The notes under the pieces were generated by a model. That model ran no database searches. It saw only the letters and a program-made list of their open reading frames with translations, and had not been told where the DNA came from. This document shows, one piece after another, positions 1 to 64,000 of a DNA stretch of 64,000 nt. Source of the DNA: Clostridiales bacterium (GTDB lineage: Bacteria > Bacillota > Dethiobacteria > Dethiobacterales > Dethiobacteraceae). Position numbers and translations under genes: made by a program. The stretch is taken from positions 1 through 64,000 of the forward strand of contig JAGXRM010000006.1 in assembly GCA_018335855.1 (NCBI GenBank), in the 5' to 3' direction. Position 1 is the stretch's first letter. Every line of letters begins with the position of its first letter.

Positions 1-177
1 GATATCCGTATGGTGAAGGTCAAACAGAAGATCTCCGGGGTGTTCCGCAGCAACCAGGGAGCCAAAATGTTCTGCCGTATTAGGGGGTATATATCTACGG
101 CCAGGAAAAATTCTATCCCTGTTCTCGATGCCATTAAGGCAGCGTTGGATGGTAACCCCTTCGTCCCGGGGGTTTAA
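1..177 (+). CDS. tnpC: IS66-family transposase, C-terminal end (5' cut by window)
   Basis: This reading frame is open from base 1 and stops with TAA at 175-177. It encodes the last 58 residues of a DDE transposase of the IS66 TnpC type. The ending with FRS, a [12 protein letters not shown]-like block and a GNPF near the stop is the family's usual C-terminus. It would catalyse cut-and-paste movement of the element. The terminal repeat starts 25 bp after the stop, as expected for the last gene of IS66. The rest of the transposase and the small tnpA/tnpB genes lie outside the window, so activity cannot be judged. Confidence 0.85.
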
Positions 178-202
178 TTTAGTTGCTTTTGTTTTCTAAT
201 AG

Positions 203-222
203 CTGGTAGGCTGAGTAGTTAC
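203..222 (+). repeat. IS66-type right terminal inverted repeat
   Basis: The segment ends in ...GAGTAGTTAC. Read inward from the element end it begins GTAACTACTCAGCC, which fits the GTAA-starting ends of Firmicutes IS66 elements. The next eight bases (223-230, AAGATTTT) would be one copy of the target duplication; the other lies outside the window. From 223 onward a different, coding sequence begins. Confidence 0.7.
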
Positions 223-1457
223 AAGATTTTAATGTCTACGCAGATAAGATTACTGGCTTCACAGAACAAATTAAGAGGTTATATGAGCAAGCATCTGCTC
301 AAGCTACACGGTGGAAGGAAGTTGTTGATGAATTTAACAGAAGGTTCAAGGTACCATTTGAGGTCAAAATTGCTAATAAGGCGAATTATCTGCTAAAAGA
401 CGAGGTGCCAAGTCTGTATTTTACATATACGAGAGGTAAGGACACTGCAAACGAAATAAGTGTAGACTACGGCAAAGATGAGCTTATGCCAGCACTCAGT
501 ATGGGCGAACGCCGAGCTATGTATCTTCTCTATATTTTGTTTGACTTGGAGCGTATAAAAACACTTGCTATAACCGGTGTTGATAAATATCTGGTAATTG
601 CTGATGATATTGCGGACTCTTTTGACTATAAAAATAAATATGCTATTATCGAGTATCTAAATGATCTGTCTCAAATTCCAAATATCGAACTGTTGGTGCT
701 AACGCACAATTTTGACTTCTTTCGTACGATTATGTCCAGATTAAATGTTGCAAGGGAAAACTGCTATATTGTTCAAAAGAACGATGATGATACTCTGAGC
801 ATGAGCCAATTTAAATATCGTAATGACTTCTTCAATAAGGTAATTATTAACTCAATTAAGAATGGTGAAATTGGTTCTGATTCCAAAAAGAAATATTTGA
901 TTTCCAGCATTCCCTTTTACCGAAATCTCTGCGAATATATGCTACGGGAAGATGAATATCTAAAACTCACATGTTTTTTACACCTCAAATCCGCTCCATT
1001 GGATACCAAGACACTTAAACTTTCTGATTTATGGGGAATTATTGCTCCATCTTTTGGTTTGAACGCTTTTAACATTGTCCATGATGAATTATACATAGAT
1101 GCACTAAAACGCAACGCGGCTGTTGTATCCGCATACCACGGAGATGAGGTTTTTTTGGAAAATAAAATACTAATTTCTATGGCAATTCGGTTGGAAACCG
1201 AAATGTTTTTGGAGTCGGTGCTTCTTGCAAATGGACATACCAATTTTGAGAGTACCAGTGTTCAAACTAGAGAGTGGAGCACCCTCGCTAAACCGTATTT
1301 GTCATTCAAGCAAAAGGAAATCATTGATTCGGTTAATCTAATGACCCCGGAAAGTATTCATTTGAATAGCTTCATGTATGAACCAATAATTGATATGTCC
1401 GACTGGATGCTTAAAGTACTTTACACCGATACATTGGCATTGCCCACTCATGTATGA
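223..1457 (+). pseudogene. SMC/RecF-like ATPase, 5' end removed by the IS66 insertion
   Basis: Open coding sequence continues without a stop from the IS66 boundary (about base 224) through 1457, well upstream of the first possible start (GTG at 405). The surviving part begins with a helical stretch and then has an ABC-type signature (LSMGERR, near 490-520), a Walker B-like strand with DD instead of the usual DE (VIADDIADS, near 592-620), and a histidine switch (THNFDFFRT, near 700-730). A helical C-terminal domain of about 230 residues follows. The Walker A half is missing, so ATP binding by this product alone is impossible. The family fits SMC-like or AAA_13-type ATPases found in phage-defence loci; the specific system is not recognisable. 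The nuclease-NTPase gene 110 bp downstream may have been its partner. Confidence 0.75.
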
Positions 1458-1567
1458 TCGGATTAAGTACAAACTTTCCCAAGGCTAATAATAAGAATAT
1501 GCTTGAATTATGCAGTTTGGCTGTAGGCTGACATTTAACTAACAAGCAAATGATTGGATGATATGTA

Positions 1568-3883
1568 ATGAATGAGGCGACTTTTGAAGCTAGAGTGAAT
1601 GAAGAAATTAAGCAGCTATTCCCCATGCTTAATGGGGTTGATATTACCCATCAACAGCAGTTCCAACTTATTCTTGGTCACAATACATATTCATACGATG
1701 GAACTAAAAAGAACAAGGCCTACGCTCGTTCAGACGTTCTAATCAAATATAAGAATATCAACCTAGCCATACTTGAATTGAAGGCTCCCGGAATAGCACT
1801 TACTGATGATGATGCCATTCAGGGAACTTCTTATGCTAGACTTTTAGACCCAATGCCGCCTTTTACTATTGTTAGCAATGGCGAAGATACCAGATTTTAC
1901 ACAACCTATGATCGTAAGACATGGACGGCGCATAATTTAAATGAGCAGTTGGTGCAGTCTTCATTCCAGACTGGAATGAAATGTGCCAGTGCAGATAGGG
2001 ATGAGGCTATCAAGACACTGCTCGGCCGTGATGATGACATGTGGCGAGAGATGTTATTACGATATAAGAAAAAGACCCTTCTGGAAATCGAAGGCAATAT
2101 TGGTGACTTCTCATGCCAGGTTGCACGAGATTTCCAATTGGAGCGCATTGTTGTTAATCAATTAATAGAAGCGGTCCAAGACAAACCCTTAATCAACTTT
2201 GTAGGGCCGCTTTTGGCTGGAAAAACCAATACTATTTACCAATTCTGTAAAAAGTGCCCTAATAATCTCATTCCGATTTATATAGATGCTAACTCAAATT
2301 ATAATCCCTTTGAGAAGTTGGCCAACTGGTTTTGCAGAGAGGTATTCAGAAGCATTACTGCTAATGAGGTAAAGAATTGGCTAATCAATAGTTTTCGCGA
2401 TATGGAACAAAGAGAAAGCCGCATAGTATTCATATTTGATAATATCCACTCTATGGATGATAAGCTATTCTGGCGAGAAATTTACCAACTGCATGAAATT
2501 AACCAAGAAAATACGTTTTCCATGTTGCTTGTAATGAATGAGTATATTTACGGAAACATTGGCCAAATAAGTAGTGGGCCGGCTAAGAATACAATCGGTA
2601 AAGCGACTGTGATAAGACTTTCTGCTTTATCCGATGATGAGTTTTATGCTGCTATGGAATATATCATGGAAAAACACAATATAGGATTTCATCAAGGTGC
2701 TCAATATTATGTACAATATCGAAATCCTCGTGTTTTAAGGATATTGGTTTCGCTGCTTTCTGCTCAAAGCAGCTACAACGATGATACCGTTTGTGATAAA
2801 AAAAGCGTGATTATTTTTCCCAGTTATGCGAATCTCTCTGTATTAGAGTCCGTTTGGAAAAATATTGTGACCAATACTGAAATTCGAAGCGATTATCGTT
2901 TATTTGCTGAAGCTATGTTCGATGATATGACAAAGAGAATGGCTGATCCACGTTTAGCTATTCTTTCTACAACAAGAGGGGTTATTTCGATAAAAACTGC
3001 AGAACAAACTTTAGGGATAGACCGTATAAATAGAATGAAAAAAACTGGACACATTCACCAGTTAGTTTTCGATGATGGTAAAGCATATTTATATCCTCGT
3101 TTTCCTGAAGCTATCTCTATAGCTGCAGCTTATGTTCTTGGTGATAAAATGATCGAGATTATTGACGAAAGTATTGTCAAGGAAGCATATGATTTCATAA
3201 TGCATAATATTGATTGTATTCCGTATAGTGATTTAGCGGCCACAAAAGCAATCTTAGATGTATGCATGGAGAGGGATGTACTATGGGATCTTATTTGTCT
3301 TCTCGTAAATGATCCGCCTTCGAGAAAGCAAAACAAAGATAGCGGCACTTTTGGTTTGTATTTTTCGGATATAGGTCATATCAAATTATCTGGTAATTTA
3401 GAGGGCACACTTATCTCAAATTACAATCCTTGGCTTCTTTTATCTAATCTTGCAACTCTACCCATGGTTGATGATAGCGGGTCAAGAGATATTCAGTTGA
3501 ATATAATTAAGGTTGTTGGTTCTTTCAATGATGTCTTGATTAAACCTGAGGATATGCCATTTCATGATATGGCTGGCTTTCATGTGCACGAAATTAAAGA
3601 AGGATATTTTATATGTGGAAAAACTGGTATCATTGAACCCATTACTTATGCGATGCAGTGTTTGTTCTCTGATATACCTGAAGAAATGCTACAGCTAACC
3701 AAAGAAACAATAGCAAACGATGAATTTTTCCTAGCCATAAGATTGAGTCTTGCAGCAAAATCAATGTGTACATTGGCAGTCCCGTTGGTCTCTAAATGTT
3801 CAAAAAAGGCTGATAAGCTCTTAAGGAAATATTTTTATGACCATTTTAAAAAAAGATGTACATGCACTGTAGACGGACCCTAA
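1568..3883 (+). CDS. HsdR-N-type nuclease fused to a STAND-like NTPase
   Basis: The product is a 771-aa protein. Residues 1-110 resemble the type I restriction R-subunit N-terminal nuclease fold, with D then ELK (RSDVLIKY and AILELKAPG, near residues 55-75) as the PD-(D/E)XK core. Residues about 200-400 hold a P-loop NTPase: GPLLAGKT (about 212-219) and a Walker B strand VFIFDN (about 288). The C-terminal 350 residues are helical with no recognised domain. A nuclease joined to a signalling-type NTPase suggests an antiphage effector that senses something and then cleaves DNA, but that role is inferred. No SF2 helicase motifs are present, so this is not a whole HsdR. It may form a unit with the truncated ATPase upstream. 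The gene is AT-rich like the rest of the island. Confidence 0.6.
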   Translation: MNEATFEARVNEEIKQLFPMLNGVDITHQQQFQLILGHNTYSYDGTKKNKAYARSDVLIKYKNINLAILELKAPGIALTDDDAIQGTSYARLLDPMPPFTIVSNGEDTRFYTTYDRKTWTAHNLNEQLVQSSFQTGMKCASADRDEAIKTLLGRDDDMWREMLLRYKKKTLLEIEGNIGDFSCQVARDFQLERIVVNQLIEAVQDKPLINFVGPLLAGKTNTIYQFCKKCPNNLIPIYIDANSNYNPFEKLANWFCREVFRSITANEVKNWLINSFRDMEQRESRIVFIFDNIHSMDDKLFWREIYQLHEINQENTFSMLLVMNEYIYGNIGQISSGPAKNTIGKATVIRLSALSDDEFYAAMEYIMEKHNIGFHQGAQYYVQYRNPRVLRILVSLLSAQSSYNDDTVCDKKSVIIFPSYANLSVLESVWKNIVTNTEIRSDYRLFAEAMFDDMTKRMADPRLAILSTTRGVISIKTAEQTLGIDRINRMKKTGHIHQLVFDDGKAYLYPRFPEAISIAAAYVLGDKMIEIIDESIVKEAYDFIMHNIDCIPYSDLAATKAILDVCMERDVLWDLICLLVNDPPSRKQNKDSGTFGLYFSDIGHIKLSGNLEGTLISNYNPWLLLSNLATLPMVDDSGSRDIQLNIIKVVGSFNDVLIKPEDMPFHDMAGFHVHEIKEGYFICGKTGIIEPITYAMQCLFSDIPEEMLQLTKETIANDEFFLAIRLSLAAKSMCTLAVPLVSKCSKKADKLLRKYFYDHFKKRCTCTVDGP

Positions 3884-3970
3884 TGCACGGGGCATGGATT
3901 TTGAGCTGATTAGAAGAGTTCCAATTAGGCTAATATAGGAAATATATAATGTTAATTAGTGGAGGTAAAT

Positions 3971-4105
3971 ATGAATGTATTAAAAGCAAAGATAAAGAGA
4001 ATTACTGTTTCACTGACTGTGGCAACTATTGTAAATTGTAATACTAATTGCTTGGTTTTTAGCACACTAACTGAGTATTATCAAATTTCGCATTATCCAT
4101 ATTAG
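3971..4105 (+). CDS. possible 44-aa small protein
   Basis: ATG at 3971 follows a good ribosome binding site (AGTGGAGG, about 7 bp upstream). The frame gives a basic N-terminus (KAKIKR) and then a short hydrophobic stretch (VSLTVATIV), which could be a small membrane or leader peptide. It fills the gap between the nuclease-NTPase gene and the glycosylase-like gene. No family is recognised, and chance cannot be excluded. Confidence 0.3.
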   Translation: MNVLKAKIKRITVSLTVATIVNCNTNCLVFSTLTEYYQISHYPY

Positions 4106-4130
4106 AACTTGAACGGAAAGAGGGCATAAA

Positions 4131-4899
4131 TTGAACAAATTACAGGAACTTTCTGTGATATTTAAGGCTTACAAAACTTTTCCTCTCAGTTGTTACAAGA
4201 ACGGAGTACCTTTAAGAAGATTCCAAGAATTATACTCTGCAGATCATTATTCATCACAGATTGAAGCTTTTATGCAACATCATGACTACCCACCTGTGCA
4301 AAGAGGCTCAGATCTTCCTTGGTGGGGTGAGTATTTTTTCAGCAATTCTAAGGGATTTAAAGTGATGATTATTAGCCAAGATTCCTTGGCGAAAGATGCA
4401 GGAAGCATTGTATTTTATGCAAATCTTTTTCCTGTCTGTAATTCAGAGCCAGAATTTCGAAGGTACGTTTCTAGTTTAAATGAAAATCAGAGTTTTTCTT
4501 ATAGGAGTTTGAAAAAGGTAAGAGATCAATTGAATACTTGGGGTATTGACCTTAACCACTGTTATATTACAGACGCTGCTAAGGTTTATAAGAACGGTTC
4601 ATGGAAAGACCGGGATTTTGATAAGAAAAAAAGTAAAGAGTTACTTCAATCGGAGATAGAATTATGTAAGCCTGACCTAATTATTTTGTTGGGAACCAGT
4701 GGGCTAGCGTTATTAAATAAAAACATAAAATACGGTGAAGTGTGAGGCTGTTGAAAGAGGTAAACCTATTTTGATTAATGGTAGTGAATGTGTGGTTACT
4801 CCATTTTTTACTGGACAAGGGCATACACAGAAAAACTTTAAAGAAAAGCTTAACATTGCTTCAAAACTTATAGAATCGAAAACTAAGAATAATGATTAA
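4131..4899 (+). pseudogene. uracil-DNA-glycosylase-like protein with a frameshift
   Basis: The first frame (TTG at 4131) gives 204 residues ending at 4745. It includes a strand plus loop like the family's first motif (KVMIISQDS) and the CKPDLIILLG strand typical of the UDG superfamily. Homologous-looking sequence then continues in the +1 frame (ILINGSECVVTPFFTGQGHTQ to a stop at 4897-4899), including the histidine-containing loop expected near the C-terminus. The shift falls in the A-rich stretch 4717-4740. An intact protein would have about 250 residues. This may be a decayed gene, an assembly error or, less likely, programmed slippage. It sits directly upstream of the PT locus but ends at its own terminator. 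Confidence 0.6.
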
Positions 4900-4990
4900 A
4901 AAACTATTTGTTATTTTCAAGTTCCCATTATCCATATACTTTGTTTTAGGTGGTACTAGGTATTTATTGGCACACTAGCAATGTAGAATT

Positions 4991-5017
4991 AAACAGGGGT
5001 GGCATCACCCCTGTTTT
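4991..5017 (+). terminator. rho-independent terminator after the glycosylase-like gene
   Basis: An 11-bp perfect stem (AAACAGGGGTG at 4991-5001 against CACCCCTGTTT at 5006-5016) has a 4-nt loop and a short run of T. It separates the upstream genes from the PT operon. Confidence 0.7.
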
Positions 5018-5041
5018 GTGCTAGGTAGAAATTTTTTATCA

Positions 5042-5055
5042 CGAACACTTGTTCC
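5042..5055 (+). promoter_or_regulatory. LexA (SOS) box-like site upstream of the PT operon
   Basis: CGAACACTTGTTCC has the form CGAAC-N4-GTTCC, as in the Firmicutes LexA/DinR box CGAACRNRYGTTYC, with one mismatch in the inner tetramer. It overlaps the -35 hexamer at 5049-5054, where a repressor would block RNA polymerase. Confidence 0.5.
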
Positions 5056-5077
5056 CATTGTTTGTTTGTGCTAAAAT
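5049..5077 (+). promoter_or_regulatory. probable sigma-A promoter of the PT modification operon
   Basis: TTGTTC at 5049-5054, a 17-bp spacer and TAAAAT at 5072-5077 (5 of 6 to the -10 consensus). Transcription would start near 5084 and leave a leader of about 75 nt that contains the dyad at 5088-5127. Confidence 0.5.
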
Positions 5078-5087
5078 TAATTAAGAC

Positions 5088-5127
5088 GTTGGATGAGATA
5101 ATTATTTTTTTATTATCGTCATCCAAC
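5088..5127 (+). promoter_or_regulatory. 40-bp dyad in the leader of the PT operon
   Basis: GTTGGATGA (5088-5096) is inverted exactly as TCATCCAAC (5119-5127). GATAAT (5097-5102) pairs with ATTATC (5112-5117) across a single bulged G. The total is a 15-bp arm around a T-rich centre. It sits just after the predicted start site, so it could be an operator for an unlinked regulator or an RNA hairpin in the leader. Confidence 0.6.
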
Positions 5128-5157
5128 AGGAGAATCGCAAGTTTAGGTTGAATTGAT

Positions 5158-6777
5158 ATGATGGTGGTGAGCCCCTTGAGTGACATATTTTGGTGTAATA
5201 ATTGTAAAGTCCCTTTGTTAAAAAAAGAATGTGGGATTTGTCATGATGATGGTCAACGTGTTGCTTCTGATATTCGGCCTGTTTTCCCAGAAGAGAAGAG
5301 GTTGCTAGAAGTTCTTTTGGAATATGAAGAAGGTTATTTTAGAGATAAATCCGTTTGGGATACAAATAGTAACTATCTACTTATTGATGGAGTTACAGTT
5401 GCTTTAAATAAAGGAAAGCTAATGAAGCTAGATCCGGGTGAAATTAGATTAAAGTTAAAAAGATGCAGTGTACCCGATGATGAGCTTATAGAATTTGAAG
5501 ATAATGTGGATAAATTTGTAAGATGCAATCAAAATAGTTTAAACGAGTCGGAGATAGAAGCTTTCGACATTATTAAGGAAGCACGTATGGGCCGTGATAA
5601 ACATATTTCCATGGTTTCATTTAGCGGAGGTAAAGACTCTACGGTTGTATCTGATTTGGTGCGCAGAGCTTACGCTAACCAATCTGTTTTACATATCTTC
5701 GGCGACACTACACTTGAGCTGCCTGACACACAAGAATATGTAGCTAGATTTAAGAAGTTTCATAATAAGACTCCTTTTTTAGAAAGTAGGTCACATCATA
5801 ATTTTCGAGACCTTTGTGAACAAATAGGACCGCCTAGTCGTGTGATGCGCTGGTGCTGTACAATTTTTAAGACGGGGCCTATCAGTCAAACCTTTGACGG
5901 AATCAGTAGGACGAAGTCAATATTGACTTATTATGGTATACGGAAGTCTGAATCTAACCAAAGAGCAAACTACAAAGCAATTACACAGTCCCCCAAGGTT
6001 ACTAAACAAACAGTCGTGTCTCCAATTATTAACTGGATAGACGCAAATATATGGTTATATATTCTCTCAAGAAAACTGGATTTTAATGATGCTTATAGAT
6101 ACGGTTTTTCTAGAGTTGGGTGTTGGGCATGTCCTAGTAATAGTTTGTGGGCGTTTTTCTTGACACGAATTTATTTTCCGGAATTCTCTGAGCCATGGAG
6201 AGAATTTTTAATTGAAGTAGCTGTAACAATGGGGAAACCGGATCCTGAAGAATATGTGGATTCAGGTAATTGGAAGGCTCGCCAAGGGGGACAGGGTTTA
6301 ACCACTGCATATAAAGGCTTGGTTACATCGAAGCCATGCGGTGACGATCCTGATGCTAAGACTTATACCTTAACCAAACCCATTAGTGAAGAGCTTTACG
6401 AGTATTTCAAACCGTTTGGAGACGTGGCTATTGGACGAGGGCGGTCCTTGCTAGGTGAAGTTTTCATATTAAACAAGCATACACAGGAGCCTTTATTGGT
6501 TATTCAGGGTCGAACAGGAACGAGTGAATTGAGAGTTAAGGTGGTTAGTTCAAAAAACACAATATTATTAATGCATAGGGTGGATTGTCAAATACGTAAA
6601 TATCAATCCTGTGTACTATGTAGCGGATGCTCCTCAGTTTGCCCACTCGGCGCAATTTCTGACAAGGCTGGCAGATACACTATTAATCAAGAAAAGTGTG
6701 TTAATTGTTTAAAATGTGTTGCTCACTTTGATACTGGTTGTTTAGTAAGTAAGGTTCTACAAACGAGAAGGAGTTAA
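5158..6777 (+). CDS. SspD-like PAPS-reductase family ATP pyrophosphatase with Fe-S domain
   Basis: This is a 539-aa protein of the PAPS reductase/DndC superfamily, expected to activate the DNA backbone for sulfur insertion using ATP. An N-terminal zinc ribbon (CNNC and CGIC, residues about 12-30) is followed by the PP-loop SGGKDS (about 155-160), the substrate region with RWCC, and GCWACPS. The C-terminus has a ferredoxin-like module with two cysteine groups (CVLCSGCSSVCP and CVNCLKC, about 485-530). The start is either ATG at 5158, with a weak ribosome site, or TTG at 5176, preceded by GGTGGTGAG. The gene is first in an operon with DUF4007, large ATPase and cysteine desulfurase genes. That company points to the single-strand phosphorothioation (Ssp) system rather than Dnd. 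Confidence 0.8.
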   Translation: MMVVSPLSDIFWCNNCKVPLLKKECGICHDDGQRVASDIRPVFPEEKRLLEVLLEYEEGYFRDKSVWDTNSNYLLIDGVTVALNKGKLMKLDPGEIRLKLKRCSVPDDELIEFEDNVDKFVRCNQNSLNESEIEAFDIIKEARMGRDKHISMVSFSGGKDSTVVSDLVRRAYANQSVLHIFGDTTLELPDTQEYVARFKKFHNKTPFLESRSHHNFRDLCEQIGPPSRVMRWCCTIFKTGPISQTFDGISRTKSILTYYGIRKSESNQRANYKAITQSPKVTKQTVVSPIINWIDANIWLYILSRKLDFNDAYRYGFSRVGCWACPSNSLWAFFLTRIYFPEFSEPWREFLIEVAVTMGKPDPEEYVDSGNWKARQGGQGLTTAYKGLVTSKPCGDDPDAKTYTLTKPISEELYEYFKPFGDVAIGRGRSLLGEVFILNKHTQEPLLVIQGRTGTSELRVKVVSSKNTILLMHRVDCQIRKYQSCVLCSGCSSVCPLGAISDKAGRYTINQEKCVNCLKCVAHFDTGCLVSKVLQTRRS

Positions 6778-6783
6778 AGTATA

Positions 6784-7638
6784 ATGAGTTATGCTCGTCA
6801 TCAAACGTTTTATTTACGTTCTGGTTGGTTGGCTAAAGCATTGGAAGCACTACCGTGCGAACCCAAGTTGTTTTCTGGGGATAAAGCAACGGTACGACTG
6901 GGTATTGGTAAAAACATGGTGCAATCATTGCGATTTTGGGTGAGAGCTGCTGGGCTAGCTCACCCAGTCTCTCGTGATAAAGGTATGGAACTGACGCGCT
7001 TTGGGGAAATGGTTTATAGGAATGACCCCTTTTTCGAACTTGACTTAACTTGGTGGCTAATCCATTACCATATAGTGAAGGATGAGCATGAGGCTACATC
7101 TTGGTATTATCTATTTAATAAGTTTTCTAGAAATGAATTTGACAGAATCACCTTCATAGATGCAGTTTCCCAGTACTCAGGCATGGCTGTATCCCAGTCA
7201 TCATACCAAAAGGATTATGATTGTATTATAGCCACGTATGTTGTTTCTGAAAGAGTACAGGGAACCCCTGAAGATAACACCATTTGTCCTCTAACCAAGC
7301 TTGGCTTGCTTACGCCTATGCGGCATAACGTCATTCGTAAGTCTTCACCCAACACTCAATTACCGCTTGAGGTAGTGTTCCTGGTATTAAGTAAAGCATC
7401 GGAGAGTCTTCATCAAAACATTTCTAGTCTTCTTGAGGATCCCGGCAATATTGGTAAGATATTTAATCTCTCCTTAGATTCTATTTATCGTTATCTTGAT
7501 TTACTAGAAGATAAGGGATGGCTCTCTTTTTCTCGTACTGCTGGAATTGATACAATAAGTGTTTCAGCTCCTGACGCATGGGATTTAATTGAATCTAACT
7601 ATAAATCTATACAGTGGGGTGATTCTAGTGAAGCTTAA
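6784..7638 (+). CDS. DUF4007 protein, SspB-like DNA nickase
   Basis: This is a 284-aa DUF4007 family protein. In Ssp systems the DUF4007 protein SspB is a DNA-nicking enzyme needed to place phosphorothioate on one strand. Conserved-looking features are the N-terminal FYLRSGWLAKAL block, the LGIGKNMVQSLRFWVRAAGL helix region (about 41-60), a WWLIHYH segment (about 97-103) and a C-terminal winged-helix-like part. The start follows AAGGAG by about 10 bp and lies 6 bp after the SspD-like stop. The stop overlaps the next gene. I could not identify the catalytic residues, so the nickase role is by family and context. Confidence 0.75.
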   Translation: MSYARHQTFYLRSGWLAKALEALPCEPKLFSGDKATVRLGIGKNMVQSLRFWVRAAGLAHPVSRDKGMELTRFGEMVYRNDPFFELDLTWWLIHYHIVKDEHEATSWYYLFNKFSRNEFDRITFIDAVSQYSGMAVSQSSYQKDYDCIIATYVVSERVQGTPEDNTICPLTKLGLLTPMRHNVIRKSSPNTQLPLEVVFLVLSKASESLHQNISSLLEDPGNIGKIFNLSLDSIYRYLDLLEDKGWLSFSRTAGIDTISVSAPDAWDLIESNYKSIQWGDSSEA

Positions 7639-10600
7639 TGAACTCCTCACCATATCCCCAGGCTTCCATCGCTCTGTCAATATAAAATATGATCTAAGTA
7701 ACCCAGATAAAGTAGCTAGCTTTATTCCGACGGAAAAGTCAGAGCTCGTATTCGAACATGTGCTGTCTGCCTTAAAAGGGACAGTTGAAGATGGAGCATC
7801 TATGCTCATTGGAAGTTATGGAACCGGTAAGTCCCATTTAGCAACAGTTCTAGGCAGCTTGTTTGGAAAATGTGTTGATTCCACAAAATTTGATCCTGTT
7901 GTAACGAAAATTATAAAAAAAGAAGTTAAAGATTTACTGTTAGAAGAGCTACAAAAGAATAGCCCGTATTTATTAATTCCTATATCCGGTGGAGTGGGGC
8001 TGTCTCTGAATCAGCAGCTGCTTGCTTCATTGAAACGTGCGCTTGTAGAAAATGGATTGTCTTTTACAATTGATTCTAGTTTTACAACCGCTATGAATTG
8101 TATTAACACATGGTCAGAAGACTTTCCAGATACTCTGGAGTCTCTTAAAACTATACTTGCAGAGATTAGTTTTGGCACTGTGGATAGCTTAATGCAACGA
8201 CTAAATGACTTTGAACCCGAGGCTTTAGAGGCTTTTGTTAGAATTTACCCCAAACTAGCTGCAGGTGCAAGTTTTGATTATTTCAGCGGTGACGTAGCAG
8301 ATATTTATCAAAGTGTTTGTTTTGAGCTTAATAAGCATGGCTATCGAGGTATTTTTATTATTTTTGATGAATTCAACAAGGTTATGGATGCATCCCGTAG
8401 TGATAGTAGCACGCTAAAGACTCTGCAGGATCTAGCAGAGCTTGCTAGTCGTTCTGATGACATTTTTAAACTACATCTCTTACTTATTTCTCATCGGACT
8501 ATTGGGCAATATTTACCTCTTATGACTAGTGCCTTAGCAGAAGAGTGGCAGAAAATAGAAGGACGTTTTAAAGTATTTGATGTCTCCAACAAATCTTGGG
8601 AGACCTACGATCTAATAAGCAGAGTAATACATAAGAAAGACCCACGCTTCTTTAGTATTTTGACTAAGGAAAATGTAAAAATAGAAAAGATTAGCGATCA
8701 TCGTAGGCTGAAAAATCTGTTTGAAGGGTTATCCGATCAAATTAGAAATGATGTTATCATTAAAGGGTGCTTACCCCTTCATCCTGTTACCGTGTTCATT
8801 CTACCAAGAGTTTCAGCCAAACTTGCTCAGAACGAAAGAACTCTTTTTACGTTTTTAGCAGGCCACGATGAAAGCCCTATTTTATCGGCTCTATCCCGAG
8901 ACGTTAATGACTTTGAATACATTACCCCATGGCAGGTTTATGATTATTTTGAGCACCAGCTCAGTTGTGCTCAAGATGAAAATTTGAAAATGATTTGGAC
9001 TAAGGTAACCAATGCTTTAGAATCGCTGCCGAGTGACGCTATTTCAGAGGCGAAATTCGTAAAGACCATAGGCATATTTCAAGTTGCTGGTAATTCTATT
9101 AACTTGCCATGCACTACTGAGATGATTGAGTATGTCATCGGCAATGATGACTATAAAGTTGCACGTCAATCTCTGCAAGAAAGAAAACTTATCTACGTGC
9201 GGCAGTCAACGCTTGAAATAGAGATTGTTGAACCGGCTGATTTTGATGTAGAGGGTGAGATTAAACTTTGGTTACAGCAAAAGCCCATGGGTGTTTCTGC
9301 GTTATCGTATGTTGAAGAACTGGGAATACGACATTACTTTTATCCGCACCGTTATAATCATAAATATAAGATTACTCGTTACCTAACACCGGTATATGCG
9401 AACATTGAAAATGTGCAAACAATTATTTCAAATGGAACATTGTCTCCTATTTACGATGGTAATGACGGTGTTATTTGCTATTTGTTTCCCGAGACTAAAG
9501 AAGAAATGAAAGAGCTTTCCCAAATTGCATTGAATTGTAATGATAAAAGGGTGTTCATTGCAATTTCAGCGGAGCCTTTTCCTATTCGAGAAACAATTTG
9601 GCGATTAATGGCTCTAAATGATATTAAACGTTCCTTTGAGATGAGGTCCGTAGACTCTCGCGTACAAGCGTTAGTCGATATATATTATGAAGATGCAAGG
9701 CAAGATTTAATAAATAAAATTGAGCGAATAACCGTTTATTCAAACAAGATATTATATTTTTGGGACGGCACACAAATTAAAATCAAAGGAAGTGAACGTG
9801 AGTTATCGTTTGATGTTTCAAATATGTTAGAAAAAGTGTACCATGCCACACCTATAATTAATAACGAACTTATTAATAAGAACAACCCTACCTTGACTTC
9901 TCGCAGAGCCCGTAATGACGTTATTGATGTTATCCTTAAAGGATATAAGGATATAAGACCACGTTTACGTTCTTCCCAAGAGGCCTTCATGTTTGATACT
10001 GTATTTATAGAGACGGGGTTATTTAACGAGGAGTCATGTATTTTTACGGCTAGATCAAACGGTTTGGAACCGACTCTAGTAACTATGGAAGAATACTTCC
10101 TTGATACAAAGACTGAAGCTAAGGGATTTGATGTCCTAATAAAAAAGCTAATTAAACCTCCTTTTGGTATTCGCCGAGGAATTATTCCAGTATTATTAGC
10201 TGCTTGTGTCGATAAGTATAAACAGTATATAACTATACGCGACGCGGCAGGCGTTGACTGCCATATTGATGCCAGTTTACTCGATAAAATTGTTCAGGCT
10301 CCGAGTGATTATAGCTTAAAAATTGATGATTGGAATGAAGCATCGGAACAGCTAACTACCGGCCTTGCTGAGCTATTTGGTTGGGAGTTACCAGAAAATA
10401 TATTTTTTGCAAATAAGTTTGGAGAACTGGCTGATGAAGTGTTTCGCTGGTTTACTGGGCTTCCGCGCTTTACACGAGAGACTAATTCGGTCAGTCATGC
10501 AGCACGAACATTTCGTAGATTTACTCGAGTTGCCAATCGCAATCCAAAACAGATATTGCTTCAGGATCTGCCAAAAGACCTTGGCTTTAATGAGTACTCA

Positions 10601-11185
10601 GTTGATGATGTTAGTACACTACTAGGTGTTATAAAAACAAGTAAGGAAGAGCTTGAAAATGCGTTAACTACCCTTACAGAGCGGGTTAACAGTAAGCTTT
10701 ACGAATTTTTCAGTACTTATGGAGTTCCTGGTGAGTCGTTGATTAGTCTGGCAAGAAACATGTCAGAAGCTATGCTAAAGAGTAAACTGCCAAGCCTGGA
10801 ATGGGCAAACATAGTTGATTACATTTCTGGGTTTGATGGGTATGATGAGTTTAAGTTTACGCACAGTTTTACTCAGATTTTGACTGGTGTACGTTTGGAA
10901 GACTGGTTGGATAAGACTGTAATTGATTTTGATACTTTGATATCGGAATTAATGAATAGTTTTCAGCAAGTAGCAGCTACAGACGTAGGTGGCCCCCGGG
11001 CTGAAGTATTGTTTTTGGATTCAGCTTATGACAAAGAAAAATATACTTTGTATGAGTGCGAATTATCTGACCTGGGAAAAACACTACAGACGTACATAGA
11101 ATCATCAATAGAAAATTTTAGTGATGCTATTTCTCCATTAGAAAAGCGACAAATCTTATTAAATCTCCTTAGGGGGCATATTTAG
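7628..11185 (+). CDS. SspC-like large ATPase
   Basis: The product has 1185 aa from GTG at 7628, chosen because GTGGGG lies 7 bp upstream and the protein then starts VKLNELLTISPGFH. An in-frame GTG at 7619 is the alternative. The Walker A motif is GSYGTGKS (about 62-69) and Walker B is IIFDEFN (about 245-251), followed by a long region with no recognised domain. In Ssp loci the matching gene, SspC, is a large ATPase essential for sulfur modification, thought to drive the nickase and sulfurtransferase steps on DNA. The start overlaps the end of the DUF4007 gene by 11 bp, which implies coupled translation. The length is normal for the family. Confidence 0.7.
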   Translation: MKLNELLTISPGFHRSVNIKYDLSNPDKVASFIPTEKSELVFEHVLSALKGTVEDGASMLIGSYGTGKSHLATVLGSLFGKCVDSTKFDPVVTKIIKKEVKDLLLEELQKNSPYLLIPISGGVGLSLNQQLLASLKRALVENGLSFTIDSSFTTAMNCINTWSEDFPDTLESLKTILAEISFGTVDSLMQRLNDFEPEALEAFVRIYPKLAAGASFDYFSGDVADIYQSVCFELNKHGYRGIFIIFDEFNKVMDASRSDSSTLKTLQDLAELASRSDDIFKLHLLLISHRTIGQYLPLMTSALAEEWQKIEGRFKVFDVSNKSWETYDLISRVIHKKDPRFFSILTKENVKIEKISDHRRLKNLFEGLSDQIRNDVIIKGCLPLHPVTVFILPRVSAKLAQNERTLFTFLAGHDESPILSALSRDVNDFEYITPWQVYDYFEHQLSCAQDENLKMIWTKVTNALESLPSDAISEAKFVKTIGIFQVAGNSINLPCTTEMIEYVIGNDDYKVARQSLQERKLIYVRQSTLEIEIVEPADFDVEGEIKLWLQQKPMGVSALSYVEELGIRHYFYPHRYNHKYKITRYLTPVYANIENVQTIISNGTLSPIYDGNDGVICYLFPETKEEMKELSQIALNCNDKRVFIAISAEPFPIRETIWRLMALNDIKRSFEMRSVDSRVQALVDIYYEDARQDLINKIERITVYSNKILYFWDGTQIKIKGSERELSFDVSNMLEKVYHATPIINNELINKNNPTLTSRRARNDVIDVILKGYKDIRPRLRSSQEAFMFDTVFIETGLFNEESCIFTARSNGLEPTLVTMEEYFLDTKTEAKGFDVLIKKLIKPPFGIRRGIIPVLLAACVDKYKQYITIRDAAGVDCHIDASLLDKIVQAPSDYSLKIDDWNEASEQLTTGLAELFGWELPENIFFANKFGELADEVFRWFTGLPRFTRETNSVSHAARTFRRFTRVANRNPKQILLQDLPKDLGFNEYSVDDVSTLLGVIKTSKEELENALTTLTERVNSKLYEFFSTYGVPGESLISLARNMSEAMLKSKLPSLEWANIVDYISGFDGYDEFKFTHSFTQILTGVRLEDWLDKTVIDFDTLISELMNSFQQVAATDVGGPRAEVLFLDSAYDKEKYTLYECELSDLGKTLQTYIESSIENFSDAISPLEKRQILLNLLRGHI

Positions 11186-12340
11186 TTGTTAAAAAAAGAT
11201 TTTATTTACCTTGACAATGCAGCTACTACCTTTCCAAAGCCAGAAGGAGTTACGAAAGCAGTCACTGACTGCCTTAGCAACTATGCCGCAAACCCTGGGA
11301 GGGGTCGCAACCCCCTTGTTAAAAGGGCGAATGAGCAATTGGAATTAACACGGCTGACATTAGCAAGGTTTTTAGGTGCCAAACCGGAACAGCTTATATT
11401 TGTTCCCTCAGCTACTTATGCAATAAATATTGTCATGCAAGGAATAAGCTTAATCTATGGTGACACTTTATATATGTCACCATTTGAGCATAATGCGGTA
11501 GTAAGATGTGCGGACCATTTAAATAAGTCGCATTCTGTACGTGTAGAAACGCTACCTTTAGCGAAGGATGGCACGTTTGATGAAGAAGAAACACGAAGGT
11601 GGTTTGCATCTGCTCCGCCAAAGCTAGTTGTTATCACTCATGCTAGTAATGTCACAGGAGATATTTTGCCTATCCAGGATATTATTAATTTAACACATGA
11701 ATACGGCGGAAAAGTTTTAATAGATGCTGCTCAGACGGTGGGCATACATACACCTCTACTAGATGGGTGTAACTATGATTTCCTTGCCTTTTCCAGCCAT
11801 AAAGGCCTATACGGTATGCCAGGGTCAGGAGGCCTAGTAATTAAAGATCATACTGAAGTTCTTCAGCCTTTAATATATGGCGGCACCGGTATTAATTCTG
11901 AAGATGTTCTTATGCCCTTAGCATTACCTGAAAGATTTGAGTCCGGAACACATTCATTACCGTCAATAATCTCTATGCTCGCAGGAGTTCAATGGCTTGA
12001 GGCAACAGGCTTAGACATAGTCCGTACTAGAGTTAGTAAGCTAACGCAACAATTACTAAACGGTCTTTCTTCTTTAAATATTTCAGTTGTAGGACATGAT
12101 TCTATTCATGGGAATACTGGCGTTGTATCTTTTATTATCTCCGATGTTGGTCCACAGGAGATTAATGCTCTTTTGGATGAGTATGGATTCTGTATTCGAA
12201 GTGGTCTACATTGTGCACCATTTGCGCATCAAAGGTTAGGAACCTTTCCAAACGGGACAGTAAGAATAAGTCCCGCTTATTTTAATACAGAAGATGACAT
12301 CAACAGTCTTCTAAATGCTGTTGAAGGCTTATGTATTTAA
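11186..12340 (+). CDS. cysteine desulfurase, SspA-like
   Basis: This is a 384-aa class V aminotransferase fold PLP enzyme that takes sulfur from cysteine to make a protein persulfide. The PLP lysine lies in SSHKGLYG (about residue 206) and the catalytic cysteine in SGLHCAP (about 342), followed by GTVRIS. The start is TTG, directly after the SspC-like stop and 9 bp after AGGGGG. The position as last gene of the PT operon suggests it feeds sulfur to the SspD-like protein through its Fe-S domain. Many PT loci use a housekeeping IscS instead, so a dedicated desulfurase makes this module self-contained. Confidence 0.85.
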   Translation: MLKKDFIYLDNAATTFPKPEGVTKAVTDCLSNYAANPGRGRNPLVKRANEQLELTRLTLARFLGAKPEQLIFVPSATYAINIVMQGISLIYGDTLYMSPFEHNAVVRCADHLNKSHSVRVETLPLAKDGTFDEEETRRWFASAPPKLVVITHASNVTGDILPIQDIINLTHEYGGKVLIDAAQTVGIHTPLLDGCNYDFLAFSSHKGLYGMPGSGGLVIKDHTEVLQPLIYGGTGINSEDVLMPLALPERFESGTHSLPSIISMLAGVQWLEATGLDIVRTRVSKLTQQLLNGLSSLNISVVGHDSIHGNTGVVSFIISDVGPQEINALLDEYGFCIRSGLHCAPFAHQRLGTFPNGTVRISPAYFNTEDDINSLLNAVEGLCI

Positions 12341-12429
12341 TTAATTTTTACAGTAATCCTAAGACAACTAAACTTAACTTATGTAAAAAAATGCTCTTGT
12401 GTAGGATTTTCCCATATATTGCCGAATAT

Positions 12430-12479
12430 AGAAGTGGTATAAGAAGTCCTGTTCTTCTGTACTACTTCTTTTCTTTTTA
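12430..12479 (+). terminator. terminator of the PT modification operon
   Basis: The outer stem AGAAGTGGTA (12430-12439) pairs with TACTACTTCT (12460-12469), one G-T pair included. An inner stem AGAAG/CTTCT is present, and a T-rich tail follows. It divides the locus into two transcription units. The 316-bp gap 12341-12656 otherwise holds only the weak promoter below and a ribosome site. Confidence 0.75.
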
Positions 12480-12502
12480 TATTAAGTAGATAACTTCTTC
12501 CT

Positions 12503-12530
12503 TTGATAGTTGAGATGGAATATATAACAT
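12503..12530 (+). promoter_or_regulatory. weak candidate promoter of the restriction-side operon
   Basis: TTGATA at 12503-12508, a 16-bp spacer and TAACAT at 12525-12530. An imperfect dyad (AGTGTT...AACGCT) lies near 12616-12630, before the first gene. Both are weak matches. Confidence 0.3.
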
Positions 12531-12656
12531 GCGGCTATTTGCAAGGTTTCGAGCAAGTTTGGTCGAAGTCATATGATGTTAAGATGAATATTCTATATTT
12601 CCAATTCAACATATAGTGTTGTTAACGCTACTTTAAAAGGGTAAGGAAGTGAAATT

Positions 12657-14831
12657 TTGAGTTTTTTGAAATTAGATATACAGAGTGAATATAGGTCTCT
12701 TATTGACAATATAGCAAGGGATTTTTATATACCTTTGCTAAAAAACGCTGTCCTTTACAAGCGGGCAGTTGGCTATTTTTCATCATCGGCGTTAGTAGAA
12801 ATATCGCAAGGTATTACAGGCTTAGTGGAGAATGGTGGTACTATTCAGCTTGTTGCTTCGCCTCATCTTTCTTCTGAGGATATGATAGCTATACAGAAGG
12901 GCTATGATTCTAGAGAGCAGGTTATTGAAAGAGCGCTTTTGTCTTCTCTTGTTGAGCCGAAAAATTATTTTGAGGAAAGGCGCCTTAATTTGCTGGCAAA
13001 TCTTATAGCTGACGGAAGACTGAATATTAAGATTGCTTTTACTGAGAGCAATAACACACTGGGGATATACCACGAAAAAATGGGTTTACTCTATGATGCT
13101 GATGGCAATGTTGTTGCTTTTGCCGGTTCCATGAATGAAACGGGTGCAGCTATGGTACTTAATTATGAAGCTATTGATGTGTTTTGCTCATGGACAAAGG
13201 ATAAGGATCGTGTAGAAGCTAAGGAAAGCGCGTTCTCATCAATATGGAACAACTGCGAGCCCAACGTTCAGATAATCGAATTCCCTAATGTTCGAAAGGA
13301 AATTTTAAATAAGTACAAACGTGCTCCGATTGACCTTTTTATTGATATAGAAGAGTTTGGCTCTGATGATTCTTCATTGCAGTATAAAGTCAAAAGGGTA
13401 GGAGCTGTAATGCCTTCTAGTGTGAAGTTGCATGATTACCAATTAGAAGCAATAAGCGAATGGGAAATAAGAGATTACCGTGGCATCTTTGATATGGCTA
13501 CAGGTACTGGTAAGACATTTACTGGTTTAGGTGCGGTAGCAAAATTATGTGAGTACAATAATAAGCTGGCCGTAGTAATTGTATGTCCTTATCAGCATCT
13601 TGTTGAGCAATGGGTTGAGGATATTATTCAATTTAATATAAACCCAATCGTTGGTTATAGCAGTTCTCCTCAGAAAGATTGGAAACGGCAGCTAGAGAAC
13701 GCAGTACGTGATCAAAAGCTAAAAGTAAAAAATAGAGAGTTTTTCTGCTTTATATGTACTAATGCTACATTTGCATCCGATTATGTACAAAAGCAACTTT
13801 CAAAGATTAAAGGGAATGCGCTCCTAATCGTAGATGAGGCACATAACTTTGGGGCTGAAAGACTTAGCTCAATGTTAACTGAAACATTTAACTACAGGTT
13901 GGCTTTATCTGCTACTTTAGAACGACATAATGATGAGGAAGGTACTGAGAGACTTAAAAATTATTTTGGTCAGAAGTGTATCGAATATCCGCTAGAGAAA
14001 GCAATCGCGGAACACAAACTAACACCCTACAAGTATTATCCTGTTTTAGTTAGTCTTTCTGAAAAGGAGTTGGAAGTTTATTCTTTCTTATCACAAGAAA
14101 TAGCAAAGTGCTTAATTCAAGATAAGAATAACAAACTAAAGCTATCTGAAAAAGGTAAGAAGCTTGCGTTAAAGAGGGCAAGGCTTGTAGCTGCTGCAGA
14201 ATCTAAAATTGATAAACTCCGTGAAATAATAATGCCGTATGTAAATAAGAGCTATATACTGGTGTACTGCGGTGCTGCGTCATTGTTAGGTGATAATGAT
14301 GACTATACACCCGTGGAAGAAGATGATATCCGACAAATCGACGCCGTTACCTTAATGTTAGGCAATGATCTAAACATGAAGGTGTCGCAGTTTACTTCAA
14401 AAGAGGATGTTGAAGAAAGAAAGATTCTTAAACGTGAATTTGAAAAAAGTGAGAAACTTCAGGTCTTAATTGCTATTAAGTGTCTGGATGAAGGCGTTAA
14501 CATTCCGGATATCAGGGTAGCCTTTATCTTAGCTAGCACAACAAATCCTAAAGAGTATATACAAAGACGTGGACGCGTTCTGCGATTGGCTCAAGGCAAG
14601 GATTATGCAGAGATATATGATTTCATAACAACACCACGACCTCTTGATGAAGTGTCATCACTTACGCTCGATGAGATGAAAAAAGATTTATCATTGATAA
14701 AAAACGAGCTGAATAGAGCAGAGGAGTTTTCCCGTATCGCTATAAATTCTATGCAAGCTGATACAGTTATTCAGCAAATCAAAGAGGTCTATGGTTTGCA
14801 TGAAGATACATTTGATTTTGCAATCGAATAA
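12657..14831 (+). CDS. PLD-nuclease and SF2 helicase fusion, PT-dependent restriction candidate
   Basis: The product has 724 aa; the start is TTG at 12657 after AAGGAAG. Residues 1-200 form a phospholipase D-like domain with H-x-K (YHEKMGLL, about 138) and GSMNETGAA downstream. Residues 250-700 are an SF2 helicase: ATGTGKT (281-287), DEAH (about 395), SAT, and motif VI QRRGRVLR (about 638). Proteins with this architecture occur as the restriction partner in phosphorothioation systems and in SspFGH-type modules, where DNA lacking PT is damaged. It starts the second operon after the terminator. Assignment to SspF specifically is inferred from order and architecture. Confidence 0.7.
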   Translation: MSFLKLDIQSEYRSLIDNIARDFYIPLLKNAVLYKRAVGYFSSSALVEISQGITGLVENGGTIQLVASPHLSSEDMIAIQKGYDSREQVIERALLSSLVEPKNYFEERRLNLLANLIADGRLNIKIAFTESNNTLGIYHEKMGLLYDADGNVVAFAGSMNETGAAMVLNYEAIDVFCSWTKDKDRVEAKESAFSSIWNNCEPNVQIIEFPNVRKEILNKYKRAPIDLFIDIEEFGSDDSSLQYKVKRVGAVMPSSVKLHDYQLEAISEWEIRDYRGIFDMATGTGKTFTGLGAVAKLCEYNNKLAVVIVCPYQHLVEQWVEDIIQFNINPIVGYSSSPQKDWKRQLENAVRDQKLKVKNREFFCFICTNATFASDYVQKQLSKIKGNALLIVDEAHNFGAERLSSMLTETFNYRLALSATLERHNDEEGTERLKNYFGQKCIEYPLEKAIAEHKLTPYKYYPVLVSLSEKELEVYSFLSQEIAKCLIQDKNNKLKLSEKGKKLALKRARLVAAAESKIDKLREIIMPYVNKSYILVYCGAASLLGDNDDYTPVEEDDIRQIDAVTLMLGNDLNMKVSQFTSKEDVEERKILKREFEKSEKLQVLIAIKCLDEGVNIPDIRVAFILASTTNPKEYIQRRGRVLRLAQGKDYAEIYDFITTPRPLDEVSSLTLDEMKKDLSLIKNELNRAEEFSRIAINSMQADTVIQQIKEVYGLHEDTFDFAIE

Positions 14832-14852
14832 TTATAGAGAGGGGGTTTAGCA

Positions 14853-15017
14853 ATGGTAGAGGCCACTAGTATCCAAATTGATGAGAAAAAGGCCCAAAGA
14901 TTGCTGCAAAAGCTCATCATCATGGAGAAAAATAATATTAAGACAAAGCAATACAATGATGGTGAAATGGTTAAGAAGATAAAGAAGGCCATCGAGGAGG
15001 AAGTAGAATGCTATTAA
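14853..15017 (+). CDS. 54-aa charged helical protein in the restriction operon
   Basis: ATG at 14853 follows GAGGGGG. The protein is 54 aa, acidic and basic residues alternating, with a long predicted helix (EKKAQRLLQKL, then KKIKKAIEEEVE). It overlaps the next gene by 10 bp, so translation is probably coupled. I do not recognise a family. Its conserved-looking spacing and ribosome site argue that it is real and works with the helicase or the DndD-like ATPase, perhaps as a small adaptor. Confidence 0.65.
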   Translation: MVEATSIQIDEKKAQRLLQKLIIMEKNNIKTKQYNDGEMVKKIKKAIEEEVECY

Positions 15018-17002
15018 AATCTCTAAGTCTTTTAAATTTCCGGCAATTTAAAGGTGAACAGGAAGTAGTCTTTGCTGCAGATGATATAAAGAATGTAACG
15101 ATTATAATGGGCGAAAATGGTTCAGGCAAAACAACGTTAGCACAAGCTTTTTCTTGGTGTCTTTATGGGGATACGGATTTTGATGATAAATCTATGTTGA
15201 ATAAGATTGTTGCTGGTCAACTTCTGCCAGATAAAGAAAGCAAAGTTAGGGTTGATTTAAGCCTAACTCATGGCAATACAGACTACGTTATTACTCGAGA
15301 ACAAATATATAAGAAAGACTTAACTGGAAAAATCAAGGCCAATAATACCACTTTTTATATCTCGTTTAAAAAAGACGGTCAACAAGAGTTTCTTAAACCC
15401 AACGAAGCAGAAGTGAGAATGAAGCAGATACTACCCAAGGAATTATCAAAGTATTTCTTCTTTGATGGTGAACGTATTGGGAGTATGAGCAAAGAGATTA
15501 AGAAGGGAAAAAGCCAGGAATTTGCTCAAGCAGTACATGGGCTTTTAGGTTTAAATGCCTTTATTGCTGCTCTTCAGCATTTAAAGCCAACGTCAAAATA
15601 TGGTGTAATCGGCAGCTATAATGAGAGTTATGACTCATCAAGCGACTCAAAAATTATACAGTACACCCAGGAAACAGACGCTATTCAAGACAAGCTCGAT
15701 AGTATTGATGCACGACTAGTAGAAATAGAAAATGAAGTACAAATTGCGCGAGAGAAATGTGAGGAACTTTCGCAACGACTGAGTTTGAGTGCTGAAAGTG
15801 AAAAATTGCAAAAGGAAAAAGAGCGACACAGAAGCACATTGGAAAAGACAAGACTAGCAAAGTCTTCAGCTATGTCTTCACTATTAAAGCATTTTAACAC
15901 TAATGCTTCGTCATATTTCGCTAAGTCCATGATAAAAGATGCCTTGGAGAGCTTATCGAAAGCGGATAAGCTAGATAAAGGTATTCCCGATATGCATGCC
16001 CGAACCATAGAATTTTTGATTAAGCGAACATTTTGTGTTTGTGGTAATAAGATTGAGTTTGGAAATGATGCATATAACGAACTTAATAAGGCCTTAGCTT
16101 TTTTGCCACCACAGTCAATTGGTGTATCAATTGCGCAATTTGTAAAAGAGGCTGAACTGAGAACAAAATCCTCTGCTACTTTATTTGAAAGCATTTCGGA
16201 ACAGTATGCTTTGGTGCGTGAATATGAAACAAGAATTGATGAATTAGTGAGTGATATCCAAGCCATTGAACAGCAGTTGATTGGCAAAGAAAAATTCGCT
16301 TCCGTACAGCAGGACTTAATGAGGTATGAAAAGGTCATAAGAGACAGACAAAATGAACGAGATGTGCTTAACCAAAAAAAAGGAGCTTTGCAAACTTCAA
16401 GAGAACGTTATATTACGGAAAGGACTGAATTAACTCTCCGGGATGGTAAAAATAGAAAGATTGAAGTTTATAAAGCTTATGCGAAGTTTATGTATGATGA
16501 AATCTCAAGGGTCTATAAGGTAAACGAAGATAAAACAAGGGAAGAGTTGGAAAGAAACGTTAATGAGATATTTAAGAATATTTACGAGGGCGGTATGTCG
16601 TTGACCATTGACGAAAAATACAACATTCAGGTGATTGTGGATGAGTTTGAGGGCTATAACACAGATGTTGAGACTTCTACAGCGCAAAGCATATCAGTAA
16701 TTTTTGCCTTTATCTCAGGTATTATTAAGATGGCTAGAGAAAATAGTAATGCAACAGACATAGAAACTAAGATGCTTGAATCCGAGCCTTATCCTCTCGT
16801 CATGGATGCGCCTTTATCGGCTTTCGATAAGCGCAGAATTAAAACAGTCTGCGATGCTCTGCCAAAGATTGCAGAACAGGTTATCATCTTTATTAAAGAC
16901 ACTGATGGTGAACTCGCTGAGGAAAATATGGGTGCGAAGGTTGGTAAAAGATATTTATTTGATAAGAAAAATGAATTCGAAACCTATCTGATGGCGAGGT
17001 GA
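15008..17002 (+). CDS. DndD-like SMC-family ATPase
   Basis: The product is a 664-aa protein with the RecF/SMC-like layout of DndD. The Walker A is GENGSGKTT (35-43) and the block YFFFDGERI (about 151-159) is characteristic of DndD-type proteins. A coiled coil (about 220-290) and a short CVC motif (about 342-344) near the hinge precede a second coiled coil (about 400-480). The ABC signature is degenerate, and the Walker B/D-loop is LVMDAPLSAFDKRR (about 597-610). It would bind or remodel DNA ends using ATP. Because the modification operon already has an SspC-like ATPase, this copy more likely belongs to the restriction half. Confidence 0.8.
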   Translation: MLLKSLSLLNFRQFKGEQEVVFAADDIKNVTIIMGENGSGKTTLAQAFSWCLYGDTDFDDKSMLNKIVAGQLLPDKESKVRVDLSLTHGNTDYVITREQIYKKDLTGKIKANNTTFYISFKKDGQQEFLKPNEAEVRMKQILPKELSKYFFFDGERIGSMSKEIKKGKSQEFAQAVHGLLGLNAFIAALQHLKPTSKYGVIGSYNESYDSSSDSKIIQYTQETDAIQDKLDSIDARLVEIENEVQIAREKCEELSQRLSLSAESEKLQKEKERHRSTLEKTRLAKSSAMSSLLKHFNTNASSYFAKSMIKDALESLSKADKLDKGIPDMHARTIEFLIKRTFCVCGNKIEFGNDAYNELNKALAFLPPQSIGVSIAQFVKEAELRTKSSATLFESISEQYALVREYETRIDELVSDIQAIEQQLIGKEKFASVQQDLMRYEKVIRDRQNERDVLNQKKGALQTSRERYITERTELTLRDGKNRKIEVYKAYAKFMYDEISRVYKVNEDKTREELERNVNEIFKNIYEGGMSLTIDEKYNIQVIVDEFEGYNTDVETSTAQSISVIFAFISGIIKMARENSNATDIETKMLESEPYPLVMDAPLSAFDKRRIKTVCDALPKIAEQVIIFIKDTDGELAEENMGAKVGKRYLFDKKNEFETYLMAR

Positions 17003-17007
17003 TTATG

Positions 17008-17535
17008 ATGTTTGAGAAAGAATATTCTTTTAGGGGCTCACATGCGGAAAAAGTAATAAAACTTACAGCCCAATTTGACAAGAATATTACAACAAAGCTA
17101 TTTGCCCGTAACATTGATGTCTATATTATTGCACCATTAATTGGTTTTTTGTATGGCCGCAAAGATGACATTGATAAGTCCAACGAGACTACTAAGATTT
17201 TTCCACAGCAGCTTCTAAATGAACAGACGAATCTAAAGTACAATTATCAACTTATAATGCTCCTGGATAAAAAAAATGAACCATCTTTTGATGAACGATT
17301 AAATAAAGCATTTCGTTATTATGGAAGTGATAAGGCTAATGACGACGAAAATCTATTTGAACAGTATGTACTTGGCGGTATTAATGTTTTGTATGAGAAG
17401 CTTATAGAAAACGCTACAGTAAGTGAGGACTATATTAGAAATTTGTATGATTTCATGGATGATTTTAATGAGCGGTACAACGAAGCTGTTTCCACTGATA
17501 GTATCATGGAATTGTGTAAATTAGCGAGAAGCTAA
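17008..17535 (+). CDS. unknown 175-aa protein of the PT restriction operon
   Basis: ATG at 17008 is preferred (GAGGTG 6 bp upstream); ATG at 17005 is also possible. The first half contains FRGSHAEKV, LFARNIDVYIIAP and GFLYGRKDDIDKS, then TTKIFPQQL, which look like a conserved family. The second half is acidic and helical. It resembles no enzyme I know. The gene overlaps nothing but starts 5 bp after the DndD-like stop, so it should be part of the same complex. It may be the third component of an SspFGH-like set. Confidence 0.6.
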   Translation: MFEKEYSFRGSHAEKVIKLTAQFDKNITTKLFARNIDVYIIAPLIGFLYGRKDDIDKSNETTKIFPQQLLNEQTNLKYNYQLIMLLDKKNEPSFDERLNKAFRYYGSDKANDDENLFEQYVLGGINVLYEKLIENATVSEDYIRNLYDFMDDFNERYNEAVSTDSIMELCKLARS

Positions 17536-17560
17536 AATATGACGGGTAGAGATAATTGAT

Positions 17561-18649
17561 ATGAGTTTAGAGCATAAAAAGCAACAGGTTGTGAATAGCT
17601 TAATAGAGCTATCAATTAAAAAAGGGTTCGTTACTATTGAGGAAATCCTTAATTGCCTTAATACAGTTAACATGCCCTTAGATGAGGTTGACCGACTTTG
17701 TGAGGCTCTCATAAGCCGTAGTGTTATAATTCGTGAGGGATCCGATTATGCAGAGATTCAGGTAAACGATAATGGTGAGTATCACTATGATAAAAGCAGG
17801 ATTGACTATGATGCACTTTTTGACAAGGTGATTAAATTAGACCCATCTTTAACGGATTATGTGAATGAAATTAGGCTTATTCCACCGCCACAACATAGAG
17901 AAGAAATATCGCTTATATATCATGCGAAGGATGGTAACACCTATGCTAGAGAGAGGATAATTACCATGTATTTAAAAGTAGCATTAAGAATAGCTTTTTG
18001 GAATTATGAAAAGTATGCGTTGCCTTTGGCTGAAACAATACAAGATGCTAATATGGGTTTAGTAAAAGCCTTAGATAAAATGCCGCTAAACCCAGAAAAC
18101 AGATTCTCCACATACGCTCCCTGGTGGATGCGGCAGTATATCTATAGAGCTACACAGGGTATTAGCAAGAAGTACTATTTGCCTGTACACTTAAAAGACA
18201 AAATGTACGTGGTCATAGAGATTAAAAATAATCATGATTGTGATATGTGTTTGAATGTGCGTTTTTGCCCAGGGCTAATTGAAGAAATATGCCAACGACT
18301 TTCGGTGAACCATGAAACCGCTGAAAGCTACCTCGATATTATTGAAGAGCCAGTAAATATCGATGAAAACTTAGAGAGTGAAGAAGATGCGCTAATGTAT
18401 AGCGATAATGGAGCAATTGAAGCTAGATGGTTAAAAGACGCAATTAAAGAAACTTTAGCGACGCTGCCACATAAAGAACGTAAAGTAATTGAGTTGCGTT
18501 TTGGAATTAATGATGGAGTTGAAAAAACGCTGGAAGAAATCGGGCAAGTTTTTAATGTAACAAGAGAACGCATTAGACAGATTGAATCAAAGGCAATAAA
18601 AAATCTTAAGCATCCAATCAGGTCAGTAAAATTAAAAGCTTACTATTAG
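17561..18649 (+). CDS. sigma-70 family RNA polymerase sigma factor with a cysteine insert
   Basis: The product is a 362-aa protein. Residues 1-85 resemble sigma region 1.1, and residues about 125-215 are region 2 with RFSTYAPWWMRQYI. Region 4 near the C-terminus has TLEEIGQVFNVTRERIRQIE (about 320-345), close to housekeeping SigA in the -35-reading helix. Region 3 is altered: HDCDMCLNVRFCPG (about 225-239) carries three cysteines not found in SigA. It lies 25 bp after the PT restriction genes in the same orientation. A full sigma factor in a defence operon is unusual; it could redirect transcription to the island or respond to redox or sulfur state. Regions 2 and 4 look intact. Confidence 0.85.
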   Translation: MSLEHKKQQVVNSLIELSIKKGFVTIEEILNCLNTVNMPLDEVDRLCEALISRSVIIREGSDYAEIQVNDNGEYHYDKSRIDYDALFDKVIKLDPSLTDYVNEIRLIPPPQHREEISLIYHAKDGNTYARERIITMYLKVALRIAFWNYEKYALPLAETIQDANMGLVKALDKMPLNPENRFSTYAPWWMRQYIYRATQGISKKYYLPVHLKDKMYVVIEIKNNHDCDMCLNVRFCPGLIEEICQRLSVNHETAESYLDIIEEPVNIDENLESEEDALMYSDNGAIEARWLKDAIKETLATLPHKERKVIELRFGINDGVEKTLEEIGQVFNVTRERIRQIESKAIKNLKHPIRSVKLKAYY

Positions 18650-18768
18650 TATGATAATATATCGTCGTATTTTTAAAATTAACAGGACTGTGCAATCGGT
18701 CAGGTGCTTTATTCCAGTCAATCGAATTGTATCACCGGCTGGGGTACCCTGATAGTGAGGATTAATTA

Positions 18769-19476
18769 ATGAATAGTTGTATCTTCTGTGATAAAAAAGC
18801 ACCAGATATCCTCTGTGAAAACGAATTAGCTAAAGCCTTCTACGACGGGTTTCCTGTCAATCTAGGGCATGTACTGGTGGTGCCAAAGCGACATCTGGAA
18901 ACCTACTTTGATGCAAGTATAGAAGAGCTTGCGGCCATGCAGGAATTAGTATTTCAGGTGAAAGAAATAGTGGAAAAAAAATATAACCCGGATGGGTTTA
19001 ATATCGGTGTAAATGTGGGCATAGCCGGTGGACAGTCAGTCTTTCATTTACATTTTCATGTGATCCCGAGATATGTGGGGGATGTGAAAAATCCCCGGGG
19101 CGGTATACGCAGGCTTAAAAAGAGTGTTGTGCCTTATCCCTTAGAGGATAACGGCATTCAGGAGTACGGGAAGTTGGTTCGGGATAAAATTCCGGAAATT
19201 ATTCAGAATGCGGGGAAAGAGCCAGTAGTTCGTGTGGCGGAGCAGGACGAATATCAAAGCTTGTTAATGAAAAAATTGCAGGAAGAGACATATGAATTTC
19301 TTTCATCCGGGAATGTAGAAGAGATTGCGGATATCGTTGAAGTCATTAAAGCAATTTTAGACAGTCAGGGCTTAAACTGGTCACAGTTAGATGAAATGAT
19401 GAATAAGAAAGCTGACGCCAGAGGCAGATTTCAGAACCGCACAGTATTGGAGCGCGTAGTGGATCTGAAGGAATAA
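18769..19476 (+). CDS. HIT hydrolase fused to a MazG-like NTP pyrophosphohydrolase domain
   Basis: This is a 235-aa two-domain protein. Residues 1-115 form a HIT domain with N-terminal CIFCDK and the histidine triad HLHFHV (about 92-97), which would cleave dinucleoside polyphosphates or adenylated compounds. Residues 130-235 begin YGKLVRDKIPEII and contain EETYEF and EIADIVEVIKAI, typical of the phosphoribosyl-ATP pyrophosphohydrolase/MazG-like helical fold. Both halves clean up nucleotides. The fusion sits between the sigma factor and the XRE regulator and ends at a terminator shared with the convergent gene. Confidence 0.85.
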   Translation: MNSCIFCDKKAPDILCENELAKAFYDGFPVNLGHVLVVPKRHLETYFDASIEELAAMQELVFQVKEIVEKKYNPDGFNIGVNVGIAGGQSVFHLHFHVIPRYVGDVKNPRGGIRRLKKSVVPYPLEDNGIQEYGKLVRDKIPEIIQNAGKEPVVRVAEQDEYQSLLMKKLQEETYEFLSSGNVEEIADIVEVIKAILDSQGLNWSQLDEMMNKKADARGRFQNRTVLERVVDLKE

Positions 19477-19535
19477 TCAGTTAGCGATAAAGCTGACACT
19501 ATGCAACAATCTTCACTGGTACAATAAAATTAGGA

Positions 19536-19567
19536 AACCGGCACCCAAATGGGATGTCGGTTTTTTT
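19536..19567. terminator. terminator between convergent genes
   Basis: AAACCGGCACCC (from 19535) pairs with GGGATGTCGGTTT through one bulge, followed by seven T. The stem also works for the opposite strand, so it can serve both the HIT-MazG gene and the XRE gene. Confidence 0.7.
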
Positions 19568-19570
19568 AGT

Positions 19571-20011
19571 TTAGTACTCGACTTCTTCGTCTTCGACAAA
19601 GTGAATATATTTAATTAAGCGGCCGATGGCTTCGGGGCTGAGGTCTTTTACTTGCTTTAGGAGAATCTGTAGTTCATTACGTTTAACCATCTGATCCCAG
19701 AAGTCTTTTAGTTCAGGATCTTCGGGAAAGGTATCACTTGTTTCTTTAACAGCATTGCCCTGTTTAAGAGAAGGAGTATCAGGTATATAGCCTGATACTT
19801 GCAGAATCTCAAGAAGCGTTATTCCTGTAGCTTTCGCGATTGCCTGCATTGTTTCAATCGTTGGAACTAAAGGCTTACCACTTCTCCGGTTAACGCCTTT
19901 TTCGAGCTTTTCAATATAAGTATGACTTAAGCCGCTCAGCGTAGCAAAATTTCGTAAAGAAAGATTATGAGCATTTCTAAAGCTTTTTATGAAATTCCCT
20001 AACTTTGTCAT
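19571..20011 (-). CDS. XRE-family helix-turn-helix regulator
   Basis: The protein has 146 aa from ATG at 20011 (minus strand), chosen because AGGTGG lies 6-11 bp upstream; a longer frame starting at 20056 has no ribosome site. Residues 1-65 form a lambda-repressor-like HTH: LGNFIKSFRNAHNLSLRNFATLSGLSHTYI. The tail is helical and acidic, with no peptidase motif, so LexA-like self-cleavage is not expected. The 39-bp palindrome lies 76 bp upstream of its start and between it and the divergent hydrolase gene. It is probably an autorepressor that also controls that gene. Confidence 0.85.
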   Translation of the reverse strand: MTKLGNFIKSFRNAHNLSLRNFATLSGLSHTYIEKLEKGVNRRSGKPLVPTIETMQAIAKATGITLLEILQVSGYIPDTPSLKQGNAVKETSDTFPEDPELKDFWDQMVKRNELQILLKQVKDLSPEAIGRLIKYIHFVEDEEVEY

Positions 20012-20086
20012 TATTATCCACCTCAACTTAAGGCAATTGTACTTTATAGTTTTCAAAAAAGAAAGATAAAAGAGAAAGATTTATCC

Positions 20087-20125
20087 GTATAATATAGTTG
20101 ACGATAATCGTAAACTATATTATAC
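20087..20125. promoter_or_regulatory. 39-bp near-perfect palindrome, probable XRE operator
   Basis: GTATAATATAGTT (20087-20099) is repeated inverted as AACTATATTATAC (20113-20125). The middle contains ACGAT-A-ATCGT (20101-20111). Only the pair at 20100 and 20112 breaks the symmetry. Both divergent promoters lie inside it. Confidence 0.8.
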
Positions 20126-20126
20126 T
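20098..20126 (+). promoter_or_regulatory. sigma-A promoter of the MBL hydrolase gene
   Basis: TTGACG (20098-20103), a 17-bp spacer, TATACT (20121-20126). The mirror-image minus-strand promoter, TTTACG with 17 bp to TATACG ending at 20086, would serve the XRE gene. Confidence 0.7.
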
Positions 20127-20280
20127 TTATTTGGAACTCAAGGGTTACACTGGAGAGATAAACTTCTTGGCAGTTAGCTAATTTGTTATTCTGCGCCTAA
20201 ATGTGCTGCAATTCAGGCCGCTATTCCATCATATCTCAAGGGTGGCTTTTTATTTTAAGAAAAAGTAAGAGGTGGGATAG

Positions 20281-21519
20281 ATGAAAAAGAGTTTTACCCT
20301 TATTGTTGCCGGGCTATTTTTACTTATCGTTTTTGTCGGTTTCAGAGGTTTTGTATCAACAGTGTCACTGAATCAAGCTACGGAGCATAGCAATGATTTT
20401 GATGCTGAAGACGAAGGGCCTACGTCAGTCGGTGAGACTAAAGTTCCTGAAGTAGAACAACAAGCTAGTAACACTCCAACACCAATTACTATGGAGAAAG
20501 ACAAATTCCAAGTAACCTTATCATTACAGGTTAAGGTCCATTTCATCGATGTCGGCCAGGGAGATGCCATTCTTATTGAGACACCATCTAAAAATGTGCT
20601 CATTGATGGAGGGGACCGGGGAAGTATTGTAGTCGAATATCTTAAGGAACAAGGCGTAAATAACCTTGATTTAGTTATCGGAACTCACCCACATGCAGAT
20701 CATATTGGGGGGTTAATCGATGTACTTCAGAGTATACCTGTTAAAGAAGTCATTGATCCTGGCATTGTACATACAACTAAAACATTCGAGGATTATTTAA
20801 CTCTTATTGATGCTAAGGACATTACATTTACTGTGGGCCGGGCCGGCATGGTCCGTGATTTTGGTGATGGGGTTAATATGTTTATTGTTCATCCCTCTTC
20901 AGTGAACAACTCCAGTATCAATGATGCTTCTATCGTTGTCAGGATGACGTTTGGTCAGGTCAGTTTCATGTTTACAGGTGATGTGGAGAATGAAGAGGAG
21001 ATTCTGAGGCGGGAATATGATCTGGAGAGCACAATTTTAAAGGTTGGCCACCATGGTAGTAAAACAAGTACTGGATCGTCTTTTCTGGATGCTATAAATC
21101 CGGAAGTAGCGGTTATTATGGTTGGAAAAGGGAACAGGTATGGTCATCCACACTTAGAGACCCTTGTCAGATTGGCTAATTCTAATGTAGATATCTATAG
21201 AACTGACATTCATGGTACTGTTATTATCACGACTAATGGGCAGACTTTTGAGGTGAATCAGAAACAGCCATATCAGTACAATCCACCTAAAATACCAGAA
21301 CCGTCTCCGGAACCAGCAAGTCTGGCAATCCAAACAATAAACATCAATACTGCCAGCTTAGAGGAACTACAGGGTATTATTCATATTGGGCCGGTTCGTG
21401 CCCAGCAGATCATTAACCTCCGGCCATTTACGTCAGTTGATGAACTGACAAAAGTTACGGGGATTGGACCAGTTCGGTTAGAGGACATAAAGCAAGAAAG
21501 TAAAGTTAGCATATATTAA
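20281..21519 (+). CDS. exported MBL-fold ComEC/Rec2-like hydrolase with helix-hairpin-helix tail
   Basis: This is a 412-aa protein. A basic start and one hydrophobic segment (residues about 5-25) form a signal or anchor, then a low-complexity linker. The metallo-beta-lactamase domain (about 80-335) opens with VHFIDVGQGDAI and has the metal motif THPHADHIGG (about 136-145), later FTGDV and KVGHHGS. Residues 353-412 are a ComEA-like double helix-hairpin-helix DNA-binding unit (NINTASLEEL and VTGIGPVRLEDI). The likely role is an extracytoplasmic DNA-processing nuclease. DUF3006 follows 14 bp downstream, a common pairing. Its promoter lies in the palindrome. Confidence 0.85.
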   Translation: MKKSFTLIVAGLFLLIVFVGFRGFVSTVSLNQATEHSNDFDAEDEGPTSVGETKVPEVEQQASNTPTPITMEKDKFQVTLSLQVKVHFIDVGQGDAILIETPSKNVLIDGGDRGSIVVEYLKEQGVNNLDLVIGTHPHADHIGGLIDVLQSIPVKEVIDPGIVHTTKTFEDYLTLIDAKDITFTVGRAGMVRDFGDGVNMFIVHPSSVNNSSINDASIVVRMTFGQVSFMFTGDVENEEEILRREYDLESTILKVGHHGSKTSTGSSFLDAINPEVAVIMVGKGNRYGHPHLETLVRLANSNVDIYRTDIHGTVIITTNGQTFEVNQKQPYQYNPPKIPEPSPEPASLAIQTININTASLEELQGIIHIGPVRAQQIINLRPFTSVDELTKVTGIGPVRLEDIKQESKVSIY

Positions 21520-21533
21520 AAAGGGGTGGAACA

Positions 21534-21743
21534 ATGAAGGCTGTAATCGATCGCTTTGAAGAAGACTATGCTGTTGTTTTATTTGGTGATGAAGAGATAA
21601 AGGTAGATATCCCTAAAAAACTGCTTCCTGAAGGTGTTCAGGAGGGGAGCTGGTTGAGAGTTTCGTTTGAATTGGACCAGGAAGGGACTCAGAAGCAAAA
21701 GGAGAAAATTAAAGATATGCTTGACAAGTTAAGCGGCAAGTAA
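21534..21743 (+). CDS. DUF3006 family small protein
   Basis: The protein has 69 aa and starts at ATG after AAGGGGTGG. It matches the DUF3006 pattern: KAVIDRFEEDYAVV at the start, then a small beta-barrel and a lysine-rich helical tail. DUF3006 genes usually sit beside secreted MBL/ComEC-like hydrolases, as here, and a terminator follows. The function is unknown; a partner of the hydrolase is likely. Confidence 0.8.
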   Translation: MKAVIDRFEEDYAVVLFGDEEIKVDIPKKLLPEGVQEGSWLRVSFELDQEGTQKQKEKIKDMLDKLSGK

Positions 21744-21805
21744 CGAATGAGTTGGATAGAGTATGTCTATGGTTGTAGTTTGAATTTTGAGAAGCTGATA
21801 GTTTT

Positions 21806-21836
21806 ACCCACCGGGAAGTTAGTCGGTGGGTTTTTT
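21806..21836 (+). terminator. terminator after DUF3006
   Basis: An 8-bp stem ACCCACCG/CGGTGGGT (21806-21813 and 21824-21831) with a 10-nt loop and six T. Confidence 0.8.
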
Positions 21837-21852
21837 ACTTAATTGGATGTGA

Positions 21853-21880
21853 TTGGTAAGTTTAAAGGAAAATGTATAAT
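21853..21880 (+). promoter_or_regulatory. sigma-A promoter of the exonuclease-RecQ-UvrD gene
   Basis: TTGGTA (21853-21858), a 16-bp spacer and a perfect TATAAT (21875-21880), about 115 bp before the start codon. Confidence 0.65.
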
Positions 21881-21994
21881 TGTGGCGAAAAATGAAGAAG
21901 AGTTAAATAGTATTCTATAAGTTCCGGCAATTGATAGAAGCACTTCGGCAAGCCGCCTGAGAGATAATCTTTTTAGTGCAAAGGAGCTATGAGA

Positions 21995-24900
21995 ATGAAA
22001 TCCATCGCCTACATTGATCTGGAAGTGCACCCAAAGAATGGCGCTATTTTGGATATTGGCGGTATCAATGATGCTGGGGATATTTTTCATTCAAAATCCA
22101 TAGCTGGCTTTGTTGATTTTCTTAGAGATGCTGATTGTTTATGCGGCCATAATATCATTAAGCATGATCTGAAATACATACAGCCGACTTTGGAGAACTC
22201 TGGGATAGCAACAGAAAATGTAATAGACACTCTGTATTTATCGGCCTTACTGTTTCCCCGGAAGCCTTACCATGCCCTTGTTAAAGATGAAAAGCTGCAA
22301 ACGGATGAATTGAATAATCCTGTGAATGATTCAATAAAAGTCAAAGAGTTATTCGCTGATGAAGTGATGGCGTTCAATCATTTAGAAGACTCGTTAAAGC
22401 AGATTTTTTATGCGTTATTGCAGAATCAAAAAGAGTTTCGATCCTTTTTTCAATACCTGGGCTACGAGGCCATGGTAGAGCCGGTATTACTTATCAAAAA
22501 ACATTTTGTATCAGAGATCTGTGAAAGTGCGGATCTTAGAACATTGATTGAAGAGTATCCTGTTGAATTAGCTTTTGCTCTGGCAGTCATTAATGTGAAG
22601 GATCGCTTTTCCGTTACACCACCATGGATACTAAAGAATTATCCTGAGGTGGAACGGATCATGGATTTATTGCGAAATCGTCCTTGTCTTAGGGGATGCT
22701 CTTATTGTGAACAAGCTCTGGATGCGCGTAGGGGATTGAAATGGTTTTTTGGATTTGATTCGTATCGGACGTTTGGAGGGGAACCGCTGCAGGAAAATGC
22801 TGTGAGGGCAGCCATTGATAATAAGTCACTTTTGGCGATCTTTCCTACAGGGGGCGGTAAGTCGCTTACTTTTCAGGTGCCCGCTTTAATGAGTGGAGAA
22901 AACGTTAAGGGGCTTACGATTGTTATCTCTCCATTGCAGTCTTTGATGAAAGATCAGGTAGATAACCTGGAGAAATCAGGGATAATGGATGCAGTGACAA
23001 TCAACGGTTTATTAGATCCTATTGAAAAAGCGAAGTCTTTTGAAAGAGTGGAAGACGGCTCGGCTTCTCTTTTATATATATCTCCGGAGTCTTTACGATC
23101 CAGAAGCATTGAACATATCTTGCTGGGCAGAAAGATTGTTCGCTTTGTTATCGATGAGGCTCACTGTTTTTCTGCCTGGGGGCAGGATTTCCGGGTGGAT
23201 TATCTGTATATTGGCGATTTTATTAAAACTATACAGGAGAAAAAGAATCTTGCAGAAGGAATTCCTGTATCCTGTTTTACCGCCACAGCCAAGCAAAAGG
23301 TCATTGAAGATATTCTGGCTTACTTTAAGGACAAGTTGTCGATAGATTTAGATGTATTTAGCTCCAGCGCTAGCCGGACGAATTTACGATACAAAGTTAT
23401 TGAAAAAAGGAATCAGGACGAAAAATACAATACGCTCAGGAATTTAATAGAACAGAAAGAATGTCCTACCATTGTTTATGTTTCCAGAACAAGGAGAGCC
23501 TATGAGCTTGCCGAGAGGCTAACCAAGGACGGGTATCTAGCCAAGCCATATCATGGGAAAATGGATAAGAAAGAAAAATCGGAAAACCAAGATGCCTTCA
23601 TTGCCGGGGAGGTACCCATTATGGTGGCTACCTCTGCTTTTGGTATGGGCGTGGACAAGAAAGATGTGGGCATGGTCATCCACTTTGAAATATCTGATTC
23701 TTTGGAGAATTATATTCAGGAAGCAGGCAGAGCCGGACGGGATGAGCAAATTACGGCGGACTGCTATATTTTATATTGTGAGGATGATCTGGATAAACAC
23801 TTTGTGTTATTAAATCAGACAAAAATTAACATTAAGGAAATCCAGCAGGTTTGGAAAGCGATCAAAGGGGTTACCCGCTTTCGCAAAACGGTCTCCCAAT
23901 CAGCTCTGGAAATTGCCAGAAAGGCAGGTTGGGATGAAAGCATTAGCCAAATAGAAACACGGGTAAAAACTGCGATTGCTGCTTTGGAGGAGTCGGGGTA
24001 TATTCGGCGGGGTCAGAACATGCCAAGGGTTTATGCTGACAGTATCCTTTGCCGAAATGCACAGGAAGCTATTGAAAAAATCAATGCTTCAAAGCTTTTT
24101 GATGAAAAGGAAAAGGAAAATGCTACACGGATCATAAAAAAACTCATTTCCAGCAGAAGCCGGAGTCTAGTTGATGAGGACGCAGAGTCTCGGGTGGACT
24201 ATATATCTGACCAGCTTGGGATTGAAAAAGTAAACGTCATTAGTAGCCTTAACTTGCTGCGTGAAGAAGGGATTCTGTCAGATGCCAAAGATCTCTCGGC
24301 CTATATTAAGCAAGGGGAAAGGACAAACCGTTCCTTGCAGCTTTTTGAGGCGTATAGCAGTATTGAAAAATATTTGGCCACGGTTTTTGAGGAAGAAGAG
24401 GCAACCTATAATCTAAAAGAATTGAACGAAGAAGCGGAAAATTTCGGTTGTAATAATGTAACGCCGAATAAGATACGCGTGATCTTAAATTATTGGACAA
24501 TTAAAAAGATGATTAAATATAAGGGATTAGAGTATTCGAAAAACCATATACGGCTCATTGCTCTGGAGTCGAAAGAAAAGTTTCAGGAGCGATTAGAAAA
24601 AAGACAGGAACTGGCCAAATTTGTGGTTGAATATCTTTATTCTCAAGGCAGTGAGTTAAAAGAAGAGGTCGAGACGGAAGAAATACTGGTAGGCTTCTCG
24701 GTAAATGAATTAAAGAAAGCATATGAAGAGAGTCTGAGGCTATTTAAAACTGAGGTTAGTATTGCAGATATTGAGGATACTCTTTTCTATTTATCTCGTA
24801 TTGAGGCAATAAAAATTGATGGCGGTTTCATGGTGGTTTATAATCCTATGACCATTGAACGGCTGGAGGAAGATAATAAGAGACGCTATAAACTTGAAGA

Positions 24901-26812
24901 TTATCAGAAGCTGGATCAGTTTTATGAAAATAAGGTGCAGCAGATTCACATTGTCGGGGAATATGCCAAAAAGATGATAGATAACTACCGGGAAGCCCTG
25001 CAGTTTGTAGAAGATTACTTCCGCCTGAATTATACTTCTTTTCTGCACAAGTATTTTAAAGGAAGCAGGGGAGAGGAAATTAAAAGAAATATTAGTCCGA
25101 GTAAATTTAGGCAATTATTTGGTGAATTGTCACCGACTCAGCTGAGTATTATTAAGGATAATCAAAATAAGCATATTGCTGTTTTAGCAGGCCCGGGAAG
25201 TGGAAAAACCAGAGTGCTGGTTCATAAATTAGCTTCTCTGATTTTGATGGAAGATGTGAAGCATGAGCAGTTATTAATGCTTACTTTCTCTCGCGCTGCA
25301 GCTACTGAGTTTAAGAAGCGACTAATAAAGCTCGTTGGTAGTGCGGCTAATTTTATTGAGATTAAGACCTTCCATTCTTATTGTTTTGATTTGCTTGGCA
25401 GAGTCGGCAATGCTGAGAAGTTTGACCAGGTGGTAAAATGTACGACCGAGAAAATTCGCGATGGAGAAGTAGAGCCTAGCAGAATTACAAAGACAGTACT
25501 TGTCATTGATGAAGCACAGGATATGGATCAGGATGTGTTTAACCTGGTACAAGCCTTAATGGCGCAGAATGAAGATATGCGAGTCATAGCCGTTGGTGAT
25601 GATGATCAGAACATCTTTGAATTCCGTGGCTCAAGTGCAAAATATATGGAAAAGTTTATGTTGGAGAATCAGGCGGCCAATTACGAACTGTTGGAAAACT
25701 ATCGCAGCAAAAGGAATCTGGTTGATTTTTCGAATCGGTTTGCAGGTCTGATACGAGGACGTTTAAAGAAAAATGAAATCGTGGCGCATAGTCAGGAAAA
25801 CGGAGATATACGGATTTTACGGTACTCGCAGAATAATCTGCTTGTTCCCTTTGTTGAGGATCTTTCCGGTACAGAGCTTGTAGGAAGTACTTGTGTGTTA
25901 ACGCAGACCAATGATGAAGCGCTTCAGGTGACAGGCCTGTTGTTGCAAAGGGGAATACCGGCAAGGTTAATTCAAACCAATGACGGGTTCCATTTATACG
26001 ATCTTGTAGAACTGCGATTCTTTCTGGAGCAATTATCTATCGATCCAACCACATCAATAATTAGTGATGATATCTGGAATATGGCAAAAAGGAAATTAGT
26101 GAAGAGATATGGGAAAAGTGAAATGCTGGATATTTGCAAGAGAATTATCCTGGATTTTGAAGCCATTTATCAGCAAAGAAAATATAGAACTGATTTTGAA
26201 GTATTTCTTAAGGAATCTAAATTAGAAGATTTTTATACAGATTCCAGAGAAACTATTTTTGTATCTACCATTCATAAAGCAAAAGGCAAAGAATTTGATA
26301 ATGTTTTTCTTTTGCTTGAAAACTTCGAGATAGGTACAGAGGAGAAGAAGCGACAGCTTTATGTGGCAATGACACGAGCAAAAAGCAACTTAACCATACA
26401 TTTAAACGGACATTACCTGAGTCATATCCGGGTGGAAAATTTGACAAGATTGGAAGACAGCACTCATTACGAATTGCCGGGAAAACTCGCTATGCAGCTA
26501 AGTCATCGGGATGTATGGCTGGATTATTTCATCGGACGGCAATATTTAGTTGACTCCTTGCTAAGCGGCGATATCTTGCAGTTTAAAGACGGAGAGTGGC
26601 TGACAGATAAGGGGAAGAGTGTTCTCAGGCCTTCCAAGAGGTGTGCGGAGCAAATTGAGCGGGTTCAGAGAAATGGTTATGAGCCCCAATATGCCAAAGT
26701 TAACTTCATTGTATTCTGGCGAAAGGAAGAAGAGGAACAGGAGATAAAGATTGTTCTCCCGGAATTACATTTTGAAAGAGAAGAATTAGGGAAAATAACA
26801 AATGTAAGATAA
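21995..26812 (+). CDS. giant exonuclease-RecQ-UvrD helicase fusion
   Basis: The protein has 1605 aa from ATG at 21995 (AAAGGAG 9 bp upstream; ATG at 21989 is too close). Residues 1-190 are a DnaQ/RNase T-like 3'-5' exonuclease: YIDLE, GHNIIKHDL. Residues about 255-660 are a RecQ helicase: TGGGKS (about 287), DEAHCFSAWG, QEAGRAGRD. A middle section has winged-helix-like segments. Residues about 1040-1500 are a UvrD/Rep SF1 helicase: AGPGSGKT (about 1065), DEAQDMD, GDDDQNIFEFRG, STIHKAKGKEFDN and YVAMTRAK. Two opposed or sequential motors plus a nuclease in one chain suggest processing of branched or invading DNA. The company of RqlH/RqlI and the MBL hydrolase points to defence or DNA-uptake control; that is inference. 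Confidence 0.85.
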   Translation: MKSIAYIDLEVHPKNGAILDIGGINDAGDIFHSKSIAGFVDFLRDADCLCGHNIIKHDLKYIQPTLENSGIATENVIDTLYLSALLFPRKPYHALVKDEKLQTDELNNPVNDSIKVKELFADEVMAFNHLEDSLKQIFYALLQNQKEFRSFFQYLGYEAMVEPVLLIKKHFVSEICESADLRTLIEEYPVELAFALAVINVKDRFSVTPPWILKNYPEVERIMDLLRNRPCLRGCSYCEQALDARRGLKWFFGFDSYRTFGGEPLQENAVRAAIDNKSLLAIFPTGGGKSLTFQVPALMSGENVKGLTIVISPLQSLMKDQVDNLEKSGIMDAVTINGLLDPIEKAKSFERVEDGSASLLYISPESLRSRSIEHILLGRKIVRFVIDEAHCFSAWGQDFRVDYLYIGDFIKTIQEKKNLAEGIPVSCFTATAKQKVIEDILAYFKDKLSIDLDVFSSSASRTNLRYKVIEKRNQDEKYNTLRNLIEQKECPTIVYVSRTRRAYELAERLTKDGYLAKPYHGKMDKKEKSENQDAFIAGEVPIMVATSAFGMGVDKKDVGMVIHFEISDSLENYIQEAGRAGRDEQITADCYILYCEDDLDKHFVLLNQTKINIKEIQQVWKAIKGVTRFRKTVSQSALEIARKAGWDESISQIETRVKTAIAALEESGYIRRGQNMPRVYADSILCRNAQEAIEKINASKLFDEKEKENATRIIKKLISSRSRSLVDEDAESRVDYISDQLGIEKVNVISSLNLLREEGILSDAKDLSAYIKQGERTNRSLQLFEAYSSIEKYLATVFEEEEATYNLKELNEEAENFGCNNVTPNKIRVILNYWTIKKMIKYKGLEYSKNHIRLIALESKEKFQERLEKRQELAKFVVEYLYSQGSELKEEVETEEILVGFSVNELKKAYEESLRLFKTEVSIADIEDTLFYLSRIEAIKIDGGFMVVYNPMTIERLEEDNKRRYKLEDYQKLDQFYENKVQQIHIVGEYAKKMIDNYREALQFVEDYFRLNYTSFLHKYFKGSRGEEIKRNISPSKFRQLFGELSPTQLSIIKDNQNKHIAVLAGPGSGKTRVLVHKLASLILMEDVKHEQLLMLTFSRAAATEFKKRLIKLVGSAANFIEIKTFHSYCFDLLGRVGNAEKFDQVVKCTTEKIRDGEVEPSRITKTVLVIDEAQDMDQDVFNLVQALMAQNEDMRVIAVGDDDQNIFEFRGSSAKYMEKFMLENQAANYELLENYRSKRNLVDFSNRFAGLIRGRLKKNEIVAHSQENGDIRILRYSQNNLLVPFVEDLSGTELVGSTCVLTQTNDEALQVTGLLLQRGIPARLIQTNDGFHLYDLVELRFFLEQLSIDPTTSIISDDIWNMAKRKLVKRYGKSEMLDICKRIILDFEAIYQQRKYRTDFEVFLKESKLEDFYTDSRETIFVSTIHKAKGKEFDNVFLLLENFEIGTEEKKRQLYVAMTRAKSNLTIHLNGHYLSHIRVENLTRLEDSTHYELPGKLAMQLSHRDVWLDYFIGRQYLVDSLLSGDILQFKDGEWLTDKGKSVLRPSKRCAEQIERVQRNGYEPQYAKVNFIVFWRKEEEEQEIKIVLPELHFEREELGKITNVR

Positions 26813-26868
26813 CTAACTGTTAGAAAAGCCTTAGAGGAATGCCTTTTAGGCCAGGCAAGGCATACCGG

Positions 26869-26902
26869 CAGGCGGGTTGGGGCACATGTGTCCAGCCGCC
26901 TG
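26869..26902 (+). terminator. imperfect hairpin after the giant helicase gene
   Basis: CAGGCGG (26869-26875) pairs with CCGCCTG (26896-26902), with an interrupted inner stem ending in CAC/GTG. The tail is only weakly T-rich, so termination is uncertain. Confidence 0.35.
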
Positions 26903-26960
26903 TTATTTCATAGTTGGGGAGCTGACTTTTATAAGAAAATCAGGAAGGGGATGAAGGAGT

Positions 26961-29030
26961 TTGAGGAAAAGAGGGGAACAATTACTAAAACAGATGTTCG
27001 GTCCAGAGGCTCAATTTCGCGAGGGGCAATGGGAAGCGATTGAGTCTGTTTTGCAAAGACGGCGGACGTTAGTTGTGCAGAAAACGGGCTGGGGAAAAAG
27101 TATTGTTTACTTTCTGGCGACGAAGCTTCTCAGAGAAGAGGGAGCTGGGCCAACTATATTAATTAGCCCGTTGCTTTCATTAATGCGAAACCAAATTGAC
27201 ATGGCAGCCCGGATTGGCATTAGGGCTGAATCAATTAACAGTACAAATCCCGATGAATGGGAAGAGATAAAAGGCACGCTGGAACAAGGGAAATGTGATG
27301 TTTTACTGATTTCTCCTGAACGGCTGGCGAACAAGGAGTTCTTGGAAAAAGTATTGCCTGTGATTGAAGATGGAATTGGTATGTTTGTTGTCGATGAGGC
27401 ACATTGTATTTCTGACTGGGGACATGATTTTCGTCCTGATTACCGGCGCATTGTGAGGATTCTAAATCTTTTGCCAGAAAATGTGCCTGTTATCGCAACC
27501 ACTGCCACTGCGAACAATCGTGTGATTCGTGATATTAAAGAGCAGTTGGGTGATCAGCTGCTTATATCCAGGGGTCCTTTGACAAGAGAATCATTAAAGC
27601 TGCAATCTATAAAGCTGGCAGATCAAGCCGAAAGGCTGGCATGGTTAGCGGAAAATGTGCGAGTCATGGCTGGGTCTGGGATTATATACTGCCTAACTGT
27701 AGCCGATTGCCGAAGAGTAGCGGTCTGGCTGCGCTTAAATGGCATTGATGCACTAGAATACTATGGAGATTTGGGTAATGAGCTAAGAGAAGAAAGAGAG
27801 CGGCTGCTTTTAAACAATGGGGTAAAAGCATTGGTTGCAACGGTGGCACTTGGAATGGGATATGATAAGCCGGACTTGGGTTATGTAATACATTATCAGC
27901 GTCCGGGTTCCTTAGTGGCGTATTACCAGCAGATAGGCCGGGCCGGCAGAGCTGTTGACGATGCATACGCTATCTTGTTGAATGGTCGTGAAGATGATGA
28001 AATCCATGAGTACTTTATCAGTGGGGCATTTCCCGGTGCTGACGAAATGATAAAGGTTCTTGGTGCGATTGAAGCATCTGATGGATTAAGTATGCATGGT
28101 ATTCAAAAGGAAATTAATATCTCACAGGGGCGGTTAAGTAATTGCCTGAAAGTCCTGGAGATTGACGGTGCTGTGCTTAAAAAAGATAAAAAATATATAC
28201 GCTCGGCTAAACCTTGGTTCCCTGATACAAAAAGAAGTGAGGCAGTAACTGAGTTAAGGAAAAAAGAGTTGCTACAGATGCAGCAGTTCATTGTAACAAG
28301 TGGATGCCTAATGAAGTATGTTGCTGATGAACTAAATGATCCTTATGCCAAAGAGTGTGGCAGATGCGCTAACTGTTTGGGGCGACAATTCTTTAGTGAG
28401 CAAGTCGCACATTCAAAAATAATCGAAGCCATTGAGTTTTTACGAAAAGATTTTTTAGCGATAGAGCCGCGTAAAAAATGGCCAACGGGCGGCGTTGGTG
28501 AAATTAAAGGAAAAATACCGGAGGAGTTTCAAATGCAGAGGGGAATAGCTCTTTGCGCATACGGGGACGCCGGTTGGGGTAGGTTTGTTCGTGACGATAA
28601 ATATGAAAATGGTTTTTTTAGGGATGAATTGGTTGATGCAGCGGTAAGCCTTATCAAAGAGAAATGGCAACCGGTACCGTTCCTGAAGTGGGTAACAGCG
28701 GTGCCTTCACTACGCCGTCCTGCGTTGGTTCCTGAATTTGCAAAACGTGTCGCCGAACGGTTAGGATTACCATTTCACCCTATTCTCGAAAAGATAAAAG
28801 ACAAGCCAGCACAAAAGAGTATGAAAAACTCTATCCAACAGGCGCAAAATGTTTACGATGCTTTTATGGTAAGTGGAGACTTGCCCGACGGGCCGGTTTT
28901 ACTTGTTGATGATATGGTGGATTCAAGATGGACGTTTACTGTGTGCAGCAGGATGTTATTGATGAGGGGGAGCGGTCCTGTATTCCCCTTTGCATTGGCA
29001 TCAACCGCAGGTGGGGGTGAAGGTAACTGA
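26961..29030 (+). CDS. rqlH: RecQ-like helicase with phosphoribosyltransferase domain (RqlH)
   Basis: The product has 689 aa; the likely start is TTG at 26961, about 10 bp after GGAAGGGG. RecQ motifs are TGWGKS (about 43-48), DEAHCISDWGHDF (about 144) and QQIGRAGR. A zinc site is formed by a cysteine in TSGCLMKYV and CGRCANC (about 448-473). The C-terminus carries a PRTase-like domain with the PRPP loop VLLVDDMVDSRWT (about 646-658). This is the RqlH architecture. RqlH is genotoxic unless held by RqlI, and homologous pairs act as the PsyrTA/ShosTA toxin-antitoxin defence systems. Its stop overlaps the start of the DprA-like gene. Confidence 0.85.
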   Translation: MRKRGEQLLKQMFGPEAQFREGQWEAIESVLQRRRTLVVQKTGWGKSIVYFLATKLLREEGAGPTILISPLLSLMRNQIDMAARIGIRAESINSTNPDEWEEIKGTLEQGKCDVLLISPERLANKEFLEKVLPVIEDGIGMFVVDEAHCISDWGHDFRPDYRRIVRILNLLPENVPVIATTATANNRVIRDIKEQLGDQLLISRGPLTRESLKLQSIKLADQAERLAWLAENVRVMAGSGIIYCLTVADCRRVAVWLRLNGIDALEYYGDLGNELREERERLLLNNGVKALVATVALGMGYDKPDLGYVIHYQRPGSLVAYYQQIGRAGRAVDDAYAILLNGREDDEIHEYFISGAFPGADEMIKVLGAIEASDGLSMHGIQKEINISQGRLSNCLKVLEIDGAVLKKDKKYIRSAKPWFPDTKRSEAVTELRKKELLQMQQFIVTSGCLMKYVADELNDPYAKECGRCANCLGRQFFSEQVAHSKIIEAIEFLRKDFLAIEPRKKWPTGGVGEIKGKIPEEFQMQRGIALCAYGDAGWGRFVRDDKYENGFFRDELVDAAVSLIKEKWQPVPFLKWVTAVPSLRRPALVPEFAKRVAERLGLPFHPILEKIKDKPAQKSMKNSIQQAQNVYDAFMVSGDLPDGPVLLVDDMVDSRWTFTVCSRMLLMRGSGPVFPFALASTAGGGEGN

Positions 29031-30241
29031 TGAAGAACTTGTCTCAGGACAGTTTGGCAATGTTATTGCTTTGTTCGGATCTAGCACTGACAGAACGAAA
29101 CAACAATGAAAAGCCTTTTACACTTAAAGAATGGCATACGCTAACCACAAGGTTAAAGCAATCATCGATGGAAAGGCCGCACGCGTTTTTAAAAGTTGAT
29201 TCAGAAGTGTGGCGCAAGGAGCTATTGCTCACGGATAAACAGGTTGAGCGGATTGAAAGCCTGTTGTCCCGGGGAGGACAGCTTAGCTTTGAGCTGGAGA
29301 GGTTACAAGGACTGGGTATCTGGGTAACAACAAGAGCAGAGGCTGAATATCCCGTAAAGCTCAAGAAGAGTTTAGGGCATAGATCGCCTGTTGTGCTTTA
29401 TGGTGCCGGCGACATAGGTATTTTGCAATCGGATGGCATTGGTATTGTTGGATCTAGAGGGGTTGATCAGACAGGGGCTTCGTTTACGCAGGGATTGGCT
29501 GCCCAGTGTGCTCATGAGGAGCTTACGGTCGTATCTGGAGGTGCGTCTGGGGTAGATTCAATTGCACAGGAAACAGCCTTAAAGTCTGGTGGCAGCGTAA
29601 TTGCTGTATTGGCAGATAGCATGGAGTCTCGGATTATCAAACGTGAATACAGAGTACCGGTTCTGGCTGGGAAACTACTTGTATTATCCTCATTTAATCC
29701 AAAATCACATTTCAAGCCGTATACTGCCATGGAGAGAAACAAATATATCTATACTCTGGCTAATTATGTTTTTATTGTATCGTCTGCATATAACAAGGGA
29801 GGAACCTGGTCTGGAGCTATAGAAAACATCCGTGCAAACTGGAGGGTTCCAATGTTTGTCCGCTCAGAACAGGGTGTTCCCGAAGGTAATAAAAAGCTGT
29901 TAGAGCTCGGTGGTGCTCCTATAGACCTTAAAGACTTGTTAGACAATAACATTTCACTTAGGGAATGGTTAGGGAAAAACAAAGAAAGTATGTATAGCCA
30001 GCAGAGTCTGTTTGATTATGAGGTAAGTACCGTGAAAGAAGAGCACGCTGTTAATGTCTATGACTTGTTCATTACCGTTTGGCCTATCTTAGAAGCGTTG
30101 CTTCAGATCCCACGCAATGAAAAAGAGGTGGCAAAAATATTAAACGTTCGGCCAACCCAGGTCAGGGACTGGTTAAACCGTGCAATGGATGAGGGTAAAG
30201 TTGTGAAGGAAAAGTCCATTTATTTTTTAAACCGAGTTTAA
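29030..30241 (+). CDS. rqlI: DprA-like antitoxin/regulator (RqlI)
   Basis: This is a 403-aa protein. The central SMF/DprA Rossmann domain has GIGIVGSRGVDQTG and VVSGGASGVDSIAQ (about 140-185), the nucleotide- or ssDNA-binding core. The N-terminus is helical and residues 335-403 form a winged-helix-like end (NEKEVAKILNVRPTQVRDWLNR). The first A of its ATG is the last base of the rqlH stop, so the two are translationally coupled. In known pairs RqlI restrains RqlH toxicity. It is distinct from housekeeping DprA by context. Confidence 0.85.
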   Translation: MKNLSQDSLAMLLLCSDLALTERNNNEKPFTLKEWHTLTTRLKQSSMERPHAFLKVDSEVWRKELLLTDKQVERIESLLSRGGQLSFELERLQGLGIWVTTRAEAEYPVKLKKSLGHRSPVVLYGAGDIGILQSDGIGIVGSRGVDQTGASFTQGLAAQCAHEELTVVSGGASGVDSIAQETALKSGGSVIAVLADSMESRIIKREYRVPVLAGKLLVLSSFNPKSHFKPYTAMERNKYIYTLANYVFIVSSAYNKGGTWSGAIENIRANWRVPMFVRSEQGVPEGNKKLLELGGAPIDLKDLLDNNISLREWLGKNKESMYSQQSLFDYEVSTVKEEHAVNVYDLFITVWPILEALLQIPRNEKEVAKILNVRPTQVRDWLNRAMDEGKVVKEKSIYFLNRV

Positions 30242-30537
30242 ATTCCGTTATGATGATAAATTTTAAATTTTATTTTTGAGGCAACCGGTCAAGAAGCATC
30301 AAAACAGCAAGCTGAAGTGTTATTTGTTAATGTGTTGAGAAACTTAAAGATATAAATCCATATATTACTTGTCGATTGTTAGATCATGCTGAATGGCGAT
30401 ATATGTATTCTAAAAAAACATTAATTTTGTATGACACCTAAATCCTGCCCGGTCGGTCAATCATGGCGACCATTATGATTATATTTTCAAAAAGATCCGC
30501 CTATTGGGACAGATCTAATTTGTTCTATAAAATTATT
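30242..30537. other. AT-rich intergenic stretch
   Basis: No coding sequence with a ribosome site is visible. There is a short mixed-repeat region but no convincing terminator after rqlI. It ends in the LexA-controlled promoter. Confidence 0.5.
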
Positions 30538-30566
30538 TTGCGATTCGAACTTATGTTCGGTATAAT
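30538..30566 (+). promoter_or_regulatory. SOS-type promoter with a perfect LexA box
   Basis: TTGCGA (30538-30543), a 17-bp spacer, TATAAT (30561-30566). The spacer contains CGAACTTATGTTCG (30546-30559), a fully symmetrical CGAAC-N4-GTTCG LexA box. Bound LexA would sit between -35 and -10 and block transcription until DNA damage. Confidence 0.8.
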
Positions 30567-30592
30567 AAAAAAAGGCTTTTGGGAGTGAGGAT

Positions 30593-31237
30593 ATGAGCAG
30601 AAAAGGAAAGACTGTGCTAACCATAGGGCACTCCAATCACTCAATTGATACTTTTATAAGTATTCTTAAGGCAAACAAAGTTGAAGTTGTTGTTGACGTA
30701 CGTTCGCATCCATATTCAAAGTATGTATCTCATTTTAATTCCAGTGTATTGAAACCAGTCCTTGATTTAAATAGGATTAAATATTTATTTTTGGGTAAAG
30801 AGCTAGGCGGTCAACCCGAAGGTTCTGAGTTTTATGATGAAGAACAGCATGTACTTTATAACAAAGTTGCTGAATCCAGACTTTATAACGAAGGGTTGTT
30901 AAGACTGGAAAGAGGTATAAATATGTTTACGGTTGCAGTTATGTGCAGTGAAGAAAACCCTGCTAATTGTCACCGTAGGCTACTCATAAGTCGTGTATTG
31001 TACGATCGAGGGTTCAATATCATTCATGTCAGGGGAGATGGTAATCAGTTACTGGAACAAGCACTGCAGGATGAAGAGAATACATGCGTGCAGTTATCAT
31101 TATTTGATGATCAGGAGGTAAATCAATGGAGATCTATACAATCGGTTTCACAAAGAAAACTGCAGAAGAGTTCTTCCGAATACTTAGAGAGAAGCGTTAT
31201 GGATTTTTCGGGAAGCAATGTTGCTGAATCCCAATGA
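30593..31237 (+). CDS. DUF488 family protein, probably SOS-induced
   Basis: The product is a 214-aa protein. The DUF488 hallmarks are the start VLTIGHSNHSIDTF, VDVRSHPYSKY and the MCSEENPANCHRRLL block (about 119-134), with cysteines thought to matter in the family. ATG follows GGAGTGAGG. The last 12 residues run across a deletion junction near 31199, so the native C-terminus may differ slightly; the domain itself is whole. A second DUF488 gene overlaps its 3' end, as in tandem DUF488 pairs. The LexA box in the promoter predicts induction by DNA damage. The biochemical function of the family is unknown. Confidence 0.8.
   Translation: MSRKGKTVLTIGHSNHSIDTFISILKANKVEVVVDVRSHPYSKYVSHFNSSVLKPVLDLNRIKYLFLGKELGGQPEGSEFYDEEQHVLYNKVAESRLYNEGLLRLERGINMFTVAVMCSEENPANCHRRLLISRVLYDRGFNIIHVRGDGNQLLEQALQDEENTCVQLSLFDDQEVNQWRSIQSVSQRKLQKSSSEYLERSVMDFSGSNVAESQ
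31126..31227 (+). pseudogene. second DUF488 gene, truncated after about 24 codons
   Basis: ATG at 31126 follows a perfect AGGAGG. The first 24 residues (MEIYTIGFTKKTAEEFFRIL...) are the standard start of the downstream DUF488 partner. The frame then enters unrelated sequence near 31199 and stops at 31225. The rest of the gene was lost in a deletion that fused it to the TPR fragment. Confidence 0.75.
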
Positions 31238-31604
31238 TAATATTGGTGCGCGGTACCATATTGGAGAGATGCTTTTAGATATGGGCAGGGACAGGGAGTA
31301 AATCTCTTTTAGCGATAAATACAGTGAGGGTTATTTTGCAGATTTACTGTATGGACGGGCATTGGCTTTTTACCGTCTTGGGGAAATGAATGATGCCGAA
31401 AAGGAACTGCGGATCGCCAAAAGGGATATGCCGCTTGTGGCGAAGGAGTTAACAAAAAAAAGGCATACGCGTCCAGATGACTGGAATGAACAGTATGTCT
31501 CTCTTGGCGGTGAAGATCAGGCGTATGCATACTGGCAGGATTTCGGGAAGTTGTGGAAAAAGGCGGATGGTGCTTTAGAGTGGCTGCGAAGCATCAAGGA
31601 ATGA
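31203..31604 (+). pseudogene. TPR-type protein, 5' truncated and with an internal stop
   Basis: One frame encodes FREAMLLNPNDNIGARYHIGEML..., then TAA at 31299-31301. The same frame continues with DKYSEGYFADLLYGRALAFYRLGE and ends SLGGEDQAYAYWQDFG...SIKE at 31604. This is the second half of a tetratricopeptide-like protein. The start was lost at the DUF488 junction, and a single nonsense codon interrupts the remainder, probably from a GAA or similar codon. The C-terminal 112 bp recur at 33134-33245. Confidence 0.7.
31493..31604 (+). repeat. 112-bp direct repeat, copy 1
   Basis: Nearly identical to 33134-33245 (offset 1641), covering the last codons of the TPR-like pseudogene. Confidence 0.8.
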
Positions 31605-31625
31605 TTGGCATAGGGGGAGCAGCAA

Positions 31626-31952
31626 ATGACTACGCCAAGGCATAAACGGATGAAGAGAAAGAGCAGGTTGCAGGCGGCTGTACATTGGATACCAAAGTAT
31701 TCGGGCAAAAACCTGGTTAGGGGCTATGCTAAGCATTTTGGGGTTAACCTTCTGTGTGCTATTATTGAACTTGAAACGCTGGGATACAAGATTGAGCAGA
31801 GTTATAAAGATAGTATCCGAGAGAATGAAGAAGCGAAACAGAGACAGGCAATCTTGAAGAAGCAGAAGCGGGAAGTTTGTGAGGACACGGAATGGTATGA
31901 TGAGTACTTTTATTCAGAGGTGCAAGAAATGGAGGAAGAGGTTCCTTTTTAA
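31626..31952 (+). CDS. hypothetical 108-aa basic/acidic protein
   Basis: ATG follows GGGGGAGC. The N-terminal half is basic (RHKRMKRKSRLQAA) and includes WIPKYSGKNLVRGYAKHFGVNLLCAIIELETLGY, a conserved-looking block. The C-terminus is acidic. I recognise it only as a recurrent hypothetical found beside the TPR-like gene. It seems intact. Confidence 0.55.
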   Translation: MTTPRHKRMKRKSRLQAAVHWIPKYSGKNLVRGYAKHFGVNLLCAIIELETLGYKIEQSYKDSIRENEEAKQRQAILKKQKREVCEDTEWYDEYFYSEVQEMEEEVPF

Positions 31953-32029
31953 AGGATGTAGAAAAACTTGTCTTACTCCGGCTGAATTCCAGCTGGCACT
32001 GCAGGAGATTAACTGAAGGGAAATTTCGA

Positions 32030-32058
32030 AAGCCACCTCGATAGGTGGCTTGGTTTAT
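32030..32058 (+). terminator. hairpin terminator
   Basis: AAGCCACCT (32030-32038) and AGGTGGCTT (32043-32051) with a 4-nt loop and a T-rich tail. Closely related to the hairpin at 38722. Confidence 0.65.
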
Positions 32059-32181
32059 TTTATGCGGCTTTTAAAGATGATTTGTTTTGCTTACTTACAC
32101 AGTTTGGAAAATTAAAAAGGGTTCAGGCTAAAAAACAGCGAAATATGTGGCAAAGAAAAATCTTGCAAGGTGGTGTTTGAC

Positions 32182-33090
32182 ATGAAGCGGTTGGACATAC
32201 TTGTGCAGGAAGCGGCGGACCTATTTAATAAAGGCAAGAAAAGTGAGGCTGAGTCGCTGCTTCTTAATGAGCTGAAGGAAAATGATTTGCCACTCCTTCG
32301 TACTAGGCTAGCATCATTTAGGCTGATGTCCGGTAATCCGGAGGGTGTAATGGAGATAATTACTCCATTGCTGCAGGAAGATAATTTTGAGGTGTGCATA
32401 ATGGCCACCAGGGCGCTTATCGAGTTAGGCCGGACCGAGGATGCTGGACTTTATTTGGACAAACTGGTGAAGCTGGTTGATAGAACGTTGGCTGCAAGCA
32501 GAGGCAGTTTTAGTAGGGTAGAAAAAGAGCTCCCGGCATTGGTGATGAATTTAGCGGGAACGCTTGGGCAGCACAGGCGTGTGCTTGACTTGTATAAACG
32601 CCGGCCGGGGTTTGCTTCGGACTGGCTAGTACGCTACTACGCGGCTGTGTCTGCCTTTAATCTTGGCCGCTACAAGCAGGCAGCGTTACACTGGAGTGCC
32701 ATTGGCCATATGCCGGAGGCCCTGAGCATGCAGCATGTGGCTGTGCTGGCGGAACGGGGGACTGTGCCGCCATTTATCATGGAGTATGCCCCACTGAGTC
32801 CGGAGGTTGTAACCAATCTATTAGAGGAACTGGCTGATGGGGTGGATGTAAAAGGTTTGGACTCAGGGATTGTGCGTATGGCACTGTTGTGCATGGTATT
32901 GGATGAAGACATCGATGACGAGACAATCTTCGATGCGCTGTCGCTACTAGTCCGTGGCGGGGGAGAGTGGGGTATAGCTTTGGGATTAGGACTGATGGAA
33001 TCATCTGTGGTTGGGAAATCGGTGAAATCTATTACTGCTGCTGTGCTGATTAAGGCAGGGGTTTGGGAATTTCCGACGAGTTGCGAGTAA
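32182..33090 (+). CDS. TPR-like helical repeat protein
   Basis: The protein has 302 aa from ATG at 32182, 8 bp after AGGTGG (the frame opens earlier, at a GTG with no ribosome site). The whole chain is helical with TPR-like pairs (residues 1-110: AADLFNKGKKSEAESLLL, LIELGRTEDAGLYLDKLV; also AAVSAFNLGRYKQAALHW near 160). No catalytic domain is present. It probably mediates protein contacts; the partner is unknown. It appears intact and follows the terminator at 32030. Confidence 0.6.
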   Translation: MKRLDILVQEAADLFNKGKKSEAESLLLNELKENDLPLLRTRLASFRLMSGNPEGVMEIITPLLQEDNFEVCIMATRALIELGRTEDAGLYLDKLVKLVDRTLAASRGSFSRVEKELPALVMNLAGTLGQHRRVLDLYKRRPGFASDWLVRYYAAVSAFNLGRYKQAALHWSAIGHMPEALSMQHVAVLAERGTVPPFIMEYAPLSPEVVTNLLEELADGVDVKGLDSGIVRMALLCMVLDEDIDDETIFDALSLLVRGGGEWGIALGLGLMESSVVGKSVKSITAAVLIKAGVWEFPTSCE

Positions 33091-33133
33091 TGGGAAAGAG
33101 TATAATATGAAGACTTTGATAAGTTTGCAAACG

Positions 33134-33245
33134 GTATATCTCTCTTGGTGGGGAAGATCAGGCGTATGCATACTGGCAGGACTTCGGGAAGTTGTGGAAA
33201 AAGGCGGAGGGTGCTTTAGAGTGGTTGCGAAGCATCAAGGACTGA
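33134..33245 (+). pseudogene. 112-bp repeat copy 2, C-terminal relic of the TPR-like gene
   Basis: It encodes SLGGEDQAYAYWQDFGK...SIKD and a TGA at 33243-33245, in the same frame as copy 1 at 31493-31604, with a few substitutions. No start or upstream part exists here, so it is a fragment left by duplication or recombination. The longer open frame at 33107-33298 is in another phase and is not coding. Confidence 0.75.
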
Positions 33246-33301
33246 TGTGGTCAGGAGTGTTTGCTTACGAAGAGGTGCAAGAAGAACCGGGGAGTTAGGG
33301 G

Positions 33302-33352
33302 TTAATTATAAATGGCTGGCCGATTATAAAACGGCCAGCCATTTATAATTAA
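33302..33352. terminator. 21-bp perfect inverted repeat (GGCTGGCCG hairpin)
   Basis: TTAATTATAAATGGCTGGCC... at 33302-33322 is inverted at 33332-33352, with a 9-nt loop. The tail is AAGTTTTG, so it can terminate in either direction. A sister copy is at 35731-35774. Confidence 0.7.
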
Positions 33353-33493
33353 GTTTTGTTATGAAAGTACTAGCTATTAGTGTTAGGGGTTTGTCACTAT
33401 GAATTGGGTGCGTCATGGTTTATTTGAACACCAGTTGAAAGGTAAAGGAATGTAAGCTATAATTATAGGAAGGAACAAGGAACAAGGAACAAG

Positions 33494-34101
33494 GAGGATG
33501 CGTTTGATGAGTGAAAATAAATATTCTGATCATAAAATAATCCGCGTAACAAGTAAACGTCAGCTTACCATTCCCAAAACGTATTTTGATGCGCTGAGCA
33601 TCGGTGAACAGGTGAAATGTTATCTGGATGGGGGAAGGCTTGTGATTGAGCCGGCACATGCAGATGAGTTCTGGGACTTTTCCACCGATATTCTTAGGGA
33701 GCTGGTGGCCGAAAGTTATGCTGGCGAGGATCTGTTGCGTGAATTTGAGTCCAGGAAGTGCAAAGTGGCTCAGGCACTGGAGCGTATGGTAGGAGACGCT
33801 AGGGATGACGTGATGGCGGGGCGTGGCCGTTCCGCTGAAGATGTTTTTAAGGCGTTGCTGGATGACGATGATGTATAGGGTCATTCTGCTTCCGCGCGCG
33901 GAAAAGCAATTGCGTAAAATAAAGGAGCGTGAGCTCCTTGGAGCGTTTAGGCAATGCTTAAGGGATATCTCTGTTCAACCTTTTCGAAAAAGCAAGGTGG
34001 GTGCACTAAAAAATGTTTTTGGCCATGGCTTTAATTACAGGGGGACAGCATACCGGGTTGCATACCTTATGGATACAGAAGAGCATGTCATCTATATTAT
34101 T
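33494..34101 (+). repeat. 608-bp duplicated toxin-antitoxin block, copy 1
   Basis: Nearly identical to 38835-39442 (offset 5341). The similarity stops abruptly inside the toxin gene. Confidence 0.9.
33507..33878 (+). CDS. AbrB/SpoVT-type antitoxin, copy 1
   Basis: The protein has 123 aa from ATG at 33507 (AAGGAGG 9 bp upstream; ATG at 33498 touches the ribosome site). Residues about 5-50 form a swapped-hairpin AbrB domain (HKIIRVTSKRQLTIPKTYFDAL). The C-terminal half is acidic and helical and would wrap the toxin. It overlaps the toxin start by 11 bp. It should bind its own promoter together with the toxin. The short AAGGAAC triplication just upstream (33471-33491) forms part of the leader. 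Confidence 0.8.
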   Translation: MSENKYSDHKIIRVTSKRQLTIPKTYFDALSIGEQVKCYLDGGRLVIEPAHADEFWDFSTDILRELVAESYAGEDLLREFESRKCKVAQALERMVGDARDDVMAGRGRSAEDVFKALLDDDDV

Positions 34102-34161
34102 GGCCTTGGTAGTCACGAAGGATTTTGGGATGATATTAAGCGATGGTATCTTAAGTGTTAG
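33868..34161 (+). CDS. RelE/ParE-superfamily toxin, copy 1
   Basis: The protein has 97 aa from ATG at 33868 (33871 also possible), inside the end of the antitoxin gene. It has the RelE fold pattern: YRVILLPRAEKQLRKI, then GALKNVFGHGFNYRGTAYRVAYLMD, and the final YIIGLGSHEGFWDDIKRW with the residues that usually contribute to mRNA cleavage. It is probably a ribosome-dependent or free mRNA interferase. This copy is full length, unlike the one at 39209. Confidence 0.8.
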   Translation: MMYRVILLPRAEKQLRKIKERELLGAFRQCLRDISVQPFRKSKVGALKNVFGHGFNYRGTAYRVAYLMDTEEHVIYIIGLGSHEGFWDDIKRWYLKC

Positions 34162-34265
34162 TATATAGCTAACGTGAAGGATTAAAATTAAATGCGTCGA
34201 AATATGTTTCAGTCACTGGACACGGATGTCGTACAAAAAAACGTAAAGGGATGATGACGTGGAAC

Positions 34266-34841
34266 TTACTGCGGCAACGGATCATTAAAATCCGGTTCAA
34301 TAACTATCTTATCTTTGGCACTTCCCGGAACTCGAGGTCCTTGATTCTCTACGATATCCATGGTTACAATTTTATCCCAGTCTTTGCAGACATCAACCCA
34401 CTTTTTACCCCTTGAATACTCTTGAAGCTCTGAGCAAGTCAATTCTATGGCAGAATTACTGCTGCCGCAGGCAGGGAACACAGTTTTAAACCTTTTCATT
34501 GATATATCCAAAAAAACTGGGATATCACTTTTTAGACCGAACGGACACACACCGCCTACCGCATGTCCTGTATACTCTAAGGTTTCTCCGGGGGGTAGCA
34601 TCTTCGGCTTGAAACCAAATTCAGCCTTAAACTTGGTGTTATCCGTCTTGGCATCTCCGGCCGCAACAACCAGTAAAGCGCCTTCTTTACCTCCGAAAGC
34701 AAGGGTCTTTGCAATCCTGGCCGGTTCTACATTCAACGCCTGTGCGGCCAGTTCAACCGTAGCACTGGACGCCGCGTACTCCAGGATGTCGCTGTCCCTA
34801 CCCCAATGTTTTAAATGCTCGCGTACTGCTTCAATAGCCAT
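34266..34841 (-). CDS. YbaK/EbsC-type aminoacyl-tRNA deacylase
   Basis: The product is a 191-aa protein whose start follows AAAGGA. The YbaK fold is shown by AAQALNVEPARIAKTLAF, the KFKAEFGFKPKMLPPGE block and GHAVGGVCPFGL (about 92-103), which line the editing pocket. It would hydrolyse mischarged tRNA such as Cys-tRNA(Pro) or related products. It is monocistronic. The C-terminal 30 residues extend beyond the minimal domain. Confidence 0.85.
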   Translation of the reverse strand: MAIEAVREHLKHWGRDSDILEYAASSATVELAAQALNVEPARIAKTLAFGGKEGALLVVAAGDAKTDNTKFKAEFGFKPKMLPPGETLEYTGHAVGGVCPFGLKSDIPVFLDISMKRFKTVFPACGSSNSAIELTCSELQEYSRGKKWVDVCKDWDKIVTMDIVENQGPRVPGSAKDKIVIEPDFNDPLPQ

Positions 34842-34916
34842 TATAAGTTGTCCTTTCTTTTTGCGGATTCTTTTTCATCGAGAATTATGGTTCTGAAGGG
34901 ATCGTTAGCATGGGAA

Positions 34917-35119
34917 TTAACTATTTTTTAAAAGGTGTGAGTAGTTCCTTGATCCGTGTAAAATTCGGTACACTAATACCTTGTTGTCTATGAAGCGGTA
35001 GAAAGCTATATATGGGTCAATGATGACCATCCCGTTGGACTATCTAGCATTATATAATCGAATATTTCATCTAGGTCAGCATATGCTGCAGGTAGTAATT
35101 CTACATTATACCGAACCAT
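34917..35119 (-). pseudogene. RelE/ParE toxin with its middle deleted
   Basis: Minus-strand ATG at 35119 starts MVRYNVELLPAAYADLDEIFDYIMLDSP, a typical RelE/ParE N-terminus. After 28 codons the sequence jumps to the family's C-terminus in another phase (DPYIAFYRFIDNKVLVYRILHG, ending at 34917). About 40 central residues are missing and the frame is broken. The toxin should be inactive. The start overlaps the antitoxin stop as in working pairs. Confidence 0.8.
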
Positions 35120-35375
35120 TGATTTTTTCCGTAATCTTTTTATGGGCTTCATCCAGAGAAATAGTAGGTTCACCAGCTAGTCGTTGTTGTTCAGCAAATA
35201 AAAGTTTTTCCCGTAAGTCAAGCATAGCCTCTCTGCGTTCAAAAGCCTCAATGCTCATAACAACCAGATCCCCTTCACCATTTCTAGTAATATAAACTGG
35301 TTCACCTTTTTCATGGGCAAGCTTTGCAATGGCATTATAGTCGTTGCGTAGCGATGTAGATGATTTTATAATCAT
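35106..35375 (-). CDS. Phd/YefM-type antitoxin of the gutted toxin
   Basis: The protein has 89 aa from ATG at 35375 (minus strand), 7 bp after GGAGG; the longer frame at 35390 runs over that site. It begins MIIKSSTSLRNDYNAIAKLA, then PVYITRNGEGDLVVMSIEAFERREAM, the standard Phd/YefM fold, followed by the toxin-wrapping tail. Intact but without a functional partner, so it may persist as an orphan antitoxin. Confidence 0.8.
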   Translation of the reverse strand: MIIKSSTSLRNDYNAIAKLAHEKGEPVYITRNGEGDLVVMSIEAFERREAMLDLREKLLFAEQQRLAGEPTISLDEAHKKITEKINGSV

Positions 35376-35546
35376 TTTAACAACCTCCAATAAATTATTC
35401 TGGTATTATTATACTATAATTCTGCAAGAATATAAAATAAATAAGCCAACAAAGTGCGGGGTAGTTGAGGCTTGGAGTGAGGACCATATACAAAGCAGGT
35501 GATAAAATGCTATACCTTGAAAAGAATCTTGAAGATAGGTTGTAAT

Positions 35547-35636
35547 CAAGAACGGTATCTGTCCATTGCCTGGGACAGCATGGCAACGCCGGTCATCGTT
35601 CTTACTAAAGCTGATTTGTGCAATGACTTAAAATGA
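35547..35636 (+). pseudogene. fragment of RsgA-like ribosome GTPase
   Basis: It encodes [27 protein letters not shown], the internal strand and TKAD nucleotide-specificity motif of RsgA, then a stop. Nothing of the flanking domains remains. About 30 of the roughly 300-350 residues are left. Confidence 0.65.
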
Positions 35637-35730
35637 AACAGGCCATGCGGCATGTGAAGAACAAGAATAAAAGATAGTACGCTGTATTGGCTTATGCTTT
35701 GGTATCAACAGCAGGAGTGTAATAGGGGTT

Positions 35731-35774
35731 AATTACGTGGCTGGCCGATTTATTATTCGGCCAGCCACGTAATT
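35731..35774. terminator. 17-bp perfect inverted repeat (GGCTGGCCG hairpin, second copy)
   Basis: AATTACGTGGCTGGCCG (35731-35747) is inverted at 35758-35774, followed by TTTTT. Sequence before and inside the stem matches the 33302 hairpin (GGGGTTAATTA...GGCTGGCCGAT). Confidence 0.75.
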
Positions 35775-35954
35775 TTTGCGTTTATGCTAATTAGAGGAAT
35801 CTCGTGGTGAAAAATAGAAAGACTACTCACCCTTGATGTAAGGCTGGATGGAATAGTTAACATTCTTTATTTAATTAGTGCTATAATCAGATGTCAGAAA
35901 TAACGAAAGAGGGCACAGCCGGATAATGTAGCGTCTGTGTATTGAGGTGTATTC

Positions 35955-37058
35955 ATGTTGAAAGCATTGCCTGTTCCCTTGCTAAATATTTTAAAACTTA
36001 TTGGCGTCATCGTAGGAACATTGGGTTTGTTGTATGTATTAGTAATACTGTTTAATTTTGTGGCCCCGTTTGTGGTTGCTTTTATTATTGCCATGGCTAT
36101 TAATCCATTGGTTATGTGGCTTTCTAGAAAACGTAAGATTACGTTATCACGACCGTTAGCCTCGCTTATCGCTACAATGATAGCGGTACTGGCCGCTTCG
36201 CTGGTACTTCTTCTTGTGGGTAGTTTGTTGGTGAGTCAGGCGACAGATATCATTAATCTTTTACCGCAACGGTTTCCAAGTTTCCAAGACAATATAAATA
36301 CTTTTATTGCTGGGCTTGATGGGCGTATGAGTATCCTGCCGGATCAATTGCTACAAGGGCTTCAGAGTGTCATTGCAGAACTTGGAACATTTTTTTCATC
36401 CTATACAGGTGACGTGGCGTTATTTTTATTTGATTTTGCGTCGTTACTGCCTTTAGGATTTGTGTTTATTATTTTCGCAGTTCTTTCAACATACTTCTTT
36501 TCCAAAGATTACGATAGTTTGCGTTTGAGCTTAAAACAACAAGTGCCAGAATCATGGGTGAAGCAATATCGGATTATTAAGCGCGATATACTTGTAGCGC
36601 TTTTTGGTTACTTTAAAGCAACAGTTATATTTTCGGCTGTATCTTTTGTACAATTATTTATTGGTTTTCTCATCCTGAAGGTTCAATATGCTTTTATTCT
36701 TGCCGTCATTATTGCTCTGTTTGATGCGATCCCTGCGTTGGGTACGGGGTTATTTCTTGTGCCATGGTCACTATATGCGCTTGCCATAGGAGATCATAAA
36801 CTTGCTGCGGGATTACTCATCCTTAATGTGCTAGTTGTTGTTGTCAGGCAGGTTATAAGTCCCAAAATTTTAGGCGAACAATTCGGTATCCATCCGATTT
36901 CAACAATGATTTCCATGTATGTGGGGCTAAAGGTTCTAGGGGTAATCGGGTTAATCTTTGGCCCCGTCATTTTATTAATTTTACAAAGTGTATTAGGATA
37001 CTATACCCATGGCCGCAATATCAGGGAGGTCATTTACGGTAAACATGAAAATATGTAG
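35955..37058 (+). CDS. ytvI: sporulation integral membrane protein YtvI (AI-2E transporter family)
   Basis: The protein has 367 aa with about seven to eight membrane segments (residues about 10-65, 75-105, 155-185, 215-320). The family's gapped layout is present: an N-terminal pair, a soluble central part (LLPQRFPSFQDNINTF), and a C-terminal block with DAIPALGTGLFLVPW and SPKILGEQFGIHPISTMISMY. Length and order fit YtvI of endospore formers, a permease-like protein expressed during sporulation. The substrate is unknown. The ribosome site is GAGGTG. Confidence 0.75.
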   Translation: MLKALPVPLLNILKLIGVIVGTLGLLYVLVILFNFVAPFVVAFIIAMAINPLVMWLSRKRKITLSRPLASLIATMIAVLAASLVLLLVGSLLVSQATDIINLLPQRFPSFQDNINTFIAGLDGRMSILPDQLLQGLQSVIAELGTFFSSYTGDVALFLFDFASLLPLGFVFIIFAVLSTYFFSKDYDSLRLSLKQQVPESWVKQYRIIKRDILVALFGYFKATVIFSAVSFVQLFIGFLILKVQYAFILAVIIALFDAIPALGTGLFLVPWSLYALAIGDHKLAAGLLILNVLVVVVRQVISPKILGEQFGIHPISTMISMYVGLKVLGVIGLIFGPVILLILQSVLGYYTHGRNIREVIYGKHENM

Positions 37059-37227
37059 GTATGTCGGGATTAACATGAGAATGCCTCGGTCATGAGCGTT
37101 GAGATGTCCGAGTGGTAATACCGAATGAGGATATATCTCAAGACTGTGTAGGGATTCCATTATGTTATCCAACACCTCAGCTGCAGCCGTTGGACTTTCT
37201 AGCATTCATAATCATATTGCCCAATGT

Positions 37228-37261
37228 ACTGCTTCAGAGAAAACCTCTGAAGCAGTTTTTT
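37228..37261 (+). terminator. rho-independent terminator
   Basis: A 12-bp perfect stem ACTGCTTCAGAG/CTCTGAAGCAGT (37228-37239 and 37245-37256), 5-nt loop and six T. It is the likely end of the ytvI transcript. Confidence 0.85.
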
Positions 37262-37337
37262 ACATTGAGCTAGAAAGAACAAGTATCTTAGCAATTCGAC
37301 ATTTTTACTCCTATCTGCATAGCATAATGCAAGATGC

Positions 37338-37353
37338 GTTATCATATGATAAC
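37338..37353. promoter_or_regulatory. perfect 16-bp palindrome, probable operator
   Basis: GTTATCATATGATAAC is fully symmetrical and lies 7 bp upstream of the -35 of the toxin-antitoxin promoter. The HTH of the MqsA-like antitoxin is the obvious candidate to bind it. Confidence 0.65.
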
Positions 37354-37360
37354 AAAAAGG

Positions 37361-37390
37361 TTGCATTCAACCTCATCCACGGTGTATAAT
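37361..37390 (+). promoter_or_regulatory. promoter of the MqsR/MqsA-Panacea-like pair
   Basis: TTGCAT (37361-37366), 18-bp spacer, TATAAT (37385-37390). Confidence 0.65.
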
Positions 37391-37421
37391 TACTCCAGAA
37401 ACTGTGGATCGAGGTGAACTG

Positions 37422-37649
37422 ATGGGAACACAAGTTCCACGCGATGAGGTAAACAAATACCTCATCAGAATTAAGAAGGCATTTTCTAAAAATCAATACG
37501 AATTCATTGGAAGGAGGAAGAATATCGACGCGATGAGCCGTGCCGGCATATTGCCGTCACATACCAGGGAGATAATATTGGGACTGACGTTTAAAAATTA
37601 TCTTGCCGGACCGGAGTCGGAGAGGGACAAGATGAAAAAAGTAAAATGA
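37422..37649 (+). CDS. MqsR-like small toxin candidate, short form
   Basis: The protein has 75 aa from ATG at 37422 (GAGGTG upstream). It has the MqsR-type pattern NKYLIRIKKAF, then GRRKNIDAMSRAGILPSHTREIILGLTFKNYLAGPE, which resembles the first two-thirds of GCU-specific mRNA interferases. The usual C-terminal strands after the YxGP motif are absent, so it may be shortened and inactive or a divergent member. The antitoxin-like gene follows 49 bp downstream. Confidence 0.5.
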   Translation: MGTQVPRDEVNKYLIRIKKAFSKNQYEFIGRRKNIDAMSRAGILPSHTREIILGLTFKNYLAGPESERDKMKKVK

Positions 37650-37698
37650 GTGATGAGAATATTACTTGGATGATATGATAAGGGAGGCAATTTGTATT

Positions 37699-38694
37699 AT
37701 GATGCCTAAGTGCGAACTGTGTGGAGGAGAGGAAAGCACGGTTATCAGGAAACAAGAAGTGCTGAGTGTTCGTGGTGAAGATATTGAAACTGTTTCCTAT
37801 GTTAGCGTTTGTAAATGTGGAAATGAACTTTTTGATGAGAAACTTGATGAAGAAAATCTGTCAAGAGCATATGATATGTACCGTGTCCGTCATAATGTGA
37901 TTACATCGGAAGAAATTAAAGAAACCCGGGAAAGGTATGGGCTCTCGCAAAGAGCCCTGGGACGGGTGCTGGGCTGGGGGGATGTCACGATTCACCGTTA
38001 TGAAACCGGTGCCCTACCGGATAATTCCCATGGCAAGATGCTTAGATTAATTGAGGATCCGAAAGTGATGAAAAAGCTGCTGCTTGAAGCGCAGGCTTCT
38101 ATCCCCCGGTCTACCTTTCAGAGAGTTATGGAAAGGATTGAAACCTTACTTGGAGAACGGGAAGCGGAAGTGTTTATGGATATGTTAGAACGCAGGATTC
38201 AGTCTTCAACGGTAGATATAGAGTCGGGGTTTAAGCAATTTGACTTAGATAAGTTTCTTAATGTTATCTTATTCTTTGCACAACATGCTACGATGTTGTG
38301 GATTACAAAGCTAAACAAGCTATTGTTCTACTCAGATTTTCGGTATTTTAAAAACTATACGATTTCTATGACCGGGTTAAAGTATAAGAAGCTGGATTAT
38401 GGTCCGGTTCCCGACAATTACGACATGCTTTTAGGGAGCTTGCATAATCTAAAATTTATTGAAATAACTCCTCACTGCATTGGTCAATATTCGGGGAGTA
38501 TTATTACTCCTTTGATAAATTATGATCCCCGTGCGTTTACTAAAGAAGAATTAGAAATCCTTAAAGAGGTGAAGAGAGAACTGGGAGATGATTCATCTTT
38601 CAAACTGTCAGATACTTCCCATCAGGAGAAAGCTTGGTCTGAAACACCATACTGTTGTGTAATTTCTTATGATTATGCTATGGAATTAAATTAA
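37699..38694 (+). CDS. MqsA-like antitoxin fused to a Panacea (DUF4065) domain
   Basis: The protein has 331 aa from ATG at 37699 (GGAGG 11 bp upstream). Residues 1-55 form a YgiT/MqsA-type zinc finger (CELCGG, then CKCG). Residues about 70-125 are an HTH with LSQRALGRVLGWGDVTIHRYETG. Residues about 185-320 match the Panacea/SocA domain (ITKLNKLLFYSDFRYFKNY, then YKKLDYGPVP), a chaperone-like antitoxin module that neutralises varied toxins. It should repress the promoter at 37361 through the palindrome. The protein appears intact. Confidence 0.8.
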   Translation: MMPKCELCGGEESTVIRKQEVLSVRGEDIETVSYVSVCKCGNELFDEKLDEENLSRAYDMYRVRHNVITSEEIKETRERYGLSQRALGRVLGWGDVTIHRYETGALPDNSHGKMLRLIEDPKVMKKLLLEAQASIPRSTFQRVMERIETLLGEREAEVFMDMLERRIQSSTVDIESGFKQFDLDKFLNVILFFAQHATMLWITKLNKLLFYSDFRYFKNYTISMTGLKYKKLDYGPVPDNYDMLLGSLHNLKFIEITPHCIGQYSGSIITPLINYDPRAFTKEELEILKEVKRELGDDSSFKLSDTSHQEKAWSETPYCCVISYDYAMELN

Positions 38695-38721
38695 TAAAGA
38701 AGTATTCTAGGATACATGTAC

Positions 38722-38752
38722 AAAGCCACCTCAAATGGGTGGCTTTGATTTA
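38722..38752 (+). terminator. hairpin terminator, sister of the one at 32030
   Basis: AAAGCCACC (38722-38730) pairs with GGTGGCTTT (38738-38746), 7-nt loop, T-rich tail. Confidence 0.65.
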
Positions 38753-38834
38753 TTTTAAAGATTTTAACGGTACAGGAACAAGGGGTTCTCGCTGCGGGCG
38801 AATATTGTAGATTAAGATTCTATCTTCTATGATA

Positions 38835-39442
38835 GAGGATGCGCTTGATGAGTGAAAATAAATATTCTGATCATAAAATAATCCGCGTAACAAGTAAGCG
38901 TCAGCTTACCATTCCCAAAAAGTATTTTGATGCGCTGAGCATCGGTGAACAGGTGAAATGTTATCTGGATGGGGAAAGGCTTGTGATTGAGCCGGCACAT
39001 GCAGATGAGTTCTGGGACTTTTCCACCGACATTCTTAGGGAGCTGGTGGCCGAAAGTTATGCTGGCGAGGATCTGTTGCGTGAATTTGAGTCCAGGAAGT
39101 GCAAAGTGGCTCAGGCGCTTGAGCGTATGGTAGGAGACGCCAGGGATGACGTGATGGCGGGGCGTGGCCGTTCGGCCGAAGATGTTTTTAAGGCGTTGCT
39201 GGATGACTATGATGTATAGGGTCATTCTGCTTCCGCGCGCGGAAAAGCAATTGCGTAAAATAAAGGAGCGTGAGCTCCTTGGAGCGTTTAGGCAATGCTT
39301 AAGGGATATCTCTGTTCAACCTTTTCGAAAAAGCAAGGTGGGTGCACTAAAAAATGTTTTTGGCCATGGCTTTAATTACAGGGGGACAGCATACCGGGTT
39401 GCATACCTCATGGATACAGAAGAGCAAGTCATCTATATTATT
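38835..39442 (+). repeat. 608-bp duplicated toxin-antitoxin block, copy 2
   Basis: Corresponds to 33494-34101 with only scattered substitutions. It ends exactly where the toxin sequence changes. Confidence 0.9.
38848..39219 (+). CDS. AbrB/SpoVT-type antitoxin, copy 2
   Basis: The protein has 123 aa and differs from the 33507 copy by about three residues (KKYF for KTYF, GERL for GGRL, DDYDV for DDDDV). The leader differs: the AAGGAAC repeat and strong AAGGAGG are replaced by a weaker AGAGG. It should still neutralise the copy 1 toxin because the toxin-binding half is unchanged. Confidence 0.8.
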   Translation: MSENKYSDHKIIRVTSKRQLTIPKKYFDALSIGEQVKCYLDGERLVIEPAHADEFWDFSTDILRELVAESYAGEDLLREFESRKCKVAQALERMVGDARDDVMAGRGRSAEDVFKALLDDYDV

Positions 39443-39502
39443 ATACGTAGGGGGCATGTGCGATGCAGAAGAAACTTACACTCAGCATTGACGGAGAGTT
39501 GA
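39209..39502 (+). pseudogene. RelE/ParE toxin copy 2, C-terminus replaced
   Basis: It is identical to copy 1 up to VIYII, then continues IRRGHVRCRRNLHSALTES after the junction at 39442. The catalytic end (GLGSHEGFWDDIKRW) is lost. It therefore should not cleave RNA, leaving copy 2 as an antitoxin-only locus. Confidence 0.8.
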
Positions 39503-39708
39503 TCGAATTTGCTCATGAGTATGCTAAAAAAAATCAGCGGTCAATTTCCGCCATAGTCGAAGAATACTTTATTCAGTTAAGATTATTGCTATTGGAGAAG
39601 AAGAAGAACTTACCAGGAGCACCGGTATCTATAATGTTACGGTTGAAACGGAGGATGGCAAAAAGGTTGCTCTTTTTAGAGGAGTGGTATTTAGAACCTA
39701 AGGAATGA
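39463..39708 (+). pseudogene. DUF6364-like antitoxin start fused to foreign sequence
   Basis: The first 45 residues (MQKKLTLSIDGELIEFAHEYAKKNQRSISAIVEEYFIQL) match the ribbon-helix-helix DUF6364 antitoxin start. After about base 39585 the frame runs in the wrong phase through a PaaI fragment (RLLLLEKKKNLPG...), giving a basic tail without family likeness. A normal ribosome site is present (GGGGGCATGTGCG). It is probably a chimera made by deletion. Confidence 0.6.
39588..39701 (+). pseudogene. C-terminal fragment of a PaaI-type acyl-CoA thioesterase
   Basis: The frame starting at 39588 encodes AIGEEEELTRSTGIYNVTVE then GKKVALFRGVVFRT and a stop. This is the final beta-hairpin of hotdog-fold PaaI thioesterases. 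The remainder of the gene is absent. It may derive from a phenylacetate or fatty acid cluster now lost. Confidence 0.6.
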
Positions 39709-39791
39709 TTTCAAGCAACTAAAAGCATGATTATGCCACACGGTATTTTAAAATAATCGCACAATAAATGATGATAAAGAGTGCGTTGTAA

Positions 39792-39820
39792 TTGCTTAGA
39801 ATCGTCCGGTGTGGTATGAT
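39792..39820 (+). promoter_or_regulatory. extended -10 promoter of the first Phd-Uma2 gene
   Basis: TTGCTT (39792-39797), 17-bp spacer, TATGAT (39815-39820), with TGG just before the -10 (extended -10). Confidence 0.6.
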
Positions 39821-39838
39821 ATAGTTGGAGGTGGTTGT

Positions 39839-40606
39839 ATGAAATCAATAAATTACAGAGAAGGCGTTATGATAACTGCAACTGAGCTAAAACAAAATTT
39901 AGGGAAATATTTGGATTGCGTTGAACAGCAAAATGATGTGGTAATAACGAAAAACGGCAGTAAAATTGCAAGGTTAACTCCTTATGTGACAGATATTGAA
40001 CAGTATTTTACAGTGAGAGAAAAGGCATTGGACTATCAATATGGGGGGAAAAAGGTTTCGTATGAAGAGTTTATGGAGATTGCTGAAAAAAGTACTCTAA
40101 GAATGGAATTGATTAATGGTGAAATCCATTTATTAAGTTCTCCAAACATTGGACATCAAGAGATACTTGGAAGACTACATCTTATATTTAATGAATATTT
40201 CAAAGGCAAAAAATGCAGAGTGTTTTTAGCACCCTTTGATGTGCATTTAAAGAAGAAGGATATTAAAGTACCGGATGTTATGCAGCCGGATATATTAGTG
40301 GCCTGTGATCTTGAAAACAATGTGACGGAAAACGGTCGGTACATGGGTACTCCGGATTTGGTTGTAGAAATTTTATCGGACAGTACGCGAAGCAAGGATA
40401 TGATTGATAAGCTAAATACCTACATGTTGTCGCAAGTTAAGGAATACTGGATTATTGATCCAAAACAGGAGAGTATTATGGTGTATGGTTTTGATAATTA
40501 TGACATTGATAGAGTCAAAGCATTTGAAAAAGGGGACATTGCACGTTCGCTGGTATTTAATGGGCTATCGACAGATGTTATGGCCTTGTTTAACGAATTG
40601 ATATGA
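39839..40606 (+). CDS. Phd antitoxin domain fused to Uma2-type nuclease, copy 1
   Basis: The protein has 255 aa from ATG at 39839 (GGAGGTGG 5 bp upstream). Residues about 10-55 are a Phd/YefM domain (MITATELKQNLGKYLDCV, VVITKNGSKIARL). Residues 70-255 are an Uma2/DUF820 PD-(D/E)XK fold: RMELINGEIHLLSSPN, QPDILVACD, LVVEILSDSTRSKD and EYWIID. The nuclease-like core keeps the acidic residues. The fusion puts a DNA-binding antitoxin-like domain and a nuclease in one chain. The biological role of Uma2 is not established. A paralogue lies at 42305. Confidence 0.75.
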   Translation: MKSINYREGVMITATELKQNLGKYLDCVEQQNDVVITKNGSKIARLTPYVTDIEQYFTVREKALDYQYGGKKVSYEEFMEIAEKSTLRMELINGEIHLLSSPNIGHQEILGRLHLIFNEYFKGKKCRVFLAPFDVHLKKKDIKVPDVMQPDILVACDLENNVTENGRYMGTPDLVVEILSDSTRSKDMIDKLNTYMLSQVKEYWIIDPKQESIMVYGFDNYDIDRVKAFEKGDIARSLVFNGLSTDVMALFNELI

Positions 40607-42146
40607 AGTAGTTGGATAGATAGAAATACCTTTTTAAAATCGCCGATTACCACGTCGTTTGCCAGGGTGTTTGAAGGGGTTAGCCTTTCTGACCACTCCC
40701 AGCAGAAGCCGGCGGTGAGTCTTGCGCTGTAACCCTGTTGTTCTTTTTTTAGGATTGCTTCTTCGAGGGAAAACGGGCTGTCGAAGATTTTAAACTCGAA
40801 GTCTTCGTTAGTTTGGTCCCAAATAATATTTGCGGTTCTTTTGATTCCCAGGGTATTGTTTACCCAATTGATGAATCCGTCGGAACCGCTGCAGCGGAAC
40901 TGGGCTTCCAGTTCTTCTTCATAGATTTTGCAGTTTTGTTTTTGAGCGTAGTTTGTGATATAGTCGACGGAACCGATCTCGTCGGGTCTTACCACTTGAT
41001 GGTCATCGATAAAAAAGACGGCGACCTTGGCGGATTGTAACAACTCTTCAACCTGAGCGACATTGGAGCGTCTGCTTTGGGGGGTGAAGCGGTTGTTACT
41101 GGTTTTTCTGATGCGGTGGGCTTCGTCACAGATGAGGACGTCAATCTCGTTGGGTTGTGCTTGCATATAGCTGTTGAAGTATTTAAACTGTACCGAGCCT
41201 CTGCGGCCGATGACATTTCTCAGGGTTTCGGTGAATGCTTTGGAGCCGGTGGCATATTGGGCGTTGTAGCCTTTCAGGAGCAGGTCGCTCATTAAGTTTA
41301 CGGCAATCACGGATTTGCCGGTGCCGGGGCCGCCTTTGATGATCAGGACTTTCTTCTGGCTGTCGTGGAATCCGTCCCTGGCTTCGGCGAAGACTTTGTC
41401 GTAGACGACTTTTTGTTCGTCGAGGAGGATGTATTGGGATTTACCTTTGATGGTTTGACCTACATGATCCATTAGTTTTTTGCTGGGTCTGTATGTGCTT
41501 TGTTCTATTTTTTTAGTATCTCGATGCCGTGGCCTTTTTCCACTCTGCTGACGAGGTAGTCTTTGATGTGTTCTACGTTGTCTCCGGAGAAGAGCGGGTA
41601 TTTCTGAATCACGCTTTGGAACTTGTCTGCAAGAATTACATCGTTGGGAGTGTAGCGGTAATTATGGAGATAGACGCAGGAGCTTAGCCTGATGGGGTGT
41701 TCTCCTTCGTAAAAAGCGGTGTGGGTGTCTTCCAGGTACATCTGGTACTGGCCGACCTGAACGGAGGGGTGCAAGACGTCTCTTTTCCGGCCGCCGAGCC
41801 AGGTTACCACCTCGTAGTCGGCGTTGGATTCTTCACATTTTTCCCATTGTTTCAGTTCTACGATGACGGCATTGTCTTCTCCCTCATGGTCCTTACCTGA
41901 AATGATACAGTCCAGTCTTTTTGAGGTAGAAGGCAGTTGGTATTCAAGAAGAATACCGTGATCCAGGAGGCCGGCGTACTGGATGAGCATTGACATGGAA
42001 CGAAGTGAGTTTTGCCAGGAGCGGACTTCCGATTCGGAGGGATTATAACGGTAGTAGTCAAAGAAGCTGGTTTTTAACTTCTCAGAGATCTGGTTCTGCA
42101 TGGTATCCTGAATAAATTGACCCGAAGTGCCGGAGTAAAGTCTCAT
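40498..42146 (-). pseudogene. DUF2075 helicase-like protein, frameshifted and 3' truncated
   Basis: Two minus-strand frames form one protein. 42146-41505 encodes an N-terminal nuclease-like part (LDCIISG then NAVIVELKQWE, a PD-(D/E)XK pattern). Then 41472 downward encodes the DUF2075 P-loop domain (IIKGGPGTGKSVIA, CDEAHRIRK, FIDDHQ). They are joined in another phase through a seven-A run near 41507-41513, with matching sequence (KKIEQSTYRPSKKLMDHVG) between, so one base is lost or gained there. Homology ends near 40626 (VIGDFKK). The last part runs antisense into the Phd-Uma2 gene and is not native, and the QGFE-type C-terminal motifs are missing. Its function would have been RNA or DNA processing, as in schlafen-like group 3 ATPases. 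Confidence 0.75.
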
Positions 42147-42246
42147 TAGGCGCCTCCTAAGAAGTTAATTACCATCTTTACCATATTCTTTATCTTACCA
42201 TAAGTTTATCAGTAGGAGAATGTTAAAGTATTATAGCTAATGTAAA

Positions 42247-42275
42247 TTGACAAAATAGCTAATATGTCATATATT
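42247..42275 (+). promoter_or_regulatory. promoter of the second Phd-Uma2 gene
   Basis: A perfect TTGACA (42247-42252), 17-bp spacer, TATATT (42270-42275). ATAGCTAAT occurs twice around it (42232 and 42256), a possible operator pair for the Phd domain. Confidence 0.65.
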
Positions 42276-42304
42276 ATAGGTATAATTTGTTAAGGGGTGA
42301 TTTG

Positions 42305-43033
42305 ATGCGTGTAAATACTACGGATTTACAAAATGCTTTTGGAAAATATCTGTCATTGGTGCAGAAGGAAGATATTATCATTGTTAAAAATGGTAAGAGT
42401 GTGGCAAAGCTTATTCATTATGCTGAACCTGATTTTTATCTGGTTCATGAAGAAGCAAAACAATATAAACCGTTAAGAAAAATCAGCTATGAAGAATATA
42501 TGAATCTGGTTAATGAATCTGATCAAAGGTACGAGTTCATCGATGGTGTGATTTATCTGATGGCTTCGCCGGGATTTAACCATCAGGTTGTGGTAAACGA
42601 AATATCGTGGCATTTCAATAATTTCTTTAGAGGAAAGCCCTGTCGATCCTTAACAGCGCCGTTAGATGTGAGGCTTTTTGGTTATGCGACTAAGTTTGAA
42701 GAGGATCCAAATGTTGTTCAGCCGGATGTTGTTGTAATTTGTGATGAAGAAAAGGTCAATGAGGATAATAAATATGAGGGTATACCCACACTGGTTGTGG
42801 AAGTTTTGTCTCCATCGACTAAAGGCAAGGATATGGCAATAAAACTTTACCTATACATGAAAAGCGGTGTATTGGAATACTGGATTGTTAATCTGGAGGA
42901 CAAAGGTGTTATTCAATACTCTTTTTCTGAAGAACGGGATATAAAAAGCCTAGAAACCTTTAGAGAAGGAGATATGATTAAATCAACTGTTTTTGAGGGT
43001 CTGGAGATACCATTAAGAGATATTTTTCGATAA
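42305..43033 (+). CDS. Phd antitoxin domain fused to Uma2-type nuclease, copy 2
   Basis: The protein has 242 aa from ATG at 42305 (AGGGGTG upstream). The layout is the same as the 39839 protein: a Phd-like start (MRVNTTDLQNAFGKYLSLV, IIIVKNGKSVAKL), then the Uma2 fold with RYEFIDGVIYLMASPG, QPDVVVICD, LVVEVLSPSTKGKD and EYWIVN. The two are clearly diverged paralogues, not a recent copy. Catalytic acidic residues are kept. Confidence 0.75.
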   Translation: MRVNTTDLQNAFGKYLSLVQKEDIIIVKNGKSVAKLIHYAEPDFYLVHEEAKQYKPLRKISYEEYMNLVNESDQRYEFIDGVIYLMASPGFNHQVVVNEISWHFNNFFRGKPCRSLTAPLDVRLFGYATKFEEDPNVVQPDVVVICDEEKVNEDNKYEGIPTLVVEVLSPSTKGKDMAIKLYLYMKSGVLEYWIVNLEDKGVIQYSFSEERDIKSLETFREGDMIKSTVFEGLEIPLRDIFR

Positions 43034-43076
43034 GTACGGTATGATTTAAATGTAGAAGTATAAAGGCGGTCTTCTG

Positions 43077-44393
43077 ATGATAGACAAAGATAAGATACCG
43101 GCAGAAGTATTCGTTGTGCTTAGTAAGCTGCAAGCGAATGGGTTTAGAAGTTTTATTGTCGGTGGTTCTGTCAGAGATTTACTGCTGGGTAAAAAACCAA
43201 AAGATTTTGATATTTGTACGGAAGCTACTTCGGAAATTGTTAAAGAGCTATTTGAAAAAGTGATTGATACAGGAGTAAAGTTTGGAACTGTTACAGTCTT
43301 AATGGGTATACCTATTGAAGTAACTACGTTTCGGAAAAGTGTTCCTTTTGAAGATGGACAGGTAGTGATTGGTCAAAGCGAAACGGATGATGTTAAAGCA
43401 AGGGATTTTACCGTGAATGCGCTTTTATTTGATGGTCGGGAAGTGATTGATTGTGTTAACGGGCTTGGTGACTTACAGGAGAAAATAATTAGAACAGTCG
43501 GTAACCCGGATTGCAGATTCAGGGAAGATGCTCTGCGTATGATGAGAGCGATCAGATTATGCTGTCAGCTGGATTTTAGCATTGAGCAATCAACTTTACA
43601 TGCTGTTGCCGGCAATGCACAGTTGATTAAAAATGTTGCCCAGGAACGTATTAAAGAGGAATTGGTTAAGATTTTGCTGAGTGAAGTACCATCTAAGGGA
43701 ATAAGGCTGATGAGAAAAACCGGGCTGCTACAATACGTATTGCCTGAGCTTCAGTTATGCTATCAATTTGACCAGTGTACCCCCTACCATGATAAAGATG
43801 TTTTTGATCATACCATGTCAGTGTTGGATAATACCCCTGATAATCTGGTGGTGAGGCTGGCTGCTTTACTGCATGATGTTGCAAAACCCAAAACTTTTTC
43901 GGTAGATGACAATGGAACTGGTCATTTTTACTCTCATGCAGTGGAAGGTTACGCATTATCTAAGCATATTTTATCAAGGTTAAAATTTGACAAGAAAACG
44001 ATAGATGCTGTGACCATTTTGGTTAAGGAACACATGAGCATGCTATACGTTTTACGAAAGGCCAGCGTAAAAAAAATGGTTAACCGCGTTGGCCCGGATA
44101 AAATTCTATGGTTGATTGATTTACAGATTGCAGATAAGGCAGGAGCATTGCTTCACGGTGATTTTACTTATTTACAGCGGTTGAAAACAGAAGTGCAAAA
44201 GATCCTAGATGAAAAGGAACCTGTGTCACGTAAAGATTTAGCTATTAACGGCAATGATCTAATTGAACATGGAGTAAGCCCCGGGCCTCAGCTGGGGAAA
44301 ATCCTGGCTCAGTTATTAGATGAAGTTATTTGCGATCCGAAAATTAATACAAAAGAAGATTTATTAAGGCTTGTTTCAGAATGGATGGGATAG
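43077..44393 (+). CDS. cca: CCA tRNA nucleotidyltransferase with HD domain
   Basis: This is a 438-aa protein that adds or repairs the 3' CCA end of tRNAs. The nucleotidyltransferase motif is VGGSVRDLLLGKKPKDFDI (about 27-45) and the poly(A) polymerase-type RNA-binding helices include FREDALRMMRAIR (about 149-161). An HD domain follows (LLHDVAKP, about 264-271, then HMSML), giving the multifunctional CCA enzyme form. It is a housekeeping gene with no damage, at the border between the accessory and metabolic regions. Confidence 0.9.
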   Translation: MIDKDKIPAEVFVVLSKLQANGFRSFIVGGSVRDLLLGKKPKDFDICTEATSEIVKELFEKVIDTGVKFGTVTVLMGIPIEVTTFRKSVPFEDGQVVIGQSETDDVKARDFTVNALLFDGREVIDCVNGLGDLQEKIIRTVGNPDCRFREDALRMMRAIRLCCQLDFSIEQSTLHAVAGNAQLIKNVAQERIKEELVKILLSEVPSKGIRLMRKTGLLQYVLPELQLCYQFDQCTPYHDKDVFDHTMSVLDNTPDNLVVRLAALLHDVAKPKTFSVDDNGTGHFYSHAVEGYALSKHILSRLKFDKKTIDAVTILVKEHMSMLYVLRKASVKKMVNRVGPDKILWLIDLQIADKAGALLHGDFTYLQRLKTEVQKILDEKEPVSRKDLAINGNDLIEHGVSPGPQLGKILAQLLDEVICDPKINTKEDLLRLVSEWMG

Positions 44394-44758
44394 TCTGTCT
44401 TTAGCCTGAAATAAAGGTTTCTTGACAGCATGTTTGCCTATATTTCGCAGGACAATAAGAATTCGGCGGAAAGGTTACGCTTAAATATTTATGTTGTACG
44501 GAATTTCTGATAGAGATTGACTAAAAAAACATCTGCCGCTTCCATAAGATCTTGTATGCAATGAATTTTATAACAAGGCCAGCCACAATCAGGGCTGGCC
44601 TTGTGCATTTGAGCGGTTCTATAACTTTATACGGCTTCATTCCGCAAGCTTAGCTTATATAAGGAAATTATTATACCTCTGTTGTTATGGAAATAAATGC
44701 AGGATTTGGGTGATGCTGCGTATAATATTGATTTTCAAAAGGGAAAACGGAGGGGACT
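44394..44758. other. intergenic region before the sigma-54 activator
   Basis: A 12-bp hairpin, ACAAGGCCAGCC/GGCTGGCCTTGT at 44573-44584 and 44593-44604, has a weak T tail and could end the cca transcript. It shares the GGCTGGCC core with the hairpins at 33302 and 35731. No gene is visible. Confidence 0.55.
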
Positions 44759-46921
44759 ATGAGCGGTAAATCCCGGTATAACCAGGGAGGCGTGACGGGG
44801 GAAGAAATGTGGATCCGGGGAGCGGGTAGCCCGTTGAGGATGCACGATGTGATGACAACCGACTTTCCGGTACTGCGCAGTGACGATACGCTCAGAACTG
44901 CGGTTACAATGATGCGCAGTACCCGGGTGGACGGAATTCCTGTGCTGGATGGCAATGACAGTCTGGCTGGATTGTTAACCCGTTCCACGGTTTATGACGC
45001 GATTTTGCAGGGATACCCGCTGGATAGCCCGGTTAAGCCCTGGATGATTGGTACGGTTGTGACGGTACACCCGATGGAACCATTTGGATTGGTGGCGGAA
45101 ATTGTCAAGCAGAGCCCTGTGGGGATGGGGGTGGTGGTAGACGACAGCAGCAAGGTGGTAGGCTTGTTTACCAAAGCCGATATGATTATGGCACTGTTTC
45201 AGGAAGCTGATCTTTTGAGTGCCAGGCTGCATGCTATTTATGAGGCGATACCGGATGGCATGGTGGCCGTGGATGCCGCCGGCAAGTTGCTTTTGTTTAA
45301 CCGTGCTGCTCAGCGTTTGCTTCATGTGGATGAGGATGTTCTGGGTTTGCCGGCTGCGGAATTGTTTCCGGCGCTTGGTCTGGAAGAGGTGCTGGCAGAG
45401 GGGGAGCCGCTCCTAAGAAAGCAGACAAGCCATAAAAACAGGTCACTTTTGGTGAACGCCACGCCAATTCTGGAAGGGGAGGCAGTTGTGGGTGCCATTG
45501 CCTCGGTTCACGACCTGACCGATGTGGAAAAGGTGGCTGCTGAACTGGAAGTGGTCAAACGAATTCAGCACACTCTGGAGACTGTACTGAATATCGCTTA
45601 TGACGGAATTATTGTGATTAATGAAAACGGCAAGGTAACATTGATTAATCGCGCTCTGGCTGATTTCCTGGGGGTCCGTTCTGAAGAGGTCATAGGCAAG
45701 CATGTTTCCAAAGTGCTGGAGAATTCGCGGCTGCAGGTGGTGGCCCGGACCGGTGTGGCAGAAATGAGCGATGTCCAGGAGATAAAAGGAGTACAGTATA
45801 TTGTGACTAGGCTGCCTATTCTGGAAGGAGAAAAGGTCGTGGGCGCGGTGGGCAAAATTACCTTCCGGCGTTTGAAAGAATTCAAGGAATTGGCCAGGCG
45901 TTTGGAATCACTGGAGAATCAGGTTGCGTATTACCGTGAGGAGATGCACCGGGTGGAAGGCGGCCGGAGAGGGATTGAAGCCATTGTTTCCTGCAGCATG
46001 GCGATGCAAAAAATAAAGGAGGATGCGCTGGTTGCTGCGGGCAGTATTTCCACAGTCCTGCTCCGTGGAGAAAGCGGGACCGGTAAGGAATTGTTTGCCC
46101 AGGCGATTCATCTGCACAGTCACCGCCATCGCTGGCCGCTGGTGAAGATTAACTGTGCCGCCATTCCGGAAACGTTGCTGGAGTCTGAACTGTTTGGCTA
46201 TGCCGACGGCGCTTTTACCGGCGCCAGAAAGGGCGGGAAGCCCGGGCGGCTGGAACTGGCAAACGGCGGCACGCTTTTTTTGGATGAAATCGGCGATATG
46301 CCGCTGGTCCTGCAGGCCAAATTGCTCCGTGTGCTGCAGGAAAAAGAATTTGAACAAATCGGCGGTACCGGGCCGGTCAGAATTGATGTGCGCATTATTG
46401 CCGCCACCAATCATGATTTGGAAAAAGCGGTGGAGTCAGGGAAATTCCGCGCAGACCTTTATTACAGGCTGAATGTGATTTCCGTAGAAATTCCTCCTTT
46501 GCGCAGCCGCAAAGAAGATATGGTGCCGCTGGCGGAGTTTTTTGTCGGTAAGTATAACCGGATTCTGGGCGCCAATGTGGAAGGGCTGACCAAGGAAGCC
46601 CTGGACGCGTTAAACCGTCACCACTGGCCCGGTAATGTCCGGGAGTTGGAAAATGTCATTGAGCGGGCGATTAATTTTGCAATGTCGGGAATGATTCGGC
46701 TTGAGCACCTGCCCCCCTATGTTTTTGAGCAATATGGGGTGAATTCGGATGATTCGGGGATTGCCAGAGGGCTGGATCTACAAAGCCGGTTGCAGGAGGC
46801 GGAAAAAGAGGCGCTGCTGCAGGCGCTGGACGCTGCGGGCGGCAATAAAAGTGAAGCGGCCCGGATGCTTGGCATCAGTCGCTCCCGGCTGTATGAAAAG
46901 TTGCACAAAGCCGGTTTGTAG
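44759..46921 (+). CDS. sigma-54-dependent activator: CBS pair, PAS, AAA+, Fis HTH
   Basis: This is a 720-aa enhancer-binding protein. Residues about 25-150 are two CBS domains (MHDVMTTDFPVLRSDDTLRTAV), likely sensing adenine nucleotides or acyl-CoA status. Residues about 155-260 and 275-375 are PAS folds. The AAA+ domain (about 410-640) has GESGTGKE (about 437-444), the sigma-54 contact GAFTGA (about 483-488) and a Walker B with FLDEIGDMP. The Fis-type HTH is at the C-terminus (GGNKSEAARMLGISRSRLYEKL). The ribosome site is GGAGGGG. Enhancer-like repeats and a -24/-12 promoter follow directly, so its target is very probably the adjacent operon. Confidence 0.9.
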   Translation: MSGKSRYNQGGVTGEEMWIRGAGSPLRMHDVMTTDFPVLRSDDTLRTAVTMMRSTRVDGIPVLDGNDSLAGLLTRSTVYDAILQGYPLDSPVKPWMIGTVVTVHPMEPFGLVAEIVKQSPVGMGVVVDDSSKVVGLFTKADMIMALFQEADLLSARLHAIYEAIPDGMVAVDAAGKLLLFNRAAQRLLHVDEDVLGLPAAELFPALGLEEVLAEGEPLLRKQTSHKNRSLLVNATPILEGEAVVGAIASVHDLTDVEKVAAELEVVKRIQHTLETVLNIAYDGIIVINENGKVTLINRALADFLGVRSEEVIGKHVSKVLENSRLQVVARTGVAEMSDVQEIKGVQYIVTRLPILEGEKVVGAVGKITFRRLKEFKELARRLESLENQVAYYREEMHRVEGGRRGIEAIVSCSMAMQKIKEDALVAAGSISTVLLRGESGTGKELFAQAIHLHSHRHRWPLVKINCAAIPETLLESELFGYADGAFTGARKGGKPGRLELANGGTLFLDEIGDMPLVLQAKLLRVLQEKEFEQIGGTGPVRIDVRIIAATNHDLEKAVESGKFRADLYYRLNVISVEIPPLRSRKEDMVPLAEFFVGKYNRILGANVEGLTKEALDALNRHHWPGNVRELENVIERAINFAMSGMIRLEHLPPYVFEQYGVNSDDSGIARGLDLQSRLQEAEKEALLQALDAAGGNKSEAARMLGISRSRLYEKLHKAGL

Positions 46922-46927
46922 GCTGGA

Positions 46928-46970
46928 TGTCCTGAAAGCAGGACACTGTCCTGTATTGATTGCAGGACAG
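46928..46970. promoter_or_regulatory. tandem enhancer sites (UAS) for the sigma-54 activator
   Basis: Two inverted repeats share TGTCCTG/CAGGACA: TGTCCTG at 46928-46934 with CAGGACA at 46939-46945, and CTGTCCTG at 46946-46953 with CAGGACAG at 46963-46970. They lie about 100-140 bp upstream of the -24/-12 promoter, the normal enhancer distance. Confidence 0.75.
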
Positions 46971-47038
46971 TGGAAGGGAAAGAGGGCCTGCCGCCGGAGG
47001 AGATAAGCTGAGTAATCACGGCGCTTTATGGTATTTTG

Positions 47039-47065
47039 CACCGGTCTTTGGACCGGTGTTTTTTT
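47039..47065 (+). terminator. terminator of the activator gene
   Basis: An 8-bp stem CACCGGTC/GACCGGTG with a 4-nt loop and a run of seven T. Confidence 0.85.
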
Positions 47066-47066
47066 G

Positions 47067-47082
47067 TGGTACAAGACTTGCA
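47067..47082 (+). promoter_or_regulatory. sigma-54 (-24/-12) promoter
   Basis: TGGTAC-N5-TTGCA with exactly 10 bp between the -24 GG and -12 GC. It directly follows the terminator and precedes the dehydrogenase gene by about 40 bp. Confidence 0.85.
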
Positions 47083-47122
47083 CAACAAGGATGTATGTGA
47101 TGAAGCAAAGGAGGTTTTTCTG

Positions 47123-47956
47123 GTGAATAATTTACTGAGGGGAAAAGTAGCGCTTGTGACAGGCGCGTCGAGGGGATTGGGAAGAGCGGATGCGCTGGCA
47201 TTGGCTGCGGCGGGAGCGGATGTGGTTATTACCGACATCCTGATGGAAAGCGATGCGGGCGCGGCGGAGACTGCGGAAAAATACGGGCTGCTAAGCCGGC
47301 ATATGCAGAGCACCGGGACGGTGTTTGCTGAGCGGACGGCTGATGAGATTCGTGCCATGGGTAGGCGTACAGCTGCGTATAAAATGGATGTGACGGACAC
47401 TGCTGAAGTGAAGCGTGTGATGGAGCAGGCTGTCAGCGAATTTGGTTCTGTGGATATTCTGGTGAATAATGCGGCTACGCTGGACCATGTGGCACAGTTG
47501 GAGAAGCAGAGGGAAGAACTGTGGCAGCGTGATCTCCAGGTCAACCTGACCGGTAGCTTTAACTGCTGCCGTGCTGTGTGGCCGCATATGAAAAAGCAGG
47601 GATGGGGACGGATTATTAATATGGCTTCGGTCGCGGGCACGCTGGGCGGCTATGGGCAGAGCAGCTACGCGACGACAAAAGCGGGAATTCTGGGACTGAC
47701 CCGCAGCCTGGCCATTGAAGGGGCCCGATACAATATTACTGCCAATGCCATTATCCCGGGCATTATTAATACGGAGGCGTTTGGCAGTATTGATCCCGGC
47801 ATGAGGGATAGAATGGTGGACCGGACGGCCTTCAAACGCCCCGGTGAACCGGATGATATTGCCAACGCCATCGTTTTCCTGGTTTCTGATTTGGCGAAGT
47901 ATATTACCGGAGTTGGGCTGAATGTTTCGGGTGGAATTGAGTTATTTACTTTTTAA
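47123..47956 (+). CDS. SDR-family 3-hydroxyacyl-CoA/oxoacyl dehydrogenase
   Basis: The protein has 277 aa from GTG at 47123, 8 bp after AGGAGG; the frame opens upstream over the promoter but has no ribosome site there. The Rossmann motif is TGASRGLG (13-20), the NNAA block is present, and the catalytic YxxxK is Y-ATT-K (about 181-185). It would oxidise a 3-hydroxyacyl-CoA or a similar alcohol with NAD(P). An insertion after the first strand (MESDAGAAETAEKYGLLSRH) makes it longer than FabG. First gene of the sigma-54 operon. Confidence 0.8.
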   Translation: MNNLLRGKVALVTGASRGLGRADALALAAAGADVVITDILMESDAGAAETAEKYGLLSRHMQSTGTVFAERTADEIRAMGRRTAAYKMDVTDTAEVKRVMEQAVSEFGSVDILVNNAATLDHVAQLEKQREELWQRDLQVNLTGSFNCCRAVWPHMKKQGWGRIINMASVAGTLGGYGQSSYATTKAGILGLTRSLAIEGARYNITANAIIPGIINTEAFGSIDPGMRDRMVDRTAFKRPGEPDDIANAIVFLVSDLAKYITGVGLNVSGGIELFTF

Positions 47957-47968
47957 AGGAGGCTTGTC

Positions 47969-49123
47969 ATGGTAAGGGAAGCGGTAATCATTGAAGCTGT
48001 ACGGACACCCGTTGGGCGGCGCAGGGGGGCACTGTCGGGTATTCACGCCGAAGAACTGGCGGCGGCGCCGCTCCGGGAAGTGGTGCGCCGGGCCGGGATT
48101 AGCCCGGCTTTGGTGGAAGATGTGATTATGGGTTGTGTCTCGCAGGTGGGCGAGCAGGCACTGAATGTGGCCCGTATGGCCGCACTGGTTGCCGGATTCC
48201 CGGTTGAAGTGCCGGGTGTGACCATTGACAGGCAATGCGGGTCCAGTCAGCAGGCGGTTCATTTTGCGGCTCAGGCAATCATGGCGGGGGATATGGATGT
48301 GGTGGTGGCTGCGGGTGTGGAAAGCATGAGCCGTGTCCCCATGGGTTCTTCCCTGCAAGACGCGGCAATCAGTCCGGCGCTTTGCGCTCTGTATGACATA
48401 GTTAATCAAGGTGTTTCAGCTGAGTTGATAGCCCAGAAGTGGAGCCTGAGCCGGGAGGAACTGGACGCTTACAGTCTGGAAAGTCACCGTCGGGCAGCCG
48501 CTGCGGCGGCAGTGGGGTTGTTCCGGGAGGAAATTATGGCTTTGGAAGTGAAACTGCCGGACGGTACTGTGGGTACGGTCACCGCGGACGAGGGGCCCCG
48601 TCCCGATACTTCACTGGAAAAGCTGGCGGCGCTGCAGCCGGCTTTCCGGAAAAACGGGGTGGTCACGGCTGGGAATGCCAGTCAGATCAGCGATGGGGCG
48701 GCGGCGGTGTTGTTGATGTCCGCCGATAAAGCCAGGGAACTGGGACTGAGGGCGAGAGCACGTGTTATCGGGCGAGTGATTGTGGGTTCGGATCCCACGT
48801 TGATGCTGGACGGCCCCATTCCGGCTACGAAAATGGTACTGGAAAGGACAGGTCTGACAGCAGATGATATTGATGTCTTTGAGGTTAATGAAGCGTTCGC
48901 CTCGGTACCCCTGGCGTGGCTAAGAGAACTCGGAGCCGACCCGGCTAAAGTGAACCCGAACGGCGGTGCCATTGCGCTGGGGCATCCGTTGGGGGCGAGC
49001 GGTGCCAGATTGATGACAACGCTGCTGTATGAACTGGAACGCCGGGGCGGGCGATTTGGCCTGCAGACAATGTGTGAGGGATATGGCATGGCCAATGCGA
49101 CAATTATTGAACGTCTTGATTGA
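47969..49123 (+). CDS. thiolase (acyl-CoA C-acyltransferase), copy 1
   Basis: This is a 384-aa protein. The nucleophile cysteine lies in RQCGSSQ (about residue 90), then NEAFA, GHPLGASGAR and a C-terminal CEGYGMANA with the second cysteine. It would cleave 3-ketoacyl-CoA with CoA or condense acetyl-CoA. It starts 12 bp after the dehydrogenase stop. The length is normal. GC content is higher than in the defence island. Confidence 0.9.
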   Translation: MVREAVIIEAVRTPVGRRRGALSGIHAEELAAAPLREVVRRAGISPALVEDVIMGCVSQVGEQALNVARMAALVAGFPVEVPGVTIDRQCGSSQQAVHFAAQAIMAGDMDVVVAAGVESMSRVPMGSSLQDAAISPALCALYDIVNQGVSAELIAQKWSLSREELDAYSLESHRRAAAAAAVGLFREEIMALEVKLPDGTVGTVTADEGPRPDTSLEKLAALQPAFRKNGVVTAGNASQISDGAAAVLLMSADKARELGLRARARVIGRVIVGSDPTLMLDGPIPATKMVLERTGLTADDIDVFEVNEAFASVPLAWLRELGADPAKVNPNGGAIALGHPLGASGARLMTTLLYELERRGGRFGLQTMCEGYGMANATIIERLD

Positions 49124-49181
49124 AGTGCGTTCTGGAAGACGCCGCCTGAATTGCTGACGGAAGAAAGGGGAGGAAGAAACG

Positions 49182-50321
49182 ATGTTGTCTTTTAAGCTCA
49201 GCCCGGAGCAGGAGTCCTTGCGGAGTCTGGCCAGGGAATTTGTACGGCGGGAAATCAAACCTGTGGCAGCGCTTTACGACCGGACCGGCGAGGTGCCGTG
49301 GCCGGTATTTAAAAAAGCGTATGAAACCGGCCTGATGAATATGCAGGTGCCGGAGGAGTTCGGCGGTGGTGGCCAGGGTGTTTTAAACGGGTGCCTGGTG
49401 GCGGAAGAATTGGCGGCTGGTTGCGCCGGAATTTCCGCTTCTGTTGTCTTAAACGACCTGGCTTGTACACCGATTGTGTTAGGCGGGACGGCGGAGCAGA
49501 AAGAGCGGTGGCTGAAGTCTGTTTGCGGTGATATGAGCTTTGTTGCTTTTTGCGTAACCGAACCGGGCGCCGGGTCGGATGTGGCTGCCCTGTCCACCAC
49601 GGCCAGGCGGGAAGGCGACCACTATGTGCTAAACGGCGGCAAACAGTTTATTACCAACGCCAGTATCGCCGACTATTTTGTAGTCTTTGCCTCTACAGAT
49701 AAACAAAAATCTTACCGGGGCATCAGCGCTTTTGTGTTGGAGAGGAATACATCGGGCTTATCTGTGGGCAAAAAAGAGGATAAGATGGGGCAGCGCGCTT
49801 CAGATACAGCCAGTGTGTCTTTGGATAATGTCCGGGTAACGGCGGATTGCCGCCTGGGTGGAGAAGGCGACGGCTTTCGGCTGATCATGCGTACTTTTGA
49901 TAAGTCACGGCCCGGGGTGGCGGCCGCGGCTGTTGGGTTGGCCAGGGCGGCGATGGAGTACGCGCTGGAATATGCCAGGACCAGAGAACAGTTTGGTGTG
50001 CCGATCATTCAGCACCAGGCCATCAGTTTTCTCTTAGCCGATATGCAGAAGGATATTGATGCAGCCCGTCTGCTGACCTGGCGGGCGGCCTGGCTGACTG
50101 ACACGGGCGAACGGAACTCCGGGGAGGCGGCCATGGCTAAGGCGTTTGCCGCCGATGTGGCCATGCGCGTGACTACAGATGCGGTTCAGATTTTCGGCGG
50201 CTACGGTTACAGCCGGGAATACCCGGTGGAGAAACTGATGCGGGACGCAAAAATTTTACAGATTTATGAAGGAACGGCACAAATTCAACGGCTTTTAATC
50301 GCAAAAACATTTTACGGATAA
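49182..50321 (+). CDS. acyl-CoA dehydrogenase, copy 1
   Basis: This is a 379-aa FAD enzyme that makes the 2,3-double bond in beta-oxidation. Signature blocks are FCVTEPGAGSD, FITNASIADYFVVFA, and near the end the IYEGTAQIQ block with the likely catalytic glutamate (about 363). No electron-transfer flavoprotein genes are in the window, so the electron acceptor is encoded elsewhere. Last gene of the sigma-54 operon. Confidence 0.9.
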   Translation: MLSFKLSPEQESLRSLAREFVRREIKPVAALYDRTGEVPWPVFKKAYETGLMNMQVPEEFGGGGQGVLNGCLVAEELAAGCAGISASVVLNDLACTPIVLGGTAEQKERWLKSVCGDMSFVAFCVTEPGAGSDVAALSTTARREGDHYVLNGGKQFITNASIADYFVVFASTDKQKSYRGISAFVLERNTSGLSVGKKEDKMGQRASDTASVSLDNVRVTADCRLGGEGDGFRLIMRTFDKSRPGVAAAAVGLARAAMEYALEYARTREQFGVPIIQHQAISFLLADMQKDIDAARLLTWRAAWLTDTGERNSGEAAMAKAFAADVAMRVTTDAVQIFGGYGYSREYPVEKLMRDAKILQIYEGTAQIQRLLIAKTFYG

Positions 50322-50426
50322 AAAATATTGCACGCGCGGTGGCGTGAATCAGTGATGGTTTATGCCCTAAATGGGGTCAATCTAATTAGGAAGATTAAAT
50401 AAAACTCGTGATTTTTATTGTAAATA

Positions 50427-50455
50427 TTGACTTTATTTTATTAAAATGATACGAT
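50427..50455 (+). promoter_or_regulatory. sigma-A promoter of the coiled-coil gene
   Basis: TTGACT (50427-50432), 17-bp spacer, TACGAT (50450-50455). The LexA box follows at the predicted start site. Confidence 0.6.
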
Positions 50456-50460
50456 ATACA

Positions 50461-50474
50461 CGAACGTATGTTCC
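50461..50474 (+). promoter_or_regulatory. LexA (SOS) box
   Basis: CGAACGTATGTTCC fits the Firmicutes consensus CGAACRNRYGTTYC at every position. It overlaps the expected transcription start, where LexA would block initiation. Confidence 0.75.
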
Positions 50475-50562
50475 GGATATTGGGGGGTGATTAATTGGTT
50501 TAAATGAACCTTTCTTCGTGATATAATATGCGTATCGGAATATGTTTTTGGGAGGAATCTGT

Positions 50563-50880
50563 GTGGAAAAGATTTTGAATCAGATCCTTGAGAAGGTCGA
50601 CTCACTAGGCGGACGGATGGACAAGCTTGACGGACGGATGGACAAGCTTGACGGACGGATGGACAAGCTTGACGGACGGATGGACAAGCTTGAGCAGAAT
50701 CAGAAAGAGATGGGTCAGGATCTGAAAAGCTTAAGTAAAAAAGTAGATGTTATTTTCGAGCAGACAGCAAATTTGCTTGAGTTTAAAACGGAAATGCTAC
50801 AATCTCAAAATGAGACAAAACAAATTTTGCGACGTCATGAGACCGACATTGAACTGTTGAAAAAAGTGGTAGCCCGCTAA
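50563..50880 (+). CDS. coiled-coil protein with GRMDKLD repeats
   Basis: The protein has 105 aa from GTG at 50563, 7 bp after GGAGG. It is helical throughout: four GRMDKLD heptads (from a 21-bp DNA repeat) then QNQKEMGQDLKSLSKKVD and a C-terminal helix. The heptad period fits a parallel coiled coil. No enzymatic domain. The LexA box suggests DNA-damage induction, so it may bind or clamp something during the SOS response, but no known family explains it. Confidence 0.65.
   Translation: MEKILNQILEKVDSLGGRMDKLDGRMDKLDGRMDKLDGRMDKLEQNQKEMGQDLKSLSKKVDVIFEQTANLLEFKTEMLQSQNETKQILRRHETDIELLKKVVAR
50611..50694 (+). repeat. four 21-bp direct repeats inside the coiled-coil gene
   Basis: The unit GGACGGATGGACAAGCTTGA(C/G) occurs at 50611, 50632, 50653 and 50674 with almost no drift, so the array expanded recently. 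Each unit equals one heptad, so copy changes keep the frame. Confidence 0.9.
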
Positions 50881-50897
50881 CCAATAGTTGAAATAGC

Positions 50898-50935
50898 ATA
50901 GATAAGCGCTACGTTGCAGCGCTTATCTATTTTTT
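50898..50935 (+). terminator. terminator of the coiled-coil gene
   Basis: A 13-bp perfect stem (ATAGATAAGCGCT/AGCGCTTATCTAT, 50898-50910 and 50918-50930) and six T. Confidence 0.9.
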
Positions 50936-50969
50936 ACGGGTAAGCCTATGTGTAAGGCCTTAGGGGATT

Positions 50970-51083
50970 ATGATAGTCATTAACAATGCTCTTAGGGTTT
51001 GCGGGAGTACGCGGAAAGCTGCAAAGGTATTGGGTGTCGATCACTCCACAATCTGTCATAGTCTTTTGAGAGGAGATGTGGTG
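50970..51083 (+). pseudogene. HTH tail of a lost sigma-54 activator
   Basis: It encodes ALRVCGSTRKAAKVLGVDHSTICHSLL, the C-terminal Fis/TyrR-type HTH of sigma-54 regulators, preceded by a stop at 50961-50963 and with no AAA+ domain. The frame runs on into the acyl-CoA dehydrogenase gene, but that gene has its own ribosome site (AGGAG) and start. Confidence 0.6.
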
Positions 51084-51848
51084 ATGTTCACATTAACACC
51101 GGAGCAATTAGCGATCCAGAAAATGGCACGAGAGTTTACAGAGAAAGAACTAATGCCGGTAGCTGCCAAATATGACGAGCAGGAGGCGTTTCCGGCTGCG
51201 GTTATTCAAAAGATGTGGGAGACGGGGTTAGTAAACTTTACTGTGCCTGAGGAGTTAGGCGGGGCAGGTTTAGACACGCTAACCACTTGTCTGGTCACAG
51301 AGGAATTAGGAAGAGGTTGTGCAGGAATCACAACGGTAGCAGCAGCTAATTCACTCGCACTTTATCCTATTTTAATCTCGGGGACAGAAGAGCAGAAGCA
51401 AAAATTTATCCCCCCCATTTGTAAAACCGGAAAGTTTGCTGCATTTTGTCTGACTGAGCCTAACGCCGGTTCGGATGCTGCTTCTGTTGCAACGAGTGCA
51501 AAGCAGGTGGAAGGCGGTTATGTTTTAAACGGAAGTAAGTGTTTTATCACAAACGGAGATGTGGCAGATCTTTATGTAGTTTTCGCCACTGTGGACAAGA
51601 GTAAGGGATTAAAAGGGCTGACAGCGTTTATCGTTCCAAAATCAGACGGCATTACAACGGGTAAAAAGGAGATTAAGCTGGGGATCCGTGCATCAAGTAC
51701 AGTTGTGGTTAACTTTGACAATGTATTAGTCCCCGAGGAAAACATCCTGGGAGGAGTGGGACAGGGCTTTAAGGTTGCTATGCAGACACTGGACACATCC
51801 CGCCCGATGATTGGTTCGCTTACCGTCTATGATGACTGGGTATTTTAA
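51084..51848 (+). pseudogene. acyl-CoA dehydrogenase copy 2, C-terminal third lost
   Basis: ATG at 51084 starts MFTLTPEQLAIQKMAREF and continues with FCLTEPNAGSD and FITNGDVADLYVVFATVD. After QTLDTSRPMIG (about 51810) it turns into unrelated residues and stops. The helical C-terminal domain with the catalytic base is gone. The deletion also joined it to the ligase fragment below. The enzyme should be inactive. Confidence 0.85.
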
Positions 51849-52248
51849 TCTTCCGGAAGTGACAACAAAGAAACTTTACAAGGGATGGTATCATTCAGGG
51901 GATTTGGCAAGGATCGATCAGGAAGGTTATATCTGGATTGCTGATCGCATCGATGATATGATTATTTCAGGCGCCGAGAATATATACCCGCGTGAAGTTG
52001 AGGACGCACTGTTTGAACACCCTGAGGTTTTGGAAGTTGCGGTCATCGGTCGGGCAGATGCTAAATGGGGAAAAATTGTTGCTGCTTTTGTCATAGCAAA
52101 ATCCACCGACCTTTCTGCGGAAACATTAGACAGTTATCTGAAAAACAGCGGGCGGCTCGCAGCATATAAACGCCCCCGGCAGTATGAATTTGTAACGGAA
52201 CTGCCCAAGACTCCCAGCGGCAAAATACAGAAATTTAAGCTAAAGTAA
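51811..52248 (+). pseudogene. C-terminal part of an acyl-CoA ligase
   Basis: This 145-codon frame starts at the deletion junction and encodes MTGYFNLPEVT, YHSGDLARIDQEGYIWIADRIDDMI, SGAENIYPREVEDAL and the final PKTPSGKIQKF with the catalytic lysine. These are the hinge and mobile C-terminal domain of AMP-forming acyl-CoA synthetases. The N-terminal adenylation body (about 350 residues) is missing. Confidence 0.85.
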
Positions 52249-52272
52249 TGAATGTGGAAAGGGGAATATGGA

Positions 52273-53460
52273 ATGGGAAAATTGAATGATGTAGTTATTT
52301 TGGCAGGAGCAAGAACACCGATTGGGGATTTTGGTGGACAGTTCCGGCAGCTGCTTGCTAACGAATTGGCCATAGTTGCAGTTCAGGAAGCGATGAAGCG
52401 TGCGGACATTTTACCGGAAGAAGTGGAAGAAGTTATTCTCGGAAATTGTATTCAGCGCACAGATGAGCCAAACCTCGGGAGAACCGTGGCATTAAAGGCG
52501 GGGATGCCCAAAGAAACTACCGGTTTTACCATACAGCGCCAGTGCAGTTCCGGAATGCAGGCGGTCGTATCCGGCTGGCAGGAAATTGCACTGGGTGACG
52601 CGGAAATCGTCGTCGCCGGCGGGGCAGAATCAATGAGCAATGCTCTCTATGTGTTAAAAGACGCACGATGGGGGCAGAGGCTGACACACGGGGAATTCAC
52701 AGACAGTCTTTGGGAGCTCCTAACGGATCCTTTGCACAACATTCTGATGGGTGTGACTGCCGAAAATCTGGCGGAAAAATATGCGATTAGCCGTGAAGAA
52801 CAGGATACAGTAGCTCTAAGGAGCCATAAAAATGCAAGCCGTGCCAGCAAAGATGGCACGTTTGCCGAAGAAATAGTTCCCGTTCCTGTGCCGGCAAAGA
52901 GGGGTGAAGTTAAGCTGGTTGACAGTGACGAACACATTCGTAGCGATCTGACCATGGAGAAGCTGGCCTCTTTGTCTGCTGCGTTTAAAAAAGGCGGGAC
53001 GGTTACTGCCGGTAATGCTTCCGGTTTAAATGACGGGGCAACTGCCATGGTGCTGATGAATGAAAAAAGAGCCGCACAAAAAAATGTACAGCCGCTGGGG
53101 AGGATTGTCAGTTATGCCTGGGCAGGAGTTGAGCCTGAGTTGATGGGTTACGGACCTGTTCCGGCAACGCAAATAGCACTGCAAAAAGCCGGTTTAACTT
53201 TGGCCGATATCGACTTGTTTGAGGTGAATGAAGCATTTGCAGCTCAATATTTAGCATGTGAAAAACTGCTTGGCCTTAATCGGGATATCGTTAATGTTAA
53301 TGGTAGTGGCGTGGGGCTTGGTCACCCGGTAGGAAGCACGGGGGCGAGAATTATGCTTACTCTTCTGTATGAATTGCGCCGCCGCCAGAAGAGATACGGT
53401 CTCGCCACATTGTGTGTGGGCGGTGGCATGGGAATGGCAGTAATCGTAGAAAGAATCTAA
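52273..53460 (+). CDS. thiolase (acetyl-CoA acetyltransferase), copy 2
   Basis: The protein has 395 aa from ATG at 52273 (AAAGGGG upstream); the earlier ATG at 52252 lacks a ribosome site. The nucleophile is in RQCSSGMQAV (about residue 91), with NEAFAAQYLA, GLGHPVGSTGAR and CVGGGMGMAV at the end. It is a degradative or biosynthetic thiolase. It appears intact and pairs with the dehydrogenase downstream. Confidence 0.9.
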   Translation: MGKLNDVVILAGARTPIGDFGGQFRQLLANELAIVAVQEAMKRADILPEEVEEVILGNCIQRTDEPNLGRTVALKAGMPKETTGFTIQRQCSSGMQAVVSGWQEIALGDAEIVVAGGAESMSNALYVLKDARWGQRLTHGEFTDSLWELLTDPLHNILMGVTAENLAEKYAISREEQDTVALRSHKNASRASKDGTFAEEIVPVPVPAKRGEVKLVDSDEHIRSDLTMEKLASLSAAFKKGGTVTAGNASGLNDGATAMVLMNEKRAAQKNVQPLGRIVSYAWAGVEPELMGYGPVPATQIALQKAGLTLADIDLFEVNEAFAAQYLACEKLLGLNRDIVNVNGSGVGLGHPVGSTGARIMLTLLYELRRRQKRYGLATLCVGGGMGMAVIVERI

Positions 53461-53476
53461 CAGGGAGGTTTTAAAA

Positions 53477-54328
53477 ATGAACATAAAAAAAGTTGGTGTT
53501 ATCGGTGCTGGTACCATGGGTAGCGGAATCGCCACTGTTGCACTTGCAGCAGGTTTTACTGTTACACTGCACGATACAACAGATGAGCTGGCAAGACGAG
53601 GTCAAGCTAATGTTACGGCAAACTTTGGGAGAGACGTAAAGAAGGGGAAAAAAACACAGGAAGAAGCGGACGGTTTGCTGTCTAACCTAAATATTACATC
53701 ATCCCTGACCGATATGGCTGATGTTGATGTGATTCTTGAAGCCATTTTTGAAAATATGGATAAGAAAAAAGAGATCTATGGTGCGTTAGATAAAATTTGC
53801 AAGGCGGAAACATGGTTTGCTTCTAATACATCCGGCCTCAGCATTACGGAAATGGCTTCCGCTACCCGCCGCCCGGGACAGGTGGTTGGCATGCACTTCT
53901 TTAATCCCGTTCCGGTGATGAAACTGGTGGAGGTCATCCGGGGTGCGGCAACGACGGATGAGATATTCCAGGCTGCCATGGATCTCTGTGTCAAATTAGG
54001 CAAGGAACCCATTGCTGTCCAGGAAGCGCCCCTGTTTGTAGTGAACAGAATCCTGGTGCCAATGCTCAATGAAGCAATTTTCGTTTTACAGGAAGGCATA
54101 GCATCCAAAGAAGATATTGACAAGGGTATGATGTTGGGAACGAACCAGCCGATTGGCCCTCTGGCACTATGCGACCTGGTTGGCCTGGACGTAATGCTGA
54201 TGGTGCTTGATAATCTCCATGAAGAAATGGGCGACTCGAAATACCGCGCCTGCACCTTACTGAGGAAAATGGTCCGGGCCGGCTACCTTGGCCGTAAAAC
54301 GGGGAGAGGCTTCTACGATTATTCATAG
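53477..54328 (+). CDS. hbd: 3-hydroxybutyryl-CoA dehydrogenase
   Basis: This is a 283-aa NAD-dependent enzyme of the Hbd type. The nucleotide loop is GVIGAGTMGSGIA (7-19). The catalytic pair is represented by SNTSGLSIT and GMHFFNPVPVMKLVEVI (about 138-154), with NRILVPMLNEA and the ending GRKTGRGFYDYS. It oxidises 3-hydroxybutyryl-CoA or makes it in the reverse direction, next to the thiolase. The start is 16 bp after the thiolase stop with GGGAGG. A terminator follows. Confidence 0.9.
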   Translation: MNIKKVGVIGAGTMGSGIATVALAAGFTVTLHDTTDELARRGQANVTANFGRDVKKGKKTQEEADGLLSNLNITSSLTDMADVDVILEAIFENMDKKKEIYGALDKICKAETWFASNTSGLSITEMASATRRPGQVVGMHFFNPVPVMKLVEVIRGAATTDEIFQAAMDLCVKLGKEPIAVQEAPLFVVNRILVPMLNEAIFVLQEGIASKEDIDKGMMLGTNQPIGPLALCDLVGLDVMLMVLDNLHEEMGDSKYRACTLLRKMVRAGYLGRKTGRGFYDYS

Positions 54329-54363
54329 TCTGACCAGCAAGCATGCGTACATGAAAGTAAAAG

Positions 54364-54395
54364 CGGGACAGATTTATTCTGTCCCGTCAATTTTT
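54364..54395 (+). terminator. terminator after hbd
   Basis: A 9-bp stem CGGGACAGA/TCTGTCCCG, 5-nt loop, T5 tail. Confidence 0.8.
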
Positions 54396-54412
54396 CGTAC
54401 CAGGAGGCAGTT

Positions 54413-54713
54413 ATGAAAGAAATACTGGTAAAAGGTAACACTGCTATTTACAGCACGCGTGGAGAAGGTAAAAACAAAATACTCTGTCTGCATGGGGCGG
54501 GCTGTAATGCTTTGCACTGGTTGAAAATAGATCCGCCCGAGGGTTGGCAAGTTATTGCCTTATAAACAACTTCCGTGCGCGGAGTTGGTGGAAGTAGAGA
54601 GAAGCGGTCATATGGTCATCTTGGAACAACCGGAATCCCTTTCCGAAAGACTGAAGGAGTTTTGTCTGCGAACTGCCTTTCCGGCAGGTAAAACAGCGCT
54701 GAAAGGGAGTTGA
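54413..54713 (+). pseudogene. alpha/beta hydrolase with its middle deleted
   Basis: ATG at 54413 (AGGAGG upstream) encodes the family's start MKEILVKGNTAIYSTRGEG then ILCLHGAGCNALHW and WQVIAL, ending in a stop at 54563. The C-terminus (AELVEVERSGHMVILEQPESL, with the catalytic histidine) continues in another phase to 54713. The nucleophile elbow and about 130 residues are missing. The two ends meet near 54565. Confidence 0.8.
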
Positions 54714-54716
54714 CAA

Positions 54717-55031
54717 TGAAAGATCTTGTGAGGTTGCGGATTCCAACACCCCTTTCCGGTTGGACCCGTGAATGCCTATCTAATCAAAAGTGACCCACTC
54801 ACCTTAATTGATACCGGTCCCAATACAGAATTTGCGAAGAACGCTCTTGTGGAAGCGCTGGCTGCGGAAGGAGTCAGCATCGTCGATCTTTATGGGGATA
54901 TTACCGGCTGGGACGTCTTATTGGGAGTATCAGAAGTGTGTGCGCATCTTGATTTGCTGATAGAACGAGGCCTTGTAAGGGAGATTTTTGTTGGTAAATT
55001 GTCAGTTAGTTTCTTTGAACCAATAGAGTGA
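54717..55031 (+). pseudogene. MBL-fold hydrolase, frameshifted and internally deleted
   Basis: It begins MKDLVRLRIPTPLS, shifts frame near 54758, then gives VGPVNAYLIKSDPLTLIDTGPNT, the normal first strands of a metallo-beta-lactamase. After EALAAEGVSI it jumps to a C-terminal wHTH-like end (SEVCAHLDLLIERGLVREIF). The HxHxDH metal motif is missing. It cannot be active. Confidence 0.75.
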
Positions 55032-55186
55032 ACAATGCTCAATATTATTTTTAGCAATCTTTATCCTCCAGCTATTCTTTTGTCCGTAAAAGGATATAAT
55101 TGTTGTAGACTATGAAGTTTTTAAAGGTATTTCAAGAAATTACGGCGAAGAAATCCTTTTAGTAAGCGAAAAGACAGGTGGATGAC

Positions 55187-55528
55187 ATGCAAAGAAAGGT
55201 AGCGGAAGTAAATTTGGAATCGGGTATGCCGACTGTGGATGTTGCCCTGCAAAGAATGAAAAATTATTTAACCACATACAAGAGGCAAGGGTATAAAGTG
55301 GTTATTTTGATACACGGGTACGGCTCTACCGGTGTTGGCGGCAGCATTAAAGCTGCGGTGACAAGGAGTCTTGGTGAGAGCAGCATGAGAGGCATAGTCC
55401 GAACGTATGTGGGCGGAGAGCGATGGAGTGAGAGGAAAAAAGAAATGCTGGGGATTTGTAAGGCATTAGAAGACTATGAACGCAGGGTGGCTAATAATGA
55501 AGGTGTCACTGTTGTTGTTTTGAGGTAG
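55187..55528 (+). CDS. Smr (MutS2 C-terminal-type) domain protein
   Basis: The protein has 113 aa, ATG at 55187 (AGGTGG 5 bp upstream) or GTG at 55178. The Smr core is DVALQRMKNYLTTYKRQGYKVVILIHGYGSTGVGGSIK, which in family members can nick or bind branched nucleic acid. It stands alone rather than fused to MutS2. The function here is unknown. Confidence 0.8.
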   Translation: MQRKVAEVNLESGMPTVDVALQRMKNYLTTYKRQGYKVVILIHGYGSTGVGGSIKAAVTRSLGESSMRGIVRTYVGGERWSERKKEMLGICKALEDYERRVANNEGVTVVVLR

Positions 55529-55675
55529 TAATGAGCGTGTAAAATTAAATAATTGCCGGATGGCCGCCGGAATATGACCGGCGGGTTTCTGTTGGTTTAA
55601 TTGCTGCACGGTAGGGTTTTGGGCAATTAAAGCGAATCTAGAAAGTAAACATTGGTTCCGGGAAGGAGTTTGAGG

Positions 55676-55840
55676 ATGGACAGGGAAAAGGCGGCGAGTT
55701 TGGAGGAGCGGGGAAGGATGCTTCTTGATCAGGAGGGGTATGCGCAGGCGGAGGAGTTTTTTGTGCAGGAAAAAATCGCTGCCGTCCCCGTTGATGTCCG
55801 GGAAGAGTTGCAAAAGGTGCTCGCCGTTTCGAAAGGTTAG
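55676..55840 (+). CDS. hypothetical 54-aa acidic protein
   Basis: ATG at 55676 follows AAGGAG. It is a short helical, acidic chain (REKAASLEERGRMLLDQEGYAQAEEFF). No family recognised. It lies directly before the MntA/HepT pair but ends 86 bp upstream with its own spacing. Confidence 0.45.
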   Translation: MDREKAASLEERGRMLLDQEGYAQAEEFFVQEKIAAVPVDVREELQKVLAVSKG

Positions 55841-55925
55841 TCAGACATGGTGTATGCATCCCGGTTGTCTTGAAATATATGGAATATAAGGATATAATGG
55901 ATGAAAATGGTGTGGGGGCTTTGAT

Positions 55926-56330
55926 ATGGACAGGGAAGAGATTATTAACAAAGTGAAGGCATTACTAGCCGACAGGCCGGAAGTTCGCTTCGCCTATCTG
56001 TTCGGATCCGTAGCAAGCGGCAGGGACCATGCCGGGAGCGATGTGGATATTGCTGTCCGTTTTAAAGCAGGGACAGATGTGATGCAACGTTTTAACTTCC
56101 GTCTTGCATTGATGAATGAGTTGCCAGTCGTTCTGAACAGGCATGTTGATATAGTTGATCTGCATTCAGCATCACTGACTCTCCGGCATTACATTATGCG
56201 TGACAGTATACTTCTTTTGGAGAGGGATAAGGCGGAACGTGTCCGCTATGAGGTCGCTTCGCGCAGGGAATACTTTGACATGAAGCATCATCTTGACAGG
56301 CGTGCAGAAGCAATTTTAAGCCGACTGTGA
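55926..56330 (+). CDS. mntA: MntA-type nucleotidyltransferase antitoxin
   Basis: This is a 134-aa minimal nucleotidyltransferase. The signature GSVASGRDHAGSDVD (about 27-41) is exactly GS-X10-DXD. In type VII toxin-antitoxin pairs, MntA silences the HepT RNase by adding AMP to a tyrosine near its active site. The gene overlaps nothing but is followed 14 bp later by hepT with a shared AGGAGG. Confidence 0.85.
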   Translation: MDREEIINKVKALLADRPEVRFAYLFGSVASGRDHAGSDVDIAVRFKAGTDVMQRFNFRLALMNELPVVLNRHVDIVDLHSASLTLRHYIMRDSILLLERDKAERVRYEVASRREYFDMKHHLDRRAEAILSRL

Positions 56331-56344
56331 CAGGAGGAGATGTG

Positions 56345-56776
56345 ATGGTGGATAAAGATGTGTTAAAGCAGAGGTTGCTGTTGCTGTGTGAATATATTGA
56401 TGATCTGGAGAATGCAGGCGGGATTTCTTATGAGGAGTTTTTGCAGGACAAAGTTACAAGGCGATACATTGAAAGAACTTTGCAACTTGCTATCGAAGCG
56501 TGTTTGGATATCGGCGGCCACATCATTGCCGACCTGAGACTCAGGGAACCGGAAGACAATAAGGATATTTTCACCGTACTCGTTGAAAACGGTTTTCTAA
56601 AAGAGGAAAAAAAAGATGACTACCAGAAAATGATCGGATTTCGTAATGTTATCGTACATGATTATGTCCGTCTTGACGCAGAGATTGTATTTCGTGTTTT
56701 ACTCGGCAGCATTGATGATCTCCGGGATTTTGCCAGAGCGATAAAGGACAGATTTATTGAAACAGGCAGTAAATAA
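56345..56776 (+). CDS. hepT: HepT-type (DUF86) RNase toxin
   Basis: The protein has 143 aa from ATG at 56345 (AGGAGG 8 bp upstream). The HEPN RNase motif is RNVIVHDY (about 98-105), R-X4-H followed by the tyrosine that MntA modifies. The helical HEPN fold is clear over the chain. With mntA it forms a complete type VII toxin-antitoxin system. Intact. Confidence 0.85.
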   Translation: MVDKDVLKQRLLLLCEYIDDLENAGGISYEEFLQDKVTRRYIERTLQLAIEACLDIGGHIIADLRLREPEDNKDIFTVLVENGFLKEEKKDDYQKMIGFRNVIVHDYVRLDAEIVFRVLLGSIDDLRDFARAIKDRFIETGSK

Positions 56777-56812
56777 AGCAGGGATAGCAGTTGCCGATAG
56801 GAGGATGAAATT

Positions 56813-57205
56813 ATGAGTACATTATCGTCGGAAAATATTGACCGTATTCTAAGTTATCTGCCGTATTTTGAAGACGAACAAGCTGAAAAATTTAAGATGT
56901 CTGATACGTCTGTTATCGGACCGTATGTTTATGACGATAAAGTTGTGCAGTTTTTGAAAGAGCTTTATGAAGAAGATATCGTGCTAGATTTTGACTGGGC
57001 TGGTTGGAGGGACGAAGCGGCAACATATTTTAAAGATATTGATTTAATCCGGGAGGCTAACCTGGAGACAGTCCGAAAGCTGTTTACCACGATTGTGAGG
57101 GTGGAGAGATTAGTGAATGGTCTGGTTGCTGAGATGATTCGTACAGGTGTAATTACAGATCTGTTACAGCGTCTGCAGGAAGTGCGTTCTGAAGCCGGTC
57201 ATTAA
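56813..57205 (+). CDS. DUF6508 family protein
   Basis: This is a 130-aa protein, start after AGGAGG. The family pattern is IDRILSYLPYFED near the start, VYDDKVVQFLKELYEE in the middle and LETVRKLFTTIVRVERLVNG near the end, all helical. The function is unknown. It is 36 bp after hepT, so it may be co-transcribed. Confidence 0.65.
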   Translation: MSTLSSENIDRILSYLPYFEDEQAEKFKMSDTSVIGPYVYDDKVVQFLKELYEEDIVLDFDWAGWRDEAATYFKDIDLIREANLETVRKLFTTIVRVERLVNGLVAEMIRTGVITDLLQRLQEVRSEAGH

Positions 57206-57538
57206 GTACTTGAGCAGCTAGATTTGAGACCGGCGGAGATTCCACCGGTTTTGTGGGTAATATGGCTCTTTTTTCTAGTTGGGGACTTAACTTGCTAAAA
57301 AGGCGCATAAATATAATAGAAAATAAGTATGTTTTTGAAAAAAAATATTTAATTATTGAAAGGAAATATTGCTAAGTTTGTAGAATTAATAGTCATAATA
57401 TTTAGAATACTTTATTAATTATCTGCTATATTCGACAAAAGGTGAGGGGTGATCATGAGAAAAGACAGCGGCAAACGGAATACCAGTTGTATTTAACGTA
57501 GAGCTCGGCATACAGTTTTAAAAAAAGAAAGGGGGATT
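57206..57538. other. intergenic leader of the liv operon
   Basis: It contains a weak hairpin (ACCGGCGG/CCACCGGT near 57228-57249, one mismatch) and a weak sigma-54-like match at 57281-57296 (GGGGAC...TTGCT, 10 bp between a GG and the GC). The remainder is AT-rich with no gene. Confidence 0.4.
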
Positions 57539-58840
57539 ATGGTGAAAAGTAAACGAGGGGTTCTAACGGTATTTGTGGTGTTTGCCGTATTGCTCAGTAT
57601 CGCATTGAGCGGTTGCGGGGGAAAGAAGGCTGATCCTGGTCCTCAGGTAAGCCCGATTCGCATTGGTATTGCAGGACCGATGACGTTTATTCACGGGGAG
57701 CATATGTGGAAGAGCGCAACGATGGCCGCTAATGAGATCAATGCCGCAGGAGGAGTACAGGTCGGCAGTGAAAAACGGCCCATTGAGTTGGTGAGTGTGG
57801 AAACCAATGAGATTTTAAACGTACCTGATGCAGCCAGTGCTATTGAACGGGCGATTTCCGTTGATAAAGTGGATTTTCTGCTTGGCGGTTTCCGGACGGA
57901 AGCTGTGCTGGGGATGCAGGACGTGGCGGCCGATCATGAAACAATCTTTATTATTACCGGGTCGGGCCATCCTCAGCTTACCATGCGTGTGGGCGAAGAC
58001 TATGAAAAGTATAAGTACTTCTTCCGCACAAACCCGATGAACTCCAGCAATATGGCCAGAGCCACATTTTTAATTTTACACGAGGTGGCTACTGTGATCA
58101 GGGAAGATTTGGGCTTTATGCAGCCTAAAGTGGCAATCCTGGCAGAAAGCGCAGTCTGGGTAGACCCGATTATCGCAGCGTCCGAGCAGCAAATGCCAGC
58201 TATGGGTCTGGAGATTGTCGGTGTTTGGCGTCCTTCGGCAAATGCCACGGATCTATCTGCTGAATTGTCAGCGATTAGTGCATCCGGTGCCCATATTATA
58301 TTCACCGTTATGTCAGGTCCTGTGGGAGGTCCGTTTGCCAGGCAGTATGAAGAACTGCAGGTGCCTGCGGCAGTGGCGGGTATTAACGTAGACTCCATGG
58401 GTGGGAAGTTCTGGCAGACTACAGGCGGACTTGGCAATTTCGTCAGTACCCTGAACCTTGTGGGCCGGGTAGAAACATCACCCCATGCTATTGATTTCTT
58501 TGACAGGTTTATGGATATTTACGGTGAGATTCCTGTTTATACTGTGGCAACCTATGACGCGTTAAATATCCTTGTCGGAGCCATTGAAAGGGCTGGCACA
58601 ACGGAAAACGATGCTGTGATTGCTGAACTGGAAAAAACCGATGTCCCGGCTATCGGCGGCCGCGTTGTCTTCACCGACGAGCATGATGTTACCTGGGGTC
58701 CCGGGTATGTTACAGGTCTTGGCACACAGTGGCAGGACGGCGAACTGAAAGTGTTCTGGCCCAATGGTTGGGAAGGTATAAAGTACGAGGGGACTGTTCG
58801 TTACGAACTGGCACCCTGGGTAGTTGAATTCTGGAAATAG
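57539..58840 (+). CDS. livK: ABC transporter substrate-binding lipoprotein (LivK-type)
   Basis: This is a 433-aa lipoprotein. The signal ends in a lipobox LSGC with the lipidated cysteine at residue 26. The mature part is a type I periplasmic-binding fold (IRIGIAGPMTFIHGEHMWKSATMAANEINAAGG), as in branched-chain amino acid or amide receptors. It is longer than the usual 370 residues and has WVDP and several aromatic patches, so the ligand may be an organic acid. The ribosome site is AAAGGGGG. The gene leads the livKHM-ligase-livGF operon. Confidence 0.85.
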   Translation: MVKSKRGVLTVFVVFAVLLSIALSGCGGKKADPGPQVSPIRIGIAGPMTFIHGEHMWKSATMAANEINAAGGVQVGSEKRPIELVSVETNEILNVPDAASAIERAISVDKVDFLLGGFRTEAVLGMQDVAADHETIFIITGSGHPQLTMRVGEDYEKYKYFFRTNPMNSSNMARATFLILHEVATVIREDLGFMQPKVAILAESAVWVDPIIAASEQQMPAMGLEIVGVWRPSANATDLSAELSAISASGAHIIFTVMSGPVGGPFARQYEELQVPAAVAGINVDSMGGKFWQTTGGLGNFVSTLNLVGRVETSPHAIDFFDRFMDIYGEIPVYTVATYDALNILVGAIERAGTTENDAVIAELEKTDVPAIGGRVVFTDEHDVTWGPGYVTGLGTQWQDGELKVFWPNGWEGIKYEGTVRYELAPWVVEFWK

Positions 58841-58848
58841 TCTTATCG

Positions 58849-58879
58849 GGGCGGTAAAACGCCAGGCGTTTTACCGCCC
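58849..58879 (+). promoter_or_regulatory. intercistronic hairpin after livK
   Basis: A 15-bp perfect stem (GGGCGGTAAAACGCC at 58849-58863 against 58865-58879) with almost no loop and no T run, just after the livK stop. It would protect the livK mRNA end and raise binding-protein levels over the permease. Confidence 0.7.
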
Positions 58880-58917
58880 GATATATTTCAGCTCCGGAAA
58901 GAGAAGGGGTGACAGTC

Positions 58918-59787
58918 ATGTGGGGACAAATTTTAGTGAACGGAATGATCGCTGGCGGAAAGTATGCGATGCTTGCTCTGGGTTTTTCACTGATTTTCGG
59001 TGTTGCCCGGATTATGAATCTTACCCATACCGCGTACTACATGCTTTCCGCATACCTGATTTATTATTTCAATCAGACGTTGTCCATGCCTTTAGCATTA
59101 TCGTATATTCTTTCGATTACTATGGTCATTGTAATCGGTATGGCGGTCTACAAAGTAATGGTGGCACCTGTACGTGAGCGGTTTACAGCTGTCCTGATTA
59201 TCACCCTGGTTTTGGCGATGGTTGTCCAGGAAGCGGTGCTGATAATTTTCGGCGGGCATTACCGGACACTGCCAAAGCTGGTTTCCGGCACGACACAGTT
59301 TAGCGGGATGACACTAACATACCAGCACCTGTTCACTCTGGGCGCCGTGATTTTTGTGCTTGGCGCAATTTGGTTGCTTTTGTTTAAGTCGAGATTAGGA
59401 ATCGCCATCCGGGCCATGGCCATGGACCGGGAGGTTGCCAACCTGATGGGTATGCCTGAAAGCCAGATTGCCAGTATTACTGTGGCTATTTCTGTGGGCT
59501 TGGCTGCGATTGCCGGTGCCGTGGTTGCTCCCTTGTTTATTGTGGAGCCGGCCATGTGGATGCACCCCCTGGTTGTCGTAATGGCCGCCGTAATCCTGGG
59601 GGGGCTTGGCAGCATCAAAGGGAGCATTATTGGAGCGTTTATTCTTGCCTTTGCAGAAGTGGGTTTAGTTTTCCTGTTGCCTCAATTGGCCTTCCTGCGC
59701 GGGGCAGTTTCCATGGCTGTGATGTTGGCTGTTCTGATGATTCGCCCTGAAGGCTTATTCGGTATATTTATGGAAGGGGAAAGGTAG
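58918..59787 (+). CDS. livH: branched-chain-type ABC permease LivH
   Basis: The protein has 289 aa from ATG at 58918 (AAGGGG 9 bp upstream). Eight or so membrane helices. The EAA-like loop (LGIAIRAMAMDREVANLMGM, about 160-180) contacts the ATPases. The C-terminus AVLMIRPEGLFG is typical. It is the first permease of the complex. Confidence 0.9.
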   Translation: MWGQILVNGMIAGGKYAMLALGFSLIFGVARIMNLTHTAYYMLSAYLIYYFNQTLSMPLALSYILSITMVIVIGMAVYKVMVAPVRERFTAVLIITLVLAMVVQEAVLIIFGGHYRTLPKLVSGTTQFSGMTLTYQHLFTLGAVIFVLGAIWLLLFKSRLGIAIRAMAMDREVANLMGMPESQIASITVAISVGLAAIAGAVVAPLFIVEPAMWMHPLVVVMAAVILGGLGSIKGSIIGAFILAFAEVGLVFLLPQLAFLRGAVSMAVMLAVLMIRPEGLFGIFMEGER

Positions 59788-59794
59788 GTTCCAC

Positions 59795-60874
59795 ATGATG
59801 CAATTCATCGCATATCTGACGCGTAAGCTAAGCCGTGATTTCCATGGGGAGATTATTTCCCTGCCAACCCGTACGATACTGGTTACAGCCTTCTTAGCGC
59901 TGTTGCTTCTCCCTCTTTTTAATAGCAACACCTATATTCTGCGTATTCTTACTCTCACCTGTATTTTTTCCATCTATGCCGCCAGTTGGGATCTGTTAGG
60001 GGGCTTTGCCGGTCAAATCAGTTTCGGCCATGCCTTGTTTTTTGGGGTAGCTGCCTATACGTCAGCGTTACTGAATCTGCGTCTGGGGCTCCCTGTGCTG
60101 GTGACAATCCCAATTGGAGCACTGGCTGCAGTCCTAAGCGGCCTGGTGCTGGGTTTGCCGGGGCTGAGACTGAAAGGGCCTTACTTTAGCCTGGCCAGCC
60201 TGGCGTTTCCGATTATCATGATGGGTATTGTCTTTACCTTCCCCCAGCTGACGGGCGGTGAGTTGGGAATCTCGGGGATTACCCGGCTGGCAGCCACAAG
60301 AGTCAGGGAATATTACCTAAGCTTGATGATGATGCTTACGCTGGTTCTGGTGATGTGGAAAATTGTCACGTCTAAAACAGGACTGATATTTCATGCCATC
60401 CGGGAAGATGAAATTACGGTACGGGCCTCAGGGATTAACACATCCTTGTATAAGATGCTTGCATTTATCATCAGTGGACTCTTTGCAGGGATTGCAGGCG
60501 GCATGTATGCACATTTTATGCGGGTCGTCGGGCCTTCTACCCTTGAGCTGATTATGTCGCTGCAGATTATTGTCTTTGTCATCTTTGGCGGTATTGCCAC
60601 CATCTATGGGCCGGTAGTGGGAGTGTTTATCCTGTATCCCCTGATGGAATACCTGAGGGTGGTGCCGGAATACCGGATGCTGATTTTTGGTTTATTGGTT
60701 GTCCTTGTTTTGAGGGTGATGCCGGAAGGCATTTCTACATTCGTGCAGGATCTACTGGAGGGGGAGTGTCCGCGGTGCAAAGAGCGAAATGCTTTTACCC
60801 GGTCAGCCTGCAGGATCTGCGGCACAGATCTTGATTCCCACACGCACTTGAATTTCCTGAAAAGAGGTGCTTAA
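59795..60874 (+). CDS. livM: branched-chain-type ABC permease LivM with C-terminal zinc ribbon
   Basis: This is a 359-aa permease. About ten membrane helices; FAGQISFGHALFFGVAAYTSA is typical LivM, and the cytoplasmic coupling loop is near 195-215 (IREDEITVRASGI). The last 40 residues add a cytoplasmic zinc ribbon, CPRC...CRIC (about 324-345), which the family normally lacks. That tail might sense the downstream ligase or nucleotide state. It is in frame with no sign of a frameshift, and the ligase gene starts 2 bp later. Confidence 0.85.
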   Translation: MMQFIAYLTRKLSRDFHGEIISLPTRTILVTAFLALLLLPLFNSNTYILRILTLTCIFSIYAASWDLLGGFAGQISFGHALFFGVAAYTSALLNLRLGLPVLVTIPIGALAAVLSGLVLGLPGLRLKGPYFSLASLAFPIIMMGIVFTFPQLTGGELGISGITRLAATRVREYYLSLMMMLTLVLVMWKIVTSKTGLIFHAIREDEITVRASGINTSLYKMLAFIISGLFAGIAGGMYAHFMRVVGPSTLELIMSLQIIVFVIFGGIATIYGPVVGVFILYPLMEYLRVVPEYRMLIFGLLVVLVLRVMPEGISTFVQDLLEGECPRCKERNAFTRSACRICGTDLDSHTHLNFLKRGA

Positions 60875-60876
60875 TA

Positions 60877-62577
60877 ATGGAAGGATATCTGAGTAAACCA
60901 TGGCTTGAGTATTATTCAGAGGGAATGAAGCCATCAGTCGAAGTGCCGGAGCTGACTGTTCCCACAGTCTTTTTGGAGATGTGTGGCAAGTATGGCAAAA
61001 AGCCGGCTATTATCTTTTATGGCAAGCAAATCTCATACAGCGAGCTGAAAAAACAGGTGGAAAGCCTGGCAACCGCACTGGCCGGTCTTGGCGTCGGCAA
61101 AGGCGATGTTGTTGCGCTGTATGTTCTAAACAGCCCGCAGTACATCATTTCTTATATGGCTGTGTTGATGACAGGTGCCGCAGTCACCCCTGTCAGCCCT
61201 GTTTTCACAAGCCATGAGCTGAAATACCAGTTGGAAGACAGCGGTGCCAAAACGATTATCTGCCAGGATATTCTTTATGAAAATCTGGCTAAAACGGGAA
61301 TTGCCATGGAAAGAGTCATTGTTACCGGCATCGATGAGTATTTAACACCGATTAAAAAGATTTTAGGCAAAGCGCTGCTGAAAAATTTTGCCCGGGAAAT
61401 GAATCTTTCGGAAATTGCTATACCCAAAGGCCCAGGCATTTACCAGTTCCAGGAACTGTTACGTACGACCAGTACACTTGTGAACCCGGACATTGACCCC
61501 CATCTTGATGTGGCATCCATCACTTATTCAGGGGGTACGACCGGGCCTCCCAAGGGCGTTATGCTAAATCATCATCAAATTATTGCCTGCGGGCTGATGA
61601 TGAGAGGTTTCTTTCCGTTTCTGGAGGAAGGCAAAGAGGTGTATCCGGCGTTTCTCCCGTTATATCATATCTACGGCCAACTGGTCATCATGATTATGGG
61701 ATTAACCCACGGAGCGACGTTAGTTATCTTTACCACCCCGGATATCGATGAGATTTTGGATGCCATTGAGCGTTACCAGTGTACCGGCTTTTTCGGTGTG
61801 CCGACTATGTATGAATACTTAAAGGAATATGACAAAACCAGCAGAGTGAACTGGAAACGGCTGAAACTGCTGATTTGTGGCGCGGATACACTCCATGAAA
61901 GAACAGTTACTGATTGGGAGCGGCGTACCGGGACACATATTACCGAAGGGTACGGACAGACGGAAAGTGGCGGGGTATCTATCGTTAATCCCGTGCACCG
62001 GCCCAAGCCCGGGACCATGGGAGTCCCTGTCCCTAACACTGAGGCTGCCGTCATTGCGATAGACGCAGCGGAGTACGTGCCTCCCGGTGAAGTCGGCGAA
62101 ATTGTTCTGCAGGCCCCCAATGTGATGATGGGCTACTGGAATAAACCGGAGGCCACAAAAGACACCTTCGCAGAGATAGACGGACAGAGATGGCTGCGGA
62201 CCGGCGACTTGGGCTATATGGATGAAGAAGGGTATTTCCATTTTGTCGACCGCACCAGGGATCTCATTAAGTATAAGGGCTATTCGGTGTTTGCCCGGGA
62301 TGTGGAAGAGGTCCTTTACACCCATCCCCATGTTAAAGCGGCAGGCGTGATTGGTGTCTCCGATGCGAAAGTAGGGCAGATCGTCAAGGCCAACGTGGTA
62401 CTGCAGCCGGAGGCCAGGGGTAAGGTGACCGAAGAGGAAATTATCCAGTTTTGCGAGGACTGCCTGGCCCATTATAAGGTGCCAAGAATTGTGGAGTTCC
62501 GCGGAGAATTGCCAAAAACGGATGTGGGTAAAGTTTCACGTCGGGAACTGCGGGAAGAGGAAGAGGAGGCAATGTAG
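60877..62577 (+). CDS. AMP-forming acyl-CoA ligase
   Basis: This is a 566-aa class I adenylate-forming enzyme. P-loop-like TYSGGTTGPPKGV (about 210-222), GYGQTESGG (about 358-366), RTGDLGYMDEEGYFHFVDRTRD (about 436-457) and the catalytic lysine near PKTDVGKVSRREL at the end. It would make acyl-CoA from the transported carboxylate. Its location between livM and livG shows that the transport substrate is probably a carboxylic acid. Confidence 0.9.
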   Translation: MEGYLSKPWLEYYSEGMKPSVEVPELTVPTVFLEMCGKYGKKPAIIFYGKQISYSELKKQVESLATALAGLGVGKGDVVALYVLNSPQYIISYMAVLMTGAAVTPVSPVFTSHELKYQLEDSGAKTIICQDILYENLAKTGIAMERVIVTGIDEYLTPIKKILGKALLKNFAREMNLSEIAIPKGPGIYQFQELLRTTSTLVNPDIDPHLDVASITYSGGTTGPPKGVMLNHHQIIACGLMMRGFFPFLEEGKEVYPAFLPLYHIYGQLVIMIMGLTHGATLVIFTTPDIDEILDAIERYQCTGFFGVPTMYEYLKEYDKTSRVNWKRLKLLICGADTLHERTVTDWERRTGTHITEGYGQTESGGVSIVNPVHRPKPGTMGVPVPNTEAAVIAIDAAEYVPPGEVGEIVLQAPNVMMGYWNKPEATKDTFAEIDGQRWLRTGDLGYMDEEGYFHFVDRTRDLIKYKGYSVFARDVEEVLYTHPHVKAAGVIGVSDAKVGQIVKANVVLQPEARGKVTEEEIIQFCEDCLAHYKVPRIVEFRGELPKTDVGKVSRRELREEEEEAM

Positions 62578-62579
62578 CT

Positions 62580-63347
62580 ATGACAGGGGATTTCTTGGAG
62601 GTAAACAACCTGTCCAAACGCTTCGGCGGCCTGCACGCTATCCGTGATGTCAGTTTCAGTGTAAACCGGCAGGAAGTTGTAGGGCTGATTGGACCCAATG
62701 GTGCCGGCAAGACTACGCTGGTGCGCCTGATTCTCGGCATTATTAAAGCAAATTCCGGGCAAGTCATCTTTAAAGGCCAGAACCTGACAGGTAAGAAAAC
62801 ATGGACCATCGTCGGTCAGGGCATTGCCGGAACGTTTCAAAACGCCCGTCCTTTCGCTCATTTGCCCATTATTGCCAATGTCATGGTACCCTGCCTCGGT
62901 CCCCGGGCCTCCCGCAGGGGCGAATGGGTTAAAACCGTGGAGGCGCGGGCCATGGATGCCTTGGAATTTGTGGGTATCGCCGATCTTGCCAAAGAACCGG
63001 CTTCACGGCTTTCCCAGGGAGACCTGAAACGGCTGGAGGTGGCGCGGGCCATCGCCTGTGAGCCGGAACTGCTCATCCTGGATGAGCCGTTTGGAGGTCT
63101 TAATCCCACGGAAACAAGCCTAATGGCTAAATCCATCCGGCGTTTGCACAAGGGAGGGAGATTCGGACGCCTTCACAGCGAGGGACCGGCGATGATTATT
63201 ATTGAACATAAGCTTTCGGAGTTAATGAAGATTGTGGACAGAGTCATTGTGCTTAATTTTGGTGAGACTCTGACCATGGGTACTCCGGAAGAGGTTGTCA
63301 ACGACCCGAAAGTTATTCAGGCCTACATCGGCAAGGAGGTGGTCTAA
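62580..63347 (+). CDS. livG: ABC transporter ATPase LivG
   Basis: This is a 255-aa ATPase: Walker A GPNGAGKTT (about 38-46), signature RLSQGDLKRLEVARA (LSQGD, about 144-148), Walker B ILDEPFGG and the H-loop IIEHK. An insertion after Walker B (RLHKGGRFGRLHSEGP) is slightly unusual. The start is 2 bp after the ligase stop. Confidence 0.9.
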   Translation: MTGDFLEVNNLSKRFGGLHAIRDVSFSVNRQEVVGLIGPNGAGKTTLVRLILGIIKANSGQVIFKGQNLTGKKTWTIVGQGIAGTFQNARPFAHLPIIANVMVPCLGPRASRRGEWVKTVEARAMDALEFVGIADLAKEPASRLSQGDLKRLEVARAIACEPELLILDEPFGGLNPTETSLMAKSIRRLHKGGRFGRLHSEGPAMIIIEHKLSELMKIVDRVIVLNFGETLTMGTPEEVVNDPKVIQAYIGKEVV

Positions 63348-64000
63348 ATGCTTCTTGCTGTACAGGATCTTTCCGTTAGCTATGACACGGCCAATGTGCT
63401 CAGTGATGTGAGCATCCGGGTAGACGAGAATGAACTGGTTGGGCTGGTGGGACCGAACGGTGCGGGGAAAAGTACACTCTTGCGGGCAATCACCGGCCTT
63501 GTAAAATGGGAAAAAGACAACAAGAGAGGACTAAGACAGGGCAGAATCAAAGTGGACGGTACAGTGGAATTTATGGGCGAGAGGATTGATCATCTGCCGG
63601 CCCATGAGATTGTCCGCAAAGGACTTGTTCACTGTCCGGAACGCCGTCGCCCGTTTGCTGAGATGACGGTGTACGAAAATCTGTTGGCGGGAGCTTATCT
63701 GCTGAAGATGAACAGTCCGGAGTTTAAGCGGTTGCTTGAAGAAACCTATCATTTGTTTCCCGTTTTGAAAGACAGGGCCAAACAGGTTTCGGGCACTCTT
63801 TCCGGGGGCGAGCAGCAGATGCTGGCCATCGGGCGCGCCTTGATGCTAAAACCGAAACTTTTGTGTATTGATGAGCCCTCAATCGGACTGGCGCCCATTA
63901 TCAAGGCGGATCTTTTTGAACGTATCGGAGCTATTGCCCGTTCTGGTATCACCATTTTACTTGTGGAACAGGATGTCGCCCTGACCTTTGCCATGGCCGG
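63348..64000 (+). CDS. livF: ABC transporter ATPase LivF, 3' end cut by window
   Basis: ATG at 63348 directly follows the livG stop. Walker A GPNGAGKST (about 39-47), signature LSGGEQQML (about 148-156), Walker B LCIDEPSIGLAP, and the H-loop region LLVEQDVA just before the window end at 64000. An insertion after the first strand (VKWEKDNKRGLRQGR) is longer than usual. No stop is reached, so the protein is incomplete here. Confidence 0.9.
   Translation, partial: MLLAVQDLSVSYDTANVLSDVSIRVDENELVGLVGPNGAGKSTLLRAITGLVKWEKDNKRGLRQGRIKVDGTVEFMGERIDHLPAHEIVRKGLVHCPERRRPFAEMTVYENLLAGAYLLKMNSPEFKRLLEETYHLFPVLKDRAKQVSGTLSGGEQQMLAIGRALMLKPKLLCIDEPSIGLAPIIKADLFERIGAIARSGITILLVEQDVALTFAMA

What the first reader, a model, noticed from the sequence alone, without database searches (positions are those of the whole stretch)
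17561..18649. A dedicated sigma-70 factor at the end of a phage-defence operon
Regions 2 and 4 look functional and SigA-like, yet region 3 is replaced by a segment with three cysteines (C-x2-C-x6-C). Sigma factors are not known parts of PT systems. It could switch on the island or other genes when PT, sulfur supply or redox state changes, or replace a phage-targeted sigma factor. This is the strongest candidate for an undescribed component.
Basis: partly seen in the sequence, partly recalled or inferred. Interest (0 to 1): 0.85.

Follow-up and report, generated by a model that had tools for sequence, protein, structure and literature searches.

The report
Sigma factor tied to phage-defence operon
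This gene encodes a strongly altered relative of the cell's main transcription-start protein, and in three bacteria from two classes it sits as the last gene of the same DNA-sulfur-linked defence operon, so it is probably a dedicated part of that defence module rather than a stray neighbour.

Summary
In detail: 17561-18649 encodes a 362-aa sigma-70 protein, 25 bp behind the last gene of an SspDBCA-PbeABCD phosphorothioate defence operon. Two details were wrong. Region 3 is diverged and carries a cysteine loop, but it is not replaced. The motif is C-x2-C-x5-C, not C-x2-C-x6-C.

The protein is a fast-evolving RpoD paralogue. The host's own rpoD lies elsewhere and is about 33% identical.

The key new result is conservation. 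The same sigma sits in the same slot, right after the DndE-like PbeD gene, in G143 (another class; 42% identity) and G013 (same family; 31%). The three sigmas form one clade (99/98) with 19 residues absent from seven RpoDs. Their PbeA and PbeC genes form one clade too; their SspC and SspA do not. In G143 the ssp genes lie about 31 kb away. So the sigma belongs to the Pbe module, not to sulfur modification. In 399 phylum genomes, no homologue closer than RpoD lay outside a Pbe locus.

It probably binds core RNA polymerase and reads RpoD-like -35 elements with altered -10/discriminator preference. Its targets are unknown. A close precedent is MzaA, the sigma of the Mza system. The cysteines are shared by two of the three proteins.

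The parts
17561..18649 (+). RpoD-derived sigma-70 factor, 362 aa (Pbe-associated sigma)
   Evidence: ORF; Pfam r2/r4; SigA full-length match; syntenic orthologues L036:12754-13854 and L049:1294-2373
18203..18274 (+). Cysteine-bearing segment in region 3.1 (residues 215-238; C227, C230, C236; fourth Cys C244 just after)
   Evidence: sequence; C-x2-C-x5-C shared with G143 orthologue (CNQCDCNKIC), absent in G013 and in RpoD; loop between predicted helices 209-225 and 239-247
18521..18643 (+). Region 4.2 with the -35 recognition helix (TRERIRQIE), intact
   Evidence: 59-61% identical across the three sigmas and 68% to host RpoD
16999..17535 (+). PbeD, DndE-like partner of the CxC ATPase (178 aa)
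   Evidence: no family-model hit; assigned by position after PbeC and conservation in Pbe loci
15008..17002 (+). PbeC, CxC-type ABC ATPase (CVC motif in sequence)
   Evidence: PADLOC PbeC E 2e-111
14853..15017 (+). PbeB-like small ORF (54 aa) overlapping pbeC start
   Evidence: read; same slot and size as small ORFs between pbeA and pbeC in annotated Pbe loci
12657..14831 (+). PbeA, PLD nuclease + SF2 helicase
   Evidence: PADLOC PbeA E 1e-248; TIGR04095 dnd_restrict_1, below its cut-off
11186..12340 (+). SspA/DndA-type cysteine desulfurase
   Evidence: PADLOC SspA E 1e-42
7589..11185 (+). SspC/BrxC-type ATPase (true start probably downstream of 7589)
   Evidence: PADLOC SspC E 4.5e-134
6784..7638 (+). 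SspB (DUF4007)
   Evidence: Pfam DUF4007 E 9e-70; PADLOC SspB E 6e-60
5158..6777 (+). SspD/BrxP-like PAPS-reductase-family sulfurtransferase with ferredoxin-like C-terminus
   Evidence: PADLOC BrxP E 5e-90, SspD E 6e-17; NCBIfam

Best explanation
The gene encodes a dedicated alternative sigma factor, derived from RpoD, that is the last cistron of a PbeABCD module and is inherited with it. Shown here by comparison: identity as a full-length sigma-70 (regions 1.1 to 4), fixed position after PbeD in three loci, and common descent with PbeA/PbeC. Inferred: it binds the host core polymerase through region 2, reads RpoD-like -35 elements through an intact region 4.2, and has a different -10/discriminator preference because the T440-equivalent and region 1.2 are changed. 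Inferred with less certainty: it drives transcription of the Pbe module and/or other anti-invader genes as a positive loop or an infection-time switch. In two of the three family members a metal- or thiol-based cysteine loop in region 3 may tune its activity.
For: Sigma-70 regions 2 and 4; co-linear match to SigA over residues 7-361; Foldseek best hits all sigma A/S/70 chains. Same slot in G143 and G013, 4-25 bp behind dndE/pbeD. Sigma clade 99/98 and 99/99; 19 residues identical in the three and absent from 7 RpoDs, against at most 4 in control triples. PbeA and PbeC of the three loci form one clade (SH-aLRT 99), SspC and SspA do not. G143 belongs to another class, so operon and sigma moved together between lineages. 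Q437, R441, Y430, W434, H455 and the TRERIRQIE helix are kept; T440 is Y/I/S; Q406 is kept with D403E/E407D in two of three. No homologue closer than RpoD elsewhere in 399 genomes.
Against: No experiment; no core binding, promoter or regulon has been shown. The promoter scan of 4700-18900 finds no excess of sigma-70-like sites (38 against 43 expected), so no target promoter is identified. Only three family members are known. Most related Pbe loci work without it (24 without). The region 3.2 finger is shortened and region 3.1 is poorly conserved (8-17% between the two closest members), so initiation activity could be reduced.
Confidence: 0.6

Rival explanations
1. Non-transcriptional role: the sigma fold serves as a DNA- or RNA-polymerase-binding adaptor of the Pbe complex, for example targeting the nuclease/ATPase to promoters or to phage transcription complexes, without starting transcription.
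For: Sigma-derived HTHs recur in defence proteins: region 4 in 1026-1135 aa proteins that are the first gene of Pbe operons, a sigma-type HTH inserted in DndH (PMC10853773) and in BrxL (PMC12839542). Region 3.2 finger shortened, region 3.1 diverged.
Against: The whole sigma architecture is kept, including region 1.1-like and 1.2-like parts, core-binding Q406 and -10 melting residues; a mere HTH adaptor would not need them.
Confidence: 0.15
2. Sigma replacement: it keeps host or defence genes transcribed when a phage inactivates or diverts the housekeeping sigma.
For: RpoD-like but strongly diverged surface, fastest-changing gene of the Pbe module (42% between window and G143 against 65-71% for PbeA, PbeC and PbeD), intact -35 helix.
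Against: No direct evidence; altered -10 and region 1.2 residues argue against simple substitution at RpoD promoters.
Confidence: 0.12
3. Ordinary second RpoD paralogue that landed next to a defence island by chance.
For: RpoD paralogues occur elsewhere, e.g. G048 and G055; the sigma is missing from most Pbe loci.
Against: Same slot, strand and spacing in three loci from two classes, shared clade, 19 shared diagnostic residues, co-inheritance with pbe.
Confidence: 0.05
4. Decaying passenger gene under relaxed constraint.
For: Long branches and very low conservation of region 3.
Against: Open in all three genomes over large divergence, with region 4.2 and region 2 motifs kept and three cysteines held in register in two of them.
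Confidence: 0.05

Closest known systems
RpoD/SigA (group 1 sigma-70)
   Same: Length, order of regions 1.1-4, -35 recognition helix, -10 melting residues
   Different: About 33% identical to host RpoD; NF006666 score 196 against cut-off 572; T440-equivalent changed; region 1.2 signature (IRxxxPPQxRE) replaces IGxIPLL; finger shortened; cysteine loop; gene in a defence operon, not beside dnaG
MzaA of the MzaABCDE anti-phage system
   Same: A sigma-70 factor encoded in a defence operon (PMC9523054); C-terminal sigma part aligns
   Different: MzaA models are 683-726 positions and match only residues 124-361 here; score 167 against cut-off 800. No MzaB-E model was hit in the operon genes scanned. 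Host RpoD scores higher against the PADLOC MzaA model than this protein does (234 against 102 bits)
PbeABCD (CxC ABC ATPase-DndE systems)
   Same: PbeA, PbeB-like, PbeC and a DndE-like gene as in the published system (PMC10853773)
   Different: Coupled to an Ssp modification module and carrying a sigma as fifth gene, not described in the papers read
Sigma-region-4/alpha-CTD-like large proteins at the head of other Pbe operons (L. plantarum, Ruegeria, G228, G187)
   Same: Sigma-derived DNA-binding part encoded with pbe genes
   Different: About 1000 aa, no region 2 match, first rather than last gene; not orthologous
Sigma-HTH inserts in DndH and BrxL
   Same: Sigma-related HTH in PT/BREX defence (PMC10853773, PMC12839542)
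   Different: Single HTH domain within large enzymes, not a complete sigma factor

Membership tests
Sigma-70 family | Regions 2 and 4 above Pfam gathering scores | tested here: met
   29.1 against 24 and 66.5 against 24.1 bits
Sigma-70 family | Binds core RNA polymerase and directs promoter-specific initiation | not testable with these tools
   Only sequence proxies: Q406, Q437, R441 equivalents kept
RpoD/SigA housekeeping sigma (equivalog) | Score above NCBIfam equivalog cut-off | tested here: not met
   NF006666 196.2 against 572 bits
RpoD/SigA housekeeping sigma (equivalog) | Sole principal sigma, next to dnaG | tested here: not met
   Host rpoD beside dnaG-like gene at G000:C8
MzaA | Score above NF041931 cut-off and about 700-aa architecture | tested here: not met
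   167.5 against 800 bits, 362 aa, N-terminal 470 model positions unmatched
MzaA | Adjacent MzaB-E genes | tested here: not met
   No MzaB-E hit among the operon genes scanned
PbeABCD system (the operon) | PbeA PLD-helicase and PbeC ATPase | tested here: met
   E 1e-248 and 2e-111
PbeABCD system (the operon) | Small PbeB gene | tested here: met
   54-aa ORF 14853-15017 between pbeA and pbeC, identified by position and size only
PbeABCD system (the operon) | PbeD with tandem ribbon-helix-helix DndE fold | tested here: inconclusive
   178-aa gene in the right slot; no profile hit; fold not modelled
SspABCD phosphorothioation module | SspA, SspB, SspC, SspD all present | tested here: met
   PADLOC hits to all four; the SspD gene matches BrxP best
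Cysteine metal/redox site | Conserved ligand set across orthologues | tested here: inconclusive
   C-x2-C-x5-C shared with G143, absent in G013

The most novel reading that the evidence does not exclude
A defence-dedicated sigma factor that takes over host RNA polymerase when phage attack or a redox/metal signal reaches its region-3 cysteine loop, making transcription re-programming an integral step of a Pbe immune system.
Probability: 0.15. Interest if true: 0.85.

Novelty: new variant of a known kind. Interest (0 to 1): 0.62.

Why it matters
The papers read on phosphorothioate/Pbe defence concern mainly modification and cleavage, not how these operons are switched on. A sigma factor that is co-inherited with PbeABCD gives a direct handle on that question, and together with MzaA and the sigma-region-4 proteins found at the head of other Pbe operons it suggests that recruiting parts of the transcription-initiation machinery is a repeated theme in this class of defence.

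Tried and rejected
Pattern scans of viral contigs with the sigma alone, the three-sigma alignment and the DndE alignment found no relative. tblastn of plasmids and phages with the sigma returned only about 27-37% identical sigmas annotated RpoD or unannotated, uninformative. The paralogue G000:C8 and L008 first looked like relatives but are rpoD beside dnaG. The G189 sigma near a divergent Pbe locus (L046) is closer to RpoD than to this family, so it was not counted as an orthologue. The promoter scan gave no excess, so no regulon is proposed from sequence; the TTGTTC-17-TAAAAT site upstream of sspD (about 5050-5080) is a by-eye match only. G472 (PbeC 47%) has no sigma reading frame in the 262 bp left on its contig after dndE, so absence there is only partly tested.

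Full report
What is there. The ORF at 17561-18649 (+) starts with ATG and gives 362 aa. Pfam finds sigma-70 region 2 and region 4 above their cut-offs and region 1.1 just below. phmmer aligns residues 7-361 end to end with SigA chains of the PDB, best with Clostridioides difficile SigA. An AlphaFold2 model (mean pLDDT 76, pTM 0.44) has the expected chain of helices, and its Foldseek hits are sigma A, S and 70 chains. The host has its own rpoD beside a dnaG-like gene at G000:C8, about 33% identical.

The setting. Upstream on the same strand lie SspD/BrxP-like, SspB (DUF4007), SspC, SspA, PbeA, a 54-aa PbeB-like ORF, PbeC and a DndE-like PbeD. The gaps are small or overlapping, except 316 bp between sspA and pbeA; the sigma starts 25 bp after pbeD. 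This is an Ssp modification module joined to a Pbe module. The PbeABCD naming and the CxC ATPase-DndE reading follow PMC10853773. The sequence of PbeC shows the CxC motif (CVC). PbeD has no profile match and is assigned by position and conservation.

The cysteines are C227-x2-C230-x5-C236, with C244 following. They lie in an extended loop between the first and second helices of region 3, which is present but strongly diverged. In the G143 orthologue the three cysteines are in the same register (CNQCDCNKIC) although little else of that segment is shared (8% identity in the gapped alignment); the G013 orthologue lacks them and has a normal-length region 3 with a weak Pfam region 3 match. A cysteine switch is therefore possible in part of the family but is not a defining feature.

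Is it a dedicated component? Searches for PbeA, PbeC and PbeD homologues in the phylum gave loci that were fetched with their flanks. In two of them, G143 (L036, different class) and G013 (L049, same family; first met), a sigma gene follows pbeD by a few base pairs on the same strand. The three sigmas form one clade against RpoDs and sporulation sigmas (99/98; 99/99 without the most distant rows). All have long branches, so a second line of evidence was sought: 19 alignment columns are identical in the three and absent from seven RpoDs, while control triples that mix in an RpoD give at most four. Many of these lie in region 1.2 (IRxxxPPQxRE) and region 2. PbeC and PbeA trees of 27 and 25 loci place the three sigma-bearing loci together (SH-aLRT 99), needing one change of state. 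SspC and SspA trees do not (three changes). In G143 the ssp genes lie about 31 kb from pbe-sigma on the same contig. The sigma thus follows the Pbe module. A search of 399 phylum genomes with the G143 sigma at a threshold that excludes RpoD returned only the window and G143.

How it probably works. Mapped by alignment onto E. coli sigma-70 numbering (numbering and roles from general knowledge), Y430, W434, Q437, R441 and H455 are kept in all three, and the -35 helix TRERIRQIE is unchanged apart from one I-to-V step in G013. The T440-equivalent, threonine in all but one of the RpoDs compared, is Y, I or S, and region 1.2 is rewritten. Core-contact Q406 is kept, with D403E and E407D in two members. 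This predicts a core-binding sigma with RpoD-like -35 preference and different -10/discriminator preference. Region 4.2 is among the best conserved parts; region 3.1 the least. No target promoter could be identified: the promoter scan found no excess over shuffles. Autoregulation of the Pbe module is the simplest target but is an inference.

Known precedents. MzaA of the Mza system is a sigma factor in a defence operon (PMC9523054; NF041931), but this protein fails the MzaA cut-off and architecture, and host RpoD scores higher against the PADLOC MzaA model than it does. Sigma-related HTHs are reported in DndH (PMC10853773) and BrxL (PMC12839542). Independently, other Pbe operons begin with a protein of about 1000 aa carrying sigma region 4, in some cases with alpha-CTD-like domains (L. 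plantarum and Ruegeria plasmids, G228, G187), and G189 has an RpoD-derived sigma near a divergent Pbe locus. Sigma-derived parts thus recur around Pbe systems. In the papers read, no stand-alone sigma in a PT/Pbe operon is described; the library does not hold most subscription papers.

Verdict. A real, conserved, accessory component of one Pbe subclade, new as far as the held literature shows, with function inferred from sequence.

Noticed in passing
window 5158-17535 and loci L036-L073: Ssp-type modification genes (SspD, B, C, A) directly joined to PbeABCD recur in many phylum genomes and, divergently arranged, on a Rhizobium indigoferae plasmid: an Ssp-Pbe hybrid.
   Followed up: partly
L042:9638-13045, L043:5041-7917, L074:5759-9001, L108:3858-6938: Proteins of about 1000 aa with sigma-70 region 4, in some with RNA-polymerase alpha-CTD-like or HhH domains, directly precede pbeA in other Pbe operons; function unexplained.
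   Followed up: partly
L046:3230-4339 (G189): A separate RpoD-derived 369-aa sigma lies between a divergent Pbe locus and a RecQ-like helicase, closer to RpoD than to the window sigma.
   Followed up: partly
window 21989-30241: A 1607-aa fused RecQ-UvrD helicase, a second RecQ-like helicase with a phosphoribosyltransferase-like part, and a DprA-like gene downstream of the sigma look like a further defence cluster.
   Followed up: no
window 405-4745: AAA_13-type ATPase fragment, HSDR_N plus AAA protein of 771 aa and a uracil-DNA-glycosylase-like protein precede the ssp operon.
   Followed up: no
window 7589-11185: The SspC of this window is unusually divergent (about 30% identical over full length to other Ssp-Pbe loci) although its PbeA is 59-68% identical to the nearest ones, suggesting a swapped modification module.
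   Followed up: no
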